Virus record (IMG/VR): IMGVR_UViG_3300017730_000002
Span: 45,287 to 109,286 of that record
Strand: one strand, 5' to 3'
Source of the DNA: a virus
DNA length: 64,000 bases
In this document: positions 1 through 64,000 of the stretch, in pieces
Numbering within the stretch: position 1 is the first letter of the stretch
How the letters are laid out: each line of letters begins with the position of its first letter
Translations under genes and position numbers: made by a program
The notes under the pieces: generated by a model
What the model was told of the DNA's origin: nothing
Databases searched by the model: none
What the model saw: only the letters and a program-made list of their open reading frames with translations

Positions 1-1124
1 TATATAGGATTAGTATACTCTCTATATAGAAGATAAGATACATAGTATCCCGCATTTAGATTTGTTTGAATAGATTTAGGAGGGAAAACCTCGGTCATAA
101 GGTGGGCTCTTATGATTACTGTTGACTTAGGTTCGCTACCTTCGTTGTATCAGGGCTTAGATGTTTCGTCTAGGGTTTAATAATGCCTTTGGGTTCAACT
201 TTTCTTGGTTGGGCAAGTGCTTCGCACTTCTTGAGTATTCAAACATTAAATAGGTACAAGTAGGGTGTATTCCCGTAAATTAGTTCTTGCTAAGTTGACA
301 GAGAGTCAAGCCTTTTTTATTTACAAACCTATGACTAGAGAGTCGGTCATAGTATAAATGGAATAGAAATTAGAAATTGTATAGGTTCTAACGTAATTTT
401 AAAAGTTAGTATAGGCATACAACATATGCTTAGAGGTCTGGATGACTGTCTGTCCTTAAATGTGAACTATACTATGCAATATTTTCTTTTCGCGATTTAT
501 TATCATTTCTAATTGATATGCTTCGGCTATTAATTAGTCTTAATCCCAAGTTGTCGGGATTTAAAATCACAGATGTTGAACTGTGATATGAATTCGTTCT
601 AATAGACAAAACACCGTGTAATCAGTACCTTTCTTGTAAGGGGAGCAGTTGCACACAAGGGTGGATAGGACAAAGACCTTACAGGGTTCTAAAACTATCA
701 GTGTTATATGTAAAGAGTACGGTCTGTAAACTGTACGTGGTTGCATATGAAATTAGGGATTTGAGCTACTATCCTAGTAAAACGTAAAATGCTAAGTCTT
801 AACTAAAAACAAAGAACTGGACAATGACGTGAAGTCTAAAGCTTATGGTGTAATTAGAAGTGCCTAATCATAGTTTAGAAATGAACTGTGTTATCCCGCA
901 AGGGGTTGTGAATTTTATGTGCCAGCATAATTGAAGCAACACTTAATTGAGATGTCATTGGCCAATGATATTGATAGAGAGTAGAATGATTACATCTTAT
1001 CCTGTTACTATGCAGTCGATCATAGTATGGCAAAGTTAATGAAGGATTTTTCTATCCGTGTGCTAACCCTTACAAATTGAGGGGTCATTAACATTTTGAA
1101 CCGAGTAGTGCTAGGTTCTTTTTT
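1..1124 (+). ncRNA. Candidate large structured noncoding RNA region
   Basis: No convincing gene is seen in about 1.1 kb, which is exceptional in this compact genome. The stretch is rich in exact hairpins: 95-115 (TCATAAG/CTTATGA), 509-537 (12 bp with one bulge and a cUUCGg tetraloop), 542-561 (AATCCC/GGGATT), 566-587 (ATCACAG/CTGTGAT), 895-904 (CCC-GCAA-GGG, a GNRA loop) and 1006-1027 (TACTATG/CATAGTA). It ends in a terminator-like hairpin with a T tract. UUCG and GNRA loops are hallmarks of folded functional RNA. Phage RNAs of the GOLLD or ROOL type have similar size and style, but membership is not shown. The strand is inferred from the terminal T tract and the downstream genes. More than one RNA may be present, and the 5' end may lie outside the window. 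Confidence 0.55.
1098..1124 (+). terminator. Terminator-like hairpin ending the 5' noncoding region
   Basis: GAACC (1098-1102) pairs with GGTTC (1114-1118), followed directly by six T residues. The A-rich start region of the next gene follows. It may end the upstream structured RNA or act as a processing or attenuation site. Confidence 0.5.
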
Positions 1125-1145
1125 ATTCACTTAAAACATTTTGAA

Positions 1146-1409
1146 ATGGAGACATTTGTATCTTACAAAAACAAAGTAGTTAATAGACGTAATGATGATC
1201 TCGCTGAGAGTAATTTAGTCTATCCTATTGGTAAAGGGTATCATCAAGTAGCGCAACTTGATAAATCCTGGGTATTAAAGTATTTGCGTTTGAAATTAGG
1301 TCGTGGAGTTAAAGATATTCATAACAAGTATGTAGTTCGTATTAAGAATGATATGCTTGTATATAACTGTGACGGCAAGTATTGGTTAATTAAAAAAAAT
1401 AATGACTAA
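1146..1409 (+). CDS. Hypothetical protein, 87 aa
   Basis: Not recognised. A basic, tyrosine-rich small protein with alternating charged and hydrophobic residues suggestive of a compact beta-rich fold. No signal peptide, membrane segment or cysteine motif is seen. The ATG follows a CACTTAAAACATTTT leader typical of genes here and comes 22 bases after a terminator-like hairpin. It overlaps the next gene by 8 bases, so the two are probably translationally coupled. As the first gene after the structured RNA region it may be expressed very early; that is inference. Confidence 0.65.
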   Translation: METFVSYKNKVVNRRNDDLAESNLVYPIGKGYHQVAQLDKSWVLKYLRLKLGRGVKDIHNKYVVRIKNDMLVYNCDGKYWLIKKNND

Positions 1410-1632
1410 AGAAGAAGCATTAGAAAAGACTAGAAAGAAATTCACTAACCTCTTTGATGGAGATATCCTTCCAAGGGTTAGTGTCGGTAAGATTATATCT
1501 TACTATGAATCACTTATTGCAGGTAACAAACCTATAGTTACTGATAGAGATTGTAATATTACAAGAGCATTCAATGAAGCATCGAATTATGATATGATGG
1601 ATGATCTTGATGAATATTATGATGGTATTTAA
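1402..1632 (+). CDS. Hypothetical protein, 76 aa
   Basis: Not recognised. Largely helical and acidic towards the C terminus (ends MMDDLDEYYDGI); no cysteines and no membrane segment. Its start lies inside the end of the preceding gene with an 8-base overlap (ATGACTAA), the coupling seen repeatedly in this genome. It is followed by about 200 noncoding bases with hairpins. Confidence 0.65.
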   Translation: MTKEEALEKTRKKFTNLFDGDILPRVSVGKIISYYESLIAGNKPIVTDRDCNITRAFNEASNYDMMDDLDEYYDGI

Positions 1633-1783
1633 CCTGACACAGCGGGTTAATAGAGGTTGTACGGTCCAAATTTACTCTATAAAATCTTATGGGACCTATG
1701 CTGGTAACAGTTCCAGACACGGAGATGAGATGAAACCTTAGACACTTAATTAATGTCTGTATGGGATTAAGCCGTGAAAGAAT
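1633..1783 (+). ncRNA. Structured intergenic RNA candidate
   Basis: No gene fits here. Short complementary segments are visible: AACC/GGTT just after the stop codon, GGTCC/GGACC around 1656-1696, CTGG/CCAG around 1700-1715, and AGACA/TGTCT at 1740-1757. Read with the terminator at 1784-1817, it could be a small folded RNA or a structured 3' untranslated region. The helices are short and no covariation was available, so this is tentative. Confidence 0.35.
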
Positions 1784-1817
1784 GAGGGTAGACTGTGAAA
1801 AAAACTACCCTCTTTTT
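1784..1817 (+). terminator. Intrinsic terminator-like hairpin
   Basis: GAGGGTAG (1784-1791) pairs perfectly with CTACCCTC (1805-1812) and is followed by TTTTT. The A-rich leader of the next gene begins immediately after, so it may be a terminator, attenuator or processing hairpin. Confidence 0.7.
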
Positions 1818-1843
1818 ATTTATTTACTTAAAAACAAATTATC

Positions 1844-2257
1844 GTGAAATTATTTGATAAAAGAATTAACTTAGATGTAAAAACAGAAAATTTAATTGGT
1901 CTTGCCATAGGTATAGACTCGTGGGGTAAAGTAGATGTAAGAACTAGACAGTATCAACTGTTAATCTTATGTTTTGTAATAGAATTACAAACAAGAACTA
2001 CTATTAAAGAAAAAATAGTAAAGAAAAATCTATACAAGAAGAAAAGGAGAACAACTCGTACAGCTAAATTTATAGCATTTATGTGTGGATTATGTATGCT
2101 TGCATCTTGTTTGGCTATATATGAAGCTCTTAATGCTACTACAGGTGCTACTGCATATTCTTTTACATTAGTATCAGCAGTATTTTTAGCTTTATTTGTA
2201 GTGATAGGCATAAGTTATCTCATTATGGATAATAAAGAAAAATACTATGTTGAGTAA
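1844..2257 (+). CDS. Predicted membrane protein, 137 aa
   Basis: Function not recognised. The N-terminal ~70 residues are cytosol-like and end in a very basic KKKRRTTRT stretch. Two hydrophobic segments follow at about residues 76-94 and 106-127, then a short polar tail. This suggests a small inner-membrane protein with two helices and a positive-inside N terminus. The start is a GTG behind a TTTATTTACTTAAAAACAAA leader, matching the start regions of ATG genes in this window. Roles such as membrane remodelling or superinfection exclusion are possible but unsupported. Confidence 0.65.
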   Translation: MKLFDKRINLDVKTENLIGLAIGIDSWGKVDVRTRQYQLLILCFVIELQTRTTIKEKIVKKNLYKKKRRTTRTAKFIAFMCGLCMLASCLAIYEALNATTGATAYSFTLVSAVFLALFVVIGISYLIMDNKEKYYVE

Positions 2258-2372
2258 ACTATTAACTAGATGGATTATATATTTTTTACTATTTGAAATG
2301 TTAATAGTGTTAGATTATATTTTAGAAATAATAATACCTTGTGTTTATTATCTTTATACTCAAGTATTGTAA
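2247..2372 (+). CDS. Small hydrophobic protein, 41 aa
   Basis: Not recognised. The frame starts with an ATG overlapping the end of the preceding membrane-protein gene by 11 bases. It encodes an almost wholly hydrophobic peptide (MLSKLLTRWIIYFLLF at the start), consistent with one or two membrane helices. It stops just before a strong terminator. The overlap and shared membrane character suggest it works with its upstream neighbour. At this length a chance frame cannot be excluded. Confidence 0.4.
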   Translation: MLSKLLTRWIIYFLLFEMLIVLDYILEIIIPCVYYLYTQVL

Positions 2373-2378
2373 AGACAT

Positions 2379-2408
2379 TGCAAGTAGGTAACACTACTTG
2401 CATTTTTT
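2379..2408 (+). terminator. Intrinsic terminator
   Basis: Perfect 9-bp stem TGCAAGTAG (2379-2387) / CTACTTGCA (2394-2402), 6-base loop, followed by TTTTTT. One of three intergenic hairpins built on a TGCAAG/CTTGCA core in this region. Confidence 0.8.
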
Positions 2409-2435
2409 GATTAATTATTTATTTAAAAACAAACT

Positions 2436-2573
2436 ATGTTACAACCCACAGATGAATGTTACATCTACATTAAAGATGGAAAAGAATTATTTACAGGATC
2501 GTTAGAATTAGCTCATAAAAGAGCAGATGATGACACCACAATTAAAGTTGTCAAAATTGACATAATCACTTAA
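2436..2573 (+). CDS. Hypothetical protein, 45 aa
   Basis: Not recognised. The ATG sits behind a canonical TTATTTAAAAACAAACT leader 28 bases after a terminator, which strongly supports a real start. The peptide begins MLQPTDECYIYIKDGKELF and looks like a small alpha/beta protein with no membrane segment. The next gene starts 13 bases after its stop. Confidence 0.55.
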   Translation: MLQPTDECYIYIKDGKELFTGSLELAHKRADDDTTIKVVKIDIIT

Positions 2574-2585
2574 AAATTAAAATTT

Positions 2586-2783
2586 ATGACTGAAATTATG
2601 ATTGAAGAGATTCAGGAATTGCACATTGCAGTACACCAAGAAGCAATCTCACCAGAAGAAATAGAAGAAAAGTATGAATGTAGACTTACTGTTAAGAACA
2701 TAAGAGAAATCAGAGATATATTATCTCGTTTGCATATGCAAGCTATGTGTCCACAGTTTGGTTTACCAAATTTTGAAATATGA
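2586..2783 (+). CDS. Hypothetical protein, 65 aa
   Basis: Not recognised. An acidic, mainly helical protein (many E and I) with two cysteines that do not form a clear metal site. It starts after an AAAAATTAAAATTT leader. Its TGA stop overlaps the ATG of the following lipoprotein gene (ATGA), so translation is probably coupled. Confidence 0.6.
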   Translation: MTEIMIEEIQELHIAVHQEAISPEEIEEKYECRLTVKNIREIRDILSRLHMQAMCPQFGLPNFEI

Positions 2784-2950
2784 AAAAAACAATTACATTA
2801 TTAGAACTTATAAAAATTGTATTACCAGTTGTTACTGTTGTTACATTAGTATTAATTATGTCCAGTTGTGGAACGGGACAAGTAAGCTGTGATGCTTATG
2901 GTCAAAATGATATAGAATATGGGGACATATCAGAAGATGAAGCAAGCTGA
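2780..2950 (+). CDS. Small predicted lipoprotein, 56 aa
   Basis: Function not known. The N terminus has a basic start (MKKT), a hydrophobic core of about 20 residues and a lipobox-like LIMSSC site, so it is predicted to be exported and lipidated at that cysteine. The mature part (~28 residues) holds a second cysteine and is acidic. It starts on an ATGA overlap with the previous gene and overlaps the next. Small phage lipoproteins often act in superinfection exclusion; that role is inference only. Confidence 0.55.
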   Translation: MKKTITLLELIKIVLPVVTVVTLVLIMSSCGTGQVSCDAYGQNDIEYGDISEDEAS

Positions 2951-3131
2951 AGCAGAGTACAAAGAGTTAGAGAATGATATCAGTACTGATGAGAAATCAA
3001 AAATGTACTGGAGTTCTAGAGAAAAGTATCGTTCATTAAAGTATGAATATACTATTCAAAGCTCTGTGCTTATATTAGTAGTGTTTGCTGCAGTAGCAGT
3101 AATTGCAAGTATTTTATTCGGAGGTGTGTAA
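2937..3131 (+). CDS. Small C-tail-anchored membrane protein, 64 aa
   Basis: Not recognised. The first ~43 residues are charged and probably coiled-coil (EAEYKELEND region). The last ~20 residues form one hydrophobic helix ending at FGGV, suggesting a tail-anchored or type II membrane protein. The ATG at 2937 gives a 14-base overlap with the lipoprotein gene; an in-frame ATG at 2919 would overlap by 32 bases and is less likely. The neighbouring lipoprotein hints at a shared envelope role. Confidence 0.55.
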   Translation: MKQAEAEYKELENDISTDEKSKMYWSSREKYRSLKYEYTIQSSVLILVVFAAVAVIASILFGGV

Positions 3132-3140
3132 TGCACCTCC
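3120..3140 (+). terminator. Hairpin spanning the stop codon
   Basis: GGAGGTG (3120-3126) pairs with CACCTCC (3134-3140), with the upstream stop codon in the loop. No long T tract follows; an ACAAATTATG leader-like sequence comes next. More likely an RNA processing or stability element than a classical terminator. Confidence 0.4.
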
Positions 3141-3157
3141 ACAAATTATGATTAGAA

Positions 3158-3754
3158 ATGGCATATAAAAAAGAAAAAAGAGGTGCTTCATTAGTAGTGA
3201 ATCACTTTGATAATCAGTTAAATATTGTAGGTAACTACTTTAATAAGTGGGTACATCACGAGATTAACCTTGATGAAAAAAAGACTAAAATAGTAACAGG
3301 AACTCAAAAATATCAATATTTAGATAAACCAGTAGTCTGGAGAGACAAATGGTTAAAGAGTAAATTCATTAACTGTAAGCAACAGATTGACAACCAATTA
3401 TGGTTTGTTGATTTTAATGCTTATGGATATCAAGTAAGCTTTACAGAAGAATTTGATGGCATTCATATTGGTGATGATTATTGGAATATTAAGAAATGTC
3501 AATTTCTTGGTAAAATAGTCAGTAGACTTAATCAGTATCTAAAACAAGAGAAAGACAATGCTATTGTTTTACATCCAGATGCAAAAGAAACAAGGTGTAT
3601 GATTAAGCCTGAAGTATTGGTCTCTTGTATTGAGTCAGTTAATAAGGATTTTCCTTATACACTGAAATCAAGAAGAGAATCATATGAACATGCTGAAAAT
3701 ATATTTGAGGTAACTCAAGGTAGAGAGCCTGAGCTAGATGATTTACCGTTTTAA
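3158..3754 (+). CDS. Protein with SSB-like acidic C-terminal tip, 198 aa
   Basis: No family is recognised with confidence. The body is rich in aromatic and beta-prone residues. The final residues, ELDDLPF, closely resemble the DDDIPF tip by which bacterial single-stranded DNA-binding proteins recruit partner proteins. It may be a diverged SSB or a protein that competes for SSB-binding partners. The tip is seen directly, an OB fold is not demonstrated, and another SSB-like candidate lies at 18.5 kb. The ATG follows AGAAATGG just after a hairpin. Confidence 0.6.
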   Translation: MAYKKEKRGASLVVNHFDNQLNIVGNYFNKWVHHEINLDEKKTKIVTGTQKYQYLDKPVVWRDKWLKSKFINCKQQIDNQLWFVDFNAYGYQVSFTEEFDGIHIGDDYWNIKKCQFLGKIVSRLNQYLKQEKDNAIVLHPDAKETRCMIKPEVLVSCIESVNKDFPYTLKSRRESYEHAENIFEVTQGREPELDDLPF

Positions 3755-3771
3755 GAATTTTTTAAGTGGAT

Positions 3772-3812
3772 AGGGTAAAGGTTGGAGATGTAATGTCTTC
3801 AGCCTTATGCCT
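3772..3812 (+). terminator. Long imperfect hairpin upstream of a gene start
   Basis: The arms at 3772-3788 and 3796-3812 pair over 17 positions with three mismatches; the core is AAGG/CCTT plus GGAGA/TCTTC. A TTTAAAAAACAAAATT leader and an ATG follow at once, the same arrangement as at other gene starts here. Confidence 0.5.
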
Positions 3813-3827
3813 TTAAAAAACAAAATT

Positions 3828-4262
3828 ATGCAGATAAAAAAAGTAGCTGTAAACATTACAGAAAGAGATATAACATCAATGGTTGAGACCATATGTAAAG
3901 AAACACAAAGTACACAAAAAGCAAATGACATTGCAGATCTATTTACAGAACTTTTATTAAAGAGTACTGAAGCATCTACATTATTTGTGCAAATTATGCT
4001 TGGTAATGGTTTACCACTAACATTGCGTGAAGGAGATGTAGTTAGATGTAAATGGGATAGGCTTAAAGTAGGACTAACAAATGCAGATGACACACTTGAT
4101 AGACTTCACGAAAATAATCTGATTAATGAAGATAATGAGGTTGTTTGTATGGTAAAATCATTCAGAGGTTATACAGAATATTTCCCATATACTGTGGAGT
4201 TTAAGTATGGAGATGATCTATATGCATCTTGTAGTATGGGATTTGAAGATATACTATCATAA
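3828..4262 (+). CDS. Hypothetical protein, 144 aa
   Basis: Not recognised. The N-terminal half is helical (residues ~5-55); the C-terminal half looks beta-rich and may be SH3-like. The start at 3828 is preferred over an in-frame ATG at 3807 because the TTTAAAAAACAAAATTATG leader directly precedes 3828, while 3807 lies within the upstream hairpin arm. No signal peptide or metal site is seen. The gene is followed by nearly 300 bases of hairpin-rich noncoding sequence. Confidence 0.65.
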   Translation: MQIKKVAVNITERDITSMVETICKETQSTQKANDIADLFTELLLKSTEASTLFVQIMLGNGLPLTLREGDVVRCKWDRLKVGLTNADDTLDRLHENNLINEDNEVVCMVKSFRGYTEYFPYTVEFKYGDDLYASCSMGFEDILS

Positions 4263-4554
4263 AACATTGCAAGCAGCTGTCATCGTAACTAAAATAAGGA
4301 GAGTTTAATAGTCCTTCCTTAGACACTGCTTGCATCTTATTAACCTGTAACTGACCCTTGAGTTTTAATTAACTATAGTCTGCGGTGGCTATGAGGGTCA
4401 GAACAGGTTTTAGTCATTATATTTTAGTCGAATATATGCTTGTAGCAAATAACAAAGGAAGAATTTTAACCCATTTTTCCTTTGTTAGCTATATAATGGC
4501 AATTTTTTTATTGTTGCATAGCCAACATATGAAAATTTATTGCGTAATTAGTAT
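4263..4554 (+). ncRNA. Intergenic array of strong hairpins
   Basis: This gene-free stretch holds consecutive perfect or near-perfect stems. TGCAAGCAG (4268-4276) pairs with CTGCTTGCA (4326-4334), extended by TGTC/GACA. AACCTGT plus CTGACCCT (4342-4358) pairs with AGGGTCAG plus ACAGGTT (4394-4409), 15 bp with a small internal loop. AACAAAGGAA (4451-4460) pairs with TTCCTTTGTT (4477-4486). A weaker GGCAA/TTGTTGC pair lies near 4500. Such ordered stems argue for a folded RNA; function and boundaries are unknown. Confidence 0.5.
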
Positions 4555-4797
4555 ATGAATTATCAGTTACCTAATGGAAAAGTTATCTATATCTCTATAG
4601 AGGAGTACTTATCCTTGACTGATGAAGATATCCAGCATCTTATAGCATTAGACTACGGTGATGTAATTACTAATCCCTTCAGTGGATCAGCAGTAGACAC
4701 TAAAGGTAAAGTAGAACCAACAGAACCCAGAGAGTTTTTAGATACGGGTGATGATGGTGAAACCTTTCCAGATATAAATCTATCAGATTTATCTTAA
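4555..4797 (+). CDS. Hypothetical protein, 80 aa
   Basis: Not assigned to a family. Acidic small protein: an N-terminal beta-prone segment (NYQLPNGKVIYISIEEY), a short helix, and a disordered, proline- and aspartate-rich C-terminal half. The style resembles small conserved proteins of Bacteroidota phages, but no function can be proposed. Single gene between two hairpin-rich gaps. Confidence 0.6.
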   Translation: MNYQLPNGKVIYISIEEYLSLTDEDIQHLIALDYGDVITNPFSGSAVDTKGKVEPTEPREFLDTGDDGETFPDINLSDLS

Positions 4798-4805
4798 TGT
4801 AATAT

Positions 4806-4848
4806 GACTTATTAAAGTCCACTTACTTGCATTTGGCAATGTGCAAGT
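4806..4848 (+). other. Paired intergenic hairpins with TGCAAG core
   Basis: GACTT (4806-4810) pairs with AAGTC (4815-4819), then ACTTGCA (4825-4831) pairs with TGCAAGT (4842-4848). The second shares its TGCAAG/CTTGCA core with the hairpins at 2379 and 4268. No T tract follows, so it may be a processing or stability element. Confidence 0.4.
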
Positions 4849-4870
4849 ATAGTATCTAGTTGCCCAATTA

Positions 4871-4894
4871 TTTATTTATTTATTTATTTATTTA
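4871..4894 (+). repeat. Six tandem TTTA tetranucleotides in a leader
   Basis: Six exact TTTA units lie 16 bases upstream of the next ATG, extending the TTTATTTA element seen singly in other leaders. Perfect tandem repeats of this kind can change copy number by slippage, which would alter leader length. Confidence 0.75.
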
Positions 4895-4909
4895 TCAAAA
4901 CAATTCATT

Positions 4910-5389
4910 ATGAATTCAAAAGTTAAAGTAGTAGCTAATGCTACAACAGGAGCGGTTGTTAATGTATCAGAGAACAACCCAGAGTATGGTTATATTAGAT
5001 TAGAGCAAACTAAAGCTGTAATTGATGATAACGGATTTTTAAAGAATAGAAGTATTTCTACTTTATTGCAAGGTAATGTAGAAGACCTTAGATCTTTAGG
5101 ATTTTTTGCAGGTCAAGAAGTTCCTGGTAAAATTTGCGTTCAAGAATCTTTAGAAGCATTTAGTTCTAAAAATCCTGAAAGAGATTTGAAAGTAGCGGGT
5201 GTTACAGGTATTGTATGCAGACAAGGTGAGTCACCTATTTATCGCAAGACTGTTTATGATCCAACAGGTTCTAAAGTAGAATCTTTTGTTCAGCATGATA
5301 ATGTTGCTGAGTTAAGAGCAGCATATGATGCTCAGAAAGCTACTAGTGAAGCTATTAAGCCTAATGCAGATTTCTCTATAGGAGGATAA
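4910..5389 (+). CDS. Conserved-looking phage protein, 159 aa
   Basis: Function not known. A soluble, probably beta-rich protein with repeated hydrophobic strands through residues ~3-125 and a disordered tail ending ADFSIGG. From memory it resembles a small protein recurrent in crAss-like phages, but this was not checked. It has the most elaborate leader in the window (hairpins, six TTTA repeats, then ATCAAAACAATTCATT), which suggests strong or regulated expression. Nucleic-acid binding is possible but no motif proves it. Confidence 0.65.
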   Translation: MNSKVKVVANATTGAVVNVSENNPEYGYIRLEQTKAVIDDNGFLKNRSISTLLQGNVEDLRSLGFFAGQEVPGKICVQESLEAFSSKNPERDLKVAGVTGIVCRQGESPIYRKTVYDPTGSKVESFVQHDNVAELRAAYDAQKATSEAIKPNADFSIGG

Positions 5390-5410
5390 TAAATTTTAAT
5401 GGTTACAGAT

Positions 5411-5434
5411 AAAGGGTCAGCAATGGCCCTTTTT
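5411..5434 (+). terminator. Intrinsic terminator-like hairpin
   Basis: AAAGGG (5411-5416) pairs with CCCTTT (5427-5432), running into TTTTT. It lies before the true start of the next gene and argues against the in-frame ATG at 5399. Confidence 0.65.
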
Positions 5435-5467
5435 CTATTTATGAATTTAATAAAAAACAAGTTGTAT

Positions 5468-5962
5468 ATGAGTTCGACTAAAAAACAAAAATTTGAGTAC
5501 TCTGGAAAACTAGAAGAGTACCAGTTGTATAAGAAAAATACTTATACCAAATATGAAGCAGATCAATATTCACAATATCAAAACTTTCTTTATAAGAGAG
5601 CATTGTATGGTCTAAAGTCTTTACCAGCTGAAGAAGTAGCAAAGATGAGTAAGCAAAAGCAGATTAGAATACAAAGAGTTAACAGAAGAGCACAGCGTGT
5701 TCTTAATGAAGCAAAGCAAAGAAAAGTAATTAGTATTACTAATGGTTTATTTGCAAAATGGTTTCCTGATACAAAATTTACTAAGTTTATGCTTGGCAGT
5801 ACTGAAACAGATTTCAAAGTAAGAAATACTCTAAATTTTAAAGATTTAAATATTGATAAACATGAAATAGTTCGTATATTTATTGAAGAAGGAATCTTAA
5901 GTTCAAACTTTTTAAGTTTAAGAAGAGATCCTAATCAGTTACCAAGATTAAAAAATGTATAG
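5468..5962 (+). CDS. Hypothetical basic protein, 164 aa
   Basis: Not recognised. Strongly basic and helical (long K/R-rich run at residues ~45-85), with a folded C-terminal region, so nucleic-acid or ribosome association is plausible. The start at 5468 is chosen because it follows a TTTAATAAAAAACAAGTTGTAT leader. The in-frame ATG at 5399 would translate through a terminator-like hairpin. It overlaps the next gene by 8 bases. Confidence 0.65.
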   Translation: MSSTKKQKFEYSGKLEEYQLYKKNTYTKYEADQYSQYQNFLYKRALYGLKSLPAEEVAKMSKQKQIRIQRVNRRAQRVLNEAKQRKVISITNGLFAKWFPDTKFTKFMLGSTETDFKVRNTLNFKDLNIDKHEIVRIFIEEGILSSNFLSLRRDPNQLPRLKNV

Positions 5963-6155
5963 AAACCAAGAATTATCAGAAATAGACCAAGAGTTTTATG
6001 ATTTTACTAAAGATTTTGATTTAGAAGATTGGAGAACGGTTAGAACTGAAGATTATTGGTGGGTAGAGACTCCTATTGGTACTAAAAGACCAAGGAGTAC
6101 CTATGAAAAGCTTGATTTAATTAGGCATTACGTTAATAAAGGAGTGCCAAAATGA
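5955..6155 (+). CDS. Hypothetical protein, 66 aa
   Basis: Not recognised. Acidic N-terminal half, tryptophan-rich centre (EDYWWVETP) and basic end. Overlaps both neighbours (8 bases upstream, 4 downstream), so it belongs to the coupled run that leads into the HNH protein. Confidence 0.6.
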   Translation: MYRNQELSEIDQEFYDFTKDFDLEDWRTVRTEDYWWVETPIGTKRPRSTYEKLDLIRHYVNKGVPK

Positions 6156-6559
6156 AACCAAAGTTAAAAGAATGTGACGGTTGTCAAAAGATGACTGTTA
6201 TATGGAAGAATCATGAGGGTAATAGATACTGTAAATATTGCTGGAGTTGCCACAAAAGCAGTACTAACAAGCCAAAGAAACCAAACAAGTCTGTTATCCC
6301 TCGTGTTTCTGCCAAAAGAAAGAAGAAAGATGCTGAGTATCTTAAGTTAAGAGAAAGATATCTTATTGACAATTCCCTATGTAAAGTTAAAGTTCAAGGA
6401 TGCAGTAGTAATGCTACTGATGTTCATCATACATATGCAGGCAGTAACCGTGATGCTTTTTATTTGGTTCAAAGTACATGGATTCCTGTTTGCAGGAATT
6501 GTCATAACTGGATCCACGAGCATCCAGAAGAAGCAAGAATTATGAATTATTTAAAATGA
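6152..6559 (+). CDS. Zinc-ribbon HNH-type protein, 135 aa
   Basis: Probable metal-binding HNH nuclease or related DNA-binding protein. An N-terminal zinc ribbon uses C8/C11 and C27/C30 (CDGCQ ... YCKYC). A basic linker (KRKKKD) leads to an HNH-like module: cysteine pair in CKVKVQGC, the DVHH motif, and the closing CRNCHNWIHEH. Phage proteins of this type act in recombination (NinG/Rap-like), packaging or homing. Its place in a coupled run just before an SF2 helicase favours a phage DNA-metabolism role over a free-standing homing gene. The motifs are clear; the substrate is unknown. Confidence 0.75.
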   Translation: MKPKLKECDGCQKMTVIWKNHEGNRYCKYCWSCHKSSTNKPKKPNKSVIPRVSAKRKKKDAEYLKLRERYLIDNSLCKVKVQGCSSNATDVHHTYAGSNRDAFYLVQSTWIPVCRNCHNWIHEHPEEARIMNYLK

Positions 6560-6924
6560 AGTATATGACAAGCATCGTATTAAGAACATTAACAAAAAAG
6601 TCAAAATTAGGAGTTTGGAAAATTACTGATACTATACAAAATTTACTTGATAGAAAAGATAAAAGAAATCTTGTACAAGCTTACTTTAAATTGACTACAA
6701 TTAACTATACTGATGATATTCTCGATGAATTAGGAATAACATCTAAATGGAAGATTAAAAAACCAGGAGCAAATAAAGATTTATATTATGAGTTTTTAAA
6801 GGCAAATAACTGGAGTAGTGAAATGACTAGTAAAAAAAGTAGAGGAGGTAGGGCTGATAAACTTAAAGGAAAGAATATTCTTTTATCAAAAAGTTCATTA
6901 CAAAGTAAAAATCACGGAAGATGA
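6556..6924 (+). CDS. Hypothetical basic protein, 122 aa
   Basis: Not recognised. The first ~85 residues look like a small helical domain, possibly helix-turn-helix-like (ILDELGITSKWKI). The C terminus is lysine/serine-rich and disordered. It begins on an ATGA overlap with the HNH gene and ends on another with the next gene. DNA binding is plausible from charge only. Confidence 0.55.
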   Translation: MKYMTSIVLRTLTKKSKLGVWKITDTIQNLLDRKDKRNLVQAYFKLTTINYTDDILDELGITSKWKIKKPGANKDLYYEFLKANNWSSEMTSKKSRGGRADKLKGKNILLSKSSLQSKNHGR

Positions 6925-7172
6925 TACATCAAAAACAAGAAGCTAATACGAATTATCCAAAAGTAAAAGATGATGGGCAGAGATTAATAGATGCTCATTT
7001 AAAATTTGATTCACCTTCTAAAAATGTAATAGGAGAAAAGTTGTACCCTAGAGAAGCATTGCAAGCAGCAATTGTAACAGCTAAAGAGTTAGCTAGTGCT
7101 ACTGCAAAGGCTCATTGGTATAAAGTGCTTACATATTTAGAAAATCAACAACAAATAAAATATGGTAGATAG
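6921..7172 (+). CDS. Hypothetical protein, 83 aa
   Basis: Not recognised. Mostly helical with an alanine-rich centre (EALQAAIVTAKELASATAKAH). No motif, signal or metal site. ATGA overlap upstream and an 11-base overlap with the helicase gene downstream suggest translation coupled to the helicase and perhaps a helper role. Confidence 0.55.
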   Translation: MIHQKQEANTNYPKVKDDGQRLIDAHLKFDSPSKNVIGEKLYPREALQAAIVTAKELASATAKAHWYKVLTYLENQQQIKYGR

Positions 7173-8259
7173 AGATAAAGTACAAGCTGAAGCTCTAAAG
7201 AAAACTATAGGTATTAACAGATGTGGTTTAGGATTGGCTACAGGTGTCGGTAAGACACTTGTAGCACTAAATCATCTGGAGAGTAACTATTCTCCATTGC
7301 TTAATATACTTGTAGTTGCACCAAAACTATCAATTTTTGATAGTTGGAGAGCAGAAGCAAGAAAATTTGATAAAGAAAAGTTATTGGTAAGAGCTACATT
7401 TACAACTTACTTAAGCTTAAATAAACAAAATCCCAAGGACTTTGATATTGTATATCTAGATGAATGCCATAGCTTATTAAATTCTCATAAAGAGTTTCTA
7501 AATGAGTATAATGGTAAGATTCTAGGTCTTACAGGCACACCGCCTAAATATCACAAATCTGAGAAAGGTGTGTTAGTAAATGAATTCTGTCCAATAGTAT
7601 ATGAATTTGTTACTGATAGTGCTGTAGATAATAATATTCTAAATGATTATCAGATAATTGTACATGAGCTTGAGTTAAGCACAAAGAATAATTATCTAGT
7701 AGAAATGAAGAATAAGAGTTTTAAGACTTCAGAACAAAAAAATTACGGTTATTGGTGTAACAGAATTGAAGCTGGTGCAGGGTCTATGCATATGCTGCGT
7801 ATTATGAGAATGAAAGCTATGAAAGAATATCCCAGTAAAGAACAGTATGCTAAATTATTGTTTGAGAGTATTCAAGATAAATGCATAATGTTTGCTAATA
7901 CCCAAGATCAAGCTGATAAATTATGTGAGCATAGCTATCATAGCAAGAATCCTGAATCTGAAGATAATCTTGAAATGTTTAAAGAAGGTACTATAAGTAA
8001 ATTATCTTCTGTAATGCAATTAAATGAAGGTGTAAACATTCCAAATTTAAGACAAGGAATTATTATGCATGCATATGGTAATGAAAGAAAGTCTGCTCAG
8101 AGGATAGGAAGGTTACTGAGGCTTAATCCAGATGAAAAAGCTATAGTACATGTATTATGCTATAAACATACTGTAGATGAAAAATGGGTAAAGACTGCCT
8201 TAGAAGGTCTAGATAGTTCCAAAATAGAATGGAAGAACTACAATGTTAACCTGGGTTAG
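7162..8259 (+). CDS. SF2 DEAD/DEAH-type DNA helicase, 365 aa
   Basis: ATP-dependent nucleic-acid translocase of superfamily 2. Walker A is GVGKT (residues 28-32), the DECH box begins at residue 100, motif III is GLTGTP, and the second RecA-like domain ends with QRIGRLLRLN (motif VI, arginine finger). It is shorter than most DNA repair helicases, with little beyond the two motor domains, like the compact SNF2/UvsW-style helicases of phages. Likely roles are fork remodelling, recombination or replication restart. It follows an HNH gene and precedes a ClpS-like gene. Family assignment is firm; specific pathway is not. Confidence 0.9.
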   Translation: MVDRDKVQAEALKKTIGINRCGLGLATGVGKTLVALNHLESNYSPLLNILVVAPKLSIFDSWRAEARKFDKEKLLVRATFTTYLSLNKQNPKDFDIVYLDECHSLLNSHKEFLNEYNGKILGLTGTPPKYHKSEKGVLVNEFCPIVYEFVTDSAVDNNILNDYQIIVHELELSTKNNYLVEMKNKSFKTSEQKNYGYWCNRIEAGAGSMHMLRIMRMKAMKEYPSKEQYAKLLFESIQDKCIMFANTQDQADKLCEHSYHSKNPESEDNLEMFKEGTISKLSSVMQLNEGVNIPNLRQGIIMHAYGNERKSAQRIGRLLRLNPDEKAIVHVLCYKHTVDEKWVKTALEGLDSSKIEWKNYNVNLG

Positions 8260-8296
8260 ATAGCTATTATCTGCCCAAAAATTAGTATATTATTAT

Positions 8297-8551
8297 ATGG
8301 GTGAAGCTAAAACACATAAGGTTATTTTGTATAATGATGACATACTCAGTTTTGATTATGTCACAGCATGCTTGATGGAGATATGTAATCATACACCTAT
8401 TCAAGCAGAACAATGTGCCCTTACAGCACATAATAATGGTAAAGTAACTATTATTTCTGGAGATTTTGATGAAATGTACAAAGTATTAGAAACACTGACC
8501 ATGGTAAGTGTTGAAGTAGATATAGAAGCATATGAAAGCAATTTGTATTGA
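8297..8551 (+). CDS. clpS: ClpS-like N-degron adaptor, 84 aa
   Basis: Resembles the ClpS adaptor that hands proteins with destabilising N-terminal residues to ClpAP/ClpCP. The core is complete: the NDD motif at residues 13-15 (KVILYNDD), the following helix with HTPIQAEQCALTAH, and H45 in HNNGK, equivalent to the pocket histidine of bacterial ClpS (HYQGK). Length equals the folded core of the family, and the N-terminal extension is very short. It overlaps the next gene by 20 bases. The likely effect is to redirect host Clp proteolysis or protect phage proteins; the direction is inference. The motif match is strong, and phage copies appear unusual. Confidence 0.8.
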   Translation: MGEAKTHKVILYNDDILSFDYVTACLMEICNHTPIQAEQCALTAHNNGKVTIISGDFDEMYKVLETLTMVSVEVDIEAYESNLY

Positions 8552-8873
8552 CAGTAGTAACAAGCCAGAAAACATTTCAGAATATGAATGGGTGGAAGAA
8601 GGTCGTGTATATACTATTACTGAAGTAGTAGAAATGGGTTTGCAAAACGGTAAACTAGGAATTGCCTTAGAAGAAATACAGCTTACAGATGCTTCTGCTC
8701 CTTACAAGTATTATTCTTTAGAAAGATTTTTATTAGTTCCTGAAAACTTAAGCATTAAGCTTAAAGAACTAAGTGATGAGGATATGAGAGATTGGCAAGA
8801 ATCCAGTCTTAAAACTATAGCTAAAGAAATAGATGCATATGAAGAAGATGCAGATTTGACAAATTCAATTTAA
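8532..8873 (+). CDS. Hypothetical protein, 113 aa
   Basis: Function unknown. The first ~65 residues look like a small beta barrel of a kind often met in Bacteroidota mobile elements (MKAICIDSSN..., then a YTITEV strand). An acidic helical tail follows. It overlaps the ClpS-like gene by 20 bases, so the two are probably co-translated and could cooperate. No catalytic motif is visible. Confidence 0.6.
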   Translation: MKAICIDSSNKPENISEYEWVEEGRVYTITEVVEMGLQNGKLGIALEEIQLTDASAPYKYYSLERFLLVPENLSIKLKELSDEDMRDWQESSLKTIAKEIDAYEEDADLTNSI

Positions 8874-8887
8874 TTAACAAACAATTT

Positions 8888-9067
8888 ATGGGAGAAAGAA
8901 TCTTTGAGGGATCAATGATTCTGTTGGTAATATACTTTATAGTATCACAATGTATGGTATTATACTTTTGGTATTTACTTGCACAGAATCACGATTTCTT
9001 ATACACATTATTTATTGGGCCAGTTATAGCAGAGTATAAAGGTTTGCTATGGCCGTTTTTTATTTAA
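8888..9067 (+). CDS. Small membrane protein, 59 aa
   Basis: Not recognised. Two hydrophobic stretches (ILLVIYFIVSQCMVLYFWYLL and the C-terminal FIGPVIAEYKGLLWPFFI) suggest one or two membrane helices. It starts after an AATTAACAAACAATTT leader, and the next gene begins three bases after its stop. A holin-like or envelope role is possible but unsupported. Confidence 0.5.
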   Translation: MGERIFEGSMILLVIYFIVSQCMVLYFWYLLAQNHDFLYTLFIGPVIAEYKGLLWPFFI

Positions 9068-9070
9068 AAT

Positions 9071-9550
9071 ATGCAAGATTACACAGACAAAGATGTACTA
9101 CTAGCTCTTAAAAAAGTTATTCCTAGAGTTAGAACAAGAAAAAGAAGTTATTTAGATAAACGTAATTATCTAATATCTATATTGTATTATAAGTTTGAAT
9201 ATACTGAGGAGAAGATCTCTAGTATGTTTAAGCTCACATGTGATCCTATGGACAGATCATCAGTATCACATGCTAAAAAACAACCAGGGAACTTTTCTAA
9301 AAATGAAGATGTAAAGTTTTTAATTCATACAGAAGAGCTTGTAAAAGAGTTTCCGTTTAATGTTCCTGAAGTAATTACAGAGGGTATAGAAAAGAATTTA
9401 TATATACCCATGAGTTTAAAACAACATAGACGTATTACAACTTATTGTGAAAAGCATAACTATAGACAGAATCAAGCTATTAGAAAATTGCTAGACAGTG
9501 CTCTTAAAATTGATGAAAGTGATTATACAGTAAGATTAGTAAAAGAATAG
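9071..9550 (+). CDS. DnaA-IV-like / ribbon-helix-helix DNA-binding protein, 159 aa
   Basis: Probable DNA-binding regulator or replication initiator accessory. Residues ~25-75 resemble the C-terminal helix-turn-helix of DnaA: helices around ILYYKFEYTEEKISSMF, then DRSSVSHAKK in the position of the DnaA signature (RDHSTVLHA). Residues ~115-145 (IPMSLKQHRRITTYC and following) look like a ribbon-helix-helix or Arc-type segment. No AAA+ domain is present. It could recognise DnaA-box-like sites in the phage origin or act as a repressor. The family call rests on pattern only. Confidence 0.6.
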   Translation: MQDYTDKDVLLALKKVIPRVRTRKRSYLDKRNYLISILYYKFEYTEEKISSMFKLTCDPMDRSSVSHAKKQPGNFSKNEDVKFLIHTEELVKEFPFNVPEVITEGIEKNLYIPMSLKQHRRITTYCEKHNYRQNQAIRKLLDSALKIDESDYTVRLVKE

Positions 9551-9552
9551 TT

Positions 9553-9768
9553 ATGGGACATATGAAAAATTTATACATAGATATATGTAATGCAAATGAT
9601 GGTGTTCTTCCAAAAGAACTTACCATAGAAGATGCAAATAGAATGCATGAGTGGAAAATATTTAATTGGACAGAGTATGTACAGAAATTTGATAAGGAAA
9701 TTAAAGACAAGAAATTTGACATCATCACTGATACGCGAGAAAATAAGAAAGAAGAAGAATTATTCTAG
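9553..9768 (+). CDS. Hypothetical protein, 71 aa
   Basis: Not recognised. Charged and helical with an acidic and lysine-rich tail (RENKKEEELF). It lies 2 bases after the DnaA-like gene and 8 bases before the radical SAM gene. No motif is visible. Confidence 0.55.
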   Translation: MGHMKNLYIDICNANDGVLPKELTIEDANRMHEWKIFNWTEYVQKFDKEIKDKKFDIITDTRENKKEEELF

Positions 9769-9776
9769 AGTAAACA

Positions 9777-10619
9777 ATGAGTGCGGAAATTAAGCATCAA
9801 AATACTAAAACCCTAGTTACCAAAGACAATAATAATAGTGCAAATTGCATAGCTCCTAACCTAGTATATGGTTGTTTTGGAGGCTGTGTAGATACCTATT
9901 GTTATATGTCCAGGTATAATGGTCATAGAGTATTTGTAAATGAGAATGTAGATGATATATTTAACTCTGTTGTAGAGTGGGAGAAAGGTTTTACCAAGGT
10001 CCCTGATCAGCAGGATCCAATATATACCATGGTAGATGTTGCATGTAATACTGATTTAGTGCTAATGCAGCGTTATTTACCTGAACCATTGATAGATTAT
10101 CTCAAAAGATATGATAATCACCCTACCTTGAATTCAACTATGGCAACTAAGTATCCTAGTTTGTTGAAACTTGACGTCAAAAAGTTCAACAAAAAACCAA
10201 GGGTAAGAGTTAGTCTTATGCCACAAAGGTTTGCAGACGTGTTGGAGCCTAAGATGCAAAAGGTTGCAAGAAGGATTCCTGAGATCAATAGACTTAAAGA
10301 CCTTGGGTGGGAAGTGCACGTTAACTATAGTCCTCTTGTTTTCTACAAGAAATGGAAAGAAGACTACAGTGAGTTGTTTAAGATGGTAAAGGATGCAGCA
10401 GGAGTAAATAAATGTGAGGTAATTGCATTAACTAATCATGCTAATCAAATGGCAAGGTCTTCTGATGCGGCCAGAGAATTAATGAGCCTTAGCTATGAAG
10501 TAAAAAATAGCTCAGGTGTTATGAGGTATCCTTTGAAACATAAAACAAGGTTACTTGAGGAGTTTAAAGAACTATACTCACAGTACTTTGATTTAGACAC
10601 AATAAGGTATATTTTCTAA
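9777..10619 (+). CDS. Radical SAM protein, spore photoproduct lyase-like, 280 aa
   Basis: Resembles the spore photoproduct lyase (SPL) branch of radical SAM enzymes, iron-sulfur proteins that use S-adenosylmethionine to repair thymine dimers. Near the N terminus C33, C37 and C42 in YGCFGGCVDTYCYMSRY form the likely cluster site. Further on, RVRVSLMPQ, the ILEPK-like VLEPKMQK and GWEVHVNYSPLVFYKKW match the SPL pattern. The spacing CX3CX4C departs from the family's CX3CX2C, so chemistry or substrate may differ. As a stand-alone DNA repair gene it would pair with the phage uracil-DNA glycosylase. Family call moderate; function inferred. Confidence 0.65.
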   Translation: MSAEIKHQNTKTLVTKDNNNSANCIAPNLVYGCFGGCVDTYCYMSRYNGHRVFVNENVDDIFNSVVEWEKGFTKVPDQQDPIYTMVDVACNTDLVLMQRYLPEPLIDYLKRYDNHPTLNSTMATKYPSLLKLDVKKFNKKPRVRVSLMPQRFADVLEPKMQKVARRIPEINRLKDLGWEVHVNYSPLVFYKKWKEDYSELFKMVKDAAGVNKCEVIALTNHANQMARSSDAARELMSLSYEVKNSSGVMRYPLKHKTRLLEEFKELYSQYFDLDTIRYIF

Positions 10620-10639
10620 GTTTATTAAGTTTATTAAGT

Positions 10640-10763
10640 TTATTAGTGCTGCTGATGTACACAGTTCTGGATTAGGTCGTGATAAGATATACGTAATGTG
10701 AATCCTAGTAGCTCAAAATACCTGAAATATAGGTGGCGGGGCCTAAAGTTAAAGCACTAATAA
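10640..10763 (+). ncRNA. Structured element closed by an 11-bp stem, upstream of tRNA
   Basis: TTATTAGTGCT (10640-10650) is exactly complementary to AGCACTAATAA (10753-10763), enclosing about 100 gene-free bases. The tRNA begins four bases later. An 11-bp perfect closure over this distance suggests a discrete folded RNA or a tRNA-precursor structure. A TTTATTAAGT repeat (10620-10643) overlaps the 5' arm. Confidence 0.5.
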
Positions 10764-10766
10764 TTT

Positions 10767-10840
10767 GCACCCATAGCTCAGATGGATAGAGCAACTGCCT
10801 TCTAAGCAGTAGGTCTTAGGTTCGACTCCTAATGGGTGTA
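10767..10840 (+). tRNA. tRNA-Arg (anticodon UCU)
   Basis: Complete cloverleaf: acceptor GCACCCA/TGGGTGT with one G-T pair, D stem GCTC/GAGC, anticodon stem ACTGC/GCAGT with loop CTTCTAA giving anticodon TCT, T arm TTAGG-TTCGACT-CCTAA, discriminator A. CCA is not encoded. It reads AGA, which is the dominant arginine codon across these phage genes, so it probably supplements host decoding. Confidence 0.95.
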
Positions 10841-10902
10841 CTAAGGGTGTTACTCCACAACGGCAATGTTATGTTAAGGTCTAGGAAGTGTAGTAGAGGT
10901 GA

Positions 10903-11120
10903 GCTTGAAAACGTAACAGTTACAAGTTGAATTCTCTTGTTCAAGCATGGAGACAGATGAGCAACCCGCGGGGGAAATGGAGGCAAAGTGTATTGACCTA
11001 TTTGGTAATAGAATAGGCATAGAGCCGAATACACAGTATTATACTAACATGGAAGTAAACGTCTATGGAAAAAGATTTGTGAAAGCAACTAGGTGGAGGT
11101 AAGTGCTCTAGTATAATACT
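10903..11120 (+). ncRNA. Multi-stem structured RNA downstream of tRNA
   Basis: Ordered exact stems follow the tRNA. GCTTGAA (10903-10909)/TTCAAGC (10940-10946) encloses smaller GTAA/TTAC and ACAAG/CTTGT hairpins. GTGTATT (10988-10994)/AATACAC (11028-11034) has CCTATT/AATAGG inside. AGTATTATACTA (11035-11046)/TAGTATAATACT (11109-11120), 12 bp, directly abuts the previous stem. No gene fits. An ACCCTTTTTATTAATTTTT leader and a small gene follow. This looks like a compact functional RNA; the family is not recognised. Confidence 0.5.
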
Positions 11121-11139
11121 ACCCTTTTTATTAATTTTT

Positions 11140-11274
11140 ATGAGTATGAATGAAGCATATGATTTACTGAGAGATTTAGAAATATTAATTCGTGATGGTA
11201 AAGACATCAAGAAACAATTAATACTTATTGCAAGTATTAGAATATTAATGAAAGAAGCTGAAAATGGGAACTAA
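11140..11274 (+). CDS. Hypothetical protein, 44 aa
   Basis: Not recognised. A small helical peptide (MSMNEAYDLLRDLEILIRD start). The ATG follows a TTTTTATTAATTTTT leader right after the structured RNA, and the frame overlaps the next small gene by 11 bases. Coupling supports reality; function unknown. Confidence 0.5.
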   Translation: MSMNEAYDLLRDLEILIRDGKDIKKQLILIASIRILMKEAENGN

Positions 11275-11362
11275 TATAGCAGATTGGATGGAGCATTGGG
11301 ATCATTTTGATAGAGATTTGTATATAGCTTATCTTATAGCAAAACAAAATAAAGATGAGTAA
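11264..11362 (+). CDS. Hypothetical peptide, 32 aa
   Basis: Very short frame overlapping both neighbours (11 and 8 bases) in the same style as the longer genes. Rich in aromatics (WMEHWDHFDRDLY). Possibly real because of the coupling; no function can be given. Confidence 0.35.
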   Translation: MGTNIADWMEHWDHFDRDLYIAYLIAKQNKDE

Positions 11363-11507
11363 GTCAAGGTATAAAATGCCATGGGGTAAATATAAAGGAA
11401 AGTCATTAAGTGATATACCTTTTAATTACCTAAGATGGTTATCTGAACAAGATTATAGCCCAAAACAAGTGAAAGCTTGGGTAAAAAGACATAAAGATTT
11501 TATTTAA
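11355..11507 (+). CDS. DUF3820-like small protein, 50 aa
   Basis: Matches the DUF3820 pattern: a (M/F)PWGKYKGKSLSDIPFNYLRWL core followed by a short basic helix. This small domain is common in phages and bacteria, alone or beside exonucleases and recombination proteins; its molecular role is not settled. Starts with an 8-base overlap (ATGAGTAA) and ends 20 bases before the next gene. Confidence 0.7.
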   Translation: MSKSRYKMPWGKYKGKSLSDIPFNYLRWLSEQDYSPKQVKAWVKRHKDFI

Positions 11508-11527
11508 TAAATTAAAAACCAAAAAAG

Positions 11528-11722
11528 ATGGCAATAGACAATGAAACTTTTGAACATTTTAGAGAACTAAAAAGAAAAAAAGAAGAAGCTGAAAATAAAA
11601 CAATACTTCAAGAAGTTATTCAATTTTTAATTGATAATGAACAATATGGAGATGATTGGAAAAAACATATTGATCTTCTTCAAAAAATTAGTGATAAAAT
11701 AAAAATTGCAGAAAATGATTAG
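11528..11722 (+). CDS. Hypothetical coiled-coil protein, 64 aa
   Basis: Not recognised. Highly charged and helical throughout (FRELKRKKEEAENK, later KISDKIKIAEND), consistent with a short coiled coil. Overlaps the following lipoprotein gene by 8 bases. Confidence 0.55.
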   Translation: MAIDNETFEHFRELKRKKEEAENKTILQEVIQFLIDNEQYGDDWKKHIDLLQKISDKIKIAEND

Positions 11723-12026
11723 AATATTATTAGCAGCACTCTTATTAGTAGGGTGTGGTAAAAAACTAGATCTTGTAGAAAAACGAGATGCTGTATGGGA
11801 CAAAGCAGAAATGATTGATGTCAAATGTTACAAGAGTGACACTGATCCAAGGTATTTACAAACCTTTGAGATGAATGGATACAAGTTTGTAATATATACT
11901 AATGGACGTGGTAGTGCTATGCAAGCAATACCTTTAAATAATAATGCAGAATATATCCGCATGTTAGAAGAAGAGAATCAATTGCTAGGAGAAACATTAG
12001 CAGAATACTCTTTAAATTATGAATAA
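11715..12026 (+). CDS. Predicted lipoprotein, 103 aa
   Basis: Function unknown. A textbook lipoprotein signal: MIRILLAALLLVGCGKK, with lipobox LVGC and cysteine at position 14 of the chosen start. The start at 11715 is preferred to an in-frame TTG at 11706 because it gives the shortest normal signal peptide and an 8-base overlap. The mature domain is small, mixed alpha/beta, with a helical glutamate-rich C terminus. As with the lipoprotein at 2.8 kb, a surface exclusion role is a hypothesis only. Confidence 0.65.
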   Translation: MIRILLAALLLVGCGKKLDLVEKRDAVWDKAEMIDVKCYKSDTDPRYLQTFEMNGYKFVIYTNGRGSAMQAIPLNNNAEYIRMLEEENQLLGETLAEYSLNYE

Positions 12027-12150
12027 GCCTTGTTATAGATGCCATGTAGTAAAAGACACCTCTGAGATGGAAGAGATTGGAGTGTGGATATGTAAAGATT
12101 GCCTAGGGGAATCTGAAAGTAAAAACAAAAAGAAAAAAAGTAAATTATGA
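12019..12150 (+). CDS. Small zinc-ribbon peptide, 43 aa
   Basis: Two cysteine pairs, CYRC near residue 5 and CKDC near residue 26, spaced as in a zinc ribbon, followed by a very basic tail (KNKKKKSKL). Likely nucleic-acid or protein binding. It overlaps the previous gene by 8 bases and the next by an ATGA, so it is embedded in a coupled run. Function unknown. Confidence 0.55.
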   Translation: MNKPCYRCHVVKDTSEMEEIGVWICKDCLGESESKNKKKKSKL

Positions 12151-12848
12151 GTAAAGCAGAATTAGAATCAGTAAGTGTAAATACTAATGCACAATTAGAG
12201 TTAAAAGTAACTAAGGAAGATGTATTAAATGTATTATTGGAAAAGAAAGAAAATGAGCTTGTTGAAGCTATAGAAAAGTTGACTGTTATAAAAGATGAGA
12301 ATGAAAAGAACTCAAAACAAGTAATGGAAGATTTTATATTGTCAATAGTAAATAAAGAATTTACAGAATGCGAACATTATTATGCTAAGGACCTTAGAAG
12401 CCGTGTTAGATATGCTTGGGAACATCTAACTGTTTATGACTTTAATGGATATGATGTTTATGATATCGTACAATTAAATACTGTAAAGAATCCTTCAAGA
12501 GTAAAACAGAAAAAAGTACATACTTCAACTTATACTTATAAAGTAAATATGAGAGGTGATAATACTTTTGCATATCATTTAATAAAAGAGGTAGAAGATT
12601 TAAATGGATGGGAAGGTACACTTAATAAAAGAGTAGAGCAAAAACTAACAAAAGATCAAATAAAAGATCTTAAGATAGCAATTAAAAAAATAAATGCTTT
12701 TAATGAAGCTTATAAGAATGATCATATAGCTTTAGCTACTCTTGAGTATGAGTTATTGACTTTAGATACCAACCGTGCATTTAGAAATAAACTTACTAAG
12801 ACTATTATTGCTAATGCAGATTTAACACAACTTTTATTAGACGCATAA
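12147..12848 (+). CDS. Hypothetical protein, 233 aa
   Basis: Not recognised. The N-terminal third is helical, probably coiled coil (residues ~25-70). The middle carries beta-prone and aromatic segments (RSRVRYAWEHLTVYDF). The C-terminal third is helical again. No signal, membrane or metal motif. The largest product of the 11-14 kb cluster; next gene begins 1 base after its stop. Confidence 0.65.
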   Translation: MSKAELESVSVNTNAQLELKVTKEDVLNVLLEKKENELVEAIEKLTVIKDENEKNSKQVMEDFILSIVNKEFTECEHYYAKDLRSRVRYAWEHLTVYDFNGYDVYDIVQLNTVKNPSRVKQKKVHTSTYTYKVNMRGDNTFAYHLIKEVEDLNGWEGTLNKRVEQKLTKDQIKDLKIAIKKINAFNEAYKNDHIALATLEYELLTLDTNRAFRNKLTKTIIANADLTQLLLDA

Positions 12849-12849
12849 T

Positions 12850-13032
12850 ATGAAAGGATTAGTAATTAATACATATTGGTTAGGAGCTCTTATAACTTAC
12901 CTAGGCTGTATATTTTTCTTGACTTCATTAGATGTTATTGTATCTATGATTGGATGGTTTATTATACCCCAGGTATTTAAGTTTAGGGTAAATGAAGAAA
13001 TAAAAGATTTAGATGACAAAGCAGTGGACTGA
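12850..13032 (+). CDS. Small membrane protein, 60 aa
   Basis: Function unknown. Residues ~8-45 are hydrophobic and can form one long or two short membrane helices (WLGALITYLGCIFFLTSL, then IVSMIGWFIIPQVF), followed by a charged tail. It overlaps the next gene by 20 bases. Confidence 0.55.
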   Translation: MKGLVINTYWLGALITYLGCIFFLTSLDVIVSMIGWFIIPQVFKFRVNEEIKDLDDKAVD

Positions 13033-13342
13033 TAAAAACATGCTTGAATTTGCAAGAATTGCATCTGGAGGATCCTATGGGGATTACAAAGGATGCAAGT
13101 CTTTGCAATCAAAGCTAGAAAGATATGAACTTATGAATAAAACAAAAAAAGTAAGAGTACTAGTAGATGTATATTATAGCAGAAGTACAGAGTTTGAAAT
13201 GAATGCTCCTATTGATGCTGGAGAAGAAGAAGTTATAGAGTATGTAGAGGATCATTTCTTTGAGAATATGCCAGATATGGCTAATATAACTTTGCACGAA
13301 GATGAAGTAAAACACCAAGTAATATCAATAGAAGATGAGTAA
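13013..13342 (+). CDS. Hypothetical protein, 109 aa
   Basis: Not recognised. Helical N terminus with a YGDYKGCKSLQSKLERYELM segment, then a beta-rich acidic C terminus. Start uncertain: 13013 overlaps the upstream membrane-protein gene by 20 bases, whereas an in-frame ATG at 13040 would lie just after that gene's stop. Overlaps the next gene by 8 bases. Confidence 0.55.
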   Translation: MTKQWTDKNMLEFARIASGGSYGDYKGCKSLQSKLERYELMNKTKKVRVLVDVYYSRSTEFEMNAPIDAGEEEVIEYVEDHFFENMPDMANITLHEDEVKHQVISIEDE

Positions 13343-13544
13343 AGATTTAAATAAACACAGACAAGTAAAAAGTGTAGATAGTAATAGTATTATCACAAAG
13401 AAAGCTGATAGGGTTTTACCTGTAAAGTTAAGATCAAGATTTGATATGATATTTGAGATAATAGATATAGAAAAGAAGTATCCAAATGATGCTGACTTAG
13501 GTAAACACCTTAGACAAGAAATATTATCATGGAAAGACGAATAA
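13335..13544 (+). CDS. Hypothetical protein, 69 aa
   Basis: Not recognised. Small basic N terminus and a helical C-terminal half (RSRFDMIFEIIDIEKKY). Overlaps its neighbours by 8 and 16 bases within the tightly packed cluster. Confidence 0.55.
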   Translation: MSKDLNKHRQVKSVDSNSIITKKADRVLPVKLRSRFDMIFEIIDIEKKYPNDADLGKHLRQEILSWKDE

Positions 13545-13951
13545 AGAATCTAGGTAAGAAAATATTGGATGAGCACTATAAAATAACTAGTAATCCTGAA
13601 GCTAAGAATTCAAACATAATGTGGATGATGTATTTAAATAAAGCTAATACATCTAAAGCAGGAATGATTAAGCCATGGATGTTTTTAGCTGAAGCGCATC
13701 TTTTGATGTATTTGGGCTATATGGATAAGTATGCTGTGGAAAATCTAGTTAATCTTATAAAGTCTCCAGATAAAGATAACTTATTTGTGGCTTCTCAAGT
13801 AATTAAGTTTTATAGAAACTTAAGAATAAAAGAACTTGGGGAGTTTGACAAAAAGAAATCTAAGTATAGAGAAGTTATACGTGACTATGATACTAAGATT
13901 TTAAATATGGATTTGTGGAAACAATACAAAAAATTAAAAGCAGATGACTGA
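13529..13951 (+). CDS. Hypothetical protein with SxDKDN motif, 140 aa
   Basis: Function unknown; helical throughout. Residues ~70-95 (ENLVNLIKSPDKDN and following VASQVI) share a pattern with the products at 20985 and 23926: a helix, then S-x-D-x-D-N, then a helix containing A-x-x-x-I. This may be a shared phage-specific interaction module. It overlaps the genes on both sides. Confidence 0.6.
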   Translation: MERRIKNLGKKILDEHYKITSNPEAKNSNIMWMMYLNKANTSKAGMIKPWMFLAEAHLLMYLGYMDKYAVENLVNLIKSPDKDNLFVASQVIKFYRNLRIKELGEFDKKKSKYREVIRDYDTKILNMDLWKQYKKLKADD

Positions 13952-14222
13952 GAAAGAACTAATGGACCTAGATTTTGAGAAAGTTATGGTATATGATGAA
14001 GAAAGTGATAATGGTTATGATTATCATTACTTTCGTAAACAAATTGGTGGTAGCATGTTTTTAGCCGCTGATACACTTAATAAAGAAGGAGAGCTACGTG
14101 TTAACATAGATGATCCTGGATTGGTAATAAGAGATATAAACCTTGTAAAAGAATTAATAAATGTTTTCAGCAAAATTGAAGATGCAGAACGGGAAGTTAG
14201 TGTATCCAAAGAAAATGGATAA
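13944..14222 (+). CDS. Hypothetical protein, 92 aa
   Basis: Not assigned. Acidic alpha/beta protein with alternating strands (FEKVMVYDEE, then YDYHYFRKQI) and a helical C terminus. An ATGA-like 8-base overlap joins it to the previous gene, and the next gene's start lies well inside it. Confidence 0.55.
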   Translation: MTEKELMDLDFEKVMVYDEESDNGYDYHYFRKQIGGSMFLAADTLNKEGELRVNIDDPGLVIRDINLVKELINVFSKIEDAEREVSVSKENG

Positions 14223-14523
14223 GCTTGCTTTCAAGTTATTTACTGAAAAACTTTCTGAAGGACAAGAGGTAGACATTTTTATGTCTATCTCTGATGCTGA
14301 GGGAAGTGGTGCACAGATATCAAAAGTGCATGCTTGTATACGAGAATTGGCCAAGGAAAGTGGCTATAGCTTTGATGATATGAAAAAGCTAGTAAAAGAA
14401 AAAGCAGGGTTACTTATAGTCAATGATTATAAATCTTTTGCTGAATGTGATAAAAGTGAATTAAATTTAGCTATTCAAGCTTGTATAGAAATAGGTGAGT
14501 TCTATAATGTTAATCTTCATTAG
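14161..14523 (+). CDS. Small phage protein, possibly recombination-associated, 120 aa
   Basis: Not firmly recognised. The arrangement of an N-terminal strand pair, a spacer and helices (KVHACIRELAKESGYSFDDMKKLVKEKAGL) recalls NinB-type small phage recombination proteins, but key residues were not verifiable. The start is uncertain: 14161 overlaps the upstream gene by 62 bases, 14215 would give the usual 8-base overlap but would remove an NGKLVYP strand that looks integral. Its 3' end overlaps the minus-strand gene by 14 bases, tail to tail. Confidence 0.55.
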   Translation: MFSAKLKMQNGKLVYPKKMDKLAFKLFTEKLSEGQEVDIFMSISDAEGSGAQISKVHACIRELAKESGYSFDDMKKLVKEKAGLLIVNDYKSFAECDKSELNLAIQACIEIGEFYNVNLH

Positions 14524-14845
14524 ATTTATTTATATCTTTTATAGCTTTTTTTAATGTATTAGGATCAATATCTTTTTCAATAAACATATTATTTTCTAAA
14601 GCTTGTTTTTCAATTTCACCTATGAGCAAAGTAAGAGTATAAAAGGTTCTTTCTTTATCATTTAGATCAGCATAAGATTTTGATGTTAGATTTTTAATAA
14701 AATTTTCAGCATTACCTTTAGGTGAGTTATTGATATCTTTAAAAGATGTAATTAAAGCTGACTTTACCATCATGTAAAAAGTTTTGTTTACATCAATATG
14801 CATTATTGCATCATCCTTTAATTCTTTTACTTTAGTAGACTCCAT
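14510..14845 (-). CDS. Lone minus-strand gene in the plus cluster, 111 aa
   Basis: Function unknown. A helical, soluble protein beginning MESTKVKELKDDAIMH and ending DINKSNED. The start at 14845 is chosen because residues upstream of it in the same frame read as a translated AT-rich promoter region. It is the only credible minus-strand gene left of 30.6 kb. It overlaps the plus gene before it by 14 bases and is divergent from the uracil-DNA glycosylase gene. A TAnnTTTG promoter lies just upstream, so it is probably transcribed on its own and perhaps at a different time. Confidence 0.7.
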   Translation of the reverse strand: MESTKVKELKDDAIMHIDVNKTFYMMVKSALITSFKDINNSPKGNAENFIKNLTSKSYADLNDKERTFYTLTLLIGEIEKQALENNMFIEKDIDPNTLKKAIKDINKSNED

Positions 14846-14859
14846 AATATTAATTTTAC

Positions 14860-14888
14860 CAAATATAAAAAATATATGACACAAACAA
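14860..14888 (-). promoter_or_regulatory. Bacteroidota-type promoter for the minus-strand gene
   Basis: On the minus strand TTG (14886-14888), an 18-base spacer and TATATTTG (14860-14867) match the Bacteroidota housekeeping promoter (TTTG/TTG, 17-23 bases, TAnnTTTG). Expected transcription start is a few bases beyond, giving a short leader before the ATG at 14845. It overlaps the start of the divergent glycosylase gene. Confidence 0.6.
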
Positions 14889-15589
14889 TAGATATAGAAG
14901 ATATTAAACAAAAAATATTTAAAAAATTAGAACCATCAGGTTGGGCTAGACCGCTTAAATCTTTTATATTTAGTTCTGATTTTGAGGATATAATTAAACA
15001 ACTAGTAACGCTATCTAAAGATGGTAAAAGATTCACTCCTAAATTAAGTCAGTTGTTTAGAGCATTTGAAGAATGTCCTTATGATGAACTTAAGGTAATT
15101 ATGGTAGGTCAAGACCCATACCCTAAGTTAGGAGTAGCAGATGGTATTGCATTTAGTTGTAGTAATACAATGGAGCAGCAACCAAGTTTAAGATTTATTT
15201 TAAATGAGGTTAACAGAACTGTATATGATGGTGTAGGTCAATCACATGATCCAGACCTTACACGGTGGGCTAATCAAGGTATATTGATGCTAAATACTGC
15301 ACTTACAACTACTGTAGGTAAAGTAGGGCAACATTATCCCATATGGAAACCTTTTTTAGCTTATTTATTTGATCATTTAACATTTGGTCACACAGGTTTA
15401 GTATATATTTACATGGGTAAGCAAGCTCATGAATGGAAAGATACTGTACATGATATGAATTATAAGTTCCTTGTTAGCCATCCAGCAAGTGCTGTATACA
15501 ATAAAGGCCAGACTTGGGATTCTAAAAATGTATTTGTAGATGTTCAAAAGATTTTAAAAGATAATATGAATTTTTCAGTAACTTGGTAG
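14876..15589 (+). CDS. ung: Uracil-DNA glycosylase, family 1, 237 aa
   Basis: Base-excision repair enzyme that cleaves uracil from DNA. The catalytic water-activating motif GQDPY is at residues 78-82 (D80), here followed by P rather than the usual H. The second active-site motif appears as H202-P-A-S instead of HPSP. Length and order match family 1 enzymes. crAss-like phages often carry this gene next to replication genes, where it may remove uracil during phage synthesis. The start overlaps the divergent promoter of the minus-strand gene. The altered HPS motif deserves note but H and S are retained. Confidence 0.92.
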   Translation: MTQTIDIEDIKQKIFKKLEPSGWARPLKSFIFSSDFEDIIKQLVTLSKDGKRFTPKLSQLFRAFEECPYDELKVIMVGQDPYPKLGVADGIAFSCSNTMEQQPSLRFILNEVNRTVYDGVGQSHDPDLTRWANQGILMLNTALTTTVGKVGQHYPIWKPFLAYLFDHLTFGHTGLVYIYMGKQAHEWKDTVHDMNYKFLVSHPASAVYNKGQTWDSKNVFVDVQKILKDNMNFSVTW

Positions 15590-15590
15590 T

Positions 15591-16181
15591 ATGGATGAAA
15601 TATTTAATAAATTAATAAAAGAAAAGCTTACTCCTAATTCTTTATATGTATTACATTGTATTAAGAATAAGTTATCTGTATCTAAATCTTTAGCTAATTC
15701 TGATTTAGAAGTACATAGATTAAAGAGTGAGGATTGGCTTAATGAGGATTTGCAATTAACTAGTAAAAGCCTTATCTTTATGGAAGAATTAGGTTCTTAT
15801 TTTAGAAAGACTAAAAAGAAAACTTCTAAAGATTTAATGGGGGATAATTATGACAATAAAATAAAGTTATATAACTCTTTATTCCCTGCTAAAAAACTTG
15901 GAAGTGGTAAGTATGCAAGAACTAATGTAAAAAACTTGGAAGCAGGTTTTAGATGGTTTTTTGATACTTATGACTATGATTGGCATACAATATTATTAGC
16001 AACAAAAAAATATGTACTTGAATATAAAATGAAAAATTATGAATACATGAGAACATCCCAATATTTTATTAGAAAACAAAATACAGACAAATCTTTTGAG
16101 TCTGATTTAGCTACTTACTGCGACATGTTAAATGAAGTAGATTCTAATGAATTTGACATATTCAAAGATAAAATAGTATAA
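15591..16181 (+). CDS. Possible helicase loader or replisome organiser, 196 aa
   Basis: No family is recognised by motif. A helical protein with an N-terminal region reminiscent of a small winged helix (LTPNSLYVLHCIKNKL) and a C-terminal helical region rich in aromatics. It lies one base after the glycosylase and one base before the DnaB start, the place where phages usually keep helicase loaders or DnaD-like organisers. The assignment is from context only. Confidence 0.55.
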   Translation: MDEIFNKLIKEKLTPNSLYVLHCIKNKLSVSKSLANSDLEVHRLKSEDWLNEDLQLTSKSLIFMEELGSYFRKTKKKTSKDLMGDNYDNKIKLYNSLFPAKKLGSGKYARTNVKNLEAGFRWFFDTYDYDWHTILLATKKYVLEYKMKNYEYMRTSQYFIRKQNTDKSFESDLATYCDMLNEVDSNEFDIFKDKIV

Positions 16182-16182
16182 T

Positions 16183-17184
16183 TTGGAACAATTCAATGGT
16201 GCAAAGCCTTTAAAGGCTATTAGTAAGGTGCGTGCTTATGAGAAGGCCCTTTTAGAAATGAGAGGGAGAATGGACGGTAGAATTAAAAGTCTTGCAACTG
16301 CATGGCCTAAGTTTAATGATGCTACACTAAATGGTTTAGAGTGGAATACTCTAACTGTTGTTGGCGCTAGACCTGGTGTTGGTAAAACTTTATTTATGGA
16401 GCAGCTTGTTACAGAAGTTATTGCTCTTAATAAAGATCAAGACTTTCAAGTTCTACAATTTCAATTTGAGATGCCTGAGAAAACTCTTGGTATGAGAGCG
16501 TTCTCTGCTATAACTCAGAAAGATTATGGTGTCCTTCATAGTAAGTATGAACCTTTAGAAGAAGAGATTTACAATAAATGTAAACAATACACTAGTACAC
16601 TTAATAAAAACAATAGGGTATTCTCTATTTACAGACCGTGTACTGTTAATGAATTCTGCGCAAGTATAGATTATCATTTTAGACAAAATGTAAAAGAAGT
16701 TAATGGACAAAAGGTGTATCCTAAACTTTTAGTAACTGTAGATCACTCAGCTTTATTTAAAAGAGATAAGCATGAGAAAGATAGATTTGAAATGTTATAC
16801 AATCTAGGTGAAGCGCTAACCTTTATGAAAAGAAGTTATCCACTATCATTTGTTATTTTAAGTCAATTAAATAGAAACATTGATGATCCTAAACGTGCTG
16901 TAGAAGGTACATATGGTAATTATGTTCTAGACTCTGACTTATTTGGTGCTGATGCATTATTGCAACATGCTGATATAGTATTAGGTATTAATAAACCTGC
17001 TGCTAGAAAAATTAGATATTATGGTCCAGAAAGAATACAAATAACAGATCCAGAAACCTTGGTGTTTCATTTCTTAAAATGTAGAAATGGAGACACTAGA
17101 ATAAGTTTCTTTAGATTAGATAGAGATACAATAAGAATAGTAGAAATGAACACACCAACACAAAATAATAAAATTCAAATATGA
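16183..17184 (+). CDS. dnaB: DnaB-family replicative helicase, 333 aa
   Basis: Hexameric 5'-3' helicase driving the phage fork. RecA-like core: Walker A GARPGVGKT (residues 61-69), FQFEMPEK after strand 2, Walker B-like LLVTVDHSAL, the SQLNR motif typical of DnaB (H4-like, sensing ATP), and the C-terminal KCRNGDTR arginine-finger region. The N-terminal primase-binding domain of bacterial DnaB is largely missing, as in compact phage versions. The start is a TTG at 16183, one base after the upstream stop; no in-frame ATG exists before residue 26. Confidence 0.92.
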   Translation: MEQFNGAKPLKAISKVRAYEKALLEMRGRMDGRIKSLATAWPKFNDATLNGLEWNTLTVVGARPGVGKTLFMEQLVTEVIALNKDQDFQVLQFQFEMPEKTLGMRAFSAITQKDYGVLHSKYEPLEEEIYNKCKQYTSTLNKNNRVFSIYRPCTVNEFCASIDYHFRQNVKEVNGQKVYPKLLVTVDHSALFKRDKHEKDRFEMLYNLGEALTFMKRSYPLSFVILSQLNRNIDDPKRAVEGTYGNYVLDSDLFGADALLQHADIVLGINKPAARKIRYYGPERIQITDPETLVFHFLKCRNGDTRISFFRLDRDTIRIVEMNTPTQNNKIQI

Positions 17185-17792
17185 GTACAAGACAAGAGAA
17201 CCAAAAAGTTCTTATGGCAACACACTTGCCAACATTTAAGAGGTTGAAGATTGCTGACCCTTATTTTATTGCTAAGTCTGCATGGGCGCCCCCAGGAGAA
17301 GCGCTTAAAATACAGTTCTTTCCTAATGAATTAAAACAAGGAAGAGATATCTATACAGAACTTAGTGATTTTAATGCTGTATCAGAAGATCCAACACATA
17401 CATTGTATAAATTAAAGCATAATCCTTTTTATAAAGAGGAATATCCTTTAGAACAAAAGACTAGTAAGTCAGGTAATGATTATGAAGTTTATGTTGTACC
17501 TATTGAGGAGCTTGTTGCTATTGATAAGAAATCAGGTAAAGAAATACCTTATAATTCATATCAAGATTACTTAAAGAACCCTCCCAAAGAAGAAGTAGAG
17601 ACTAAACCCGCTGATTTTCCAAACTTTACTGAAGAATATCTTGATGTAGGGTTGAAGAAGAAAGAGGAAGATGATCCTAAATATGTTCCTTGGAAAGAAG
17701 ATGAAGAAGAAGTAAAAAACTTTCCAGATTGGTTAAACACTTTGGATAGAATAGCAACTGCATTAGAAAAAATAGAAAAGAAAATAAAATGA
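17181..17792 (+). CDS. Hypothetical replication-module protein, 203 aa
   Basis: Not recognised. The first ~110 residues appear to be a compact domain with beta-prone segments (FIAKSAWAPPGEALKIQFF). The rest is acidic, proline-containing and probably disordered, ending in a short lysine-rich coiled coil. It overlaps dnaB and the ATPase gene by 4 bases each, so it is likely a partner in that operon. Confidence 0.6.
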   Translation: MSTRQENQKVLMATHLPTFKRLKIADPYFIAKSAWAPPGEALKIQFFPNELKQGRDIYTELSDFNAVSEDPTHTLYKLKHNPFYKEEYPLEQKTSKSGNDYEVYVVPIEELVAIDKKSGKEIPYNSYQDYLKNPPKEEVETKPADFPNFTEEYLDVGLKKKEEDDPKYVPWKEDEEEVKNFPDWLNTLDRIATALEKIEKKIK

Positions 17793-18514
17793 GTATAGTA
17801 CTTCCAACAAAAAAGGTAAAGAAAGAAAGAGTTAATCCTAAAAGATTAATAATCTATAGTAAACCAAAGACAGGTAAAACAACTGCATATGCAGGCTTAG
17901 AAAACAATTTAATATTGGATCTAGAGAATGGTAGCGAGTATGTTGAAGCATTGAAAGTTAAAATTGAAAACTTACAAGAGCTTCTTGATGCAGGCAAGGC
18001 CATAAAAGAAGCAGATAAACCTTATGATTATGTTACAATAGATACAGTAACCGCATTAGAAGAAATGGTAATGCCACTAGCTGTAAAAATGTACAAAAAG
18101 ACACCAATGGGTAAAAATTATGATGGTAATAATGTAACAACTCTTGCAAATGGTGCTGGATATTTATATATTCGTCAGGCATTTTTTCAAGTATTGGATT
18201 TTATTGATACATTAGCGCCTCATATTATTTTATCTGGACACATCAAAGACAAAGTTGTAGATGATAAAGGAGAAATGGTTATGGCTGCTAATATTGACCT
18301 CACAGGTAAAATAAAATCTTTAATCTGCGCTAATGCAGATGCTATAGGTTATATGTACAGAAAGGGTAATAAGACCATCCTCAATTTTAAAAATGATGAT
18401 GGTGTAACATGTGGTGCAAGACCTGACCACTTAAGAAATGAAGAAATAGTAGTTTCTGAAATGAATGAAAAAGGTGAGATAAAAACTCACTGGAATAAAA
18501 TATACAAATCGTAA
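17789..18514 (+). CDS. Sak4-like RecA-fold ATPase, 241 aa
   Basis: AAA/RecA-fold ATPase of the phage Sak4 type, which promotes single-strand annealing and recombination with an SSB partner. Walker A is SKPKTGKT (residues 24-31). LILDLENGSEYVE follows, then Walker B YDYVTIDTVTALEEM, then the ILSGHIKD strand. No C-terminal SSB-like tail is present. The next gene encodes an SSB-like protein, the usual pairing. Family-level call is good; biochemical role is inferred from the family. Confidence 0.82.
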   Translation: MSIVLPTKKVKKERVNPKRLIIYSKPKTGKTTAYAGLENNLILDLENGSEYVEALKVKIENLQELLDAGKAIKEADKPYDYVTIDTVTALEEMVMPLAVKMYKKTPMGKNYDGNNVTTLANGAGYLYIRQAFFQVLDFIDTLAPHIILSGHIKDKVVDDKGEMVMAANIDLTGKIKSLICANADAIGYMYRKGNKTILNFKNDDGVTCGARPDHLRNEEIVVSEMNEKGEIKTHWNKIYKS

Positions 18515-18542
18515 TTATTAACAATTAAAAAAGAAAAATCAA

Positions 18543-19226
18543 ATGGCTTTAAGTACAACAGATTTAAAAGCAGAGGGTGGTAGCGGAATGCCTAAGACAA
18601 TTGCTCCTGGTAATCATGAACTAAAAATTAATAGTATAAGACTAGATGAATTTAGATTTATTGAAGGAGCATACCATTTACTTATGGAAATGGAAACTAA
18701 ACCAATAGAAGGTTTTGAAGGTTTTCTTAGAGATAGAAATGATGAAAGCAAAGGGCGTTTTGAAGGCCAAATTGGTAGAGTAAAAGCTAGTCAGTATGCA
18801 TTTGCGGATGGTGAAACTAAGTCAGGAATTAAAATACAAAGAGATAGATCTGTATTATTATTCCTAAAGAATTTATCTAATGCTCTTGGTATTGCTGATT
18901 GGTTTGCTGAACAAGATAATCAACATGAAACAATTGAAGACTTTGTAAAAGCATTCAATGATACTGCACCTTATCAAGATAAATATTTACATACTTGTCT
19001 TGCAGGTAAAGAATATGAAAATAAATCAGGTTATATTGCATATGACTGTTGGTTTGCAAAAGCACAGAACAAAAAATATGGCTATGCACCTAATGCAGAA
19101 ACTATGTTACCTTATGATGAGTCTAAACATTTAAGAAAGATTGAGAACAAGCCTGTTGAATCTTTTGGTAATGATGAAGACTTATCAATTCCAATGAAAA
19201 CCAGCGCAGATTTTGATCTAGACTAG
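18543..19226 (+). CDS. SSB-like partner of the Sak4 ATPase, 227 aa
   Basis: Probably a single-stranded DNA-binding protein of the phage type found beside Sak4/AAA_24 ATPases (DUF669/DUF2815-like). Residues ~20-170 look like an OB-type beta domain (HELKINSIRLDEF, later YENKSGYIAYDCWF). The tail is acidic and ends SADFDLD, in keeping with SSB-type acidic tips. The start follows an ACAATTAAAAAAGAAAAATCAA leader. Context and tail support the call; an OB fold was not modelled. Confidence 0.65.
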   Translation: MALSTTDLKAEGGSGMPKTIAPGNHELKINSIRLDEFRFIEGAYHLLMEMETKPIEGFEGFLRDRNDESKGRFEGQIGRVKASQYAFADGETKSGIKIQRDRSVLLFLKNLSNALGIADWFAEQDNQHETIEDFVKAFNDTAPYQDKYLHTCLAGKEYENKSGYIAYDCWFAKAQNKKYGYAPNAETMLPYDESKHLRKIENKPVESFGNDEDLSIPMKTSADFDLD

Positions 19227-19244
19227 ATTTCATTTTTATATTTG
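19212..19244 (+). promoter_or_regulatory. Bacteroidota-type promoter before the primase gene
   Basis: TTTG (19212-19215), a 21-base spacer and TATATTTG (19237-19244) match the TTTG/TAnnTTTG promoter. Predicted transcription would start near 19250, where a strong hairpin begins. The -33 box lies within the last codons of the SSB-like gene. Confidence 0.5.
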
Positions 19245-19249
19245 TAAGT

Positions 19250-19277
19250 AAAGGGAGGATTTTTTAGTTCTCCCTTT
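19250..19277 (+). terminator. Hairpin between SSB-like and primase genes
   Basis: AAAGGGAG (19250-19257) pairs exactly with CTCCCTTT (19270-19277), followed by ATTGT and a CTAAAAACATATTGT leader. Read from upstream it is terminator-like but the T tract is short. Read from the local promoter it would cap the 5' end of the new mRNA. Confidence 0.55.
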
Positions 19278-19297
19278 ATTGTCTAAAAACATATTGT

Positions 19298-20278
19298 ATG
19301 ATTTCAACTAAAAATTTAATTTCTGATTTAAATGATATACCAACAGGATGGGCTTTTGAATATTACCTAGGATTATCTGAAACACTTGATGGCCAAGATG
19401 TCAAGATAAGATCTATAGTTAATACCAGAGAGCGTACTCCTTCAATGTGTATTTATCTTAATGCTACTACAGGAAGATATTGTTTTAAAGACTTTTCTTC
19501 AGGCAATGGTGGTGACTCCGTAGAACTTGTTAAAATTATTTTTGGCCTTACACGGGGACAATCAGCTATGAAAATTATTGAAGACTATAATCAATATGTT
19601 TTAAACAATGATTGTAATCCTATAAAAGAATATAAAGTTCATAGTAGATATAAGGTAACTGATTATGAGATAAGACACTGGACAACAATTGATCAAAAGT
19701 ATTGGACAAAGTTTAATATTGGATCCAGGCTGCTTGAAAGATATAATGTGGCCCCGCTACAGTACTATGTGATGACTAAAGAAGATAATGATGGTAAGGA
19801 AAGTTCTATTACTATTAAAGGTCTTAGTCTATATGGTTACTTTAAAGATGATGGTACATTGTACAAAGTTTACCAACCTAAAGTTTCTGATAAGAAATTT
19901 ATTAAGGTTAAAAATTACATCCAAGGATCTGATCAACTAAAATATGATAAGAAGTATCTTGTAATTACATCTTCACTAAAAGACTTAATGACCTTTGAGA
20001 GACTTAAGTTAGATGATGCAGAGTCAATTGCACCTGACAGTGAGAATACTTTGATACCAGAGAGCATGCTCAAAAGTATAATACCAAAGTATGAAAAGAT
20101 ATTTGTTTTGTTTGATAATGATGAAGCAGGTATCAGATCTATGAAGAGATACAAAGAGAAGTATGATTTTGATTACGTGATTCTAGATATGGAGAAAGAT
20201 TTATCTGACTCTATTAAGGTACACGGTCTTACTAAAACTAGAGAGGTTTTATTACCCCTATTAAAAAAGTTGATATGA
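19298..20278 (+). CDS. dnaG: DnaG-type primase with Toprim domain, 326 aa
   Basis: Makes RNA primers for the phage fork. The C-terminal Toprim core has FVLFDNDEAG with D273 and D275 as metal ligands, preceded by YLVITSSLKDLMTF. The N-terminal ~95 residues match the layout of the DnaG zinc-binding module (TPSMCIYL, GRYCFKDFSSGNGGDSVELV), but only two cysteines remain, so zinc binding may be lost. It is shorter than bacterial DnaG and lacks the helicase-interaction domain. ATGA overlap with the next gene. Confidence 0.85.
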   Translation: MISTKNLISDLNDIPTGWAFEYYLGLSETLDGQDVKIRSIVNTRERTPSMCIYLNATTGRYCFKDFSSGNGGDSVELVKIIFGLTRGQSAMKIIEDYNQYVLNNDCNPIKEYKVHSRYKVTDYEIRHWTTIDQKYWTKFNIGSRLLERYNVAPLQYYVMTKEDNDGKESSITIKGLSLYGYFKDDGTLYKVYQPKVSDKKFIKVKNYIQGSDQLKYDKKYLVITSSLKDLMTFERLKLDDAESIAPDSENTLIPESMLKSIIPKYEKIFVLFDNDEAGIRSMKRYKEKYDFDYVILDMEKDLSDSIKVHGLTKTREVLLPLLKKLI

Positions 20279-20778
20279 AAAGTTTAAAGAGTAAAATAAA
20301 AAAGGACATGTATCCTTGGAAAATAGAAATAGATGCTCCTGATAGACCAAGTAAAAAAAAGTTATTAGATTTTAATAATGACATGATTCCAGAAGGTGCT
20401 GTAGGTTTTGTTTACATAATGAACTACTTAGATAGTAAAAGTGGAATAATGTATTCTTACATTGGTAAGAAAAACTTTTATAGTAAAAGAAAGAAAAAGT
20501 TTGGCAAGAAAGCGCTAGCTGCTATGACAGACAAAAGAGCTAAGAAATATGAGACAGTTGTTAAGTTAGACTATGAAAACTATTTCAGTAGCAACAAAGA
20601 ACTAAAACAAGCATATAAAGATGGTAAAATGATATATAGAACCATACTTAAAATTTGTTTTAGTAAATCAAAATTAACTTATCAAGAAACAAAATATCAA
20701 TTTAAATATGAAGTTCTTGAGAAAGATTACTATCTGAATGGAAATATATTAGGAAGATTTTATAAAGGAAAAATATGA
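20275..20778 (+). CDS. GIY-YIG-like nuclease-fold protein, 167 aa
   Basis: Resembles the diverged GIY-YIG group found in large phages. GFVYIMNYLD followed by YSYIGKK fits the two-strand GIY-YIG motif. Then come the spacer with YFSSNKELKQAY and the C-terminal KLTYQETKYQFKYEVLEKDYYLNG, matching the conserved ExxY/Q-F-x-x-V-L pattern. It could be a DNA repair or homing endonuclease. Its place in the replication operon, overlapping the primase by 4 bases, favours a resident DNA-processing role. Confidence 0.6.
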   Translation: MKSLKSKIKKDMYPWKIEIDAPDRPSKKKLLDFNNDMIPEGAVGFVYIMNYLDSKSGIMYSYIGKKNFYSKRKKKFGKKALAAMTDKRAKKYETVVKLDYENYFSSNKELKQAYKDGKMIYRTILKICFSKSKLTYQETKYQFKYEVLEKDYYLNGNILGRFYKGKI

Positions 20779-20894
20779 TGAGTCACAAGAATAGCAATCG
20801 GGTATATGTCAATATTGATGAGACTATACGGCATTTATGCACCTATCCTAATCAAGTGAGTGACTTATTTTTAAATCAAAACAAATATGAGTAA
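20775..20894 (+). CDS. Hypothetical peptide, 39 aa
   Basis: Not recognised. Begins on an ATGA overlap (a second ATG follows at once) and overlaps the next small gene by 8 bases. Small basic start, then a histidine-containing helix. Coupling supports reality; no function. Confidence 0.4.
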   Translation: MMSHKNSNRVYVNIDETIRHLCTYPNQVSDLFLNQNKYE

Positions 20895-20988
20895 AGAAGA
20901 ATTAATAGAGTGGATAGAAAATTTACCACTACAGACACTGACTGATGAATTAAAGGATGATATTATAGAAAAGATAGATGATTTATGA
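20887..20988 (+). CDS. Hypothetical peptide, 33 aa
   Basis: Not recognised. Acidic helical peptide (MSKEELIEWIENLPLQTL start). Overlaps the preceding frame by 8 bases and the following gene by an ATGA. Likely real because of the coupling on both sides. Confidence 0.4.
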   Translation: MSKEELIEWIENLPLQTLTDELKDDIIEKIDDL

Positions 20989-21419
20989 ATAAAGAAGTTT
21001 TAAAAAACTTACTAACTATGATGCGGTCAAGTGATAAAGACAATCACTATATGGCAATGCAAGCAATTGTAAATCTGGGTGACCCCAGTACTGTAATAGA
21101 AAATTACAAAGAAGAATTATTATTCTTATGGTTATATGGTAATCCTCATCTTGAGGATTGGGCGCTTGTAGATGTAAGAGTTACAAGACTATTTCGTGAC
21201 TTAGTAAATAAACATAGACCCAAAGGAGTAGGTCTTGTATATAAGCAAGATTTAAAGCTTAAAGAAAGATGGTTGGGTCATATGATAGGACCAAATGCTC
21301 GCATTAAAAAACCATGGGTAGCAGAGTTGATGATTGAAGAGATTATCAATGAGAAAAAGAGAATATTTAATGCTCTTGATTTTAAATACAAAGAAATCCA
21401 AGTAAATATAATACAATGA
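20985..21419 (+). CDS. Hypothetical protein with SSDKDN motif, 144 aa
   Basis: Function unknown. Residues ~2-30 (LLTMMRSSDKDNHYMAMQAI) are the clearest copy of a motif also seen in the products at 13529 and 23926. The rest is helical with a basic patch (HRPKGVGLVYKQDLKLKERW). It sits immediately before the metallopeptidase/MoxR pair with an ATGA overlap, so a link to that system is possible. Confidence 0.6.
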   Translation: MNKEVLKNLLTMMRSSDKDNHYMAMQAIVNLGDPSTVIENYKEELLFLWLYGNPHLEDWALVDVRVTRLFRDLVNKHRPKGVGLVYKQDLKLKERWLGHMIGPNARIKKPWVAELMIEEIINEKKRIFNALDFKYKEIQVNIIQ

Positions 21420-22642
21420 ATAGACAAGATTCACTGAGTAAAACATCAAAAGACTTGATGTTAAAGGAACCCTATTATGGTTTCTTTTTATTAATGTTAC
21501 ACAAGAGCTGGAGTGATCAACTTCCAACTGCAGGTGTATGTAAAAATGGCATCAACTTTCAATTGATGATCAATGAGAAGTTCTGGACTGATTTGCCAGA
21601 AGATCACAAACTAGGACTACTGAAACATGAGTTACTTCATATTGCATTTCAACATCTTACAACTTTTACTATGTTTAGTGATAAGAAGATGGCCAATATT
21701 GCAATGGATATGGAGATCAATCAGTATATAGATGGACACTGGTTACCTGAAGGTGGTATAGATATAAATGACTATGGTGATCTTAATCTAGATAAGAAAG
21801 CTGGTTCTAGATATTATTATGATAAGCTTAAGCAAGCTCAACAAGATAAGAAAGATACTGGATCCTGTGGAGATGATAACATGGACAAGTTGCTTGATGG
21901 TATGGAGCAATCTCAATGTAAAGTTACAATTGGAAAAGCTAGTGGTAGAGATGGAGATAAGGAAGTTAATATTCCTGATCATGAGTGGGAAGAGTTTGAA
22001 GACATGCCTGATGCAGAGAAGAAGCTTATTGAAAAGCAAGTTCAAAGAGTTATGTCTGAAGCTAAGGAACAGACTCTTAAGAAGAGAGGGTATGTACCAG
22101 GTGAGATATCAGGTCTTATTAAGCTTGATGAAGTTATACCACCTAAATTTAATTGGAAAGCATATATCAGAAGGTTTACTGGTATATCTACTAAAATCTT
22201 TACTAGAAAAGTTAGGAGAAAAGAGAACAAAAGATACTCTGATAATCCTGGCCTTAAGATAAAGATGAGACAAAACATGCTTGTTGGTATTGATACTTCA
22301 GCTTCTGTTTGTAACAGTGAATTAGAAGAATTTATTAATGAGATACATCACTTGTATAAAGCAGGTGTTAATGTTACAATTGTACAGTGTGACACTAAAA
22401 TTCAATCTATCAAAGATTATGATGGAAAATTTGAACTAGAGGTGTCAGGTAGAGGAGGTACTTATTTTGAACCTGTTCTAGAATTATTTAATGAAAGAAG
22501 AGAGTTTACAAGCTTAATCTATTTTACAGATGGAGAGGCTTGGACAGATATAAAACCCAGGAAGCCAGTTCTATGGGTATTATCAGAGAGATCTGAGTTT
22601 AATGATAGCTTACCAGGAAGACAAATTAGATTAGAAATTTAA
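21416..22642 (+). CDS. VWA-type metallopeptidase-like protein, 408 aa
   Basis: Two-part protein of the DUF2201 type. N-terminal zincin-like domain with H71-E-L-L-H75 (LKHELLHIAFQH) as zinc site. A charged linker follows (residues ~140-260), then a C-terminal von Willebrand factor A-like domain starting VGIDTSASV (a MIDAS-like DxSxS) with YFTDGEAW further on. Such proteins are partnered by MoxR-type AAA+ ATPases, and that gene follows 15 bases later. The pair probably remodels or matures a protein complex; the phage target is unknown. Confidence 0.85.
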   Translation: MNRQDSLSKTSKDLMLKEPYYGFFLLMLHKSWSDQLPTAGVCKNGINFQLMINEKFWTDLPEDHKLGLLKHELLHIAFQHLTTFTMFSDKKMANIAMDMEINQYIDGHWLPEGGIDINDYGDLNLDKKAGSRYYYDKLKQAQQDKKDTGSCGDDNMDKLLDGMEQSQCKVTIGKASGRDGDKEVNIPDHEWEEFEDMPDAEKKLIEKQVQRVMSEAKEQTLKKRGYVPGEISGLIKLDEVIPPKFNWKAYIRRFTGISTKIFTRKVRRKENKRYSDNPGLKIKMRQNMLVGIDTSASVCNSELEEFINEIHHLYKAGVNVTIVQCDTKIQSIKDYDGKFELEVSGRGGTYFEPVLELFNERREFTSLIYFTDGEAWTDIKPRKPVLWVLSERSEFNDSLPGRQIRLEI

Positions 22643-22657
22643 ATTAAAAAAAAAGAC

Positions 22658-23833
22658 ATGAGTAAAATCACACAGTTAAACGTTGATGAGTTAAAAGGCT
22701 TCTTAAAGCATATGGTTACTAATAACCAGTATATTCAAAATGAAGGTAAAGTACCTGTTGCAATAAATATTGAAGGTGATGCGGGCCTTGGTAAGACTTC
22801 CGCTATTGTCCAGCTTGGTAAAGAGATGGATATGGATGTTGTAAAGATTAATCTATCTCAGATAGAAGAACTAGGTGACCTTGTTGGTTTTCCTGTTAAA
22901 GAATTCAAAATTCAAAATAAAGAAGGCCAAAGCACTTGGATTATGGAAGCTCAGGTTGAAGCTGCTATGAAGAAGGGTTACAAGATTGTAGAAAAGCGCA
23001 TGGCTCATGCTGCACCTGAATGGATCCAAGGTAGAACTGAAGGTGGTTTCTTGGTTCTTGATGATTACACTCGTGCTGATCATAGATTTATGCAAGCAAC
23101 TATGGAAATCTTGGACAGACAAGAATATATTTCTTGGTCTCTTCCTAAGAACTGGCATGTTATCCTGACTACTAATCCAGACAATGGTGAGTATCAGGTA
23201 ACTTCTCTTGATGATGCTCAGAAAACTAGATTTATCTCTACAGAGGTAAAGTTTGATGCTAATGTATGGGCTCGTTGGGCAGAGAAGGTTAACATTGATG
23301 GTAGATGTATTAACTTTTTGTTGATGAATCCTGAGATTGTAACACAAAAGGTTAATCCTAGAAGTATTACTACCTTCTTTAACTCTATTAGCTCTATTCA
23401 AAAGTTTGAAGATGAGTTGCCGCTGATTAATATGATTGGTGATGGGTCAATTGGAGAAGAGCCGTCTGCATTGTTTGCTATGTTTATCAATAACAAGTTA
23501 GATAAGATTATCAGCCCTGAGCAGATTCTTACTAATGATGATTGGAACTATGTTAAAGGTTCTTTGACTAGTTGTATTGGTAAAGATGATGATTTCAGAG
23601 CAGACATCTCTAGTATTATTAGTACTAGAATTATCAACTTTGCATCAATAACAGCTGACAAAGGCTCAGTACCACAAAAGATGATTGATAGAATTATCTC
23701 TTTGGTTACTGACTGTGATTCATTTACTGATGACTTGAGATATTACATGGTTAAAGAGATCCTTAATGGTCACAAAGCCAAATTCTCAAAACTGATGTTG
23801 AATCAGAAGGTGGTGGCGATGACTGTAAAGTAA
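22658..23833 (+). CDS. MoxR-family AAA+ ATPase, 391 aa
   Basis: AAA+ chaperone-like ATPase. Walker A GDAGLGKT (residues 40-47), Walker B GGFLVLDDYTRAD, a sensor 1 segment WHVILTTNPDNGEY and a DDAQKTRFI arginine-finger region define the MoxR/GvpN style. It is coupled to the VWA metallopeptidase gene, the classic MoxR-VWA pairing in which the ATPase remodels or inserts metal cofactors into a target bound by the VWA protein. It ends the run before a terminator-like hairpin. Confidence 0.88.
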   Translation: MSKITQLNVDELKGFLKHMVTNNQYIQNEGKVPVAINIEGDAGLGKTSAIVQLGKEMDMDVVKINLSQIEELGDLVGFPVKEFKIQNKEGQSTWIMEAQVEAAMKKGYKIVEKRMAHAAPEWIQGRTEGGFLVLDDYTRADHRFMQATMEILDRQEYISWSLPKNWHVILTTNPDNGEYQVTSLDDAQKTRFISTEVKFDANVWARWAEKVNIDGRCINFLLMNPEIVTQKVNPRSITTFFNSISSIQKFEDELPLINMIGDGSIGEEPSALFAMFINNKLDKIISPEQILTNDDWNYVKGSLTSCIGKDDDFRADISSIISTRIINFASITADKGSVPQKMIDRIISLVTDCDSFTDDLRYYMVKEILNGHKAKFSKLMLNQKVVAMTVK

Positions 23834-23889
23834 TCACAGATAAAACAGTTTCCCGTTTTACTAAACATTAACCTAATTAATTCACAGAT

Positions 23890-23914
23890 AGAGGGGTGTA
23901 AAAGCCCCTCTTTT
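23890..23914 (+). terminator. Intrinsic terminator-like hairpin
   Basis: AGAGGGG (23890-23896) pairs with CCCCTCT (23905-23911) and runs into TTTT, then AAAAATAAATA before the next ATG. Same hairpin-plus-leader layout as at other gene starts. Confidence 0.7.
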
Positions 23915-23925
23915 AAAAATAAATA

Positions 23926-25317
23926 ATGAGTACAATAAAAAAAATACCATTCGTAAGTTTAGTTGCAGATATTGGAAAAGATGAATATGGCAAAATAGTC
24001 ATACAAGATGTACGTACTGAAGAAACAGATGTATTAAATATAATTGAAGGTGCAAAGTATAATAAGTCAACTCATGGTTTGACATTTAATACTAGTAAGT
24101 GGACACCAAAAATGAAAGATAAGATTTACTTTATGAAAGGATGTACTGTCCCAAGAATAAAGCTTAAGGATCTATCTGTAAAATATAAGATAAGAACTAC
24201 TACTGACTTAAGTACAGCAACCGTTGTTGTTGGTAGTGATAGAGCTGGAGATAAACTGTTTAGCAGCACATGGATGCATTTGGTTCACCCAAAAGTATTT
24301 ATGGCTAGTATGGATGCTTTGAAAGAAGTAGCTGAGGATTTTGATGATTATTATGTAAACCAAGTAAATGATATACTTGAAGGTTTTGATCTAGATACTT
24401 TAGAATATGTGTGTGTTGATTGGCATACTAAAAATCTATGTAACCCTAGAAATAATTCTAATGGAGCTTTAACTACAGCGATTCTTAGAAACTTAGGTTT
24501 AAATCTAGAGCAGTATATACAGTCTGAGTGGTCAAACGTATCAAGGAACAGTGAATATCTATGGACTATAAGTGATGATAATCTAGAGATTTGGGAAGAA
24601 GTTAAAACTAAAGATGTCATTGAGCAAAATGCATTGCTTGAAGTTGTTAATGGTGATGATGCTGTCTTAATTGATTTAGATACTTATCAAAACTTAAGAA
24701 ACATGTTTAAGAGTTCTGATAGTGACAATCATGTGATGGCCATGGAGATTATGGCTAATGCTAATTATCTAGAAAGTCTTCTCTATCTTGAGATGTTATT
24801 CTTTCACCATGGTCATGAAATTGATAGTTCAAGAACTAAAAACCATGTTAACTTTAAGTCATTGAAGAACTATCTTGGTAGAGGTAATAGCAGTAGTCGT
24901 CACATTGATGGCGTTATTGCAAACCTAATGTCTTTTGGTAAACTTGATGAAGCAGCTCTTGCATTTATTATGGAAGATCAAAAAGAATACTTTAGCAAAA
25001 ATGGTTATTCTAGTTATATACAACCAACTGCTTATGGTATGAATCCAGAGTTTCAACCACAGTTAAATTACCAGTGGGTCCATAAAACTGAAGGTTTTGT
25101 AGATAAAACTACAGTAGCCGCAGTTGAAGAAGAAGAGGTTGTTGAAGATACTGTAGATGAAGTTACTGTTTCTGAACCTGTCACGGCAAAAAGGGGGTCT
25201 CTGACGGATCCTAAAATTAAAGAGGTAGAAGTAGAAACAGAAGAAGAAGCTACAGAAGAAGTATTAATAGCAGAAAAAGAAGAAGTAAAGAATGAAGAAA
25301 AGTTTGATTGGTTCTGA
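23926..25317 (+). CDS. Large hypothetical replication-module protein, 463 aa
   Basis: Not recognised. A folded N-terminal region of ~380 residues includes a copy of the S-x-D-x-D-N motif (FKSSDSDNHVMAM at about residues 258-270) shared with two other products. The last ~70 residues are very acidic and probably disordered, ending EEKFDWF, an acidic-aromatic tip of the kind used to dock on partner proteins. It overlaps the nuclease gene by 26 bases, which suggests joint action in DNA processing. Confidence 0.65.
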   Translation: MSTIKKIPFVSLVADIGKDEYGKIVIQDVRTEETDVLNIIEGAKYNKSTHGLTFNTSKWTPKMKDKIYFMKGCTVPRIKLKDLSVKYKIRTTTDLSTATVVVGSDRAGDKLFSSTWMHLVHPKVFMASMDALKEVAEDFDDYYVNQVNDILEGFDLDTLEYVCVDWHTKNLCNPRNNSNGALTTAILRNLGLNLEQYIQSEWSNVSRNSEYLWTISDDNLEIWEEVKTKDVIEQNALLEVVNGDDAVLIDLDTYQNLRNMFKSSDSDNHVMAMEIMANANYLESLLYLEMLFFHHGHEIDSSRTKNHVNFKSLKNYLGRGNSSSRHIDGVIANLMSFGKLDEAALAFIMEDQKEYFSKNGYSSYIQPTAYGMNPEFQPQLNYQWVHKTEGFVDKTTVAAVEEEEVVEDTVDEVTVSEPVTAKRGSLTDPKIKEVEVETEEEATEEVLIAEKEEVKNEEKFDWF

Positions 25318-26305
25318 TGAACTAAATGCGTTTTATAATGAGAAGTTTTACTTTAGTTATAGCAGCATAAACAAGCTATTGTTTTCACCAAGTATGTTTT
25401 TTAAAGATTACGTGCTTAAACAAAAGGAAGAAAGTGTTGACCCTCACCTTGTAAAGGGGAAGGTCATACACTGCCTTCTTTTAAATCCTGAAGACTTTGA
25501 TAGTGAGTTTATAACTGTACCAGGTAAGCTTCCAAGCGGTAATAACAGGTTGATAGTTGATGAAATTTTCAAATTATATTTGGAAGGCTCAGATAATTCA
25601 TTAACTTTGGACAAATATGAGACTGCAATAGTAGATCTCTTAGAGAAAATAAACTTGCATCAAAAGCTTAAGACTGATGAAGCAAGAGTCAAGAAAATCT
25701 TAACAGCTGATAATATTAGCTATTTTGAATTTCTGAAATCAAGTCAAGGTAAAACCTTGGTAGACACAGATACACTCAACTATTGTAAAGAGTGTGTAGA
25801 ATCTATAAAAGAGAATGAGTCTATAACTGCACTACTGCAACTTGATGAATCTGATTTAGAAGTATATAATGAAGTTCCTGTACAGACTGACCAACTTATA
25901 AATGGTAAGTTTCAATTTGGATTTAAAGGTATACTTGATAATGTAGTGATTGATAAAGAAAAGAAAATCTTATTTATTAATGATTTGAAAACTACAGGTA
26001 AGCCGCTAATTGACTTTCCTGAATCTGTGGAGTACTATAGATATTGGTTGCAGGCAGCCGTTTACTATAGTCTTGCGTATTACAGATATATTGCTGATAA
26101 AGATGATCATCAAGAGTGGAGTATACAATTTACATTTGTTGTAGTAGATAAATATAATCAGGTATATCCATTTCAGGTTACTCCTAAAACAATGAAAGAA
26201 TGGATGGAGAGATTAAATAAAGTTCTCTTACAAGTAGTTTACCATTATGAGAAGAAGGATTATACTTTACCATATGAATTAGCAGTAGAAAACTTAAAAC
26301 TTTAA
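25292..26305 (+). CDS. RecE-type PD-(D/E)XK exonuclease, 337 aa
   Basis: Resembles phage and prophage exonucleases of the RecE/exonuclease VIII group that resect double-stranded DNA for single-strand annealing. Seen: YSSINKLLFSPSMFFKDY, then GKVIHCLLL, then GFKGILDNVV and NDLKTTG with D231 and K233 as the D-x-K catalytic pair, followed by YWLQAAVYYSLAYY, the conserved Q/Y helix. With the Sak4-like ATPase and SSB-like protein it would form a complete phage recombination set. Confidence 0.82.
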   Translation: MKKSLIGSDELNAFYNEKFYFSYSSINKLLFSPSMFFKDYVLKQKEESVDPHLVKGKVIHCLLLNPEDFDSEFITVPGKLPSGNNRLIVDEIFKLYLEGSDNSLTLDKYETAIVDLLEKINLHQKLKTDEARVKKILTADNISYFEFLKSSQGKTLVDTDTLNYCKECVESIKENESITALLQLDESDLEVYNEVPVQTDQLINGKFQFGFKGILDNVVIDKEKKILFINDLKTTGKPLIDFPESVEYYRYWLQAAVYYSLAYYRYIADKDDHQEWSIQFTFVVVDKYNQVYPFQVTPKTMKEWMERLNKVLLQVVYHYEKKDYTLPYELAVENLKL

Positions 26306-26311
26306 AAATAT

Positions 26312-26869
26312 ATGGCAGTAAAATCAATTTATAGTAAATACTTTCAAAAATCCAAGGTGTTTTTATATCCGCTCCTTGGAATTAAAAGAGGCGTTAAAGT
26401 AATTCCAAGTGAGACTTATCTTACTTGGGATCCTTATTATATAGCCGAGGATATGAAATTGTTATGTTTATACCACCCAGATGGATCTCATGATTATTTA
26501 GAATATGAAAAGAATGTTTTACTAAAACATACTAGATTAATTGATATAAAAGATATTGATAAAACCAATAAGCTTTTTATATTTGATTTTTCTGATATAA
26601 AAAATGATTGGGATAATTTTATAAAAGGTAAATACAGTCAGATAGATAAAGAAACTAAGTCAAAGATACTTGGTTTCTTTGATAAGGGTAGTGCAAATCA
26701 TGTATACATGAAAAGCTATTTGAACCCAAATCAATATTTTGATGATTATGCAGAATGTCTTGGTGTTGAAGTTGAGTTATTGAAAAAAGTAGGTGAGCTT
26801 TGTGCGAAACCTGACATTAATAAAGAAACTATATTAATAAATCAAGCAGAAAAAGAAATAATTAATTAA
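26312..26869 (+). CDS. Hypothetical protein, 185 aa
   Basis: Not recognised. Mixed alpha/beta, lysine-rich, with no signal or metal motif. It lies between the RecE-like nuclease and the DNA polymerase genes, so a replication or recombination accessory role is likely from context only. Starts after a TTTAAAAATAT leader. Confidence 0.6.
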   Translation: MAVKSIYSKYFQKSKVFLYPLLGIKRGVKVIPSETYLTWDPYYIAEDMKLLCLYHPDGSHDYLEYEKNVLLKHTRLIDIKDIDKTNKLFIFDFSDIKNDWDNFIKGKYSQIDKETKSKILGFFDKGSANHVYMKSYLNPNQYFDDYAECLGVEVELLKKVGELCAKPDINKETILINQAEKEIIN

Positions 26870-26887
26870 TTTTACTAAAAAACTAAC

Positions 26888-27271
26888 ATGAGTGAAAAAA
26901 CAATGATGCTGGTTGAATCAACCTGGCAAGACACAACAACTTTTAAGATGATTCCAATCAGTAATGACTGCCCATATGTGGAGTGTATATTTGATCCATC
27001 ATCTAAAGTATTTGTAATTATTAGTAAGGTAACTAAAACATCCTTGCATATGTTACCTAAGCTTGATGAATATGGTAAAGCCATCAGTGGAAATCGTGGA
27101 GCAAAGCAAGAGAGAAGATCAATTGATACTTTTCAAGAGTATTATATTGAAGATCTAAAAGCTATTGCAGAAATCACAAACCATTTTGCAATTAACGCTA
27201 AGAAGTTTGATACTGATAAATTTACTAAAGAAGTAGCAAGCAAACCTTCAGTGGCTGCAGTAGCAGAGTAA
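26888..27271 (+). CDS. Hypothetical protein next to DNA polymerase, 127 aa
   Basis: Not recognised. Beta-rich first ~60 residues (FKMIPISNDCPYVECIFD) and a helical second half with a disordered alanine-rich tail. Its stop overlaps the polymerase start by one base (TAATG). Such tight coupling suggests a polymerase accessory or stoichiometric partner. Confidence 0.6.
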   Translation: MSEKTMMLVESTWQDTTTFKMIPISNDCPYVECIFDPSSKVFVIISKVTKTSLHMLPKLDEYGKAISGNRGAKQERRSIDTFQEYYIEDLKAIAEITNHFAINAKKFDTDKFTKEVASKPSVAAVAE

Positions 27272-29178
27272 TGACTAGGACTCATTGGGTAATGGACTAT
27301 GAAACTTTGCTAAATTGTTTCATAGCCGTATTTGAGGACATCAAGTCTGAAGACCGCGAGATATTTGTTATTCATAAAGAAAGAAATGACTGTCTAGAAT
27401 TTATTACATTTCTAGAGAGGAATATTTTGCTTGAAGAATGGCATGTATCTTTTAATGGTATAGGATTTGATGCTCAAGTAACAGAACACATATTGGCAAA
27501 CAAAGAGCAGTTACTGGAGATGTCTGGTGAAGAAGTTGCTCTGTTCATATATGCAAAGGCCCAAGATACTATTCAAAGACAAAGTGAAGGAGAGTGGGCA
27601 GTCTTTGCTCCGTGGACTCTGCAAATTAAACAAGTTGATGTATTTAAACTCAACCATTGGGATAATGCAGCTAAGAGAACTAGTTTAAAGTGGGCTCAGT
27701 TTAGTATGGATTGGCAGAACATACAAGATATGCCAATACATCACAGTACTGAAATTAAAACCCTAAAGCAGATAGATGACATAATAGAATATTGTATTAA
27801 TGACGTAGCTTCTACTAAAGCAATTATGTATCGCAGCAAGAAAGAAATTGCTTTGAGACAACAGCTTACTAAAGAATACAATATAGATCTATTCAGTGCA
27901 TCTGAACCAAGAATTGCAAAAGAACTATTTGCAATGTTCCTAAGCAAAAAGACAAGAATAAAAAAGTATGATTTAAAAAAGATGAGGACCCATAGGTCTA
28001 AGCTTATAGTTAATGATCTTTTGTTGCCTTATATTAAGTTTGAGACAGCAACATTTCAAAGACTGGTAAATAAGTTTAGGGATCTGGAACTTAATCCGTA
28101 TGATTTAAAAGGTAGTTTTAAATACAGTGTCAGATATAAAGGAATAACTACACACTTTGGCCTTGGTGGTGTACACGGTGCACGTAAAGACATATACACA
28201 TCTAATGATGAGTTTGTCATAATGTCAAGTGATGTTACAAGTTTCTATCCTAATCTAGCCATTAGAAATAAATGGTCACCATTACACCTTCCTAAAGAGG
28301 AGTTTTGTGATCAGTATGAATGGTTCTTTGATGAAAGAAAGAAGATACCTAAATCTGACCCTAGAAACTATGTTTATAAGATTGTACTAAACAGTACCTA
28401 TGGTCTTAGTAATGATGAGAACAGCTTCCTATATGATCCTGAGCTTACCATGCGTATAACTCTTAATGGCCAGTTGAGCCTTATGATGTTGTATGAGATG
28501 ATATGTGAAAGGATTCCTAATGCAGTTCCGCTAATGCAAAATACAGATGGCCTTGAGACAAGGATCCCAAGAAAGTACGTAGATGAGTATATGCAGATTT
28601 GTAAAGAGTGGGAAGATATCACTAACCTGCAGCTAGAGCATGATACCTATCAAAAGGTTATACTAGCAGATGTAAATAACTATATAGCAGTTACAGAAGG
28701 AGAAGACTTTAAGACTAAGTGTAAAGGTAGATTCGTATTTGAAGATTTGCCGCTACACAAGAATAAAAGTTTTCTGTGTGTAAGAAAAGCTATGTATGAT
28801 TATTTCATCTATGATAAAGACCCTGAGCAAACAATCAAAGAGAATAAAAACATCTTTGATTTCTGTGGTGGTGTTAAAGCTAAAGGTGAATGGAAGTTCT
28901 TTGAAGAACATATTGTTAATGGAGAACATAAGAGGGATCCGTTACAGAAAACTGTTAGATACTACATAAGCAATGGAGGTTCCAAGACTGTCAAAGTGCA
29001 CAGTATAGATGGAAGAGTTGCGCAAGTAGAAGCAGGTAAATGGTTGCAAACTATGTTTATTGATTACATAGAAAAGCCATTTGAAGAATATGATATCAAT
29101 TATGATTTCTATATTAAAAAGGCCAAGAAAGAAATAGAAGCTCTTGAGCCAAAAACTAATCAATTACAATTATTTTAA
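27271..29178 (+). CDS. polB: Family B DNA polymerase with 3'-5' exonuclease, 635 aa
   Basis: Replicative DNA polymerase. Exonuclease motifs: D9-Y-E (exo I), SFNGIGFDAQ (exo II) and YCINDVAST (exo III). Polymerase motifs: A as SSDVTSFYPNL with D321, B as KIVLNSTYG (K370-G378), and C as QNTDG with D426, where the usual DTD is NTD. It is short for family B, fitting the compact phage type. It is preceded by a coupled small gene and followed by a DUF932-like gene. Family call firm; motif C variant retained in frame and deserves attention. Confidence 0.92.
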   Translation: MTRTHWVMDYETLLNCFIAVFEDIKSEDREIFVIHKERNDCLEFITFLERNILLEEWHVSFNGIGFDAQVTEHILANKEQLLEMSGEEVALFIYAKAQDTIQRQSEGEWAVFAPWTLQIKQVDVFKLNHWDNAAKRTSLKWAQFSMDWQNIQDMPIHHSTEIKTLKQIDDIIEYCINDVASTKAIMYRSKKEIALRQQLTKEYNIDLFSASEPRIAKELFAMFLSKKTRIKKYDLKKMRTHRSKLIVNDLLLPYIKFETATFQRLVNKFRDLELNPYDLKGSFKYSVRYKGITTHFGLGGVHGARKDIYTSNDEFVIMSSDVTSFYPNLAIRNKWSPLHLPKEEFCDQYEWFFDERKKIPKSDPRNYVYKIVLNSTYGLSNDENSFLYDPELTMRITLNGQLSLMMLYEMICERIPNAVPLMQNTDGLETRIPRKYVDEYMQICKEWEDITNLQLEHDTYQKVILADVNNYIAVTEGEDFKTKCKGRFVFEDLPLHKNKSFLCVRKAMYDYFIYDKDPEQTIKENKNIFDFCGGVKAKGEWKFFEEHIVNGEHKRDPLQKTVRYYISNGGSKTVKVHSIDGRVAQVEAGKWLQTMFIDYIEKPFEEYDINYDFYIKKAKKEIEALEPKTNQLQLF

Positions 29179-29179
29179 T

Positions 29180-30550
29180 ATGCCAAGAAAAATAAAAAGC
29201 TACGGAAGACAAGATCTAATAGACATTGCTCTTCCAAATCATGCTGATTCGTATACTGTAATAAGTCATGAGTCCGTAATGGACTTATCAACTAAAGCAT
29301 TGGAAGATGCTGGATTTAGTATAACTGCTGAAAACTATAGAGCCACACATGATGGTAACATAGCTTCAGCTATATATACTTTGAACTTTGGAGATGATCC
29401 AGAGTTGTCAATGATGTTTGCGTGGTCAAACAGTTATAATAAACAAATGAGGTTTAAATGTGGAATTGGTGCAATCCATAATACAAACTCTACAAGTTTA
29501 GTTTGTGGAGATATGGGGTCCTGGGCAAGAAAGCACACAGGTTCTGCAGATACAGAAACCAAGGAAACAATAGAGCAGCAAGTAAAGTTAGCTAAAGTGT
29601 ATTATGAGCAGCTATGTTCTGATAAAGAGTCTATGAAAAAGATCAATCTAGATGTTAGAAAGCAATCACAGATACTAGGTATGCTATTTGCTGAACATGA
29701 TATCTTGACTACTGAGCAAGCTAGTATGATTAAGCAACAGATGAGTAGGCCGACTTATAAGTGTACTGAACCAGGTACATTATGGGAATTCTACAACTTT
29801 GTTACCATTGCTCTACAGCAATCACATCCAAAGACTTGGATGGAGGATCAAAGAGTTCTACATTGGTTTATCAGTGATACATTTAAGTTTGATAAAGTAA
29901 ATGTAGCACCTGCGGCCACCAGTGACGAGGAGGAAACATCTGAAGAAAATGAGGTTAATGAAGCTACAGTAGATAATAAAGCCACTGTAGATACAATACC
30001 TGAGAATTCAACAGAAGAGACCAAGGACCCCGCTCAGGTAGATCTAGTAGATTCTATTGCTGAGATTGAAGCTGAACAACAAGAAGCTTGGGATCAGCAA
30101 ACTAGAATTGAAGAAGGTCTTGACCATAAAGGTGGAGGAGATGATGATGATGATGGGCACATAGATGATAGTCCTGAAATTACAGGAATACCTGATGGTG
30201 ACAAGTTATCTGATACTGATGATGAGTTTGATGCTGATGCAGAAATGCAAGAGATGAAAACTGAAGAGATCATTAAAGAAAAGATAGCTGAAGATGAAGC
30301 TGCAGTATCTGAAGTATGTGATGACAATCCTATACCAGAAGTTACTGATGCAGAAGCTGCAGAATTAATCAAAGGCCAAGAAGCTGTTGATCAGCAGATG
30401 GCACAAGAAGCAGCAGCTGATAATTCAGTATCTGATGAGAACGTTGACATTGTTATGAAAGGTGAACCTGACTTTAATTTAGATTTTGCACCAGTTGCAG
30501 AAGATGATGATGATGTTGAAGCGGGAGATGTTGATTTTGATTTCGCATAA
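29180..30550 (+). CDS. DUF932-like protein with acidic tail, 456 aa
   Basis: The first ~230 residues follow the layout of the DUF932 phage/plasmid family (YTVISHESVMDLSTKAL, later SNSYNKQMRFKCG and TSLVCGDMGSW). The biochemical role of that family is not settled. The last ~200 residues are extremely acidic, rich in D/E/A, and surely disordered, perhaps a DNA mimic or histone-like decoy. The start at 29180 follows ATTTTAAT and the polymerase stop by one base; an upstream in-frame TTG at 29144 is unlikely. Confidence 0.68.
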   Translation: MPRKIKSYGRQDLIDIALPNHADSYTVISHESVMDLSTKALEDAGFSITAENYRATHDGNIASAIYTLNFGDDPELSMMFAWSNSYNKQMRFKCGIGAIHNTNSTSLVCGDMGSWARKHTGSADTETKETIEQQVKLAKVYYEQLCSDKESMKKINLDVRKQSQILGMLFAEHDILTTEQASMIKQQMSRPTYKCTEPGTLWEFYNFVTIALQQSHPKTWMEDQRVLHWFISDTFKFDKVNVAPAATSDEEETSEENEVNEATVDNKATVDTIPENSTEETKDPAQVDLVDSIAEIEAEQQEAWDQQTRIEEGLDHKGGGDDDDDGHIDDSPEITGIPDGDKLSDTDDEFDADAEMQEMKTEEIIKEKIAEDEAAVSEVCDDNPIPEVTDAEAAELIKGQEAVDQQMAQEAAADNSVSDENVDIVMKGEPDFNLDFAPVAEDDDDVEAGDVDFDFA

Positions 30551-30570
30551 AACTAATATGAATAACTACA

Positions 30571-30604
30571 AGGGAGATGGCTTAGGCTGTCTCCCTTTTT
30601 TTTT
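30571..30604 (+). terminator. Strong intrinsic terminator ending the plus-strand module
   Basis: AGGGAGA/TCTCCCT closes a stem whose inner part GGC/GCT also pairs, followed by nine or more T residues. It separates the converging plus and minus modules. The opposite strand lacks a T tract after the stem, so it acts mainly on plus-strand transcripts. Confidence 0.85.
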
Positions 30605-30605
30605 A

Positions 30606-30761
30606 TCAAGTACGATCAAATACATGCAATGATAAAGTACATATAAATAAATATAAAGTAAACGTATTCATTTGTTCTTTCTCATTTGGTGCTATATATT
30701 CCCAACCTAAAGCACACCTATCATGAGGCCAATGCAAAGCTATATCTAATTGCCAATTCAT
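30606..30761 (-). CDS. Small conserved-looking protein, 51 aa
   Basis: Last gene of the minus operon. Its ATG overlaps the stop of the 1,945-aa gene by one base (TAATG), a clear coupling signal. The peptide has an aromatic N-terminal half (MNWQLDIALHWPHDRCALGW) and a C-terminal hydrophobic strand (TLYLFICTLSLHVF). Its look recalls a small protein found repeatedly in Bacteroidota phages, but this is from memory. Function unknown. Confidence 0.6.
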   Translation of the reverse strand: MNWQLDIALHWPHDRCALGWEYIAPNEKEQMNTFTLYLFICTLSLHVFDRT

Positions 30762-33700
30762 TATCTTAAATTTTCAAATTGTTCATTCTTCTTAATTGCC
30801 CACATAGGCGATAAGTTTTTACCTGTCAATCCTATAGTTTGACCTAAGTGATTCCATATTTTATTTGAACCTTCTTTTTGCCAATCGTAATATCCAACAT
30901 CTTGTTTATAGTATGCTTTTTCACTTCCAGTAGCAAGATTATATAAATCATTTAAGATTCTTACATAAGCTACAACAGTAGGTCCAAGCATTATAGTACT
31001 ACTATCTATCATACTCAGTTGATCTTTAGCTCCCCATATCGGTAAAAAGAGTCTATTTTCTTTTTGAATCATAATTAATTGATAAAGAATCTGATTACCT
31101 GACCAACCAATTAAAAACGGATAGTCTTTCTCTTGTCTTTCTCTAATCTTTTTAAATCTATCTTCATCTCCTGGATCATAACCAAATAATAAACCAGCAG
31201 CTAAACCTAATATTGCTAAGTAAGCAGTTTCTGTAACTATCTTTCTCCATGCAGCTTTTTCTCTATCTGTCATATATTTACTTCTATATTGACCTGTGGT
31301 TAACATTTTTCTAAGTGAATCTATAGCATCTATATAATAACCTCGTGTAAGCTCATTAGTATTCCAATTGTATACATCACCAAATAAATTGTTTTTTGCT
31401 GTATCAAACTGGAATCTATTAAGAACCATACCTGTTAAAAATCTTCTAGAGAAAGTGGCAAGACTATAACCAAGATACTTTTCTGCAAGAGGGCTATCTA
31501 TTTTATTAGTTATACCATTAAGTCTTGCGTTTGCATCTGCAATAATTAACTTAAGATTATTAAACTGAGTAGACTTGCTAATAATTAGCTTTTCCCCTGG
31601 CTCAAGTTTTCTTTTAGATTTTATTTTATTCTTTGCCATTAACTTTTCAACAGGTATAGAATACTGTTTAGCAATGCTCTCTAAAGTATTACCTTCACCT
31701 ACTGTATGATTAATTGGAACATGAGAATATTCAGGATCCACACCTTCTTTTAATTTTAATACACCATCCTCATCAGTTGTCCAAGCATCTGCATATGGAA
31801 TTTGTTTTACTGTACCATCTGGCTGCATTACATCAACCATCTGTTTATACATTATTCCAAATCCAAGTTCCATAGCTGAATTTTGTTCCATTAGTTTCCT
31901 ATCTGAATAAAGCCACTTTCCATCAAAAAAATCAGTGACCAAAGTCCTAGTGGTTGACTCACCAAACTCAGTTCTAGATTTACCTGGGGCCATATCAAAA
32001 GCTTCTGATATTTGTACATCCATAGGTTTAGCACCTCTAGCATAATTACCAACTGTACCCATTTGCCACGTAGCTTTAGCTGCTCTATACTTACCTCTGA
32101 CTAAAGTTCTAGCATCTAAATACTTTCCACCCGCAGCTTCTATAGCTTTATTAAACTGCATACCTCCTCTGTTTTTTAAAGAAGATTGAGGATTTAATGC
32201 AAAGAATGCTCGTGCTGCATTACCTGATAAAGCTCTCATAGCTTTTGTAAGAGGTCTGTTATTTTGCTGAAATTCTGACACTCTTTGTCCATAATAAGTT
32301 CTATCTATAAACTCTCTAAGTGCAGTTATTCGCTTGTCTTCACCTTTATTTTTAGAAATTAGATTTAGTCTAGATGAAATTTTACCTGTATTACGACTTG
32401 CAACATTTAAATTTTTGATAGCATTTTCATCATCAGATATAATACCTAATATTGCATTCATTACAGGTTCATCTTCCATCAAAGCTTTTTGTTCATTTAA
32501 AGAATACAGATAATCCCATATAGATCTCATAGCATCTGTAGAGGTTTCTGCTAAAGATAGTTTATACATACCTCGTACTGGAACTCTTGTAATTCTATTT
32601 CCCTCTAAATCTGTTGGAATATAAATAAGTGATTCATCAAAATTAAAACCATCTTCTGCATCATCTTTTTTTCCTTGTACATAGGAACTCACATATTCTA
32701 GTGCAGTACTTACCTGTTCTTTTTTGGCCTTTAGTTTTGCTGCTGTTTGACCACTAGTAAATGCTTCTACATTTGTTCTTTGTCTAAATCTAGGTAAATC
32801 TAAATACATTCTAGAAGAAAGTACAGCGTCTTTCTGTAGATCTAAAAGTTCTTTTTTATAACCTTGCAATAATTTAAACTTAGCATCGTTCTTAGATTGC
32901 ATTTCATAGAACTTCTTGTTTTGATATTTATCATCAAAGGCTCCATTAATTACATCTCCTGTAAATTCTTTTGGTAAAAAGTTACCTCTATTGTCTATTA
33001 TAGTACCTACGTATTGAGATCTATCGGCACCCATAGGTATAGTTCTGTACTTATCTTTTATAGTTGAAGTAGAATACTTAGCAATTGGTACACCTTGTAT
33101 GTTAATGGTATTACCTTCTGAGTCTTTTATAGAAGTAGTTTTGTAATGATTTTTATTTGAAGGTCTTTCTAAACTCCAAACCTTTAGTCTAACAAATCCA
33201 GGAGACATTTTTTCTCCATCATACATGTCTCTTTCAAAGTGATTCTTATAAAACCATTCTTCAAATACAGACCCACCTTCAGTCTCATTAAATATTTTAT
33301 TTAAAGCTACCTTATCTAAAACAAAATCTTCTACAGTTTCAGCAGTAACAGGATCAGCTCCCGTACCCTCAAGTGCATCATTAAAAGCAGCAATATAATT
33401 ATCAGTTGGTGTGATGTTTCTAAGGGCATTTAGTTTTGAATATAGGTTTCTCATGTTACCTATTTCAATAGATGTCATTCCAAACTCATTTTGTCTTGTA
33501 GTTAAATCTTGAAACACCTTTAACTCATCTGCACTTAGTTTAGCTTTCTTAGATATCTTAAAATTAAGTTGGTTTAAAGTTCTAGACTCTGCTTTTGATA
33601 AACCAGTCTTTCTATCAAACAATAGATTCTGTGCTACTATTTCATTTTCAATTGTCTTTAATCTTTCAATCTGTATTGAGTTTAGATCTCGGCCATTAGG

Positions 33701-36598
33701 TTCACCATCTTTATCTGTAACAGTATTTACAATTCTAAATCTTTCTTCATAAAGACTATTAAGCTTTTCTATTACAGGATTATTACTTGACTTGGCCTGA
33801 AGTTTTCTTAAATCATTTAATATTTGATTTTTATCTTGATAGTATTCGCTAGTATATGCAACCTTGGTATTTTTTTCTAAGAATTTGTTTACTTGCTCAT
33901 TGAATAATTCAGGATTAGATTCTTGTGTAATACCTTCTCCAGCTAATACAACATTTATAAAGTGATTATAGTCATCTTCAAATCTTTGCATATCTGTAGA
34001 ATACTCATAAAACTTTTTAGATTCTTTTCTATACTTTCTTCTTACTAGTACTCTTTGAAGTTCTTCACCCTGCTTATACTTACCGTTTATATCTACAAGA
34101 TTGTAGAGTTCATCATACTTTATTTTAGCTTCTTTAGATGCACTAAACTCTAAAAGATCATCGAGATCAGTCCAGGCATCATTTACATTTAATACATTAA
34201 GTTCCTCAAGAGCCTTCTGTCTTTCAACAAATGCTTCTGCAGAAACTTTAGCTGATATAGTTATTTCTCTTTTAGTAGAAGGGTCATATATGGTATTAGG
34301 TTGCTCCCATATTTTTCTAACATTATATACCTCTTGAGTATATGGTCTATGCATATACTTTTCGTGAAAGTCATTAAGCTCCTTAGTAGCCTTTATTATA
34401 GCATCTTTGTCCCCACTTTTGTGTGCAATTTCTAAGTTATTTTGAAGACGATCTCTATCAAATCTCCAACCTTTAAACTTATCAATTACAGAATAAATTT
34501 CATACTCTTCAATTTCATTAGTATTTGGATTTATTTCAGCTACAGTATCCACAAAAAGCAATGCTTCAGCAACCTGTTTAGGATTAGTTATATCTACACC
34601 TGCTGCTTTAAAAAGAGGATTTAATTTTTCACCAATTCTATTAACTTGATTAAGACTTTGTGTTTCTGATAAAGATAACTTGTTCTTTGTATATCTGTAT
34701 ACAGAACCCAGTAAGTCATCTACATTACCCAAAGGAGTATACATTGCTCCTATATTTCCAAGATCTTCTGTTCTACCCTCTAAGTAATTTAAAATAGTAT
34801 CTCTGCTTATCCTTTTTGCAATATAAGTTTTGATATTGTTAATGATAGGTTTACTTGCTGTGGTTTTCCTTGGTAAATTTAAAGATGAAACACTTCTTAC
34901 ATTTTCATTATCTATCTTATTTAAAATATCTTTTACAAAGGCATCTATCTCTTCTTCTGTAAAATTATCTGCTGCCAATAAACGCCTTACTTCTGATTCA
35001 AAGTTCCCCCTAATATTTTCAGACATTGCCTCAGTGTTCTCTTCAAAAAATTGCACCGTAAAATCTTTACTAAGAGTACTTACTAACTGTAAGTTATCTT
35101 CAATACTTTGTGATATGGCAGCAAGTTTATTCATAAAAGGATTTGATCTATCAGAACTTTTTAATCTTAATCTTGCATTATCTATAAATTGTTTTTCAGC
35201 TGCTAAGAGTTTTTTGAAGTATTGAATTTTTGCAATACCGTCTGTAGATAGATGTCTCTTATCTTTTTCAAGTTCTCTTAATATATTATTAATCTTATTT
35301 GAAAAAGTTTCAATCTCACTAATACTGTTTATAAGAGCAATAGATCTAGTTCTTAAATCAGACTCTTGTTCTGCTAAACCATCAGCTACTTTATCAAGAT
35401 TCTCTTCAGATAATCTACCATCTTTTGTTTTAAATGGCGCCACATAATCTCTAATATTTTCCAATACAGCCCTACCACCTTCAGCTTCAAGTTCTTCTTT
35501 TAACTTTTTAGGGCTATTTTTTAATACACGTATTTGATACTGCATTTCTTCACCCATTGTATCAATAGTTTCTTGTAAAGCCTTATCAGAAGATTGACTA
35601 AGATCCTTTAAAAACTGTTCTGTTTCTTTTCTAAAGTCAGCCAAATCAGATTTAATATATTCAAAATCCTCTATTACAAAGTCTTTATTAATCATCATAT
35701 CAACTAACTCATCAAGTGTAGTTGACATTTTAAGTTTCCCAAGATTTACTTTTTTTCCAGCCAATGCCCTAACAACTTGTTTTATAGCATAAAGTATTTT
35801 CTTTAGTAGTTTTTGAAACTCTGTATCATTATCTATAACATCATTTATTATTTCATTCCCACCAAGCTCAATTGCTTTTACTAAAACTTCTTCTTTAAAT
35901 CTATCTGTATTAGGTTCTAGTTCAGGGTATAAATCTTTAACAGAATTTATTATTGCTTTTCCTTTATCTGTACTCGCTGTCTGATCGTAAAGATTATAAA
36001 ATAATTTAGCATTCTGCTTCTGAATGGCTTTCATAAAAGGATGCGCAAATTCATGTAACACATTAGATGAATTGAACTGACCCTCAATAAAATACACTTT
36101 ATCTCCATAGAAAAATGCAGATACACCAGCCTTCAATGGCGTAGGTGAATTTTCTAATAATAGTTCTGCCTCAGTTTGTGTAATAATAACTGAATCTATA
36201 CCAAATATTTTAGTAAACTTATCAGATAATGCTTTTGCAATAAGTTTATCTTTCTCTACCCTTAATCTTTCATCAGTAAAAAGATCATCAGTATCATACA
36301 AGTATCTATCATTGTATTCTATACCAGCTCTTCTAGCATCAAGCCTTTGAACTTGTCTTGCTTCTTCTATTTCTAGATTTAGCTCCTCTTCAAAGTATTG
36401 ATTTACTAAACCTGGCGATATGTATATATCTCTTTCTACAGTATCACCTAATCTAAATGTCACAACTTCTTCTCCAAATCTTTGATTTATAGTATTAGCT
36501 AAAGCTCTAGCATTTTTAATATTCATACCAAGTCCTGCGCTAGATAATCTATCTACTACATCATAAAGGTTAGATTTTATTTGTTTTCTACAAGGCAT
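30761..36598 (-). CDS. Giant virion-associated protein: zincin, LysM, membrane segment, 1,945 aa
   Basis: Probable virion or ejected protein of the crAss-like giant block. N-terminal zincin-like site H182-E-F-A-H186 within a metallopeptidase-like segment. The middle ~1,200 residues are helical and charged. A LysM domain lies at about residues 1629-1675 (HTVGEGNTLESIAKQYSIP ... PGEKLIIS), which binds peptidoglycan or chitin-like glycans. A hydrophobic helix at about 1786-1804 (AYLAILGLAAGLLFGY) may enter a membrane. Together this fits crossing or modifying the host envelope during DNA entry. It lies directly downstream of the RNA polymerase gene. Confidence 0.75.
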   Translation of the reverse strand: MPCRKQIKSNLYDVVDRLSSAGLGMNIKNARALANTINQRFGEEVVTFRLGDTVERDIYISPGLVNQYFEEELNLEIEEARQVQRLDARRAGIEYNDRYLYDTDDLFTDERLRVEKDKLIAKALSDKFTKIFGIDSVIITQTEAELLLENSPTPLKAGVSAFFYGDKVYFIEGQFNSSNVLHEFAHPFMKAIQKQNAKLFYNLYDQTASTDKGKAIINSVKDLYPELEPNTDRFKEEVLVKAIELGGNEIINDVIDNDTEFQKLLKKILYAIKQVVRALAGKKVNLGKLKMSTTLDELVDMMINKDFVIEDFEYIKSDLADFRKETEQFLKDLSQSSDKALQETIDTMGEEMQYQIRVLKNSPKKLKEELEAEGGRAVLENIRDYVAPFKTKDGRLSEENLDKVADGLAEQESDLRTRSIALINSISEIETFSNKINNILRELEKDKRHLSTDGIAKIQYFKKLLAAEKQFIDNARLRLKSSDRSNPFMNKLAAISQSIEDNLQLVSTLSKDFTVQFFEENTEAMSENIRGNFESEVRRLLAADNFTEEEIDAFVKDILNKIDNENVRSVSSLNLPRKTTASKPIINNIKTYIAKRISRDTILNYLEGRTEDLGNIGAMYTPLGNVDDLLGSVYRYTKNKLSLSETQSLNQVNRIGEKLNPLFKAAGVDITNPKQVAEALLFVDTVAEINPNTNEIEEYEIYSVIDKFKGWRFDRDRLQNNLEIAHKSGDKDAIIKATKELNDFHEKYMHRPYTQEVYNVRKIWEQPNTIYDPSTKREITISAKVSAEAFVERQKALEELNVLNVNDAWTDLDDLLEFSASKEAKIKYDELYNLVDINGKYKQGEELQRVLVRRKYRKESKKFYEYSTDMQRFEDDYNHFINVVLAGEGITQESNPELFNEQVNKFLEKNTKVAYTSEYYQDKNQILNDLRKLQAKSSNNPVIEKLNSLYEERFRIVNTVTDKDGEPNGRDLNSIQIERLKTIENEIVAQNLLFDRKTGLSKAESRTLNQLNFKISKKAKLSADELKVFQDLTTRQNEFGMTSIEIGNMRNLYSKLNALRNITPTDNYIAAFNDALEGTGADPVTAETVEDFVLDKVALNKIFNETEGGSVFEEWFYKNHFERDMYDGEKMSPGFVRLKVWSLERPSNKNHYKTTSIKDSEGNTINIQGVPIAKYSTSTIKDKYRTIPMGADRSQYVGTIIDNRGNFLPKEFTGDVINGAFDDKYQNKKFYEMQSKNDAKFKLLQGYKKELLDLQKDAVLSSRMYLDLPRFRQRTNVEAFTSGQTAAKLKAKKEQVSTALEYVSSYVQGKKDDAEDGFNFDESLIYIPTDLEGNRITRVPVRGMYKLSLAETSTDAMRSIWDYLYSLNEQKALMEDEPVMNAILGIISDDENAIKNLNVASRNTGKISSRLNLISKNKGEDKRITALREFIDRTYYGQRVSEFQQNNRPLTKAMRALSGNAARAFFALNPQSSLKNRGGMQFNKAIEAAGGKYLDARTLVRGKYRAAKATWQMGTVGNYARGAKPMDVQISEAFDMAPGKSRTEFGESTTRTLVTDFFDGKWLYSDRKLMEQNSAMELGFGIMYKQMVDVMQPDGTVKQIPYADAWTTDEDGVLKLKEGVDPEYSHVPINHTVGEGNTLESIAKQYSIPVEKLMAKNKIKSKRKLEPGEKLIISKSTQFNNLKLIIADANARLNGITNKIDSPLAEKYLGYSLATFSRRFLTGMVLNRFQFDTAKNNLFGDVYNWNTNELTRGYYIDAIDSLRKMLTTGQYRSKYMTDREKAAWRKIVTETAYLAILGLAAGLLFGYDPGDEDRFKKIRERQEKDYPFLIGWSGNQILYQLIMIQKENRLFLPIWGAKDQLSMIDSSTIMLGPTVVAYVRILNDLYNLATGSEKAYYKQDVGYYDWQKEGSNKIWNHLGQTIGLTGKNLSPMWAIKKNEQFENLR

Positions 36599-36619
36599 AA
36601 TTCTTTTTTATAAATATAA

Positions 36620-39600
36620 TTAAAATCCACAGAAATCATCTGTTCTATCTATTGGAGGTTTACCCTTAGGTCCAAATTCTTTTTTAACATCTTCTTCAAA
36701 TTTACTTAAGTCTCTCTGATCCATACGGAGAGTACCATCTGGATTACGTACTACTCTTCCAGATAAATATCCTGGAGGTTGATCACCAGTTGTTGTATCG
36801 GTAGTAAAATCAGTATTAAGATTTCTTCTAGTTAAAAAGCTATCTGTAAGAATTTGTAGAACTTGTTTATTAGATAAAAGATTTAATAACCACTTGGTAA
36901 ACTTCTTCCACCAGTTTAGAGCTTCACCTTTTTGTGCTACTACTTGTTCTCCTATAGCTTGAACTAAAGCTTCTTCCCCACCAAATCTTCTTATTCCTTC
37001 CTGAACAAGTTCATTGTCTCTAAAGTATGCAATGTAATGATGAGCATACTCATGAGGCAAAGTATCTTGTTTTTGGTTTGCCGCATCAATTAAAACAGTC
37101 ATAGCTTTTATATTAGCCTGACCTATAATTTTATCTTTGTAAGTTTGATTTAATAAATATAAATCACTAAATACATTAGTAGTGCTACCATAAACAAGTT
37201 TATTTGTTAAACGACTGTTTAAATCAGTTAAGTCTGCTAACTTTTGAAAAGGTGCTTCATAACCAGTAAACAAGCTCTCCTGAACTTTATCCCATTGATC
37301 TGTAGCAGTCATAGAAAGCACTCCTTCAGCTATACCATTGTTTAAGTCTTTAAATAACTTACCACTTGATTCTGCAGTTACAGCATTTAAGAACCAACCT
37401 GGAACTGGAGCCATTATATCTCCTGCTGTATTTATATCTTTATCGTCTGCAGTAAATTCATCTTTATTAGCAAGTACATATTTAACCAAGTCTTGTTTAG
37501 CTTTTAATTTTACATACTCTTCATTTTTTTTACGTTCAAGTAAGTCATTACTATTATGAAAATAGGTAGGGCTTGTTAGTCCTCGCAAACCATCAGTAAT
37601 ACCATTAGTAGCTAGGATATCTTCTGCTAAATCACCAAGACCACTTTCTATGGCAGATGATGGTGCAGGTCCGTAATAATGCTCCCAAGACAGCTCAAAC
37701 TGAGATATCCTTCCTTTAACAAGATCAGCTTTTCTTTGCTCAGGTGTTTGAAATTGTACTTTAAGTCTTTGTTTTAATAACTCCTTTTCTAAGTTTTCTA
37801 AAGCTACATAATCAATTCCTTTTTTGATTCTGTCTGTATTATTTTTAAAATCTTTTAAAGCAAGTTGTGCATCAATCCAACGATCATCAGATGATGTGAC
37901 TTCTTCACCACTATAATATGTTACATCTTTATATAACTTTTCCCCAGTAACTGGATCTTTTCCAGCACGTTCTCTTCGTTTAGAAGGTACTCTTTCATAT
38001 AACTTATCTAGTTTACCATTTATAAAGTTATATGTATATATACCTTCTTTTCCTTGTAAGTTAAAATCTCTACGAACACCAGGAAATGTTTTAGTAATGT
38101 ATGGACTCATACTTTGACCAATATCAAAATAATTCTGAGCAGTTACAAAAAGTTCAAATAAATCCTTTTTAGTTTTTGTACCATTATCAAATCCTGAAAT
38201 AGTATCTTTAATCTTTTTAATTTCTAGATCTGCTAAATACTCAAGATCTTTATCGGCTTGTTCAGCTATTTCAATGTCTTTAATGTATTGAGGATTATTA
38301 GGATCCATACCGCTTTTTTCTCCTTCCTCAAGTCTTTTAAGTTCTTGTTGAGTTGACCAATCAAGAATTTCTTCACCGTAAGTATCATATAATAAATAAC
38401 CTAATGCATAAACATCTAAAGTAACTCTACCTCCATACTCTACGTTTATATACTTATAAGGATCACTCTTTATAGCATTTTCCATTGTAGCTAAAAAAGC
38501 TACTTTATTTTTACGGCTAAATGCATAAAATTGAGAAGCGGCTTTTTTTAAAGGTGCTGTTAATTCTGCAATAACTTTTTGCGTTGTTTCTTGAGATCTT
38601 TTCATCTCCTGATTGAACACATCTGGACTAGAATCAAATCCAATGGGATCATTTGTAAAATTCAGCTTTATGTTAGGATACTTTTCTCTTAATACAGCTT
38701 CAATTTTCTTAGATAACTCTTCACTAAATTTAGTATCAAATCCAGTGGTGTCAGGACCTAAAATTATTTCAGGGTTTCTACTCACAAAACTTTCAAAACC
38801 TTTTAAGTCAGCTTCATTACCTAGTATATGTATTTGATCTATATCATATACCACATAAATATCTGTAGGAGTTGGATCCATTGTATTTTTTATAATAGAA
38901 GAATCCTTATTAGTTTCTTTATCTTCTTTTATAATAGCAGCAAATGACTTATCTCTTCTAGTTTGTTCTTTTTGCGTATAAGTACCAGGATTTTTCATAT
39001 CCAAAATAACTTTAACTAAATTTCCATCAAATGCAGAAAAACCTTCTTCTCTTGTTTTTTTTATAAACTCAGAAGCTTCTTTAAATGTTAAGTTCTTTCT
39101 TATTCTTTCATCAGATTGAAAAGCATCTCCAGTTTGTTTAGGTTTTAAATAGACAGCATATTTAATCTTGTTATCATAAAATTCATTTGCTTTTGCAAGT
39201 CTACCTTTTTTAAATGCATATAATGTAAAAGAACCACCGTCATCATCCATTACATTTCGAGGCTTTTCAAAAAATTCCTCTTGCTGTTCTAAAGTTGATT
39301 TATCATATAAAGTCTTTAATATACCATTAGCATCAATAGTATCTTGTTCTATGTATGTACTAAAAGGGTCCGCTGTTAAATATTCTAAAGCTGTTGAAGG
39401 GTTATCTGCAAAAAAGAACCCTTCTTGTGCAGATGAAGATCTAGTATAAGATCCAAGTTTTTCTTTTGAAAATGGTTTAAAATTTTCATCAGTACCATGA
39501 TATAAAATATCTTTTACTTGACTATTTGGGAATATAGATTGTATGTATTCAGCATATTGTTCTTTTGTACCAATAGCAGCAAGCTCAGGATTTTCAGAAA

Positions 39601-42600
39601 ACAGCACATCTATTTCAGGATTAACTTGATCAGTAACCATTAGCTTACTAAACTCGTCATTGAAGATAATGTTAGATGGTATAGGTCCTGCAGATGCAAA
39701 CATCTCTGCCATCTCTAAAGGACTATATCCATTTAGATTTCTACCTTGTGTTGTGTATAAAACATATGCATTTCTACTAGGATTTTTTGTATAGTAGTCA
39801 TACATATTTTTTATTTGATTTATAATCTCATCTTTAGGAACCTGTCTAGCAGGATCATCCATAGGAAGTTGCCAATCAGTTACGGTTTGTATTGCATAAG
39901 ATGAACCTTCCGTACCTGTTTGAAATCCTCTAGGTTGGCCTACTATAACTCTAAGACCCTTACCTTCAATCTTTTGTTTTTTATATGCTCTAGAATCATT
40001 AGCATATAGAATACCAGCTGTACCTCCACCGTGGAATCCATCTTGATTAGATCCAAATACAGTATCTTCATTACCTTTTAGGTTTTTAATATCAACAAGA
40101 CCTGTATAAGTTTTAACCTTAGCAGGCGGTTGAGTAGATTTATCTATGTTTCCACTTTTTACAGCATTATGTCTAAGTGTAATACTAAATCTTTTAGACT
40201 TATTTCCTTCAGCATCTATACCATGTTTATAATTGATTTGCCCATCTTTACCCATTATTAAACCTAGGCCAGATTTCATAGATATTTTATATTCTTTTTT
40301 ACCCTTTAGAATCATAGTTCTTTCATCACCAAAACTTATAGTTACTACAGAAGGATTTAACTTACCTTTATTATTTAATATAGGCTCGTTGTCTGTATGG
40401 AATCCTATTTTTTGACTACCATCCTTATATTCATTTATAAGAACCATATCAAAGTATCCATCCTCAAAACCTAAATCTCTAGTTATTTTAGAGACCAACC
40501 TTTGAAGTTCAACACTTCCTGTATTAGCAGGCCTAGTTGTCCCTGAATAAGAATAACTTTCATCAGAAAAATACATACTGCGTCTACCCCTACCAAATTT
40601 ATCAGAAGACTTATGCTCAGATTCATAAGTTTGATCATACAATGTTTCTATAAAATCAAAAACTTTTTTAGACTCTTCGTTTGTAAAAACTTGTTTAGTA
40701 AAAACTTCGGCATCTTCTACATTAACACTTTTTAAACCCTTGGTATTTACTAAACCATTAGTAAGTAAAGTTGCAATGTCTAAATCACTACTTTGATCTG
40801 TTGGTTGAACAGGAGCTATAGGAGCACCATATTCTTTAGGATCTACCACTAAGTCTATAAACTTATCGGTTGACATTTTACCAAATTTTAAAAGCTTCTT
40901 AAATACAAATTCAAAAGTAGCATCATTGCTTTGAGCATCTGTGAAATTCTGACCAGCTACATTCATTATATTTACAAAGTTCTCATAAGGAAGAACATCA
41001 ATCATTGAATCTCTATTATATCCACCTGTACCATTTTGATATATAGATATCAAAGGTAACCTCGCAAATAATCTAGACAATCTTAAGTTCTCAGCTCTAT
41101 CAGCTACTTTCTTTACAGCAGGGTCTGCAAGATCTTTTAAGTTTTGGTAATAGATATCGCCAAGACCTTCTGTCTTTTTTACTTGAGATATGTTTCGTAA
41201 TGATAAAACTTTTATACCAACATTATCACCAAACTGTTTAGGAATATAAAGCTGCTCAAGTATAGGATACTTTTGCTTTAAATCTGCATTTCTGTCTATA
41301 CTGTCAATTACAGTTTGTGAATAAGAATAAGCTCCTGTTCCCATAATTACAGATCTATTATAAGAATCCAGAAGCGCTTCTTTATTCAAGAAGTATTCAT
41401 AGGCTTGTTTTGTAGCATTCTCTTCAGTAAAATTAAACTGAGTTTTTAAAGTATTCTTAACAGCAATAAATTCTTTGTCACTAGATATATTTTCTAGTGG
41501 TATTCTAGATCTTAAATACTCTCTTGCTATTACATACTTTTTATACTGTATAACATTATCAAATATATCTTTATTAAAAGTTCTTAGACCTTCTTTAGGA
41601 TATGTTATAGAATTTTTTAGATAAGCTTTGTTAAAAAAGTCTCTTTCTATTTTAGCATTATCTACATATATAACATCTGACTGTTCTGTCATATTAGCCA
41701 TTGCACCTCTTTCTACACCTTCTCTGTTTATAATCTTACGGCCCATGTATGTTTCAGGAGTAGATGTTAGCTTACCATTAGAATCCACAAAACCTGTCTG
41801 ATAGTTTTGGAATATATAATCCATCAAACTATCTTTAAATCTTGTTATAAGTAAAGACTTCTCATCTCTGGTTGCTCTTATAAAAGGAAGTTCTCTCTTA
41901 AGAAAATCATTAACTCTGTCATTATTTCTAAATTGAAACACAGGAGTTACAATATCTTTAATAAGATCACCTATCCTGAAGCTACTTAATATAGATTCTT
42001 CTCTTAGTTTTCTTACAAGCTGTTGATCCACCTTTGTTAGATCAGCTAAACCTTCATAATTAGCTTCTTTAAGAATTATTTCTTGTAGTGTTCTTGATGT
42101 AGTTGTATCAGGATTAGACTGAAGCTTTAAACTTGTCAAACCTTTTAACTGCTTTTCAATTTCTAAGAAATGAAGAAACATATTTAATCCTACGTTATTT
42201 GCTCTAGGATCATTTGAAATAGTATCTCTATTTACAGAAGCCATATCACTAGTAGTAAAGACATCCTTATCTCCCATTCTTCTACTTAAAACATCATAGA
42301 AGTTTTTATTAGTTATATACTGGTATACCGTAATATCTTGATAATCTTCTGTTGTAAACTCAAGTAAGCTACCCTTTCTATTTTGTTCAAGAGCTATTTT
42401 TTCAATAGTTCTACCTGCAGCTTCGTATTTTACAAACTGGCGCTCAACACCTTCTGTTGAATACTCGCTACCCAGCTTTCTCTGTTGAGCAGCGTATTCT
42501 ATTACATAAGGGTTAGATACAAACTGTACTGCTGACTTAATTGGAACACCAGCTTTTATTAAGTACAAAAGTATCGGAGCTACCTCTCTATTACCTTGAA

Positions 42601-45600
42601 TGTTAAACACCCAAGGATCCTTTTCAATATCTACAAATCCATTTAACAATTGATTATAAAGCTCATTAATGTTATTACCATCTTTTGCTGTAACATCCGA
42701 TATTGATATAGATCCATCAGGAAACTCATTATGTGGTAAGAATAGTCTCATATTATAATCACCATCTGTAAGTGTCCAGCCGCTTTTTATAAAATTAGGA
42801 AGACTTGTCTCTTTAATTACTTCTCTTTTGCCTGCTTTATCTACTACAGTAACGGCTTTAACATATCTCTTAGTTGCATTATCATATATTTCTGGAGAGT
42901 ATTTTTTAGGCATCTTACCTCCTTGGCTGTTTATTATAGGACTTAATGCATTTTCTATAGCTACAATACCAAGTACTCTTTTACCTATCATGTTCTCAGT
43001 ATGCTTCTGTAAATTATAGATAGGCTCGATTGTTCTTGTTGGACTTATAACCTTTGTCTCTTTGCCGTTTTTATCTACTTTAATTTTGACACCTTGACTT
43101 CTGTTAGCGTATCTATCATAAGTTGCTACATCATCTCCAATTTCATCAGCTATCTCTTCTTTTAATAAATAAGTAGCATTAGGTTTTACTAAGTTAGCAT
43201 AGTTAGATTTTAGACTAAGTATCTCAGCCATGTTAAACATTATATCATTTTGTAAAGCAAGCTTCTTAGTATTAAATATCTTTTTCTGAGTAGCTTCAGT
43301 AGACATGTTTGCCATCTCAATAGTCTTTTCTACAGAAGAATTATATTCAGTCAAAGACCCATCAGAATTTATGTTAGGAAAAAATATATTAAGCTTATCA
43401 ATATCAAAGTCAGATCCTGATTTAGCAACTATCTCTGTTGGAAGTATTATAATGTTACCCGCACTTGCTGGAAGAAATTCATGAACCTCACCAAATTCCA
43501 TATAGTTAATACCTCCAACAGGAATACGTGTACCTACTATGGTAACCTTTTTTCTATTTTCACCATTATTAGCATCTAACCACTTTTCGTCCTTTATAAG
43601 CTTATTTAAATTAGCTAAACTAGCCTCTTCATCTAAAACTCTAGTTGTATTTTCTACACCAGAATCATCTATATATGTTTCTTCTCTATATACAGCAACG
43701 TCATCAAGTCTTAAAAGATTTTTAAAACTACCTTGCATCGCAATAGCTACTTTCATACCTGCAGTACTACCATCTTCTGGTTTAGTTCTGTAAAAAGGTA
43801 AATCGTTTGTACCTCGATATTTTTGAATGTCTGCTGTACTTGCTGTTTTGTACTCAGCTTGATTCCACATACCGTTGGTCAAAGCACTAGAAACTTGAAC
43901 TAAAGACTCACCATTAATTCTTTGATTAATAATTCTTTTTTGAATTAGATTAATTATCATTGACTCAATATCACCAGCTTTAAAGTGATATGATAAATCA
44001 GTTTCTAAAGTTCCATTTACATTCTTTCCTACAAATTCTATTTGATGTTCAGGGACATTTCTTCTGCCTAATTCTCTTTGAACTAAGCTTAAGAAGTTAT
44101 TAATATTACCTATATACTTATCGCCTTCTTTTCTATATCCTATTTCAGACAAAAGCTCTTCTTCTAAAATCTTTTCATAATCACTTATCAATTTAGCGTA
44201 TCTTTCTGCAGCATCCTTAGCATCAGGATCTGTAATAATACCTCTATTATAGAGATCTTTTAAGATCATTTTTCTAAACTGAGTAGAAAATATAGTTTGT
44301 TTTTTAAACTTCTTTGGAACGCCTGTTACATTTTTAAGATACTCTACGTAGATAGTATTCATAGTAAAGTCAATATCACCCTTTAGTGTATCTTGCTCTT
44401 TATTCTCAGCATCAAAAATTATATCAGCGCCTTCTGGATTAGATGCTATATGTGAAACTTTAGAACCTGTCTTAAATAAAGAATAGTGAATACTTTTATC
44501 CATCATTTGTTCATGAAGACTTTCTAATTCACCAGTCATTACCCCAGGTATCAATGGCATAAGTGAAAATTTATGCATTGAATTAACAGGTAACTTAGCT
44601 TGTTTTATACTACCTGAATAGAATAACTTATATGGCGGAAAGAATTCAGTAACTTCATTTATACCCACATATTCTCCTCTAGAAATTTTTTGAAACAAAG
44701 CTTCTTGCTCATAGCTCCAATCATTTTCTAAAAATCTTAAAGATCTGTATGCATCAAAAGTAATATAACCTTGGCCATCAGCCTCTTCCATTCCTTTATA
44801 AACACTGAGATCTCTCTTTACAAGTTCATCTACTCTAGCTTTATCAAAGTTTTTACTATAGAATTCTCTGAGACCCTTTTCTATCTGATCTAAATATTCA
44901 CTGTCTCTTTCAATGTCTTTCATAATAGCAGTATTTAAACTACCATCATACCTAAGAGTCTTCTTACCATTTTGCTCTGCATAAGAAGTCTTTTTTAAAT
45001 GACCATTAACGAATGTCTGAGCTGCTTTATCTACTCTAAAAGTTTTACCACCAGACTTAGTACCAGGAGATCTTTTTGAAAGCTCTTCTTTCTCATGATT
45101 GTATTGTGATAAATCACCTTCAAGTAAATTTGCAGTTTCAAAATTATGAATCCATGAATTATACACATAAGCCGCAGCTAATAATTTCTGTTGTCCAAGT
45201 GGATCTTCAGTAATTTTATTAACCTCTTCTAATAAGTTCTTACTTAAATAGTCATTTTCTGCAATTTTTAACCGAACCTCAGTTGCTAACTTATTAAAAT
45301 ACTCATTTATTTCACCTTTTATCTTAGCTTGTAATGTGATGTTTTCATTTTCTAAATAAGATTCTAAATCAAAAAACTTACCTTCATTTTTATCAATGAT
45401 GTCATATATTTCTTGCTTAGTATCATCAGTTAATACGTCATCAAATATTGTAAATGACTCACCTGCCATTCTACCATTAGTAAGTTTATTATTAAATCCT
45501 ACATAGTTTTTAAACTCTGGGTTACTCTTAAACTTATGGATCCTGTTAGCTTCAGAAGCTAAGTAGCCCAATATAAACTCATTGTTTATTAACTCTTGAG

Positions 45601-48600
45601 TACCTCGATAATCACTAAACTTGTCTATATCAATGTATAAATTAGAGTTCTTTTTATTAAGATCAAATCCTAACTTACTTTTAATAGACCCTGTAAACTT
45701 TAAACCAAATGCAGACTTCTTAGATGCAGCTCTAATAAACTCTTGTGTTCCACCTAGCAGCATCATGTGAAGCTCTTGTGAGAACTTAGATCCTTCATCT
45801 AAGTCAGCGGTATTAGTACCTCCACCTGTTTCTTTAGTAGTACCAGAATCTAAGAATAATTCAAGATTAGCATTTTGTATACGCTTGCCGCTTGTTGCAG
45901 TAGAGTTTAAAGAATACATACTTCTTAAAAGTACTGACTTAGATGTAAAAGGATTTATGTCAGGACTAAGATAATTCATTGGATTATTTTCACTATCTAT
46001 AAGATTTTGAAAATCTTCTGCATCATTTATTTTGGATGTTCTTGTAGATACTGTATTATTTTCTATATACTCATATACTATATTTCCTTCTGCATTCTGT
46101 ACACCAAATATATTAGCCGCTTCTCCAAATCTTCCTTGTAAACGTGCTATTCTATCTATCTGAGTTTTTTGAGACGTAGCAGATGTAGACGTAATGCTTT
46201 TATCTAAAGGTCTTTGAAGTGTCTTAATGGGATCCTGCAGTAAGTCAGATAATCTATCAGTTTGTGTTTTACTTAAAGGCGCATCCTGAGTGCTTACTTT
46301 ATCATATACATTTTTAAGATTACCATAGATATATTCTAAACCATAAAATCTTTGACCCTCTGATGAAGTTAATTCGGTTCTTATGGTATCAATATTATCT
46401 ACATATAAACCAATTGCTCTAAGAAATTCTACAGACTTAGACGTATCAAACTTGCCATTTTTACCAAAGTCTTGGATAACCTTTTCTAAATTTAACTCTG
46501 TTATTTTTGAAGATGGGTTCAGTGTTGTGTATGGGTTATCCATATCACTCATGTACTGATTTCTAAACGTATTAATAACATTTCTAGCATCAGCAGATGC
46601 ATTATTTACTTTGGCTGTATCATCCTTAAATAAAGTTAGCTGTATATAAGGTACTCTTGACTTATTAAAATCCTGCCAGAAAGATGTAGTAGCTTTAAAG
46701 TCATAAATATTATTAGCTGCTATACTTGGGTTGGGAAGCTTAGTTGAAGTCAATTGTTTAAAAGGTGCATACATGTCACCTGCCTTAACCAGTTTATCAT
46801 ACATTACTTGAGGATCAGATTCACTTGCAATAGTTCTTACAACATTATTCCACGTTAACCTAAAGTCAGCAAGCTTTTTAAATCCTAAAGAGTTTAACTT
46901 AGTCTTGCCACTCTTGTCTGTGTCATGCAGACTTTTAAGCATGTATATTGTTTCCTTACCTGCAAACTCTAATAATGATTTATCTCCAACTTTTTTATCA
47001 GCAAATCTTTCACCAACTTCTTCAGCTGTATTTTCATCCTTAGTAAGTTCATCTTCTATATATGTATCTGCTAGAATCTTATATGTACTGTTTTTCAAAT
47101 GGAAACCTACCGTACCATCTGTTGCTGTGCCATAGTTTTCTACAGCAGCTGTAAGTACTCTTATGTTTTCATCAAGCTGATCTACTACAAATTCATTCTC
47201 CTCGGCAACTTCTACTCTTTGTGTTTTAAATTCGTTTAACTTTTCCTCAAGTCTCTCTTTTATTACATCATATAAAATAGACTTTTTACCAGGATCCAAA
47301 ACTAACTTAAGAGCCATGCCTTTATTATTTTCAGAGTCAGTGCTTCTTAAATCCATAGTAACTTCATCAACTATATCAGATATAATTGAATCCATACTAT
47401 CTTTAACTAAAAGAGATTCGCTTCTTGTTAAAGCTTGTTTATCGGTACCAGGTTCTGTAATACCTATGTTTCTTTCTAACTCATCAAACTGTACATTCTC
47501 AATGGTAGGTGTATATTTATTGAGACCTTTGTTATAATAAAGAGCTTCAAACATTTCTTGAACCATTTGAATTTCCATTACATTAGATGCATATCCTACA
47601 CCAAACAACTTTTTTAAGAAATTTAATATTCTTCTAAAGAAAGTATTTCTTTTAGGAGATCCTTTTTTAGCTTTTGGATTTTTAGCATAAGTTCTAAACT
47701 CTTCTGCAAGAATTTCTTCTATTTCCTGAACACTATAATTTTTACCACCTTTTAAAGATTTTTTAACTTCTCTATATAGAGCTCTTTTTTCTTTAGGTGA
47801 TAAAAACAATTGTGTAAATCCATGCCATGCTTCGTGATATAAATCAACTGATGAACCTTTCTTAGCGATCTGTATTGTACCATACTTACCTGCAAGAATA
47901 CCGCCATATGAAATAAACTTAGCAAATGCATCTGAGTTAACTATATTAACTCCTACCTCTAAATCTAAATATTTACTAAGGTCAGATTTATTCCACCAAT
48001 CAATTGCTTTTTTATTTTGCTCAGATGTACCTTTATCTTGAGTTAATGTTCCAGATCTTTCTAAACCAAATCGTTTAGCTATACCTCTTTCATAAGGTGT
48101 ATTTGTTCCTGCTTTAGTTGTAGCATCATCTATTTGTTCTTCCTTAGATTTAGTCTGTCTATTTTTATACAGCTCTTTATAGTAAGGTACTCTACTATCT
48201 TCCTGAGCATAAAAATCAGTTTCTTGAACATTGCCAATAACTTCCCCAGTAGTACTATCCACTACAGATAAGAGTTCGGGTATAAAAATTTTAGTCTTGT
48301 TATCAATTTTTTCTTCTATTACAAATGTTATAGGCGCACCTACCATAAAGGGAATTGTGACATTTCCATATTTATATTTATCAGCAAGATAGATTTTCAT
48401 TGTTTGACCATCCACAGGTGATTGAAATAGTATATATGCATAAGGACCTTTACCACCAGGTCTTTCTCCATTTTCTACTGCAGATATAGTAGTTGTAGTT
48501 ACAGTACCAGCATTCTTTACAAAAGCTGCAAGAGCATCTTTTCTTTTTCTAATTTCAGATGGTTGCTTTTCTTTAGCATCTTCTAAAGATTTAGTTACTT

Positions 48601-50338
48601 TACTGGGTATAGCAAAGTTCATATATTGATTAAACACCTTTTCAGCATTAGCTGAAGATAAATCAATTTTACCACCTTTTAAGGAAGCAAGATAATCAGT
48701 GTAAGATATGCCAGACTTTTGAAGTTCGCCTGTTTCAATATTGTAATCTACAAAAGCATCACTTGCTAAGTTACTCTCATTAAATATTATACTTATAGGA
48801 TACTTTACGTTTTTAAACTCACTAGCATTCATGAGTGTATCAACTATAATAGATTTAGCTTCTGGACTTTTTAAATCGAGAGGCTTTGATTTCTCTGTAG
48901 GATTCTTTTGAAAAGTATCTTCAAAATAAGAAAACTGAATTGTTTTATTATTATCTAGATATTTTATACCATGTCTTCTTTGTTTTCTACTTTTAGTATA
49001 AGGAGATAAGAATTGCTTTATGTAAGCTGATCTTTCATTATAATCTAACTTATCATTTATTAATACCTCAGCAATTTTTTCAGCAGTAGCTTGATCAAGA
49101 GCAGGTCTATTTACAGTAAACTGCTCACCTCTTATATTTATTGTAGACTTGTATACATTCTGTGATTTTAATGGTGTTATTGTTCTTATTGAATCCTGTA
49201 AACCAAACTTAGAAAGAGTTCCTAATGTTAAACTTTTTTGTGTATATGCGGCCTCTACACCTGCAGAGAAACCTACAAGAGCTAATGATTTTACATCACC
49301 ATTAAGAATGCTTTTATTTAAATCGTATAAGCTTTTAAGCTGCTCTTGAAATATTTTTTCAGCAACTTCTTGAGTTACTTCTTGATCAGCCATAATCCTA
49401 GCAACGTTATTTGCCAATACTTCGTATCCATAAAGATTTACAGGTTTATACTTACCACCTTTCTTTACCACGTTTCTCATCATTTGATAGACAATCTGCC
49501 CACCCGTTTGAGTTATGTTTCCGTTATTATCAAATTTAATAGGGTTACCTTCTTTATCAGCTAATACAGTTAAGATAACTTCATTTGGGTTTATTACATT
49601 TGCCTTAGACTTTCCTGCTCTTATTATAGCAGAAGCCTTCAATAAAAAGTTACCAGTTATCTTATCTAGATCCTTAACATCCATATCAGATAACTTCATA
49701 GGCTTTAGGGTAACGTCTACTCCTTGATAAGATATAGTACCAGTTACACCTTCTTCCTGAACATCTTCAGCTTGTTGTATATTGTTAAATACAGTATAAA
49801 AAACTTTTCTTTCTTCTGAACTTTTTTGAATTAATGTTTCATCAAGTTTATTAGGATCAAGAGTTTCAAATTGTTGAAACGTTGTGCTAAATACATTAGT
49901 TGGCTCAAGCCTAACAGGCTCAAGTCTATCTACAGATGATGGAGGTATCTTAGACGTAGTCAACTCTGTTTGAAACACAGCTTCTTTTAAAACGCTTTGA
50001 CTTTGCTGTGGTGCAAAATGTTTAAGTACATTTCTTAGGCCAACGTTAGGATCAGCAAAAAGTTTATTAAGCTTAAGTATTGGATCTACATTTAGCTCAA
50101 CATCATTAATAAAGTTTGGTAAGGTTGAATAAGCTTTAAACACCATTAGTGGTACAGGCTGTAAGAATTTCACAGCAGTATCAATATCTTTTGCTTTTGT
50201 AATCTTTTTAAAAAGATCTTTCATATATGCATCAGCATCAAATGGAGTATTTTCCGATTGAGCTTGCTTCATCTTTTTAGTTACAGCAGTATATATCTTT
50301 TCTAATTGTATGGGGCTAACAGCACAAATTATTTTCAT
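36620..50338 (-). CDS. Giant fused RNA polymerase polyprotein, 4,572 aa
   Basis: One uninterrupted 13.7-kb frame. Residues 2310-2314 are DFDID within IVAKSGSDFDIDKLNIF, the metal-binding signature of crAss-like phage RNA polymerases (two-barrel type, related to YonO and eukaryotic RNA-dependent polymerases). Those are packaged in the virion and transcribe early genes. Other parts: HEAWH at 835-839 (zincin-like); an AlkB-like dioxygenase at ~3200-3390 with H3314, D3316, H3372 and the R3383/R3389 pair; a GGG...SYAI-containing module at ~3400-3565; an ADP-ribosyltransferase-like YHGT segment at ~3590-3690; and HEYAH at 4429-4433. The protein is probably cleaved or ejected in domains. The size and fusion are exceptional. 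Confidence 0.85.
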   Translation of the reverse strand: MKIICAVSPIQLEKIYTAVTKKMKQAQSENTPFDADAYMKDLFKKITKAKDIDTAVKFLQPVPLMVFKAYSTLPNFINDVELNVDPILKLNKLFADPNVGLRNVLKHFAPQQSQSVLKEAVFQTELTTSKIPPSSVDRLEPVRLEPTNVFSTTFQQFETLDPNKLDETLIQKSSEERKVFYTVFNNIQQAEDVQEEGVTGTISYQGVDVTLKPMKLSDMDVKDLDKITGNFLLKASAIIRAGKSKANVINPNEVILTVLADKEGNPIKFDNNGNITQTGGQIVYQMMRNVVKKGGKYKPVNLYGYEVLANNVARIMADQEVTQEVAEKIFQEQLKSLYDLNKSILNGDVKSLALVGFSAGVEAAYTQKSLTLGTLSKFGLQDSIRTITPLKSQNVYKSTINIRGEQFTVNRPALDQATAEKIAEVLINDKLDYNERSAYIKQFLSPYTKSRKQRRHGIKYLDNNKTIQFSYFEDTFQKNPTEKSKPLDLKSPEAKSIIVDTLMNASEFKNVKYPISIIFNESNLASDAFVDYNIETGELQKSGISYTDYLASLKGGKIDLSSANAEKVFNQYMNFAIPSKVTKSLEDAKEKQPSEIRKRKDALAAFVKNAGTVTTTTISAVENGERPGGKGPYAYILFQSPVDGQTMKIYLADKYKYGNVTIPFMVGAPITFVIEEKIDNKTKIFIPELLSVVDSTTGEVIGNVQETDFYAQEDSRVPYYKELYKNRQTKSKEEQIDDATTKAGTNTPYERGIAKRFGLERSGTLTQDKGTSEQNKKAIDWWNKSDLSKYLDLEVGVNIVNSDAFAKFISYGGILAGKYGTIQIAKKGSSVDLYHEAWHGFTQLFLSPKEKRALYREVKKSLKGGKNYSVQEIEEILAEEFRTYAKNPKAKKGSPKRNTFFRRILNFLKKLFGVGYASNVMEIQMVQEMFEALYYNKGLNKYTPTIENVQFDELERNIGITEPGTDKQALTRSESLLVKDSMDSIISDIVDEVTMDLRSTDSENNKGMALKLVLDPGKKSILYDVIKERLEEKLNEFKTQRVEVAEENEFVVDQLDENIRVLTAAVENYGTATDGTVGFHLKNSTYKILADTYIEDELTKDENTAEEVGERFADKKVGDKSLLEFAGKETIYMLKSLHDTDKSGKTKLNSLGFKKLADFRLTWNNVVRTIASESDPQVMYDKLVKAGDMYAPFKQLTSTKLPNPSIAANNIYDFKATTSFWQDFNKSRVPYIQLTLFKDDTAKVNNASADARNVINTFRNQYMSDMDNPYTTLNPSSKITELNLEKVIQDFGKNGKFDTSKSVEFLRAIGLYVDNIDTIRTELTSSEGQRFYGLEYIYGNLKNVYDKVSTQDAPLSKTQTDRLSDLLQDPIKTLQRPLDKSITSTSATSQKTQIDRIARLQGRFGEAANIFGVQNAEGNIVYEYIENNTVSTRTSKINDAEDFQNLIDSENNPMNYLSPDINPFTSKSVLLRSMYSLNSTATSGKRIQNANLELFLDSGTTKETGGGTNTADLDEGSKFSQELHMMLLGGTQEFIRAASKKSAFGLKFTGSIKSKLGFDLNKKNSNLYIDIDKFSDYRGTQELINNEFILGYLASEANRIHKFKSNPEFKNYVGFNNKLTNGRMAGESFTIFDDVLTDDTKQEIYDIIDKNEGKFFDLESYLENENITLQAKIKGEINEYFNKLATEVRLKIAENDYLSKNLLEEVNKITEDPLGQQKLLAAAYVYNSWIHNFETANLLEGDLSQYNHEKEELSKRSPGTKSGGKTFRVDKAAQTFVNGHLKKTSYAEQNGKKTLRYDGSLNTAIMKDIERDSEYLDQIEKGLREFYSKNFDKARVDELVKRDLSVYKGMEEADGQGYITFDAYRSLRFLENDWSYEQEALFQKISRGEYVGINEVTEFFPPYKLFYSGSIKQAKLPVNSMHKFSLMPLIPGVMTGELESLHEQMMDKSIHYSLFKTGSKVSHIASNPEGADIIFDAENKEQDTLKGDIDFTMNTIYVEYLKNVTGVPKKFKKQTIFSTQFRKMILKDLYNRGIITDPDAKDAAERYAKLISDYEKILEEELLSEIGYRKEGDKYIGNINNFLSLVQRELGRRNVPEHQIEFVGKNVNGTLETDLSYHFKAGDIESMIINLIQKRIINQRINGESLVQVSSALTNGMWNQAEYKTASTADIQKYRGTNDLPFYRTKPEDGSTAGMKVAIAMQGSFKNLLRLDDVAVYREETYIDDSGVENTTRVLDEEASLANLNKLIKDEKWLDANNGENRKKVTIVGTRIPVGGINYMEFGEVHEFLPASAGNIIILPTEIVAKSGSDFDIDKLNIFFPNINSDGSLTEYNSSVEKTIEMANMSTEATQKKIFNTKKLALQNDIMFNMAEILSLKSNYANLVKPNATYLLKEEIADEIGDDVATYDRYANRSQGVKIKVDKNGKETKVISPTRTIEPIYNLQKHTENMIGKRVLGIVAIENALSPIINSQGGKMPKKYSPEIYDNATKRYVKAVTVVDKAGKREVIKETSLPNFIKSGWTLTDGDYNMRLFLPHNEFPDGSISISDVTAKDGNNINELYNQLLNGFVDIEKDPWVFNIQGNREVAPILLYLIKAGVPIKSAVQFVSNPYVIEYAAQQRKLGSEYSTEGVERQFVKYEAAGRTIEKIALEQNRKGSLLEFTTEDYQDITVYQYITNKNFYDVLSRRMGDKDVFTTSDMASVNRDTISNDPRANNVGLNMFLHFLEIEKQLKGLTSLKLQSNPDTTTSRTLQEIILKEANYEGLADLTKVDQQLVRKLREESILSSFRIGDLIKDIVTPVFQFRNNDRVNDFLKRELPFIRATRDEKSLLITRFKDSLMDYIFQNYQTGFVDSNGKLTSTPETYMGRKIINREGVERGAMANMTEQSDVIYVDNAKIERDFFNKAYLKNSITYPKEGLRTFNKDIFDNVIQYKKYVIAREYLRSRIPLENISSDKEFIAVKNTLKTQFNFTEENATKQAYEYFLNKEALLDSYNRSVIMGTGAYSYSQTVIDSIDRNADLKQKYPILEQLYIPKQFGDNVGIKVLSLRNISQVKKTEGLGDIYYQNLKDLADPAVKKVADRAENLRLSRLFARLPLISIYQNGTGGYNRDSMIDVLPYENFVNIMNVAGQNFTDAQSNDATFEFVFKKLLKFGKMSTDKFIDLVVDPKEYGAPIAPVQPTDQSSDLDIATLLTNGLVNTKGLKSVNVEDAEVFTKQVFTNEESKKVFDFIETLYDQTYESEHKSSDKFGRGRRSMYFSDESYSYSGTTRPANTGSVELQRLVSKITRDLGFEDGYFDMVLINEYKDGSQKIGFHTDNEPILNNKGKLNPSVVTISFGDERTMILKGKKEYKISMKSGLGLIMGKDGQINYKHGIDAEGNKSKRFSITLRHNAVKSGNIDKSTQPPAKVKTYTGLVDIKNLKGNEDTVFGSNQDGFHGGGTAGILYANDSRAYKKQKIEGKGLRVIVGQPRGFQTGTEGSSYAIQTVTDWQLPMDDPARQVPKDEIINQIKNMYDYYTKNPSRNAYVLYTTQGRNLNGYSPLEMAEMFASAGPIPSNIIFNDEFSKLMVTDQVNPEIDVLFSENPELAAIGTKEQYAEYIQSIFPNSQVKDILYHGTDENFKPFSKEKLGSYTRSSSAQEGFFFADNPSTALEYLTADPFSTYIEQDTIDANGILKTLYDKSTLEQQEEFFEKPRNVMDDDGGSFTLYAFKKGRLAKANEFYDNKIKYAVYLKPKQTGDAFQSDERIRKNLTFKEASEFIKKTREEGFSAFDGNLVKVILDMKNPGTYTQKEQTRRDKSFAAIIKEDKETNKDSSIIKNTMDPTPTDIYVVYDIDQIHILGNEADLKGFESFVSRNPEIILGPDTTGFDTKFSEELSKKIEAVLREKYPNIKLNFTNDPIGFDSSPDVFNQEMKRSQETTQKVIAELTAPLKKAASQFYAFSRKNKVAFLATMENAIKSDPYKYINVEYGGRVTLDVYALGYLLYDTYGEEILDWSTQQELKRLEEGEKSGMDPNNPQYIKDIEIAEQADKDLEYLADLEIKKIKDTISGFDNGTKTKKDLFELFVTAQNYFDIGQSMSPYITKTFPGVRRDFNLQGKEGIYTYNFINGKLDKLYERVPSKRRERAGKDPVTGEKLYKDVTYYSGEEVTSSDDRWIDAQLALKDFKNNTDRIKKGIDYVALENLEKELLKQRLKVQFQTPEQRKADLVKGRISQFELSWEHYYGPAPSSAIESGLGDLAEDILATNGITDGLRGLTSPTYFHNSNDLLERKKNEEYVKLKAKQDLVKYVLANKDEFTADDKDINTAGDIMAPVPGWFLNAVTAESSGKLFKDLNNGIAEGVLSMTATDQWDKVQESLFTGYEAPFQKLADLTDLNSRLTNKLVYGSTTNVFSDLYLLNQTYKDKIIGQANIKAMTVLIDAANQKQDTLPHEYAHHYIAYFRDNELVQEGIRRFGGEEALVQAIGEQVVAQKGEALNWWKKFTKWLLNLLSNKQVLQILTDSFLTRRNLNTDFTTDTTTGDQPPGYLSGRVVRNPDGTLRMDQRDLSKFEEDVKKEFGPKGKPPIDRTDDFCGF

Positions 50339-50341
50339 GTC

Positions 50342-53300
50342 TTAACAGTCTAGGTCATCTAATAAATTATCTTCAGCATCTTCTGCTGAAATATTAGAAT
50401 CATTTATTTCTTTTAATTTAGCATCATTTGCAAGAAGCTCTGATGTAGCAGTTGTTGTCTCTTTACCAAAGTTTTCTTCTTCTTTAGTTACATTTTGTTC
50501 AAAAGACTTTGGATCATTTAACGCATCATTTGATAAATAGTTATCATTTATTTGATCAAGAGTTAACGTCATAACTGAACCATCGTTAGATTTAACTGTA
50601 ATTTTATTACCATCTATTTTTGAAACTTTCACAATACCATCTTTTTCTACAAATATATCACCTTTGGATTTACCTTTAGTTTTTATTACATCTAATTTAG
50701 CAATTACTTCGCTACCTACTTTAACATTTGCTAATGTTATTGATGGAGCTCCAAAGTTAGAACCTGTGTTTAAAGCTGCTTTAGCTGCTTCTAGAATGCT
50801 ATTAAGCTCAGAAACTGCTTCCGTTGGAATTTCTCCTTGCAATTCAGCTATCATAATGTTTCTATTTACTGTATCTATATCTTTTATAGATTTAGCTTTT
50901 GCAATTTGAGATTTCAGTTCATTAAATGCTTTGACTTCTGACTTAGTCATTTTAACATTCTTAATAGGTTGTTTTAAAGCATCTTCTAAAGCATCATTAT
51001 CTTGTTCATCAGATGATTCTGTTTCACCAAGTTTATTCTCTAATGATGAATCCGTAGATGGTGCAGTTGTTAAAGGAATTACAGAGTTAATTCTTTCTGC
51101 AAAGTCAGCCTTATTTAAATTTATTAAGTATTCACTACTAAGTAAGTTTGCAGAAGAAGGTCGTTGTGCACTTTCAATTTTACCATCAGTATTTTCACTA
51201 GTAGATTTAGTTATCTGAATGGGTAATAAAGCTATGTTAGCATCAACACCTATCATTCTATTTAAAAGATTTGCATATGCAGTTTGTTGCAATCCGTAGT
51301 TCTGAAGTTTAGAAAATTTATTTCCTTTCTTAAAGAAGCCATTCCATTTACTAGATTGACCAGTCTTAATATCTACAATAGTAATATTACCTTTTCTATC
51401 TGCAACAAGTAAATCAATTTCACCAGCTATTCTTAAAGCATCGTCATAGACAACTATACCTGTACTAGCTATATATAGTTCACCGTTATCAACTCTTCTC
51501 TTAAGCTCAGTAAGCATTCCTTCAGGACCAAAAAGATTATCATAAGCTTCTCTACTAATCTGATTCTCATTAAACTCAGGTACTGTACCTTTATCAAAAA
51601 GATCTTTAACGGCCTTGTCAACATAATTACCTGTAATTCTAGAAGACTCATATGTAAGCTCACCTACTAGATTAACTGCAGCATCTTTTAGACTAGTTGC
51701 AGATGCAGTATCAAATATATCTTGAGCTTTAACTTTTTCTACAGGCAGTCCTTGTTTATCAAGTAAATTAAGAGAATATAAAACTTTACCATCTTCAAAC
51801 CTATAGACATTAACCTTATAAGGTTTATCCTTAACAGTTATTCTGTAAGTTGCAGATGTTTTATATTTATAAATACTACCTTTACCTGCTAATCTATACC
51901 TCTTTGGATCAGATTTTACTAACTCTTGTGCTGCCTTATAAGCTTCAGTACCTTCTATAAGGCTTTGGTCTCTTTCCTCTAGTTTTGTTAGTTCAATACC
52001 TACACTTATACTTCCATCATAACCAGGTTGTCCTTCTTCTATTGTTTCATCTATAAGAACAACTTTTTCTAAAGTAGCTATATCTTCTTTATTAGTAAGT
52101 TCTTCAGCACCTTCTAGTTCAGGAACTAAATCTGATAAACCTATGGCAGCTTGTTCCATTGCAACCATCTCAGATACACCTTCTAACACTTTAGGTAACC
52201 TAACCTTAAGTTCCCTAAGAGTGTATGGCTCTACACCAGATATTCCAGCTTTGTTAATTTCATCAATAAATGCGTCTATTGCAGTTATATCTTGACCTAA
52301 TGTTCTGTCAAATATCTCTTGTACCTTTTCTTTATCTTTGTATGTATAATCACCTAAGAACTGATTAATAACAGAAGTAACTCTACTGTATGGATCTTTA
52401 CCTTTACCCTCTATATAATAACCATCATTTTCTTGCCTGTACTTGGGTTGTTTAGATTTAAGCTCTTGTATCTTATCAATTGCAGCTTGCTGCTCAGGAC
52501 TAAATCCAGATCTAATTCTAGAGTTAATAACACCCTCTAAATTTTTTATTTGAATTTTTAAGTACTTAATATTTTCATCTTCTTGTGGAGTTCTAGTTTT
52601 CTTTTCTTCCAAAGACTCAACTTGAAGTTTTATTCTTGTTTGTATAGCTCTTAGTGTAGGAGCATTCTTACCTATGGTACTGATAGTTTTACCATTAAAC
52701 TTAAACTCAAAATCTTTCTTTAGACCTTCGCCCTTTACAGCAGCCTTAGCTTCTTGTTTTTGATTGTAATCATCAATTATTTTTTTAACTGTAAAGTTTC
52801 CTTGCTTAACAAACTTATCAAAAAGATTTTCTTGTTGCTCCTCTGTTAAGGTATCTCTTTGCTCTAGTGTTAATGTTTTATCAAACTCTACAAATAAAGC
52901 ATTTCTTAATTCTGCGGGCATGCTTGCTATATCACTATCTGTAGTATATACTACAGCCTTTTCAGTTGGTGTAGTTGTAACTTCAGCAGAATCCTCATTT
53001 TCTAAATACTCTTGTGTTATTCTTTCAAGCTCTTCATTCCTTTGCTGATTAATTAAGTTTACAGTATTTTGATTTGGAAGACTTTGTATATTATAAATCT
53101 CCGCAGATAGATAGTTGAACTCTTTGTTTAATTTTTTAACATCTACGATTTCACCACTTTCATCAACAAATCTTAGATTACCTTCTTTGTCTTTATAAAA
53201 TATAACAGGATCTTGGTTTTCATCATATGTAGCTTGTATATACTGACCACCTTCTAAATCTTTAACAAGATCGTTAAGCTTGTAAGTCTGACCCTTCTTT

Positions 53301-56300
53301 GCAGGAAATTCAGCTAAGGTAACCTTTGTGTCTTCTAACGGTAGACTAGCAATCTTATCATCATACATTTTATTTATATCAGCAACCTTTGCTTTATAAA
53401 TATCATCATTTGCAAGAGCAGCTTCTTTGACCGTTAAGTTTTTTAGATTCTCATAAGGAATAAAAAACTCTCTATAAATCTGCTCATACTCTGGAGTACC
53501 TTTCTTATATACAACCTTATCAATATTATTAAATATTTCAGAAGGTAAAGTTCCATCTTTGACAAACTGCGCAAAGTCATCTGCACTCATATACAACCCT
53601 TGATCAGCAAGTTGATTTAAAAATGCATTATCTTCTACCATACTAACTTGACTATTTACAAGTCTTGTATAATATTCAGATCTTCTATCATAAAGCCTCT
53701 TCATCCACTTTTGATTCTTATCCACTACTTCTAAGAAACCAGCTGGATCATGTAGAATGTTTATCATTCTAGACATTTCTCTTGATTCTTGACCTAACTT
53801 GTAATAATCTGTTAACTTTTCAAAACCATCATCTAAAGCTGAATCTAATACATTTGTATTTACACCTTTAGCTACAGCTCTTAAATAACTATGATGAGAA
53901 TTTTTTAAGTTTCTAATAATCTCAGCTTGTTTCTGCTGATCATCTAATGGACCTAACTCTGAATTTATATAATCATCTACCTCTTGGTCTGTTACTTCTT
54001 CTTCACCTTTCTGCGCTTGAAGTATCTGTCTTGCTTGAGGTCTAAAGTCATCGCGTATATAGAATTTTCTAAATTCAGAAAATGCTTTCTTATAGTTTTC
54101 TAAACTTTTCTTTTGCTCTTTTAACGCATTAATTCTATTTCTATCAGGATTATTTTTTTGTTGTTCAGTATCTATTTCTTGATCAAGTATTGTTTGCTGT
54201 TGATTAATTTGCATAGGATCAAATAAAACTCTAGCAGCTCCATAATCACTTTCTCCTATATTACTGTTTTGCATGTAACTATCCTGAATATCGCTCATTC
54301 TTTCTGTTACATCTGCAAAAGATTCATTAAAGAATACAAAATTTTCAACAGATTTATTCCAAGCATGATGCAATGCTACTTGAGCATTATACTCATATGT
54401 ATCAGTTTTATCTAAACCTTCTAGCGATGGCACAGGATTCGGAAACATCTCTTGAGCTTCTTTATACCTTTGATCAATAGCTTCAATTTTATTTATACTC
54501 TTTTGAATTCTTTCTCTATAGTACTCAGGTTTCTTTTTAGTATCACCTTCTATAGCACCCAAAAGCTCTTTATCAGTAAGTTCTTGCATTGACTTTAACT
54601 TGTCAACAAAAAGATTAGTACTGTTAGTTCGGTTCATTAAGTCAACCGCGGAGATAAAAGACTCATTGTCGGTATCAAAGTTTTCTTTAGTGGAAGCACC
54701 TTGACTAGCTTTAGCATTTGCAATATTAGATTGAGTTCCTAAATTTATTATTCTACTATCTAAGAAAGTATTTAAATCAACATTATTTAATTGCTCAACT
54801 AGGCTCTCAGATACAAACTTTTTTGTTTCTACCCATTTAGCATACTCAGCTTTATTAAACATTCTGTTATACTGAACACCTAAAAAAGGTACAGCAGCAT
54901 TTATCGGTTTCGCAAACATACCCATAAAAAATCCTGATGCAAAAGTTTCAAAACCTCTTGCAGAAAATTCTTTACCTAATTCTGTTTGATATTCTGACCA
55001 ACTAGTACCTTCAATTCCCGCTTGATCTTTAAGAGTCCAATCAATTACACCATTGCTATAAGTAGATCGCTGTACCATAGCTGAATCTAAAGCACGTTTA
55101 GCGGATTCTTCATTAGCTCTTGCAATAGCTTCCTGAGCATTTTCTTGAAGACCTTCCATGAAGTTACCTTTAAAATAAACTACAGTTTCCTTAGCTGTCT
55201 TAAATCCTGGATTTTTCCACCAACTTTTAGCTAAGTTCTTAAGATTATTTTTTTCAAATATAAATGCCTTTTGGGTATTGTCGTAAAGAATTTTACCATA
55301 AGTACCAAATTTCTTTTGACCTCCACTTGCTGCAATGTCATAGATTTCTTCTCTAGTATTTCGCATAAACTTACTTATGCCACCCCTAGGTCTCGTAATA
55401 TTACTAAATGTTATTTTATTAGATATATATATAAGACCTGCGTTAGTAAGTAATGTTTCAAGACCTTTCTTTTCAGCTACAGCTCTAATAAATCTTTGCT
55501 CCTCATTATTTGGGGCTCTACCAGTCTTTTTATAAAAATCTTTATATCCTTCATCATATGTAGAATTAATAACCATTCCTGATTCTAATCTAGCTTCAGC
55601 AAAAGCCATATTTATATTTCTAACATCTCTATAAAAACCACCTGCTGTTTTAAAACCTTGCGCAAGCTTTGTTAATTTTTGGCCTTGTTTTGATGCCTTA
55701 TTTATACCTTTAATTGCATCAACTGTATTTTCAAAAGGATTAGCAAAATCAAGTGCAGCCTTAACATTTCTATTTTTCCAAAAACTTCTAGCTTTATTTA
55801 CATTACCTAAAGACTGTAAAGTATTTTTAAAACCTTTACCTATGGTTCCCATCTTACCAACTTTACCTAATCTGTTAAGTAAAGATCCTTTTCTAGCAGC
55901 TTGAACACCGCCAAGCAAACCTCCAGAAGCATATGTAGCTGCAGTTAAAGCAACCTCTTCTAATGCAGCTTCTGCCATAATACCCGCAGTGTAACCAAAG
56001 TTCATAAAAGTATTATTAAAGAAAGCACCTGCTCCACCTCTAGAATCTTGACCTATTGCAGAGTAATACTCATACTCCTTTGCTTCATCTAAATCAGCAC
56101 TTGTAAAATCTCCCTGAAGCATTTTACCAAGACTTTTTACACCAGTCTTAAATCCTAATCCAGCCAAAGGTAAAAATGAATTAGAGAGCATTCTAGAAGT
56201 ATTATCCCACCAAGTAGTATTAGCATTATACAATGCTTCATTATCTCTTATAGGACTAAATCCAACTTCTCTAAGTTTCTCTTCTCCAAATGCTGCATAC

Positions 56301-56653
56301 CTATCATAGAATGCATTACTAGCAGGACCCGAATCATAAGAATATATTTTTGCATAGTTGTTCTTACCTTCAGTACTATCAAAGTCAGCAAGAGTTCCAC
56401 TGATGTAATCATTGATTGCATCTTTAGTTGGAGGCGCTACAATATTATTACCAGGAGAACCAACCATAGGAGCAACATTACCTACAGGCATATTAGGAAC
56501 ACCTGTCACTGGAAAGTTTATAACATTATCTTGTAGTTGCGTTTCACCATAAAACGGGGTAATGTTTGCAGGATCAGACGGAGTAGTAACTTGAGGGTCT
56601 GATATATTTCCAGTTATTCCTGGTGTAAAATTATTTTCATTTTCAGAAGCCAT
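50342..56653 (-). CDS. Giant virion-associated protein with PD-(D/E)XK nuclease domain, 2,103 aa
   Basis: Member of the same ejected-protein block. The first ~350 residues contain glycine- and alanine-rich hydrophobic helices (ASGGLLGGVQAARKG region) that could pass a membrane. The long middle is helical. Near residues 1700-1790 a RecB/Cas4-like nuclease core appears: GEIDLLV with D1747, VDIKTG with D1761 and K1763, then LQQTAYANLL. A nuclease carried with the genome could degrade host DNA or trim phage ends. The C terminus is acidic (DAEDNLLDDLDC). Role inferred; nuclease motifs are clear. Confidence 0.75.
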   Translation of the reverse strand: MASENENNFTPGITGNISDPQVTTPSDPANITPFYGETQLQDNVINFPVTGVPNMPVGNVAPMVGSPGNNIVAPPTKDAINDYISGTLADFDSTEGKNNYAKIYSYDSGPASNAFYDRYAAFGEEKLREVGFSPIRDNEALYNANTTWWDNTSRMLSNSFLPLAGLGFKTGVKSLGKMLQGDFTSADLDEAKEYEYYSAIGQDSRGGAGAFFNNTFMNFGYTAGIMAEAALEEVALTAATYASGGLLGGVQAARKGSLLNRLGKVGKMGTIGKGFKNTLQSLGNVNKARSFWKNRNVKAALDFANPFENTVDAIKGINKASKQGQKLTKLAQGFKTAGGFYRDVRNINMAFAEARLESGMVINSTYDEGYKDFYKKTGRAPNNEEQRFIRAVAEKKGLETLLTNAGLIYISNKITFSNITRPRGGISKFMRNTREEIYDIAASGGQKKFGTYGKILYDNTQKAFIFEKNNLKNLAKSWWKNPGFKTAKETVVYFKGNFMEGLQENAQEAIARANEESAKRALDSAMVQRSTYSNGVIDWTLKDQAGIEGTSWSEYQTELGKEFSARGFETFASGFFMGMFAKPINAAVPFLGVQYNRMFNKAEYAKWVETKKFVSESLVEQLNNVDLNTFLDSRIINLGTQSNIANAKASQGASTKENFDTDNESFISAVDLMNRTNSTNLFVDKLKSMQELTDKELLGAIEGDTKKKPEYYRERIQKSINKIEAIDQRYKEAQEMFPNPVPSLEGLDKTDTYEYNAQVALHHAWNKSVENFVFFNESFADVTERMSDIQDSYMQNSNIGESDYGAARVLFDPMQINQQQTILDQEIDTEQQKNNPDRNRINALKEQKKSLENYKKAFSEFRKFYIRDDFRPQARQILQAQKGEEEVTDQEVDDYINSELGPLDDQQKQAEIIRNLKNSHHSYLRAVAKGVNTNVLDSALDDGFEKLTDYYKLGQESREMSRMINILHDPAGFLEVVDKNQKWMKRLYDRRSEYYTRLVNSQVSMVEDNAFLNQLADQGLYMSADDFAQFVKDGTLPSEIFNNIDKVVYKKGTPEYEQIYREFFIPYENLKNLTVKEAALANDDIYKAKVADINKMYDDKIASLPLEDTKVTLAEFPAKKGQTYKLNDLVKDLEGGQYIQATYDENQDPVIFYKDKEGNLRFVDESGEIVDVKKLNKEFNYLSAEIYNIQSLPNQNTVNLINQQRNEELERITQEYLENEDSAEVTTTPTEKAVVYTTDSDIASMPAELRNALFVEFDKTLTLEQRDTLTEEQQENLFDKFVKQGNFTVKKIIDDYNQKQEAKAAVKGEGLKKDFEFKFNGKTISTIGKNAPTLRAIQTRIKLQVESLEEKKTRTPQEDENIKYLKIQIKNLEGVINSRIRSGFSPEQQAAIDKIQELKSKQPKYRQENDGYYIEGKGKDPYSRVTSVINQFLGDYTYKDKEKVQEIFDRTLGQDITAIDAFIDEINKAGISGVEPYTLRELKVRLPKVLEGVSEMVAMEQAAIGLSDLVPELEGAEELTNKEDIATLEKVVLIDETIEEGQPGYDGSISVGIELTKLEERDQSLIEGTEAYKAAQELVKSDPKRYRLAGKGSIYKYKTSATYRITVKDKPYKVNVYRFEDGKVLYSLNLLDKQGLPVEKVKAQDIFDTASATSLKDAAVNLVGELTYESSRITGNYVDKAVKDLFDKGTVPEFNENQISREAYDNLFGPEGMLTELKRRVDNGELYIASTGIVVYDDALRIAGEIDLLVADRKGNITIVDIKTGQSSKWNGFFKKGNKFSKLQNYGLQQTAYANLLNRMIGVDANIALLPIQITKSTSENTDGKIESAQRPSSANLLSSEYLINLNKADFAERINSVIPLTTAPSTDSSLENKLGETESSDEQDNDALEDALKQPIKNVKMTKSEVKAFNELKSQIAKAKSIKDIDTVNRNIMIAELQGEIPTEAVSELNSILEAAKAALNTGSNFGAPSITLANVKVGSEVIAKLDVIKTKGKSKGDIFVEKDGIVKVSKIDGNKITVKSNDGSVMTLTLDQINDNYLSNDALNDPKSFEQNVTKEEENFGKETTTATSELLANDAKLKEINDSNISAEDAEDNLLDDLDC

Positions 56654-56657
56654 AAAA

Positions 56658-59600
56658 CTATTGTTGCATAAGTAATAACTGTTCTCTTATTTTATCATCT
56701 GATAAACCTTGTTTACGTAATTGATCTACATACTCAGCAGTTTGTCTATTTCGTTGTGTTATACTATTCATAAAGTTCATGCTATTCATAACAGCAACTC
56801 TTTTATCTAAGTTACCTGGGTTAATTATAGGTTCTTCAAATGTTTGTGTAGTATACTGTAATGTTTCTGTATCAAATATTGGATAAGTTTGGAACATTCC
56901 TACATTACCTGTTTGTTTGTTATACTTAACTTGCGTTTTAAAATCTTTATTAAAAGGGTTAGTATATTCATACATTCCAGTAGGACTGTTCTTTGCAGAA
57001 GTCATAACATAACCTTGTGTAGCATTTGCTAATAAATCATTTCTAAAAGTACTTCTATCCGATATAACACTAAGGCCATTCATTTTTAAAGCGCTTACTT
57101 GATCTGCATTAAGAACACCTGCTTTAGTAACCTCATCATTTTTATTAACTTTTTCCATAAGGTTATCCCAAAACTTAGCATCAGAAGTTTTAAATGTTAC
57201 AGAAGAAAGATTACCGTCTCTTGCAGCAATAGGAGAACCTATTACTTTAAACTTAACCTTTGAATCTGTGTCTTGCATTTCTGCCTCAATGTAATCTAAT
57301 ACAGCTCTTTGTTGCTGTCTTGTCATTGCTTCAGGTGCTACATAATCAGGATCATAAAACTTATCATCCGCAGTTGGAGATGTATTACCAAAAGCTGGAG
57401 AAGCAGCTGTTGCATAAGAACCTGATGTTTTACCATCTGCTGTTTCTGTAAGATCCATTTGATTAATATCTCTAAAGATATCTTTACCGTGTCTTTCAAA
57501 TGTACCACCTTTACCTGTTATGACTACTGAACTTCCTTGAAGATTAACTACATCATTTCCATCACCAGGATTAACATTTACACCAACAAGAGGAGATGAA
57601 CCAAGTTCTAGATAATCAATATCATATTCATTTAAATCTCTGTTAGCTTCTTCATAGCTTTTAAGATCATTACCATCTACATCTTCTAAAATTCTAGTAG
57701 TATATGTATTTTGATCACCACCTATAAAAGTGTCTGGGATTAAACCTTGACCTTTACCCGCAACATCTTGTAAACCTAAAAGCTCTAAAGTTTTACCATA
57801 TACACCCCTTATGGGCACTTCTGCTCTTGTCATAGCAACCTGTTCTGTACTAGCACCCTGATTAGCTATAAGCTTATTCTTAACATCTTCAGTTATTTTA
57901 CCTTGATCTTTTAAATGTTGAGCCCACTCTTTTACTGTTCTTATTCTACCAGTATTTGTAACTAACGCAGCTACTTCATTGTCACCTTTAGCTTTTGCAT
58001 CTTTTGCAATAGAGGCCATTGCTTTGTCATTCCATGCTTCATATGCTTGCATTGAACTATTATAACCATCTATTTCTTGCATACCTTGATTAAGCTCTTC
58101 TATTTTACCTGGGTACAAGCCTTTAATAATTTCTCTATTAGAATCTACATCATAAAAAGATTCAAGAGATTTAGTTAAGTTGTTTAAAGCATCTGCTCTA
58201 GTATTTCCTTTAATTTTACCATCTTTCCAAGCTTTATCAAAAGCTTCTACACTAGTTGTAGCATTAACAAGATCATTTAAGTTTTGTCCATCAAAGTATT
58301 GATCTACGTCTTCAGAGTCCATGTTACCATTTCTAACAGCTTCATTAATAACATTTAAGTTTGTACCTAAAGAAGGTAAAATTTTATCTCTGTATTCATC
58401 ATCAGCTATAGACTGTTGAGCAGCTACACCACTACCTGCTACAGTTAATCCAGGATCAGTAAGAGTTTCTGCATTCTTGTAAAACCTTTCATCTTTAGGA
58501 ACTACTTTAGTACTTCCATCGGGATTAACTTGCAATCTAAAGTCACCTGTATCAAGTTTTTGTTTATCAAGTGCACGTTTATCTTTTCTGTCTTGCTCAT
58601 ACTTTTTCTCCTTCATTCTCAAAGCAGACTTATAATCAGCTAAACCAAACTGATTTACTTCAACATCTTGCTTATAATTTCTATAAGCATACGTAACAGC
58701 AGCCTGATCAACATCTCTATTAAAAAGATCATTCGCCACTAATCCATCTACACGTCTTCTCAAAACATCTATGTTAGCAAAAGGATCTTCAACTCCTGTA
58801 GATGTTGTTCCATTAGAAGAACCATTATTATAGTTTGCTACAAGAGCGTTGCTCTTTTCTAAGTTACCATCTACTATCTCTTTGTTATATACAAGCTCTC
58901 TGATGGCAGCATTAACTTGTGGATCTGTAGGATTTTCTGCTCTTTTCTTTTCTAATAAATCAATATTCTTTTGGTAACTGGCAGATTTATCTTTTAGTAC
59001 TTGATTTTGTCTAATGGTTTGATCTTTCATTCTATCATAACCATCTTGTAAATAAGCTCTTTCGGCAGCCTCTGCATCTCCACCAAAGTTTCCAGCTTCT
59101 GATGCTACATAATTTTTTCTCTGAACATAAGATTGAGTCTGGTACATGTCTTTAATAAAAGGATCACTACCAAGTCTAAGATTTAACACTTTAGATAAAG
59201 GCTCTATAAGTTGTTCACCATTGGTAGTTTTTACAATCCACTTACCACCTTCAAAGCTTGGAGTAACTCTATCACCATACTCTTTGGTTACTTCCTCAGC
59301 TTTTTTCATTACATCTACATAAGGGGTATACTTTACATTTCCTATAGATTGTATCTGATCATATGGAGTTTCTTTAAACTCCTGCATTCTATAGTTAATT
59401 GCATCAACACCAGTTCTCCAATACTGACTTCTTTTATCTTCTTCAGAAGAAGATCTCATAGATTCTGCAGCATTTAATTGACCTTTGGTATTTTTAGTCC
59501 AAGCAATATCCTTCATTAAGTTTCCATCCTGATAAAAAGGTTGAAAAACTTGTTGAGCTTGAGTAACATTTTGATCTAAAGATAAATCTAAACTAGCTAC

Positions 59601-59831
59601 CCTTTTTAAATTAAAATCAATTTGATCAACTATAGCTTTTTGTTTTTCACGGCTTTCATCATGAGTTAAATCTGCATAATAAATTTGACCATATAACTTA
59701 TTTAATTGTTTCCAATTTTGATCATACTGGTTTTGTTTTGCTTGAAGAACATTGTTCACAAAGTTAAAGTCAACCTGGTATGGTTGAATCTGTGGAATGA
59801 ATGTTGAAACTCCCTGTGGGTAACGTGCCAT
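56658..59831 (-). CDS. Large virion-associated protein, 1,057 aa
   Basis: No enzymatic motif is recognised. It starts with a beta-prone N terminus (MARYPQGVSTFIPQIQPY) and is then mostly helical with charged coiled-coil segments (residues ~30-100 and ~270-320). It ends in a short glutamine-rich tail. It sits between the 1,014-aa and 2,103-aa genes in the minus operon, so it is most likely structural or an ejected cargo protein of the crAss-like type. Leader: TTATAATACA before the ATG. Confidence 0.65.
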   Translation of the reverse strand: MARYPQGVSTFIPQIQPYQVDFNFVNNVLQAKQNQYDQNWKQLNKLYGQIYYADLTHDESREKQKAIVDQIDFNLKRVASLDLSLDQNVTQAQQVFQPFYQDGNLMKDIAWTKNTKGQLNAAESMRSSSEEDKRSQYWRTGVDAINYRMQEFKETPYDQIQSIGNVKYTPYVDVMKKAEEVTKEYGDRVTPSFEGGKWIVKTTNGEQLIEPLSKVLNLRLGSDPFIKDMYQTQSYVQRKNYVASEAGNFGGDAEAAERAYLQDGYDRMKDQTIRQNQVLKDKSASYQKNIDLLEKKRAENPTDPQVNAAIRELVYNKEIVDGNLEKSNALVANYNNGSSNGTTSTGVEDPFANIDVLRRRVDGLVANDLFNRDVDQAAVTYAYRNYKQDVEVNQFGLADYKSALRMKEKKYEQDRKDKRALDKQKLDTGDFRLQVNPDGSTKVVPKDERFYKNAETLTDPGLTVAGSGVAAQQSIADDEYRDKILPSLGTNLNVINEAVRNGNMDSEDVDQYFDGQNLNDLVNATTSVEAFDKAWKDGKIKGNTRADALNNLTKSLESFYDVDSNREIIKGLYPGKIEELNQGMQEIDGYNSSMQAYEAWNDKAMASIAKDAKAKGDNEVAALVTNTGRIRTVKEWAQHLKDQGKITEDVKNKLIANQGASTEQVAMTRAEVPIRGVYGKTLELLGLQDVAGKGQGLIPDTFIGGDQNTYTTRILEDVDGNDLKSYEEANRDLNEYDIDYLELGSSPLVGVNVNPGDGNDVVNLQGSSVVITGKGGTFERHGKDIFRDINQMDLTETADGKTSGSYATAASPAFGNTSPTADDKFYDPDYVAPEAMTRQQQRAVLDYIEAEMQDTDSKVKFKVIGSPIAARDGNLSSVTFKTSDAKFWDNLMEKVNKNDEVTKAGVLNADQVSALKMNGLSVISDRSTFRNDLLANATQGYVMTSAKNSPTGMYEYTNPFNKDFKTQVKYNKQTGNVGMFQTYPIFDTETLQYTTQTFEEPIINPGNLDKRVAVMNSMNFMNSITQRNRQTAEYVDQLRKQGLSDDKIREQLLLMQQ

Positions 59832-59893
59832 TGTATTATAATCTTATTTTATAAATATATTAAAATTTTTAAAGTTTATTAAACCTGTAAAGT

Positions 59894-62800
59894 TTAGTTA
59901 CCATAAGGCATTGTAGTATATGTTGGAATAAACCCTCCTAGTGCTCTCTTTGGCATACTCTTAAGAATGTAAGCTTCTTTAGCTTCATCACTTAATCCCA
60001 TTAACTCAGGAGATACCATCATCTCACTTGGTGTTAGAGCAGGCTTTTCTGGAATCTGCGGCTTACCTGTTGTAAAGTAAGGAAGCCCCTGTGCAAAGTC
60101 CGTAGCATACTGTGGATATAAGTAATTAGTTAAAGCTCTTTTTTGTTTTTCAGCCTCAGCCTCTTGTATCTTAGCTTGAGTTTGAGCTCTAATTGCATTC
60201 CAATTTAAAGTTTCTTTATCCCTAACACTGGCATTAATAAATGATTGTTTAGTAGCAGCATCTGCTGTAGCTGCTGCATTACCTGCATCATATCTACTCT
60301 GCAATGCTTGCGTTTGATTACCTGTTCTTACATTTCTAGCTTCTACATCTGCTACATTTTTACCAAGTGCTTGTGTAGCTTTACCTACAAGGTTAGATAA
60401 TTGAGCCATTTTTTGAGGAGTAGATTGTGCAGTCTGTGAAATTTTATCTGCAGCCATATTTACATTAGAGGCAATTGCTTGTTGTTTAGCAAGATAATCT
60501 TCATAACCAGATCTAACTTCTACTCTATCTGGTCTTGCAACTTGAGCTCTAGCCACATTAGGATCCATAAGAGCTGCTGTATAAACACCTCTAGTAGCTA
60601 CATCAGACCAACGTGGGGAATCTCCAAATCCTGGAACTTGCATCTGTTGACTTTCTACATCTGTATATTCAGGACACGGACATTTCATTTCTCCAGTAGA
60701 TGGATCTTCTACAGGTTGTGGTTGAGGATCCAAAAGATTACCTTCTGCATCTTTACAGTTACACTTCATATCTGGTGTAGGAGGTTCTTCTGCTACAACA
60801 AATTTTGCACTATCACTTTCAATACCTGTCTCACATTCTGATAATCTTGCTACAGCTTCTTGGCCTATAACACTTTTATCGGCCAGTTCTTGTGCAGTAA
60901 CTCCTACATAAGAACCAGTTTTCATAGACTGACACATGTCATCTAAGAATTTATTTGGATCTTTAGCCCTATTATTAGACGCTTCTCTTTTATCTATAGT
61001 TCTGCCTTCACCAGTTTCTCCACTATAGTATACATCTCTACCCGACTCATCTTGGAACCCAGCTTGCTCTAAACCTTCTGTAGAGCCTACGTCAATGCCT
61101 GGTTTATTTTTTTCATAATATGCTCTAGCTTGTTCTGGTGTCATAGGTTCACCATTTACCATAACAGTACCAGCTACTTCATACTTAGGTAATTTTTTAA
61201 TTTTAACCTTTCTTGTACCACCTTTTCCCATACTAGGAAAGTAGGAACCTCCCGTAGTCATACCATAAGCAGCCATAGGAGTTCCACCATATTGTTCTTT
61301 TGGAGGATCTATATATTCTTTTGAAAATTTAGGTCTTTTTTTACCATAAGCATAACCATCTGGACCAAACTCACTAGATATTTGTGAACCTACATGATAA
61401 AAAGTATCCATCCATGCATCACCATCGAAAAGATTCCCTAATTTAAACATAGAATCATCAGCATTCATTCTGGCTTGACCCAGCTCACCAAATACAGCAT
61501 TTCTTCTTGGATGCCCAGGACGCATCATGCGATAAAACATTCTTAATTCTTCTATAGGTTGGCACTTACCAAGAATACCATTCCATCCTTGCCCCTGTGG
61601 ACATGATTCAGACATATTAGGATTAGTTGCTGACATTCCTTCTCTAGCCATAGGCACACCACCGAATTGAACAATTTGTTCTTGTTGATATCCAGAAGAA
61701 CGCATGTTATCTAGCTGTCTTCCGCTAAGAGCACTAGTTTCACCTCTTTCATCCCTATCTACTGCATCAAAATCAAAGTTTGCTCTAGCGTCATCACCTG
61801 CTATTCTAGAAGCATCGAGCCCTTTAATGATATTAGTTGCAGCAGGCATATATTTATTAAAGGTTCTTCTACCTAATTCTTTGAGATCTACATCATAAGC
61901 ATTTTTTAATTTAAACTTAGCTTTAGTTTCTTCCCCTGTACCTGTACCTTCAGCCACTTGCTTATTAGTAAGTGGCTCCTCTTGTTGCCTAGGGTCAACT
62001 TCTATCTTAGGAGTTTCATCTTTTGGTAGATATGGATTATCAGGAGCATTCTCATTCTGAAAAGCTGTAGTCCAAGGACTAGGATCCATAGGTGAAGTTA
62101 TCAAACCTTCTTGATCTCCTTCAACTACTAAACCTTCTTGAGCATATACAAACCTATCTAAGTCAGAAAATCCTCCGTAGGTCATCATACCCTGGGGAGG
62201 CATACCTTGCTGAGGCATAGGTTGTGGTTGTGCTATAGGAGCTCCATCTGGCATTTGCTGTGGTGGAGGACCTTGTTGCATCATTTGTTGTTCTTGTTCA
62301 GGCTCTGGTGGTATTAATTGCTCTTCAGTAATTCCATTAGCTTCCATGTATGGTCTAGCCATTTCTGGAATACCTTGCGGGAATCCTTTCTTAGCTTCTT
62401 GTGCTAAAGCAAGAGCACCAAGTTTCATGATGTAATTCTTTATCATCATTTCTGCAGTATTCCTACTTTTCTCATCTGAATCAGGATCCATTAAAATCTC
62501 CTTATACTTATTTATGTCATAAGGTTTAGCAAGTTCGGCAGGAGTGTACCCACCTTTCTTTTTAGTTTTACCAAACATTTTAAGAATCTTAGGATCCCTA
62601 ATCTTCATTGCTTTGGTATCACTAAATATAAATGTATCATCAGGAAGATCTAGCGGAACACCTCCGTTAGTATGTCTTGGTCCTGATATAGTAAAGTGAT
62701 CAGGAATGTTATCACCTGATATAGGACCAAATGCAGTTTCTCCACCCTCAGCCTCTAAGTTAGCTTTATCTCTTGGTACAGATGTAAGTGTCTTGCCTAT

Positions 62801-62938
62801 TTTAGCTTTAGGTGTAGACATACTTTTATAATCTCCACCACCCCAAGCAGCTGGTGTAACATCTAAGGCCCCATCTGGTTGTTGACCACCGTAAGCTTTT
62901 TTACTAAGTTTTCCTAAACTTTTGATTCTAACTTTCAT
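59894..62938 (-). CDS. Large glycine/proline-rich virion-associated protein, 1,014 aa
   Basis: No enzyme motif. A basic start (MKVRIKSLGKLSKKAYGG) is followed by repeated YGG or FGG turns, a folded block with FTISGPRHTNGGVPLDL, and a proline-glutamine-methionine-rich linker around residues 205-250. A pair of CxC motifs (KCNC and KCPC) lies near residues 720-750, possibly a metal or disulfide site. The C-terminal third is alanine-rich and helical. Position and composition suggest a structural or cargo protein delivered with the RNA polymerase. Confidence 0.65.
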   Translation of the reverse strand: MKVRIKSLGKLSKKAYGGQQPDGALDVTPAAWGGGDYKSMSTPKAKIGKTLTSVPRDKANLEAEGGETAFGPISGDNIPDHFTISGPRHTNGGVPLDLPDDTFIFSDTKAMKIRDPKILKMFGKTKKKGGYTPAELAKPYDINKYKEILMDPDSDEKSRNTAEMMIKNYIMKLGALALAQEAKKGFPQGIPEMARPYMEANGITEEQLIPPEPEQEQQMMQQGPPPQQMPDGAPIAQPQPMPQQGMPPQGMMTYGGFSDLDRFVYAQEGLVVEGDQEGLITSPMDPSPWTTAFQNENAPDNPYLPKDETPKIEVDPRQQEEPLTNKQVAEGTGTGEETKAKFKLKNAYDVDLKELGRRTFNKYMPAATNIIKGLDASRIAGDDARANFDFDAVDRDERGETSALSGRQLDNMRSSGYQQEQIVQFGGVPMAREGMSATNPNMSESCPQGQGWNGILGKCQPIEELRMFYRMMRPGHPRRNAVFGELGQARMNADDSMFKLGNLFDGDAWMDTFYHVGSQISSEFGPDGYAYGKKRPKFSKEYIDPPKEQYGGTPMAAYGMTTGGSYFPSMGKGGTRKVKIKKLPKYEVAGTVMVNGEPMTPEQARAYYEKNKPGIDVGSTEGLEQAGFQDESGRDVYYSGETGEGRTIDKREASNNRAKDPNKFLDDMCQSMKTGSYVGVTAQELADKSVIGQEAVARLSECETGIESDSAKFVVAEEPPTPDMKCNCKDAEGNLLDPQPQPVEDPSTGEMKCPCPEYTDVESQQMQVPGFGDSPRWSDVATRGVYTAALMDPNVARAQVARPDRVEVRSGYEDYLAKQQAIASNVNMAADKISQTAQSTPQKMAQLSNLVGKATQALGKNVADVEARNVRTGNQTQALQSRYDAGNAAATADAATKQSFINASVRDKETLNWNAIRAQTQAKIQEAEAEKQKRALTNYLYPQYATDFAQGLPYFTTGKPQIPEKPALTPSEMMVSPELMGLSDEAKEAYILKSMPKRALGGFIPTYTTMPYGN

Positions 62939-62947
62939 ATTGGTATT

Positions 62948-64000
62948 TTAAACATATTCAACCATTCCACCTGCCTGCATTATCAGAGCTATCTCAGCTT
63001 CAGTAAGATCATATTCACCACCTTCTTCATATTCACCACCATAAGCCATACCAACAGCATCTGTAAATTCCTTATTAACACCATAATACTTAGTGCCAGT
63101 AGGTTGTGAAGGCTGTACTACATTAGGATTAGAAGGTTGATTCTTATAATAGTTATCCCAATAAGAATCCATTTGCTGATAATCAGGTTCATCTAATGAT
63201 TCTGAAGGAGCTGTTGAGCCAGGTGCTGCAGGTGTAGGCGTAGGTGTAGATGGTGCACTGTATCTAGGAGTTTGACCAAAACTATATGTTGGCTGAACTT
63301 GTGGATAATCTTGTGGTAAAGGTGCGCCTGCTGCAGGTTCAGTAGGAGCATCATAACCACCTGTTTGTATTTGATCAGCTGGTCTTAATGGCATAGATTG
63401 TACACCTGGTCCTTGTTTACGCATTTGACCTGAACCATCCATTATTTCCATTGGTTCAGATACTTTTTCAGTAGCAAATGATTTAGATCCAGTTCCAGAT
63501 GGCATAGTGTTACCAGCATCTGGTTTATTCTCCATAGATTTTACATCAGCTTGTCTATCCAAATATTCTAATTGAGTCATGCCTCTATTTAAATCTCTTC
63601 TTAGAGCTCTTTTATCTTTTCTTAGCATATTAGGATTTTTGTCAAACTGATCACGAGCAAATTGTCTATTAGTCATGTAGCCAGATCCTTCATCCTGTGA
63701 AGCAGGACCTTCAATCATTGAACCTTTATTCTTATCTAATGTAATTAAAGGATCTGTAGATTGTTTACCATCGCCAGAAGTACCAAATGTAAATTCAGCT
63801 TTACCTCTTGGTCCAAATAAACCTTGTCTACCTTTAAACTTAGCGCTAGTTAATCTGCTCATATCTACAGGCTGTCCAGGGAATCCTGTTTGAGTCCAGT
63901 AAGAACCTGCTCTATTAAATATTTTAGGTTGACCTGCACCTCTAAATCCATATGTATTACCAAATGCAGATCCTGCTAACATACCCATTGGGTTAGCTGA
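62948..64000 (-). CDS. Partial virion-associated protein, at least 350 aa
   Basis: The frame is open to the right edge of the window, so the true start probably lies beyond it; an internal ATG is at 63988. Glycine-rich N-terminal part, proline/threonine/alanine-rich linker (residues ~235-265), and a distinctive acidic C terminus with YGGEYEEGGEYDLTEAEI and the end GGMVEYV. Similar YGG elements occur in the next gene, so the two may be related structural proteins. Function unknown. Confidence 0.6.
   Translation of the reverse strand, partial: SANPMGMLAGSAFGNTYGFRGAGQPKIFNRAGSYWTQTGFPGQPVDMSRLTSAKFKGRQGLFGPRGKAEFTFGTSGDGKQSTDPLITLDKNKGSMIEGPASQDEGSGYMTNRQFARDQFDKNPNMLRKDKRALRRDLNRGMTQLEYLDRQADVKSMENKPDAGNTMPSGTGSKSFATEKVSEPMEIMDGSGQMRKQGPGVQSMPLRPADQIQTGGYDAPTEPAAGAPLPQDYPQVQPTYSFGQTPRYSAPSTPTPTPAAPGSTAPSESLDEPDYQQMDSYWDNYYKNQPSNPNVVQPSQPTGTKYYGVNKEFTDAVGMAYGGEYEEGGEYDLTEAEIALIMQAGGMVEYV

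What the first reader, a model, noticed from the sequence alone, without database searches (positions are those of the whole stretch)
1..1124. Possible large ornate RNA at the left end
About 1.1 kb without a gene carries at least six strong hairpins, including a cUUCGg loop (509-537) and a GNRA loop (895-904), and a terminator-like end. In a genome whose genes otherwise overlap, this much free space must be useful. Large phage RNAs such as GOLLD and ROOL have this appearance.
Basis: partly seen in the sequence, partly recalled or inferred. Interest (0 to 1): 0.75.

Follow-up and report, generated by a model that had tools for sequence, protein, structure and literature searches.

The report
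Swappable RNA cassette in crAss-like phage
Just behind a conserved promoter-like stretch, this crAss-like phage carries about 1.1 kb of gene-free, hairpin-rich DNA that its relatives replace with other structured RNAs, including a self-cleaving ribozyme, so it is very likely a slot for exchangeable non-coding RNAs rather than a GOLLD- or ROOL-type RNA.

Summary
Window 1-1145 is free of genes and carries more perfect hairpins than shuffled sequence (7 against 2.8; 2 of 100 shuffles reach 7). Folding energy is not exceptional compared with this phage's coding DNA. Window position 1 is not a genome end: 45 kb lie upstream and the gene-free stretch starts 346 bases earlier. No Rfam family matches, GOLLD and ROOL included.

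A leader (window -163 to +59) is conserved in related crAss-like phages, but what follows it is replaced wholesale, even in a phage whose neighbouring helicase is 93% identical. In relatives the same slot or its near neighbourhood holds real RNAs: a Hatchet ribozyme, a covarying module X1 with a kissing loop, and a covarying module Y found only with a 600-residue protein. A further new RNA, Z, lies at window 1629-1818 and also occurs in unrelated phages.

Best reading: an exchangeable early non-coding RNA cassette. The cassette of this phage has no detected relative, so its own structure and function remain untested.

The parts
1..59 (+). 3' end of the conserved promoter-like leader, which begins at about window -163 (L039 1837; G000:C1:45124)
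   Evidence: blastn to relatives over window -163..+59 at 69-90% identity; exact shared motifs GGAAATACKTRTGTGTYTTAATCT and TTTATATAGCTAACTTT upstream. That it is a promoter is inferred.
60..1124 (+). RNA cassette of this phage: gene-free, hairpin-rich, without detected relatives
   Evidence: no ORF, no protein-level match, hairpin excess, replaced by other RNAs in relatives
95..115 (+). hairpin TCATAAG-GTGGGCT-CTTATGA
215..229 (+). hairpin AAGTGC-TTC-GCACTT
295..318 (+). possible intrinsic terminator TTGAC-AGAGA-GTCAA-GCC-TTTTTT; would end a first RNA
   Evidence: read from the sequence; U-run segment repeated at 1118-1130 (D3); not called by the strict scan
328..355 (+). hairpin CTATGAC...GTCATAG, copy 1 of a duplicated 28-nt element
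   Evidence: D1, 79% identical to 1001-1028; hairpin
370..391 (+). hairpin TTAGAA...TTCTAA
509..537 (+). long stem with C(UUCG)G loop
542..561 (+). hairpin AATCCC...GGGATT
   Evidence: window 481-600 has folding z -3.7 on both strands
566..587 (+). hairpin ATCACAG...CTGTGAT
895..904 (+). CCC-GCAA-GGG hairpin (GNRA loop)
1001..1028 (+). copy 2 of the duplicated hairpin element (TACTATG...CATAGTA)
1098..1124 (+). terminal hairpin GAACC...GGTTC followed by TTTTTT
   Evidence: loop of 11 is outside the limits of the strict scan
1146..1409 (+). first gene after the cassette, 87 aa, no relatives found
   Evidence: no relative in viral contigs; no Pfam or PHROG match
1402..1632 (+). second gene, 76 aa; homologue directly after the different cassette of L003/L004
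1629..1818 (+). Z RNA: separate structured RNA with a likely pseudoknot and terminator hairpin, shared with other phages
   Evidence: 213.5 bits with model R1; 9-sequence alignment and structure; second crAss-like and other phage contigs

Best explanation
Window 1-1124 (with about 160 bases upstream) is an exchangeable non-coding RNA cassette. Inferred: a conserved promoter-like leader drives transcription rightward, starting near window -30, and the transcript ends at hairpin/U-run sites near 318 and 1124, giving one or two structured RNAs before the early genes. Shown: related crAss-like phages keep the leader but put different RNAs behind it or close to it, namely the X1 kissing-loop module, a Hatchet ribozyme, and the Y module linked to a 600-residue protein. 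I think it most likely that these RNAs act in trans as early, accessory host-takeover or counter-defence RNAs (for example protein-bound RNPs or decoys). That would explain why they are swapped as cargo while neighbouring genes are kept. The function of this phage's own cassette is inference by position only.
For: Leader conserved at 69-90% while the following sequence shares nothing detectable, although the helicase of L003 is 93% identical. Hatchet ribozyme, 86.7 bits (gathering 51), in the gene-free stretches of L011 and L013, at the corresponding place in the early arm. X1: 7 members over several cassettes, 100% of cells paired, 3 pairs with changes on both sides including one in the kissing loop, against 36-47% paired when slid. 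X1 is present in L011 and absent from the same hairpin in L013. Y: 12 pairs with changes on both sides, 24 such cells against 9.7 +/- 2.1 shuffled. The Y unit (P1-AUA-P2-UCCU...P2'-C-P1') occurs 12 times in 107 kb at P600 loci, 0 times in 785 kb of controls, and P600 occurs in exactly the six records with Y. Hairpin excess in this phage's cassette.
Against: No homologue of this phage's cassette was found, so no covariation supports its own structure. Folding energy does not separate it from coding DNA. No transcript data. Hairpin excess is modest (2 of 100 shuffles). The terminators are not called by the strict scan. In L011 and L013 a small gene lies between leader and RNA, so 'same slot' is approximate there. 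The trans-acting role is not tested at all.
Confidence: 0.62

Rival explanations
1. A structured 5' leader acting in cis: the hairpins and U-runs form an attenuator or translation control for the early operon that follows, and no free RNA is meant to act in trans.
For: Lies directly behind a promoter-like leader and before early genes; hairpin/U-run sites at 295-318 and 1098-1124; in relatives X1 or Y sits directly before a gene.
Against: A cis-element should follow its gene, yet X1 is 96% identical in L017 and L045 in different surroundings. The sizes (about 0.2 to 1.1 kb) and complete replacement are unusual for an attenuator.
Confidence: 0.2
2. One large ornate RNA of the GOLLD/ROOL type, a single folded molecule of about 1.1 kb that assembles with itself.
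For: Length about 1.08 kb, gene-free, UUCG and GNRA loops, terminal hairpin.
Against: No Rfam match at E <= 10; no tRNA island nearby; an internal U-run hairpin at 295-318; relatives at this site have short, modular, unrelated RNAs.
Confidence: 0.08
3. Non-functional or non-transcribed spacer, for instance a replication origin or decayed genes.
For: No relatives; AT-rich leader (18-25% G+C); folding energy like coding DNA.
Against: G+C of the cassette (about 30-43%) is higher than that of the leader; no protein remnants in six frames; no iteron-like direct repeats, only short two-copy families; relatives keep covarying RNAs and a ribozyme here.
Confidence: 0.1

Closest known systems
Hatchet ribozyme (Rfam RF02678)
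   Same: Found in the gene-free RNA stretch of relatives L011 (571-708) and L013 (2850-2987), directly after module X1 or its empty hairpin.
   Different: Not present in this phage's cassette.
GOLLD and ROOL large ornate RNAs (PMC12286853)
   Same: Phage-encoded, gene-free, hundreds of bases, many hairpins.
   Different: No match to any Rfam model, no tRNA island nearby, and the locus is modular and replaced between near relatives rather than conserved.
YrlA / bacterial Y RNAs with the Ro60-like protein Rsr (PMC7790460)
   Same: The Y-module unit of relatives recurs upstream of the P600 homologue of cyanophage S-CRM01, where one copy encloses a tRNA-like module that matches YrlA (RF02553, E 2.7e-6, 35.9 bits against gathering 69).
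   Different: The crAss-like Y modules do not match Rfam Y RNA families; P600 has no Pfam or PDB match; this phage has neither Y nor P600.
crAss-like phage early genes (phage crAss001, PMC8375218)
   Same: Early genes form their own transcribed block; [quoted passage not shown]
   Different: No non-coding RNA cassette was found described in the papers read; the literature held here is incomplete.

Membership tests
GOLLD / ROOL | match to the family covariance model | tested here: not met
   no match at gathering scores in the window nor at E <= 10 in 1-1145
GOLLD / ROOL | often encoded near tRNA islands (PMC12286853) | tested here: not met
   only tRNA in the window is tRNA-Arg at 10767-10841
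GOLLD / ROOL | covariation-supported complex secondary structure | tested here: inconclusive
   no homologues of the cassette to align
GOLLD / ROOL | homo-oligomeric RNA cage | not testable with these tools
   needs cryo-EM or native gels
Hatchet ribozyme | match to RF02678 in this phage's cassette | tested here: not met
   met in relatives L011, L013
Module X1 (new, this work) | match to model R3 in this phage | tested here: not met
   no match above about 5 bits in the cassette with filters off; none in the whole record
Module Y / YrlA-like unit | Y core model R2 or the P1-AUA-P2-UCCU...P2'-C-P1' unit in this phage | tested here: not met
   no significant R2 match in the cassette; no unit in window or L038; P600 absent
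Y RNA (for module Y of relatives) | bound by a Ro60/TROVE protein | not testable with these tools
   P600 is linked to Y in 6 of 6 records, but no TROVE match by Pfam or PDB profile and the AlphaFold model is poor (pLDDT 55), its fold search uninformative
Z RNA (new, this work) | match to model R1 at window 1629-1818 | tested here: met
   213.5 bits; this sequence is part of the model, but L002:525-723 was not and scores 211.5

The most novel reading that the evidence does not exclude
CrAss-like phages keep a dedicated early-promoter slot for exchangeable non-coding RNA cassettes, a counterpart of accessory-gene hot spots made of RNA modules (ribozymes, kissing-loop RNAs, Y-RNA-like RNPs), and the cassette of this phage is one or two unknown RNA families in that slot.
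Probability: 0.45. Interest if true: 0.8.

Novelty: new variant of a known kind. Interest (0 to 1): 0.6.

Why it matters
Phage accessory regions are nearly always described through their proteins. A conserved leader with wholesale-swapped RNA behind it would mean that phages also trade non-coding RNAs as cargo, and it gives concrete new families (X1, Y with P600, Z) and a setting for the Hatchet ribozyme, whose biological role is open (own knowledge). The Y-P600 pair makes a direct test possible of whether phages carry a divergent Ro/Y RNA particle.

Tried and rejected
Rfam scans of the window and cassette, also at E <= 10: nothing but a tRNA. Homologues of the cassette: blastn against phages, plasmids and 29 related records, a scan with the duplicated hairpin that gave one unrelated contig, genes next to it, and bacterial genomes for the helicase. 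Folding energy as proof of structure: rejected, since coding controls score alike, and the clearly conserved Z RNA itself has z -0.84. Covariance models of X1 and Y on this phage: no hits. A similarity of CCCGCAAGG to the twister signature was considered from memory and dropped, as Rfam gives no support. P600 as a Ro60 protein: only suggestive; Pfam, PDB sequence and fold searches gave nothing, and the fold search rests on a low-confidence model. The first X1 alignment used wrong coordinates for L045 and was replaced.

Full report
WHERE IT IS. The window is bases 45287-109286 of a 109286-base virus record, so the flagged stretch is internal and not a left arm end. The record is a distant crAss-like phage: its large terminase finds crAss-like phages (cr10_1, cr130_1, Bacteroides and Flavobacterium phages) at about 25% identity, and the late arm codes for very long proteins. 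Late genes run on the - strand and early genes on the + strand; the divergence lies in L038 at about 16400-17680, some 2.3 kb upstream of window position 1. The flagged stretch is inside the early arm, after several small + genes.

THE OBSERVATION. The gene-free stretch runs from window -346 to 1145. There is no + strand ORF of 40 aa in 1-1145 and no protein-level similarity in six frames to the related loci. The UUCG and GNRA hairpins are there. With a simple rule (perfect stem of 6 or more, loop 3-12), 7 hairpins are found against 2.84 +/- 1.6 in shuffles, 2 of 100 shuffles reaching 7; ten coding controls show no excess. Folding energy gives no such contrast: whole-cassette z -2.7 (span 60: -4.2), three coding controls -1.9 to -4.7 (the run stopped at its time limit), and sliding windows -0.57 on average against -0.90 for coding DNA. 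The hairpins are thus real and modestly enriched, but energy proves nothing here.

THE LEADER IS CONSERVED, THE CARGO IS NOT. Helicase relatives and a motif scan gave phages with the same leader: two exact motifs and blastn identity of 69-90% over window -163 to +59. After the CCCGCATTTAG end of the leader, similarity stops. L003/L004, with a helicase 93% identical to this phage's, have an unrelated stretch of about 300 bases there. L041 and L044 share one cassette at 98%; L009 shares only its 3' 400 bases with them. L017 and L045 share a 138-base module at 96% in otherwise different surroundings. L011 and L013 share nearly everything, but L011 has module X1 inside a hairpin that is closed and empty in L013. 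In L011 and L013 a small gene lies between leader and RNA.

THE RNAS AT THIS LOCUS IN RELATIVES. (a) Hatchet ribozyme, 86.7 bits, in L011 571-708 and L013 2850-2987. X1 of L011 ends at base 570, directly before it. (b) X1: found by model R3 in L045, L017, L011, L059, L060, L023 and L014. A closing helix, two small hairpins and a kissing interaction between their loops (UUGCA with UGCAA) are paired in all cells; three pairs change on both sides, one of them in the kissing loop (L023, UUGUA with UACAA); sliding the partner drops pairing to 36-47%. The alignment was fitted to model R3, but that model holds no kissing-loop pseudoknot. L059, L060, L023 and L014 were not in the model-building set. 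(c) Y: five members in two diverged groups; 12 of 74 pairs change on both sides and 98.2% of cells are paired.

Y COMES WITH A PROTEIN. A 600-residue protein (P600) directly follows Y. It occurs in six of 26 records searched, and all six carry Y just upstream, one cut by the contig end. Its homologues in cyanophages S-CRM01 and S-CBWM1 sit in tRNA arrays, and that of phage Phass-1 near a tRNA-Ser. Upstream of the S-CRM01 homologue, and downstream of the Phass-1 one, the same RNA unit recurs: P1-AUA-P2-UCCU...P2'-C-P1', with different P1 and P2 sequences that stay paired. It occurs 12 times in 107 kb around P600 genes, once in 2.1 Mb of shuffles, never in 785 kb of control DNA. The motif was defined on the crAss-like and S-CRM01 sequences, so the counts describe enrichment rather than an independent test; the two Phass-1 copies were found by the scan. 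One S-CRM01 unit encloses a tRNA-like module and matches YrlA, the bacterial Y RNA (E 2.7e-6, below gathering). YrlA partners the Ro60-like protein Rsr (PMC7790460), and crAss001 has a TROVE protein among its early genes (PMC8375218). P600 as a divergent Ro protein is therefore an attractive lead, but every direct test failed or was uninformative.

THE CASSETTE OF THIS PHAGE. It has none of these modules and no relatives anywhere I could search. A hairpin element is duplicated at 328-355 and 1001-1028 and a CTTTTTTATTYAC stretch at 312-324 and 1118-1130. Together with U-run hairpins at 295-318 and 1098-1124 this suggests two RNAs, about 45-318 and 325-1124. This is a reading of the sequence, not a test.

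Z RNA. At 1629-1818, between the second and third gene after the cassette, lies another RNA: 9 sequences from this phage, L003 and seven contigs with other gene content, plus L002 found by the model. Long invariant stretches, a hairpin with an RCACAG loop, a likely pseudoknot (GGUCC with GGGACC; AGUCC with GGGACU in L003) and a helix that is CACGG/CCGUG here and CAGUG/CACUG in L003 and L058. On the automatic alignment only one counted pair changes on both sides and the structure is not distinguished from shuffles in that measure; the helix and pseudoknot changes were read by hand. It is not in Rfam.

INTERPRETATION. Shown: gene-free, hairpin-enriched cassette; conserved leader; wholesale replacement; genuine structured RNAs at the locus in relatives. 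Inferred: that the leader is a promoter, that this cassette is transcribed and structured, that it ends at the U-runs, and that it acts in trans. I put 0.62 on an exchangeable non-coding RNA cassette, and less on any particular function.

Noticed in passing
window 1629-1818: Z RNA, a new conserved RNA with a likely pseudoknot and its own terminator hairpin, shared with phages of other gene content and absent from Rfam.
   Followed up: yes
L011:571-708 and L013:2850-2987: Hatchet ribozyme in the early RNA region of two crAss-like phages; X1 or an empty hairpin directly precedes it.
   Followed up: partly
L009:3931-6120, L013:3402-5539, L044:6600-8786 and relatives: Y RNA module always followed by a 600-residue protein whose homologues in cyanophages lie in tRNA arrays; possible phage Ro/Y RNA particle.
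   Followed up: partly
L067:2020-2480 (Synechococcus phage S-CRM01): Unannotated array of Y-unit hairpins before g174; one encloses a circularly permuted tRNA-like module and matches YrlA below the gathering score.
   Followed up: partly
L069:6323-6452 and 6461-6899 (phage Phass-1): Two tandem Y units directly before an unannotated tmRNA (77.9 bits, gathering 47).
   Followed up: no
window 10600-11135: tRNA-Arg flanked on both sides by gene-free, RNA-like sequence that ends in a U-run; no plausible Rfam match other than the tRNA.
   Followed up: partly
L038:16400-17080 (G000:C1:41686-42366): Several short gene-free elements in a row, each ending in a stretch like TTTCTTTTTTTTTAGTT, between the late and early arms.
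   Followed up: no
L053:8240-8740: Z RNA followed at once by a second RNA-like stretch (GGCTAGTCCAG...) and preceded by a tRNA-like end; the following stretch is seen also in L054, L055, L057, L058.
   Followed up: no
L016:12609-12768 and L037:3121-3230: tRNA matches spanning 160 and 110 bases, so these phage tRNAs may hold insertions or introns.
   Followed up: no
window 1146-1409: 87-aa gene directly after the cassette with no relative found; it may travel with the cassette.
   Followed up: partly

What the first reader, a model, noticed from the sequence alone, without database searches (positions are those of the whole stretch)
8297..8551. Phage-encoded ClpS-like N-degron adaptor
NDD at 13-15 and H45 in HNNGK preserve the pocket that binds N-terminal residues, and the size matches the ClpS core. 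ClpS directs substrates to ClpAP or ClpCP. A phage copy could redirect host N-degron degradation, or shield virion-delivered proteins. I know of no standard phage ClpS role.
Basis: partly seen in the sequence, partly recalled or inferred. Interest (0 to 1): 0.8.

Follow-up and report, generated by a model that had tools for sequence, protein, structure and literature searches.

The report
Tail-less ClpS pair in crAss-like phages
A large group of crAss-like phages from environmental samples carries its own copy of ClpS, the protein that hands marked proteins to the bacterial shredder; every copy examined lacks the tail that the shredder pulls on and sits beside one unknown partner gene, so it may block the host's degradation route rather than feed it.

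Summary
Window 8297-8551 (+) encodes an 84-aa ClpS: PF02617 at 59 bits (cut-off 23), AlphaFold pLDDT 93, VIA-align Z 15 to solved ClpS. The pocket signature N13-D14-D15 and H45 is present. The genome is a crAss-like phage (109 kb record). Phage ClpS genes are not new: jumbo phages have them and a 2021 review mentions them.

(1) This ClpS is a core gene of one crAss-like clade, derived from Bacteroidota ClpS: 33 phage sequences form one clade (100/99). (2) The N-terminal extension (NTE), which ClpA pulls on to deliver substrates in E. coli, is missing across the clade: the conserved ATG lies 11-12 codons before the pocket Asn in 84 of 84 loci, against 25 or more in Bacteroidota. (3) ClpS is locked to an overlapping unknown gene, g8532: of 80 loci chosen by the neighbouring helicase, 78 have both, 2 have neither, none has one.

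Best explanation: an NTE-less N-degron binder that occupies N-degrons and probably the host Clp N-domain without delivering, with g8532 as partner. The anatomy is shown; the function is inferred. New variant of a known kind.

The parts
8297..8551 (+). ClpS core protein, 84 aa, without N-terminal extension
   Evidence: PF02617 59 bits; AF2 pLDDT 93; Z 15 to ClpS
8333..8341 (+). N13 D14 D15, equivalent to E. coli Asn34-Asp35-Asp36 of the N-degron pocket
   Evidence: gapless alignment; N and D 100% in 33 phage rows, third position D 85% N 15%
8351..8353 (+). F19, at the position of the E. coli pocket residue Met40; Phe is the Bacteroidota form
   Evidence: F 100% in Bacteroidota rows, F 88% Y 12% in phage rows
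8429..8431 (+). H45, equivalent to E. coli His66
   Evidence: 97% in phage rows; Asp in about 10 of 71 helicase-selected loci
8261..8263 (+). in-frame TAG; only 11 codons, none a start codon, lie between it and the ATG, so no N-terminal extension can be encoded
8532..8873 (+). g8532, unknown 113-aa partner; predicted SH3-like barrel (about residues 1-70) plus C-terminal helix
   Evidence: always found with ClpS; AF2 barrel pLDDT about 85-94, whole pTM 0.57; best VIA Z only 5.8 to SH3
8532..8551 (+). 20-nt overlap of ClpS end and g8532 start; explains the phage-specific ClpS C-terminal tail (YESNLY) and suggests coupled translation
7162..8259 (+). SF2 helicase directly upstream; 37 nt gap to ClpS
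   Evidence: PF04851/PF00271; adjacent in 83 of 84 ClpS loci of the clade; relatives almost only in crAss-like phages
8286..8299 (+). AT-rich TATATT...TATATG just upstream of and including the ClpS start, conserved among phage relatives; possible translation or transcription signal
   Evidence: upstream sequences

Best explanation
The gene is a Bacteroidota-derived ClpS that crAss-like phages have kept as an NTE-less N-degron binder, translated together with an obligate partner, g8532. Proposed steps: (1) it folds like ClpS and keeps the pocket for N-terminal residues (shown by model and conservation); (2) it lacks the flexible N-terminal extension that the Clp unfoldase must grip to hand the substrate over (absence shown in the DNA; need for it taken from E. 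coli ClpAPS work); (3) in a host that already has a full-length ClpS, it therefore holds N-degron proteins, and probably the Clp N-domain, in complexes that do not lead to degradation, acting as a competing decoy or shield for phage or host proteins during infection (inferred); (4) g8532, a small predicted SH3-like protein never found without it, is needed for this, perhaps by binding ClpS as HspQ/YccV-type proteins do (inferred).
For: Fold and pocket. One phage clade (33 rows, 100/99, one group in 100% of 200 bootstrap trees) next to Bacteroidota ClpS. NTE absent: nearest ATG 11 or 12 codons before the pocket Asn in 84/84 phage loci; 44/84 have an in-frame stop within 19 codons; 53/84 have no other upstream start; 78 Bacteroidota loci start at 25 or more (77 ATG, 1 GTG) and none has a stop within 20 codons; same in a second Bacteroidota sample; helicase-ClpS gap 4-38 nt. 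Model residue 1 aligns to E. coli ClpS residue 23. NTE is pulled into the ClpA channel, and blocking its entry inhibits delivery: PMC9663308. Pair: 78 both, 2 neither, 0 single among helicase-chosen loci; 80/80 g8532-chosen loci have ClpS. Hosts have their own ClpS: 195 of 198 Bacteroidota genomes. No Clp_N chaperone in G000 or five other phage records. Precedent for YccV/HspQ proteins binding ClpS as co-adaptor or anti-adaptor: PMC7966870.
Against: No binding or degradation was measured. The need for the NTE is known for E. coli ClpA, not for Bacteroidota ClpC. In 18 of 84 loci another in-frame ATG lies 19-23 codons upstream of the pocket Asn. The third pocket residue and the His vary in some members, so not all may bind N-degrons. 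The host's conserved Pro in helix 3 (92%) is Glu (85%) in phages, so binding to the Clp N-domain may itself be changed. The SH3-like call for g8532 is weak.
Confidence: 0.45

Rival explanations
1. Two-part adaptor: g8532 binds ClpS and supplies in trans what the missing NTE supplied, so that the pair retargets host ClpCP to chosen proteins, like the plant ClpS1-ClpF pair.
For: Perfect pairing and overlap of the two genes; g8532 has a C-terminal helix/tail of low confidence after a predicted SH3-like barrel; ClpF carries a YccV domain and forms a proposed binary complex with ClpS1 (PMC7966870).
Against: g8532 shows no sequence relation to any known family and only weak SH3-like matches. No interaction was tested.
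Confidence: 0.25
2. Ordinary adaptor: Bacteroidota ClpC does not need the NTE, and the phage ClpS simply adds N-degron delivery or changes its specificity.
For: Pocket kept under purifying selection. A jumbo-phage review proposes delivery to host ClpAP (PMC7824862).
Against: All Bacteroidota ClpS examined keep an extension, while the phage clade has lost it throughout. It does not explain g8532.
Confidence: 0.18
3. Repurposed fold: the ClpS domain no longer meets Clp and serves the neighbouring helicase or another phage protein.
For: Helicase-ClpS-g8532 order is nearly fixed; host interface residues such as the helix-3 Pro have changed; some members lost the pocket His.
Against: N13, D14 and mostly H45 remain conserved, which a scaffold role does not need. 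The helicase also occurs without ClpS in L237 and L238 and in isolated crAss-like phages.
Confidence: 0.12

Closest known systems
Bacteroidota chromosomal ClpS (PF02617), e.g. Chryseobacterium, Maribacter
   Same: Same fold and same core signature ND[DN]...F...C.H.P.QAEQC...H..GK; nearest relatives in the tree
   Different: They carry a longer N-terminus (start 25 or more codons before the pocket Asn), lack the C-terminal tail, keep the helix-3 Pro, and none of four genomes tested has g8532
ClpS of jumbo phages (PA5oct, Phosso, Atu_ph07, GAP32; PHROG 27368)
   Same: Phage-encoded ClpS in a host that has Clp proteases
   Different: Separate lineage; PA5oct, Phosso and Atu_ph07 proteins have about 25 residues before the pocket; no g8532. 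Vibrio phage 2.275.O does have a short N-terminus, apparently independently
ClpS of 634-642 kb uncultured phages (LR745206, LR756502, LR756504)
   Same: Bacteroidota-type core
   Different: Longer N-terminus (26-29 codons before the Asn in the two read), other gene neighbourhood, fall apart from the crAss-like clade in the tree
E. coli ClpS lacking its NTE (laboratory truncations)
   Same: Core that aligns from E. coli residue 23 on
   Different: Natural, clade-wide, Bacteroidota type, paired with g8532. Behaviour of the truncations is known to me from the E. coli literature, not tested here
Plant ClpS1-ClpF co-adaptor and HspQ anti-adaptor
   Same: ClpS together with a YccV-type protein (PMC7966870)
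   Different: No detectable sequence relation between g8532 and YccV; fold match weak

Membership tests
ClpS (PF02617) | Sequence profile above the curated cut-off | tested here: met
   59 bits against 23
ClpS (PF02617) | ClpS core fold | tested here: met
   AF2 pLDDT 93, pTM 0.82; VIA Z 15.3, 77 aligned, rmsd 1.0
ClpS (PF02617) | N-degron pocket Asn-Asp-Asp and His at conserved spacing | tested here: met
   N13, D14, D15, H45 in the window; gapless to E. coli N34-H66
N-end-rule delivery adaptor (E. coli ClpS type) | Disordered N-terminal extension that enters the ClpA channel | tested here: not met
   No room or start codon for it in the window; 84/84 phage loci have the ATG 11-12 codons before the Asn
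N-end-rule delivery adaptor (E. coli ClpS type) | Binding to the N-domain of ClpA or ClpC | not testable with these tools
   Host partner unknown; helix-3 residues differ from host ClpS
N-end-rule delivery adaptor (E. coli ClpS type) | Stimulates degradation of N-degron substrates | not testable with these tools
   needs biochemistry
crAss-like phage (Crassvirales), for the genome | crAss-type terminase, portal, major capsid protein and helicase | tested here: met
   phrog_6681 TerL, phrog_6547 portal, phrog_11589 major head protein; TerL and helicase best matched by crAss-like phages and their Flavobacterium relatives
YccV/HspQ or ClpF, for g8532 | Pfam/NCBIfam profile or strong fold match | tested here: inconclusive
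   no profile hit; only weak SH3-like matches, best Z 5.8

The most novel reading that the evidence does not exclude
A phage two-protein anti-N-degron system: a naturally NTE-less ClpS plus an unknown SH3-like partner that jointly block, or reprogram, the host ClpS-ClpCP pathway in Bacteroidota during infection. It would be the first known viral inhibitor of the bacterial N-degron pathway, as far as my searches and knowledge go.
Probability: 0.35. Interest if true: 0.85.

Novelty: new variant of a known kind. Interest (0 to 1): 0.62.

Why it matters
crAss-like phages are among the most abundant phages, yet few of their host-takeover genes have a testable mechanism. A core gene that is the host's own N-degron reader minus its working tail gives a precise prediction: binds, does not deliver. 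It would show that the bacterial N-degron pathway matters to phages, for which I found no experimental evidence in the searched library, and would supply a natural dominant-negative ClpS. The strict pairing with g8532 also gives an unknown protein family its first functional lead.

Tried and rejected
Annotation artefact (wrong start codon hiding an NTE): rejected for the window and most relatives, by stops and lack of starts upstream and by the 4-38 nt gap to the helicase. Recent capture of a host gene: rejected, since phage sequences form one divergent clade with conserved neighbours. Phage-specific C-terminal tail as a functional element: set aside, because it is encoded by DNA that also encodes the start of g8532. 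A phage-borne Clp chaperone or L/F-transferase completing the pathway: none found in this record. Human-faeces hit MT835505 (L012): the ClpS lies among genes that look like an actinobacterial chromosome, so it was not counted as a phage. g8532 as a known family: no match in Pfam, NCBIfam, PHROGs, PDB sequences or the phage collection. Papers linking crAss-like phages and ClpS: none in the library searched; the one paper with 'crAss-like' and 'Clp protease' was not read. Defence-system models: no hit for ClpS or g8532. The NTE survey is limited to sampled loci and is weighted towards Chryseobacterium in the first bacterial set.

Full report
Observation. The ORF at 8297-8551 (+) is present and codes for 84 aa with NDD at 13-15 and H45 in HNNGK. 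Pfam ClpS (PF02617) matches residues 4-68 at 59 bits against a cut-off of 23, E=3.9e-16. An AlphaFold2 model on 57 locus sequences has pLDDT 93.1 and pTM 0.82 with the order E-H-H-E-H-E. Foldseek's 38 significant PDB hits are all ClpS, and VIA-align gives Z 15.3 over 77 residues, rmsd 1.0. This is a true ClpS and not a chance motif.

Genome. The window is 45287-109286 of a 109,286-bp virus record. Terminase, portal and major head protein match phage PHROGs 6681, 6547 and 11589. The terminase and the helicase next to ClpS are matched almost only by crAss-like phages such as crAss001, DAC15, phi14:2, cr10_1 and by the Flavobacterium phage FpV4 group. So the host is probably a member of Bacteroidota (inference from the hosts of relatives).

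Known phage ClpS. ClpS genes are annotated in jumbo phages PA5oct, MIJ3, Phosso, Atu_ph07 and GAP32, and a 2021 review of jumbo phages notes ClpS as an adaptor that likely brings targets to host ClpAP (PMC7824862). No paper in the library joins crAss-like phages and ClpS. In the annotated phage collection only three unannotated records of 634-642 kb match the window protein, so isolated crAss-like phages appear to lack it.

A core gene of one clade. A scan of IMG/VR with a six-sequence alignment gave 352 confirmed contigs, of which the best 80 were read. Of the 84 loci of this clade, all have g8532 immediately downstream (two with an insert between) and 83 the helicase immediately upstream, the one exception being cut off by its contig end. 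Starting instead from the helicase, 78 of 80 loci have ClpS. In a tree of 62 sequences (81 columns, few for so many rows) the 33 phage proteins are one clade at 100/99, beside and probably within Bacteroidota ClpS, and the two 630-kb-phage proteins fall elsewhere. Phage ClpS genes are under purifying selection, dN/dS 0.10-0.27. This points to one old acquisition from a Bacteroidota host followed by vertical descent (inference).

The missing extension. In 84 of 84 phage loci (the window's own included) an ATG lies 11 or 12 codons before the pocket Asn. In 53 no start codon lies further upstream in frame; in 44 an in-frame stop lies within 19 codons of the Asn; in 18 a second ATG lies 19-23 codons upstream, which would still be shorter than in any bacterium sampled. 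In the window the 11 codons up to the TAG at 8261-8263 hold no start. In 13 loci measured the gap between helicase stop and ClpS start is 4-38 nt. All 78 Bacteroidota loci start 25 or more codons before the Asn (77 by ATG, one by GTG) and none has a stop within 20 codons. A second Bacteroidota set drawn from a phylum-wide sample agrees. Model residue 1 aligns to E. coli ClpS residue 23. In E. coli the N-terminal extension enters the ClpA channel, is pulled by pore loops, and blocking its entry inhibits delivery of N-degron substrates (PMC9663308). The step from that to 'phage ClpS does not deliver' is inference, because Bacteroidota use other Clp chaperones.

Pocket and surface. N13 and D14 are invariant, D15 is D or N, F19 is the Bacteroidota form, and H45 is 97% conserved in the phage alignment. 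In helicase-selected loci about 10 of 71 have Asp in place of the His and some vary at D15. A Pro in helix 3 present in 92% of host proteins is Glu in 85% of phage proteins. The phage-specific C-terminal tail (YESNLY here) overlaps the start of g8532 by 20 nt and is best read as a by-product of that overlap.

The partner g8532. Among 80 helicase-chosen loci 78 have both ClpS and g8532, two have neither (L237 and L238, near relatives, probably one loss), and none has one alone. Among 80 g8532-chosen loci all have ClpS. The g8532 query was built from ClpS-bearing loci and only the best 80 of 208 were kept, so more distant g8532 genes without ClpS are not excluded. g8532 has no relative in Pfam, NCBIfam, PHROGs, the PDB or the phage collection and is absent from four Bacteroidota genomes tested. 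Its model shows a confident small barrel and an uncertain helical tail; the best structural matches are mostly SH3 domains but weak, Z 5.8 at most. [quoted passage not shown]

Mechanism. Nearly every Bacteroidota genome has its own ClpS (195 of 198) and Clp_N chaperones (four of four), while the phage records tested have none of the latter. A second ClpS that can bind but lacks the handle for delivery would compete with the host protein for N-degrons or for the Clp N-domain. I therefore favour a decoy or shield, acting with g8532 (confidence 0.45). The main rival is a two-part adaptor in which g8532 replaces the extension (0.25), then an ordinary adaptor in a system that does not need the extension (0.18), then a repurposed fold (0.12).

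Verdict. Membership in ClpS is met by sequence, fold and pocket. Membership in the delivery-competent adaptor class fails on one tested feature, the extension. Novelty: new variant of a known kind. Interest 0.62, since it is anatomically unambiguous, widespread and directly testable, but functionally unproven.

Noticed in passing
9777-10619 (+): Spore photoproduct lyase-like radical SAM protein, much shorter than characterised members; kept near ClpS in many relatives (PF20903).
   Followed up: partly
10767-10841 (+): tRNA-Arg(TCT), 91% identical to a tRNA gene of Bacteroides phage DAC15 and similar to cyanophage tRNA-Arg genes.
   Followed up: no
30761-63988 (-): A run of giant ORFs on the minus strand (1945, 4572, 2103, 1057 and 1014 aa), as expected for the virion RNA polymerase region of crAss-like phages; strand switch at about 30.6 kb with a GC-skew turn.
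   Followed up: no
8286-8299 and upstream of ClpS in relatives: Conserved AT-rich TATATT....TATATG directly before the ClpS start; could be a ribosome-binding or promoter element of these phages.
   Followed up: partly
L103 and L133, between ClpS and g8532: In two phage loci about 750 extra bases lie between ClpS and g8532, possibly a mobile endonuclease gene.
   Followed up: no
L010 (Vibrio phage 2.275.O): An unrelated jumbo-phage ClpS also starts only 11-12 residues before the pocket, with a long C-terminal tail: a possible second case of extension loss.
   Followed up: partly
L009 (Agrobacterium phage Atu_ph07): Its annotated ClpS has His in place of the pocket Asn (LLHDDQ), so it may not bind N-degrons in the usual way.
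   Followed up: no
7162-8259 (+): The SF2 helicase scores against PADLOC PbeA models (E 8e-33), most likely shared helicase domains only.
   Followed up: no

What the first reader, a model, noticed from the sequence alone, without database searches (positions are those of the whole stretch)
36620..50338. 4,572-residue fused polyprotein built around a crAss-type RNA polymerase
Seen: one frame of 13.7 kb with DFDID at 2310-2314, plus zincin-like HExxH motifs at 835 and 4429, an AlkB-like domain, an SYAI-containing module and a YHGT segment. Known: crAss-like phages package a DFDID RNA polymerase in the virion, and polyvalent proteins that carry several enzyme domains are delivered with DNA by phages and conjugative elements. 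Inference: this protein delivers transcription and several host- or DNA-modifying activities in one chain. The number of fused domains in one polymerase chain appears unusual.
Basis: partly seen in the sequence, partly recalled or inferred. Interest (0 to 1): 0.88.

Follow-up and report, generated by a model that had tools for sequence, protein, structure and literature searches.

The report
Cysteine-coupled train of injected phage proteins
The giant RNA-polymerase protein is ordinary for crAss-like phages, but it is the middle car of a three-protein train whose only cysteines sit at the ends that face each other, a rule that holds across about 150 crAss-like genomes and suggests that the phage hooks its injected proteins together with breakable chemical bonds.

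Summary
The ORF is real (minus strand, 4,572 aa) and is a crAss-type virion RNA polymerase: an AlphaFold model of residues 1580-2710 matches 6VR4 at E=3e-30. A zincin, AlkB, A1S_2505, a probable ART and a second zincin are fused to it. Size and fusion are ordinary: related chains reach 4,300-5,800 aa and the tail after ~3175 is variable cargo. The 4,572 residues hold two, at 5 and 4570. The upstream 2,103-aa protein holds one, its last residue; the downstream 1,945-aa protein holds one, residue 3. phi14:2, crAss001 and two sets of IMG/VR loci follow the same rule. Wherever the chain is broken into separate proteins, both facing ends carry a cysteine; where proteins are fused the pair is absent (N-terminal RNAP cysteine in 81/81 split, 0/22 fused; complete fusions of ~5,500 aa have none). 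Inserted cargo proteins have exactly two, one per end. I infer head-to-tail disulfides that join the cargo into one thread for ejection and are reduced in the host. The rule is shown; the bond is inferred. No searchable paper describes it; the phi14:2 RNAP paper was not available.

The parts
36620..50338 (-). Protein B (P0001): 4,572-aa virion RNAP chain, middle member of the chain; only two Cys, residues 5 and 4570
50342..56653 (-). Protein A (P0003): 2,103-aa first chain member with a PD-(D/E)XK nuclease domain (1718-1830); its single Cys is the last residue, 2103
30761..36598 (-). Protein C (P0002): 1,945-aa last chain member with a zincin-like HEFAH at 182 and a LysM domain at 1631-1673; its single Cys is residue 3
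50345..50347 (-). Cys2103, last codon of A (faces B)
50324..50326 (-). Cys5 of B (faces A)
36629..36631 (-). Cys4570 of B, third residue from the end (faces C)
36590..36592 (-). Cys3 of C (faces B)
47339..48034 (-). Zincin-like domain 1, HEAWH at 835-839 (domain about 769-1000)
   Evidence: collinear matches in Crassvirales giants
40814..47071 (-). RNAP body, about residues 1090-3175, conserved in 39-80 of 80 relatives up to residue ~3100
43397..43411 (-). DFDID catalytic motif, residues 2310-2314
40172..40675 (-). AlkB-like 2OG-Fe(II) dioxygenase, residues 3222-3389, first domain of the variable tail
39650..40060 (-).
   Evidence: also in other Crassvirales RNAP chains
38669..39604 (-).
   Evidence: AlphaFold model uninformative (pLDDT 40)
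36836..37231 (-). Zincin-like domain 2, HEYAH at 4429-4433 (about 4370-4501)

Best explanation
The window's giant protein is the middle car (B) of a train of virion-packaged proteins A (P0003), B (P0001, RNAP) and C (P0002). The proteins are nearly free of cysteine except at the ends that face a neighbour: A ends in Cys, B has one Cys near each end, C begins with one. I propose that these form head-to-tail disulfides (A C-terminus to B N-terminus, B C-terminus to C N-terminus) in the mature virion, so that the cargo leaves the narrow portal and tail as one continuous thread in fixed order and ratio. Reduction in the host cytoplasm would then uncouple the cars so that RNAP and effectors can work. 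A peptide bond (gene fusion) and a cysteine pair are interchangeable couplings, and new cargo enters the train either way. Shown: the sequence rule, its near-universality in the sampled relatives, its loss on fusion, and the crAss RNAP fold. Known from the literature: homologues of A, B and C are in virions, and the crassvirus tail is stabilised by inter-protein disulfides. Inferred: that the termini pair with each other, that the bond is a disulfide, the thread-like ejection and the reductive release.
For: Cys positions: window A only 2103/2103, B only 5 and 4570/4572, C only 3/1945. phi14:2: g067 only 1797/1797, g066 only 3 and 2179/2180, g065 only 3/1421. crAss001: gp47 only 2339/2341, gp49 only 5, gp50 5, 1334 and 2404. 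Discovery set (61 non-redundant IMG/VR loci): 55/55 complete B C-termini have a Cys in the last 8 residues and none at -13 to -60; B|C junctions paired 43/43. Second set seeded with the phi14:2 core (65 loci): 57/63 B C-termini; of the six without, L135, L160, L165 and L176 are fused to C, shown by homology, and have 1, 0, 0, 0 Cys in about 3,500, 5,500, 3,700 and 5,600 aa. Split versus fused A/B: B N-terminal Cys in 81/81 split and 0/22 fused; Fisher p=7e-23; nine changes on the RNAP tree, all 5 well-supported independent pairs concordant. Inserted cargo proteins of 169-1,146 aa between B and C: 11/11 hold exactly two Cys, one at each end. The ART-like cargo is peptide-fused in the window and a free Cys-ended protein in L082. 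The A|B boundary lies at three or more places relative to P0001 and the pair is there each time. Protein level, not DNA level: TGY in frame 55 versus 7 and 8 in the other frames; in crAss001, cr85_1, cr112_1, Kolpuevirus and cr128_1 A is on the opposite strand from B and C and still carries its Cys; intron-type breaks inside B in cr108_1 and cr131_1 carry no pair. Outer ends are free: 3/80 C C-termini and 0/22 A N-termini have Cys. Interior Cys 0.004-0.027% against 1.16% in other crAss001 proteins. Crassvirus tail and portal-vertex proteins carry inter-subunit disulfides (PMC10172136).
Against: No experiment here shows a bond, nor that facing ends pair with each other rather than with copies of themselves. 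The assembling cell is reducing and many hosts are anaerobes, so the oxidation step is unexplained; no obvious oxidase or thioredoxin was found by a crude CxxC scan of the window's genome. Cys depletion alone is not specific: the ejected N4 RNAP (3,500 aa) and N4 gp51 and gp52 have none. Exceptions: the cr273_1 chain has its last Cys about 50 residues from the end; in L053, L066 and L074 no Cys lies in A's last 12 residues (in L053 and L066 it is 18-19 residues from the end); Oafivirinae giants hold 7-27 interior Cys; L146 and L147 are interrupted near DFDID.
Confidence: 0.66

Rival explanations
1. The terminal cysteines are packaging or anchoring tags: each binds a capsid, portal or scaffold component, or a metal or cofactor, and facing ends are not joined to each other.
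For: No bond has been shown; the cysteines lie in short, possibly flexible terminal peptides; equal copy numbers could also come from separate tags.
Against: The first protein lacks an N-terminal Cys and the last lacks a C-terminal one, which tags for separate proteins do not explain; the pair disappears at each fusion and inserted cargo gets both ends.
Confidence: 0.15
2. Other pairings: B closes on itself through its two end cysteines while A bonds C, or each terminus forms same-site dimers between copies.
For: B alone carries two end cysteines; several copies per virion are likely (up to six of each RNAP-associated protein by volume estimate, PMC10172136).
Against: Inserted cargo with two end cysteines, and A-B or B-C fusions that keep exactly the remaining facing pair, are simplest as a head-to-tail chain; same-site dimers do not explain the free outer ends.
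Confidence: 0.08
3. The cysteine codons are a by-product of a DNA or RNA signal at gene junctions, such as translational coupling.
For: Most pairs sit at tight gene junctions.
Against: Strong in-frame bias and use of both TGT and TGC; the cysteines persist where A is on the opposite strand; a ferritin-like gene between B and C in L084, L108, L113 and L177 has no terminal Cys while B and C keep theirs.
Confidence: 0.01
4. One reading: a single exceptional polyprotein that alone carries transcription and several host- or DNA-modifying activities.
For: RNAP, zincin, AlkB, A1S_2505, ART-like and a second zincin in one frame.
Against: Equally large chains are common, the tail varies between close relatives, and two further giant proteins obey the same terminal-Cys rule.
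Confidence: 0.1

Closest known systems
phi14:2 gp66 virion RNA polymerase (PDB 6VR4) and Crassvirales RNAP blocks (crAss001 gp47, gp50, gp49)
   Same: Same RNAP fold and GSDFDID motif, same three-protein block A, B, C, same terminal cysteines.
   Different: The window B is twice as long: zincin 1 lies inside B, and a ~1,390-aa cargo tail follows the RNAP. The terminal-Cys rule was not mentioned in the papers that could be searched; the phi14:2 structure paper itself was not held.
Polyvalent proteins of phages and conjugative elements (PMC5512222)
   Same: Several unrelated enzyme domains in one early-delivered chain, with zincin and ART-like modules; the N4 RNAP fused to a zincin and in some phages to ART is their model case.
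   Different: RNAP of the double-psi-barrel type instead of the T7-like type; an AlkB module, a term that does not occur in that paper; cargo can also be coupled through end cysteines as separate proteins.
N4 ejected proteins (vRNAP gp50, gp51, gp52)
   Same: Giant ejected RNAP with companion ejection proteins, cysteine-free interiors.
   Different: No terminal cysteines at all in gp50, gp51 or gp52.
Disulfides of the crAss001 tail barrel, fibre hubs and gp57 (PMC10172136)
   Same: Inter-protein disulfides in the mature virion of the same phage order.
   Different: They staple folded shell proteins; here single end cysteines would couple cargo proteins in series.

Membership tests
crAss-type virion RNA polymerase | DFDxD catalytic motif in a conserved context | tested here: met
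   GSDFDIDK in P0001 and relatives
crAss-type virion RNA polymerase | Single-chain RNAP fold of phi14:2 gp66 | tested here: met
   AlphaFold2 model pLDDT 85.4; Foldseek 6VR4 E=3e-30; profile hit 3.2e-72
crAss-type virion RNA polymerase | Transcription block of several giant genes in a crAss-like genome | tested here: met
   P0003, P0001, P0002 in series; TerL, portal and major head protein families
crAss-type virion RNA polymerase | Packaged in the virion and active in the host | not testable with these tools
   Known for phi14:2 and crAss001 homologues
Polyvalent protein | Two or more unrelated effector domains in one phage protein | tested here: met
   RNAP plus AlkB plus A1S_2505 above or at cut-off
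AlkB-like 2OG-Fe(II) dioxygenase | PF13532 match with HxD, distal H and RxxxxxR | tested here: met
   E=2e-17; HTD 3314, H 3372, RFSITLR 3383
ART-PolyVal | PF18760 above curated cut-off and ART fold | tested here: inconclusive
   P0001 23.4 bits against cut-off 31.2; homologous L082 protein 42.9 bits; AlphaFold model uninformative
Zincin-like metallopeptidase | HExxH in a zincin fold | tested here: inconclusive
   HExxH at 835 and 4429 within conserved regions; no fold test run
Cysteine-coupled cargo chain (proposed here) | Cys near both ends at each protein break, none at outer ends, lost on fusion | tested here: met
Cysteine-coupled cargo chain (proposed here) | Covalent disulfide between facing ends | not testable with these tools
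   Needs non-reducing gels or disulfide mass spectrometry

The most novel reading that the evidence does not exclude
Crassvirales couple their injected proteins head to tail through single terminal cysteines into one redox-releasable thread. Gene fusion and disulfide coupling are evolutionarily interchangeable, and new effectors join the train either as C-terminal tails or as separate cars with a cysteine at each end.
Probability: 0.62. Interest if true: 0.93.

Novelty: categorically new. Interest (0 to 1): 0.88.

Why it matters
crAss-like phages are the most abundant viruses of the human gut, and how they push about 600 kDa of RNAP-related protein through a tail bore under 50 angstrom is open; the structure paper says the order must depend on packing and interactions (PMC10172136). 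The terminal-cysteine rule gives a concrete, testable answer: the cargo is one string. It lets one read from sequence alone which proteins belong to the injected set, where annotated start codons are probably wrong (crAss002, cr110_1), and which new effectors are delivered. If the bond is real, it is a natural redox-cleavable coupling for delivering several large proteins in order.

Tried and rejected
Close-relative scans of viral contigs with the whole of P0001 and with the AlkB region found nothing; an alignment of the catalytic core did. phmmer of P0001 against the PDB missed 6VR4; the profile found it. tblastn of P0002 against INPHARED gave no hit, although IMG/VR relatives show it is the C protein. 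The idea that size or domain number is the novelty was rejected. The idea that the terminal cysteines are a nucleotide-level signal was rejected. AlphaFold on the ART-like segment failed (pLDDT 40). One alignment piece was mis-specified and replaced. Six contigs common to both scans were removed from the second set. L178, counted as discordant, proved to be a complete fusion with no Cys in 5,597 aa. The p-crAssphage record was not held, nor was the phi14:2 RNAP paper. Literature searches found no mention of terminal cysteines or a cargo chain.

Full report
WHAT WAS CLAIMED AND WHAT IS THERE. The ORF at 36620-50338 is one open frame on the minus strand, 4,572 aa. The window is bases 45287-109286 of a 109,286-bp virus record. 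The left part of that record encodes crAss-type TerL, portal and major head protein families. P0001 lies in a minus-strand block P0006, P0005, P0004, P0003 (2,103 aa), P0001, P0002 (1,945 aa), followed by opposite-strand replication genes, the usual layout next to the Crassvirales transcription block.

THE RNA POLYMERASE. tblastn of residues 1900-2900 hits Crassvirales RNAP chains; phi14:2 g066 703-1373 aligns with P0001 1592-2322. The AlphaFold2 model of residues 1580-2710, built with 37 relatives, has pLDDT 85.4. Foldseek returns 6VR4 (phi14:2 RNAP) at E=3e-30, then QDE-1; the alignment profile hits 6VR4 at 3.2e-72.

DOMAIN MAP. Zincin-like HEAWH at 835 is collinear with Crassvirales giants. 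The RNAP body ends near 3175. Then follow AlkB (3222-3389), A1S_2505 (3427-3563; also in other Crassvirales RNAP chains), an ART-PolyVal-like region (3579-3890; not confirmed by structure), and a second HExxH region at 4429. Coverage by relatives falls from dozens to almost none after about 3175, and close relatives L031 and L039 have much shorter tails: the tail is exchangeable cargo. In 53 tails (window included) Pfam finds AlkB in 5, DUF7831 in 12, ART-PolyVal in 3, and NADAR, SLOG/YpsA, helicase and RNase H singly or in pairs. In L026 the AlkB-like region lies before the RNAP.

NOT UNUSUAL IN SIZE. Chains of 4,245-5,794 aa are annotated in cr118_1, cr50_1, cr53_1, cr56_1, cr109_1, crAss002, cr110_1, cr7_1 and cr273_1.

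THE TERMINAL CYSTEINES. Aligning the tails gave one invariant column, a Cys three residues from the end. P0001 has two Cys in 4,572 residues, at 5 and 4570; P0003 one, its last residue; P0002 one, residue 3. phi14:2 shows the same pattern in g067, g066 and g065. In crAss001, gp47 (only 2339/2341), gp50 (5 and 2404, plus 1334) and gp49 (only 5) obey it although gp47 is on the opposite strand. In the discovery set, 55/55 complete RNAP C-termini have a Cys in the last 8 residues; none occurs at -13 to -60. B|C junctions have Cys on both sides in 43/43, split A|B in 34/38 (one of the four is a start-codon choice), fused AB in 0/6 on either side. Proteins inserted between B and C have exactly two Cys, one at each end, in 11/11.

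VALIDATION. A second scan seeded with the phi14:2 core gave 65 further non-redundant loci. 57/63 RNAP C-termini carry the Cys. Of the six that do not, four are fused to C, shown by homology, and hold 1, 0, 0 and 0 Cys in chains of about 3,500, 5,500, 3,700 and 5,600 aa; two are interrupted close to DFDID. Over all data an N-terminal B Cys is present in 81/81 split and 0/22 fused chains; the split/fused state changes nine times on the RNAP tree and all five well-supported independent pairs agree. With five pairs that sign test alone cannot reach 0.05, so the case rests on the exceptionless table and the independent lines below. Chains with the DFDID motif 2550-2950 residues from the start were left out of that table as ambiguous; in all 14 of them the upstream C-terminal Cys and the B N-terminal Cys are both present or both absent.

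WHY PROTEIN LEVEL AND WHY PAIRS. In-frame TGY outnumber the other frames 55 to 7 and 8. Strand separation does not remove the cysteines; intron-type breaks do not create them. A ferritin-like gene lying between B and C (L084, L108, L113, L177) has no terminal Cys and is skipped. Outer ends are free. The A|B boundary sits near P0001 residue 0, 610 or 870-980 in different lineages, with the pair at each. The ART-like cargo is fused in the window and a free doubly Cys-ended protein in L082. For crAss002 and cr110_1 the rule points to start codons downstream of those annotated (MSCTPSN, MSCTVKI).

MECHANISM (INFERRED). Homologues of A, B and C are virion proteins. The crAss001 tail is stabilised by inter-protein disulfides, its bore narrows below 50 angstrom, and up to six copies of each RNAP protein fit. 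Single facing cysteines in otherwise nearly cysteine-free giants (interior 0.004-0.027%, against 1.16% in other crAss001 proteins) are best read as head-to-tail disulfides that make one thread for ejection, opened by reduction in the cytoplasm. N4's ejected RNAP and its companions are cysteine-free but lack the end cysteines, so depletion may be general to ejected proteins and the couplings special to crAss-like phages. The bond itself is not shown, and what oxidises it is unknown.

LITERATURE LIMITS. No searched paper describes the pattern. PMC10172136 contains no mention of cysteine but reports reduced and non-reduced virion mass spectrometry. The phi14:2 RNAP paper was not held, so prior notice there cannot be excluded.

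Noticed in passing
L084:10393-10887, L108:13297-13791, L113:8017-8517, L177:12830-13318: A ferritin-like gene (PF00210; Pfam run on L084, L108, L177) sits between the RNAP gene and the C gene in several lineages; it lacks terminal Cys. It could be a redox helper or peroxide guard for the virion cargo.
   Followed up: partly
L003 (cr108_1) 16104-16395; L099 (cr131_1); L103 (cr116_1): The RNAP gene is interrupted at or near the DFDID codons, as by an intron, in unrelated crAss-like phages; in cr108_1 and cr131_1 no terminal Cys appears at such breaks.
   Followed up: partly
L012 (crAss002) 14107; L016 (cr110_1) 13744: Annotated RNAP starts are probably too far upstream; the terminal-Cys rule points to MSCTPSN and MSCTVKI.
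   Followed up: partly
L017-L096 RNAP tails: The C-terminal tails of crAss-like RNAPs are a changing store of effectors: AlkB, ART, NADAR, SLOG/YpsA, helicase, RNase H, DUF7831.
   Followed up: partly
L187 (phage N4) 524-11026: The 3,500-aa N4 virion RNAP has no cysteine at all, nor do gp51 and gp52.
   Followed up: no
window 30761-36598 (-): P0002 carries a LysM domain at 1631-1673 inside a virion-type giant protein, suggesting peptidoglycan contact during entry.
   Followed up: no
window 10767-10841 (+): A tRNA-Arg (TCT) gene lies among the opposite-strand genes.
   Followed up: no
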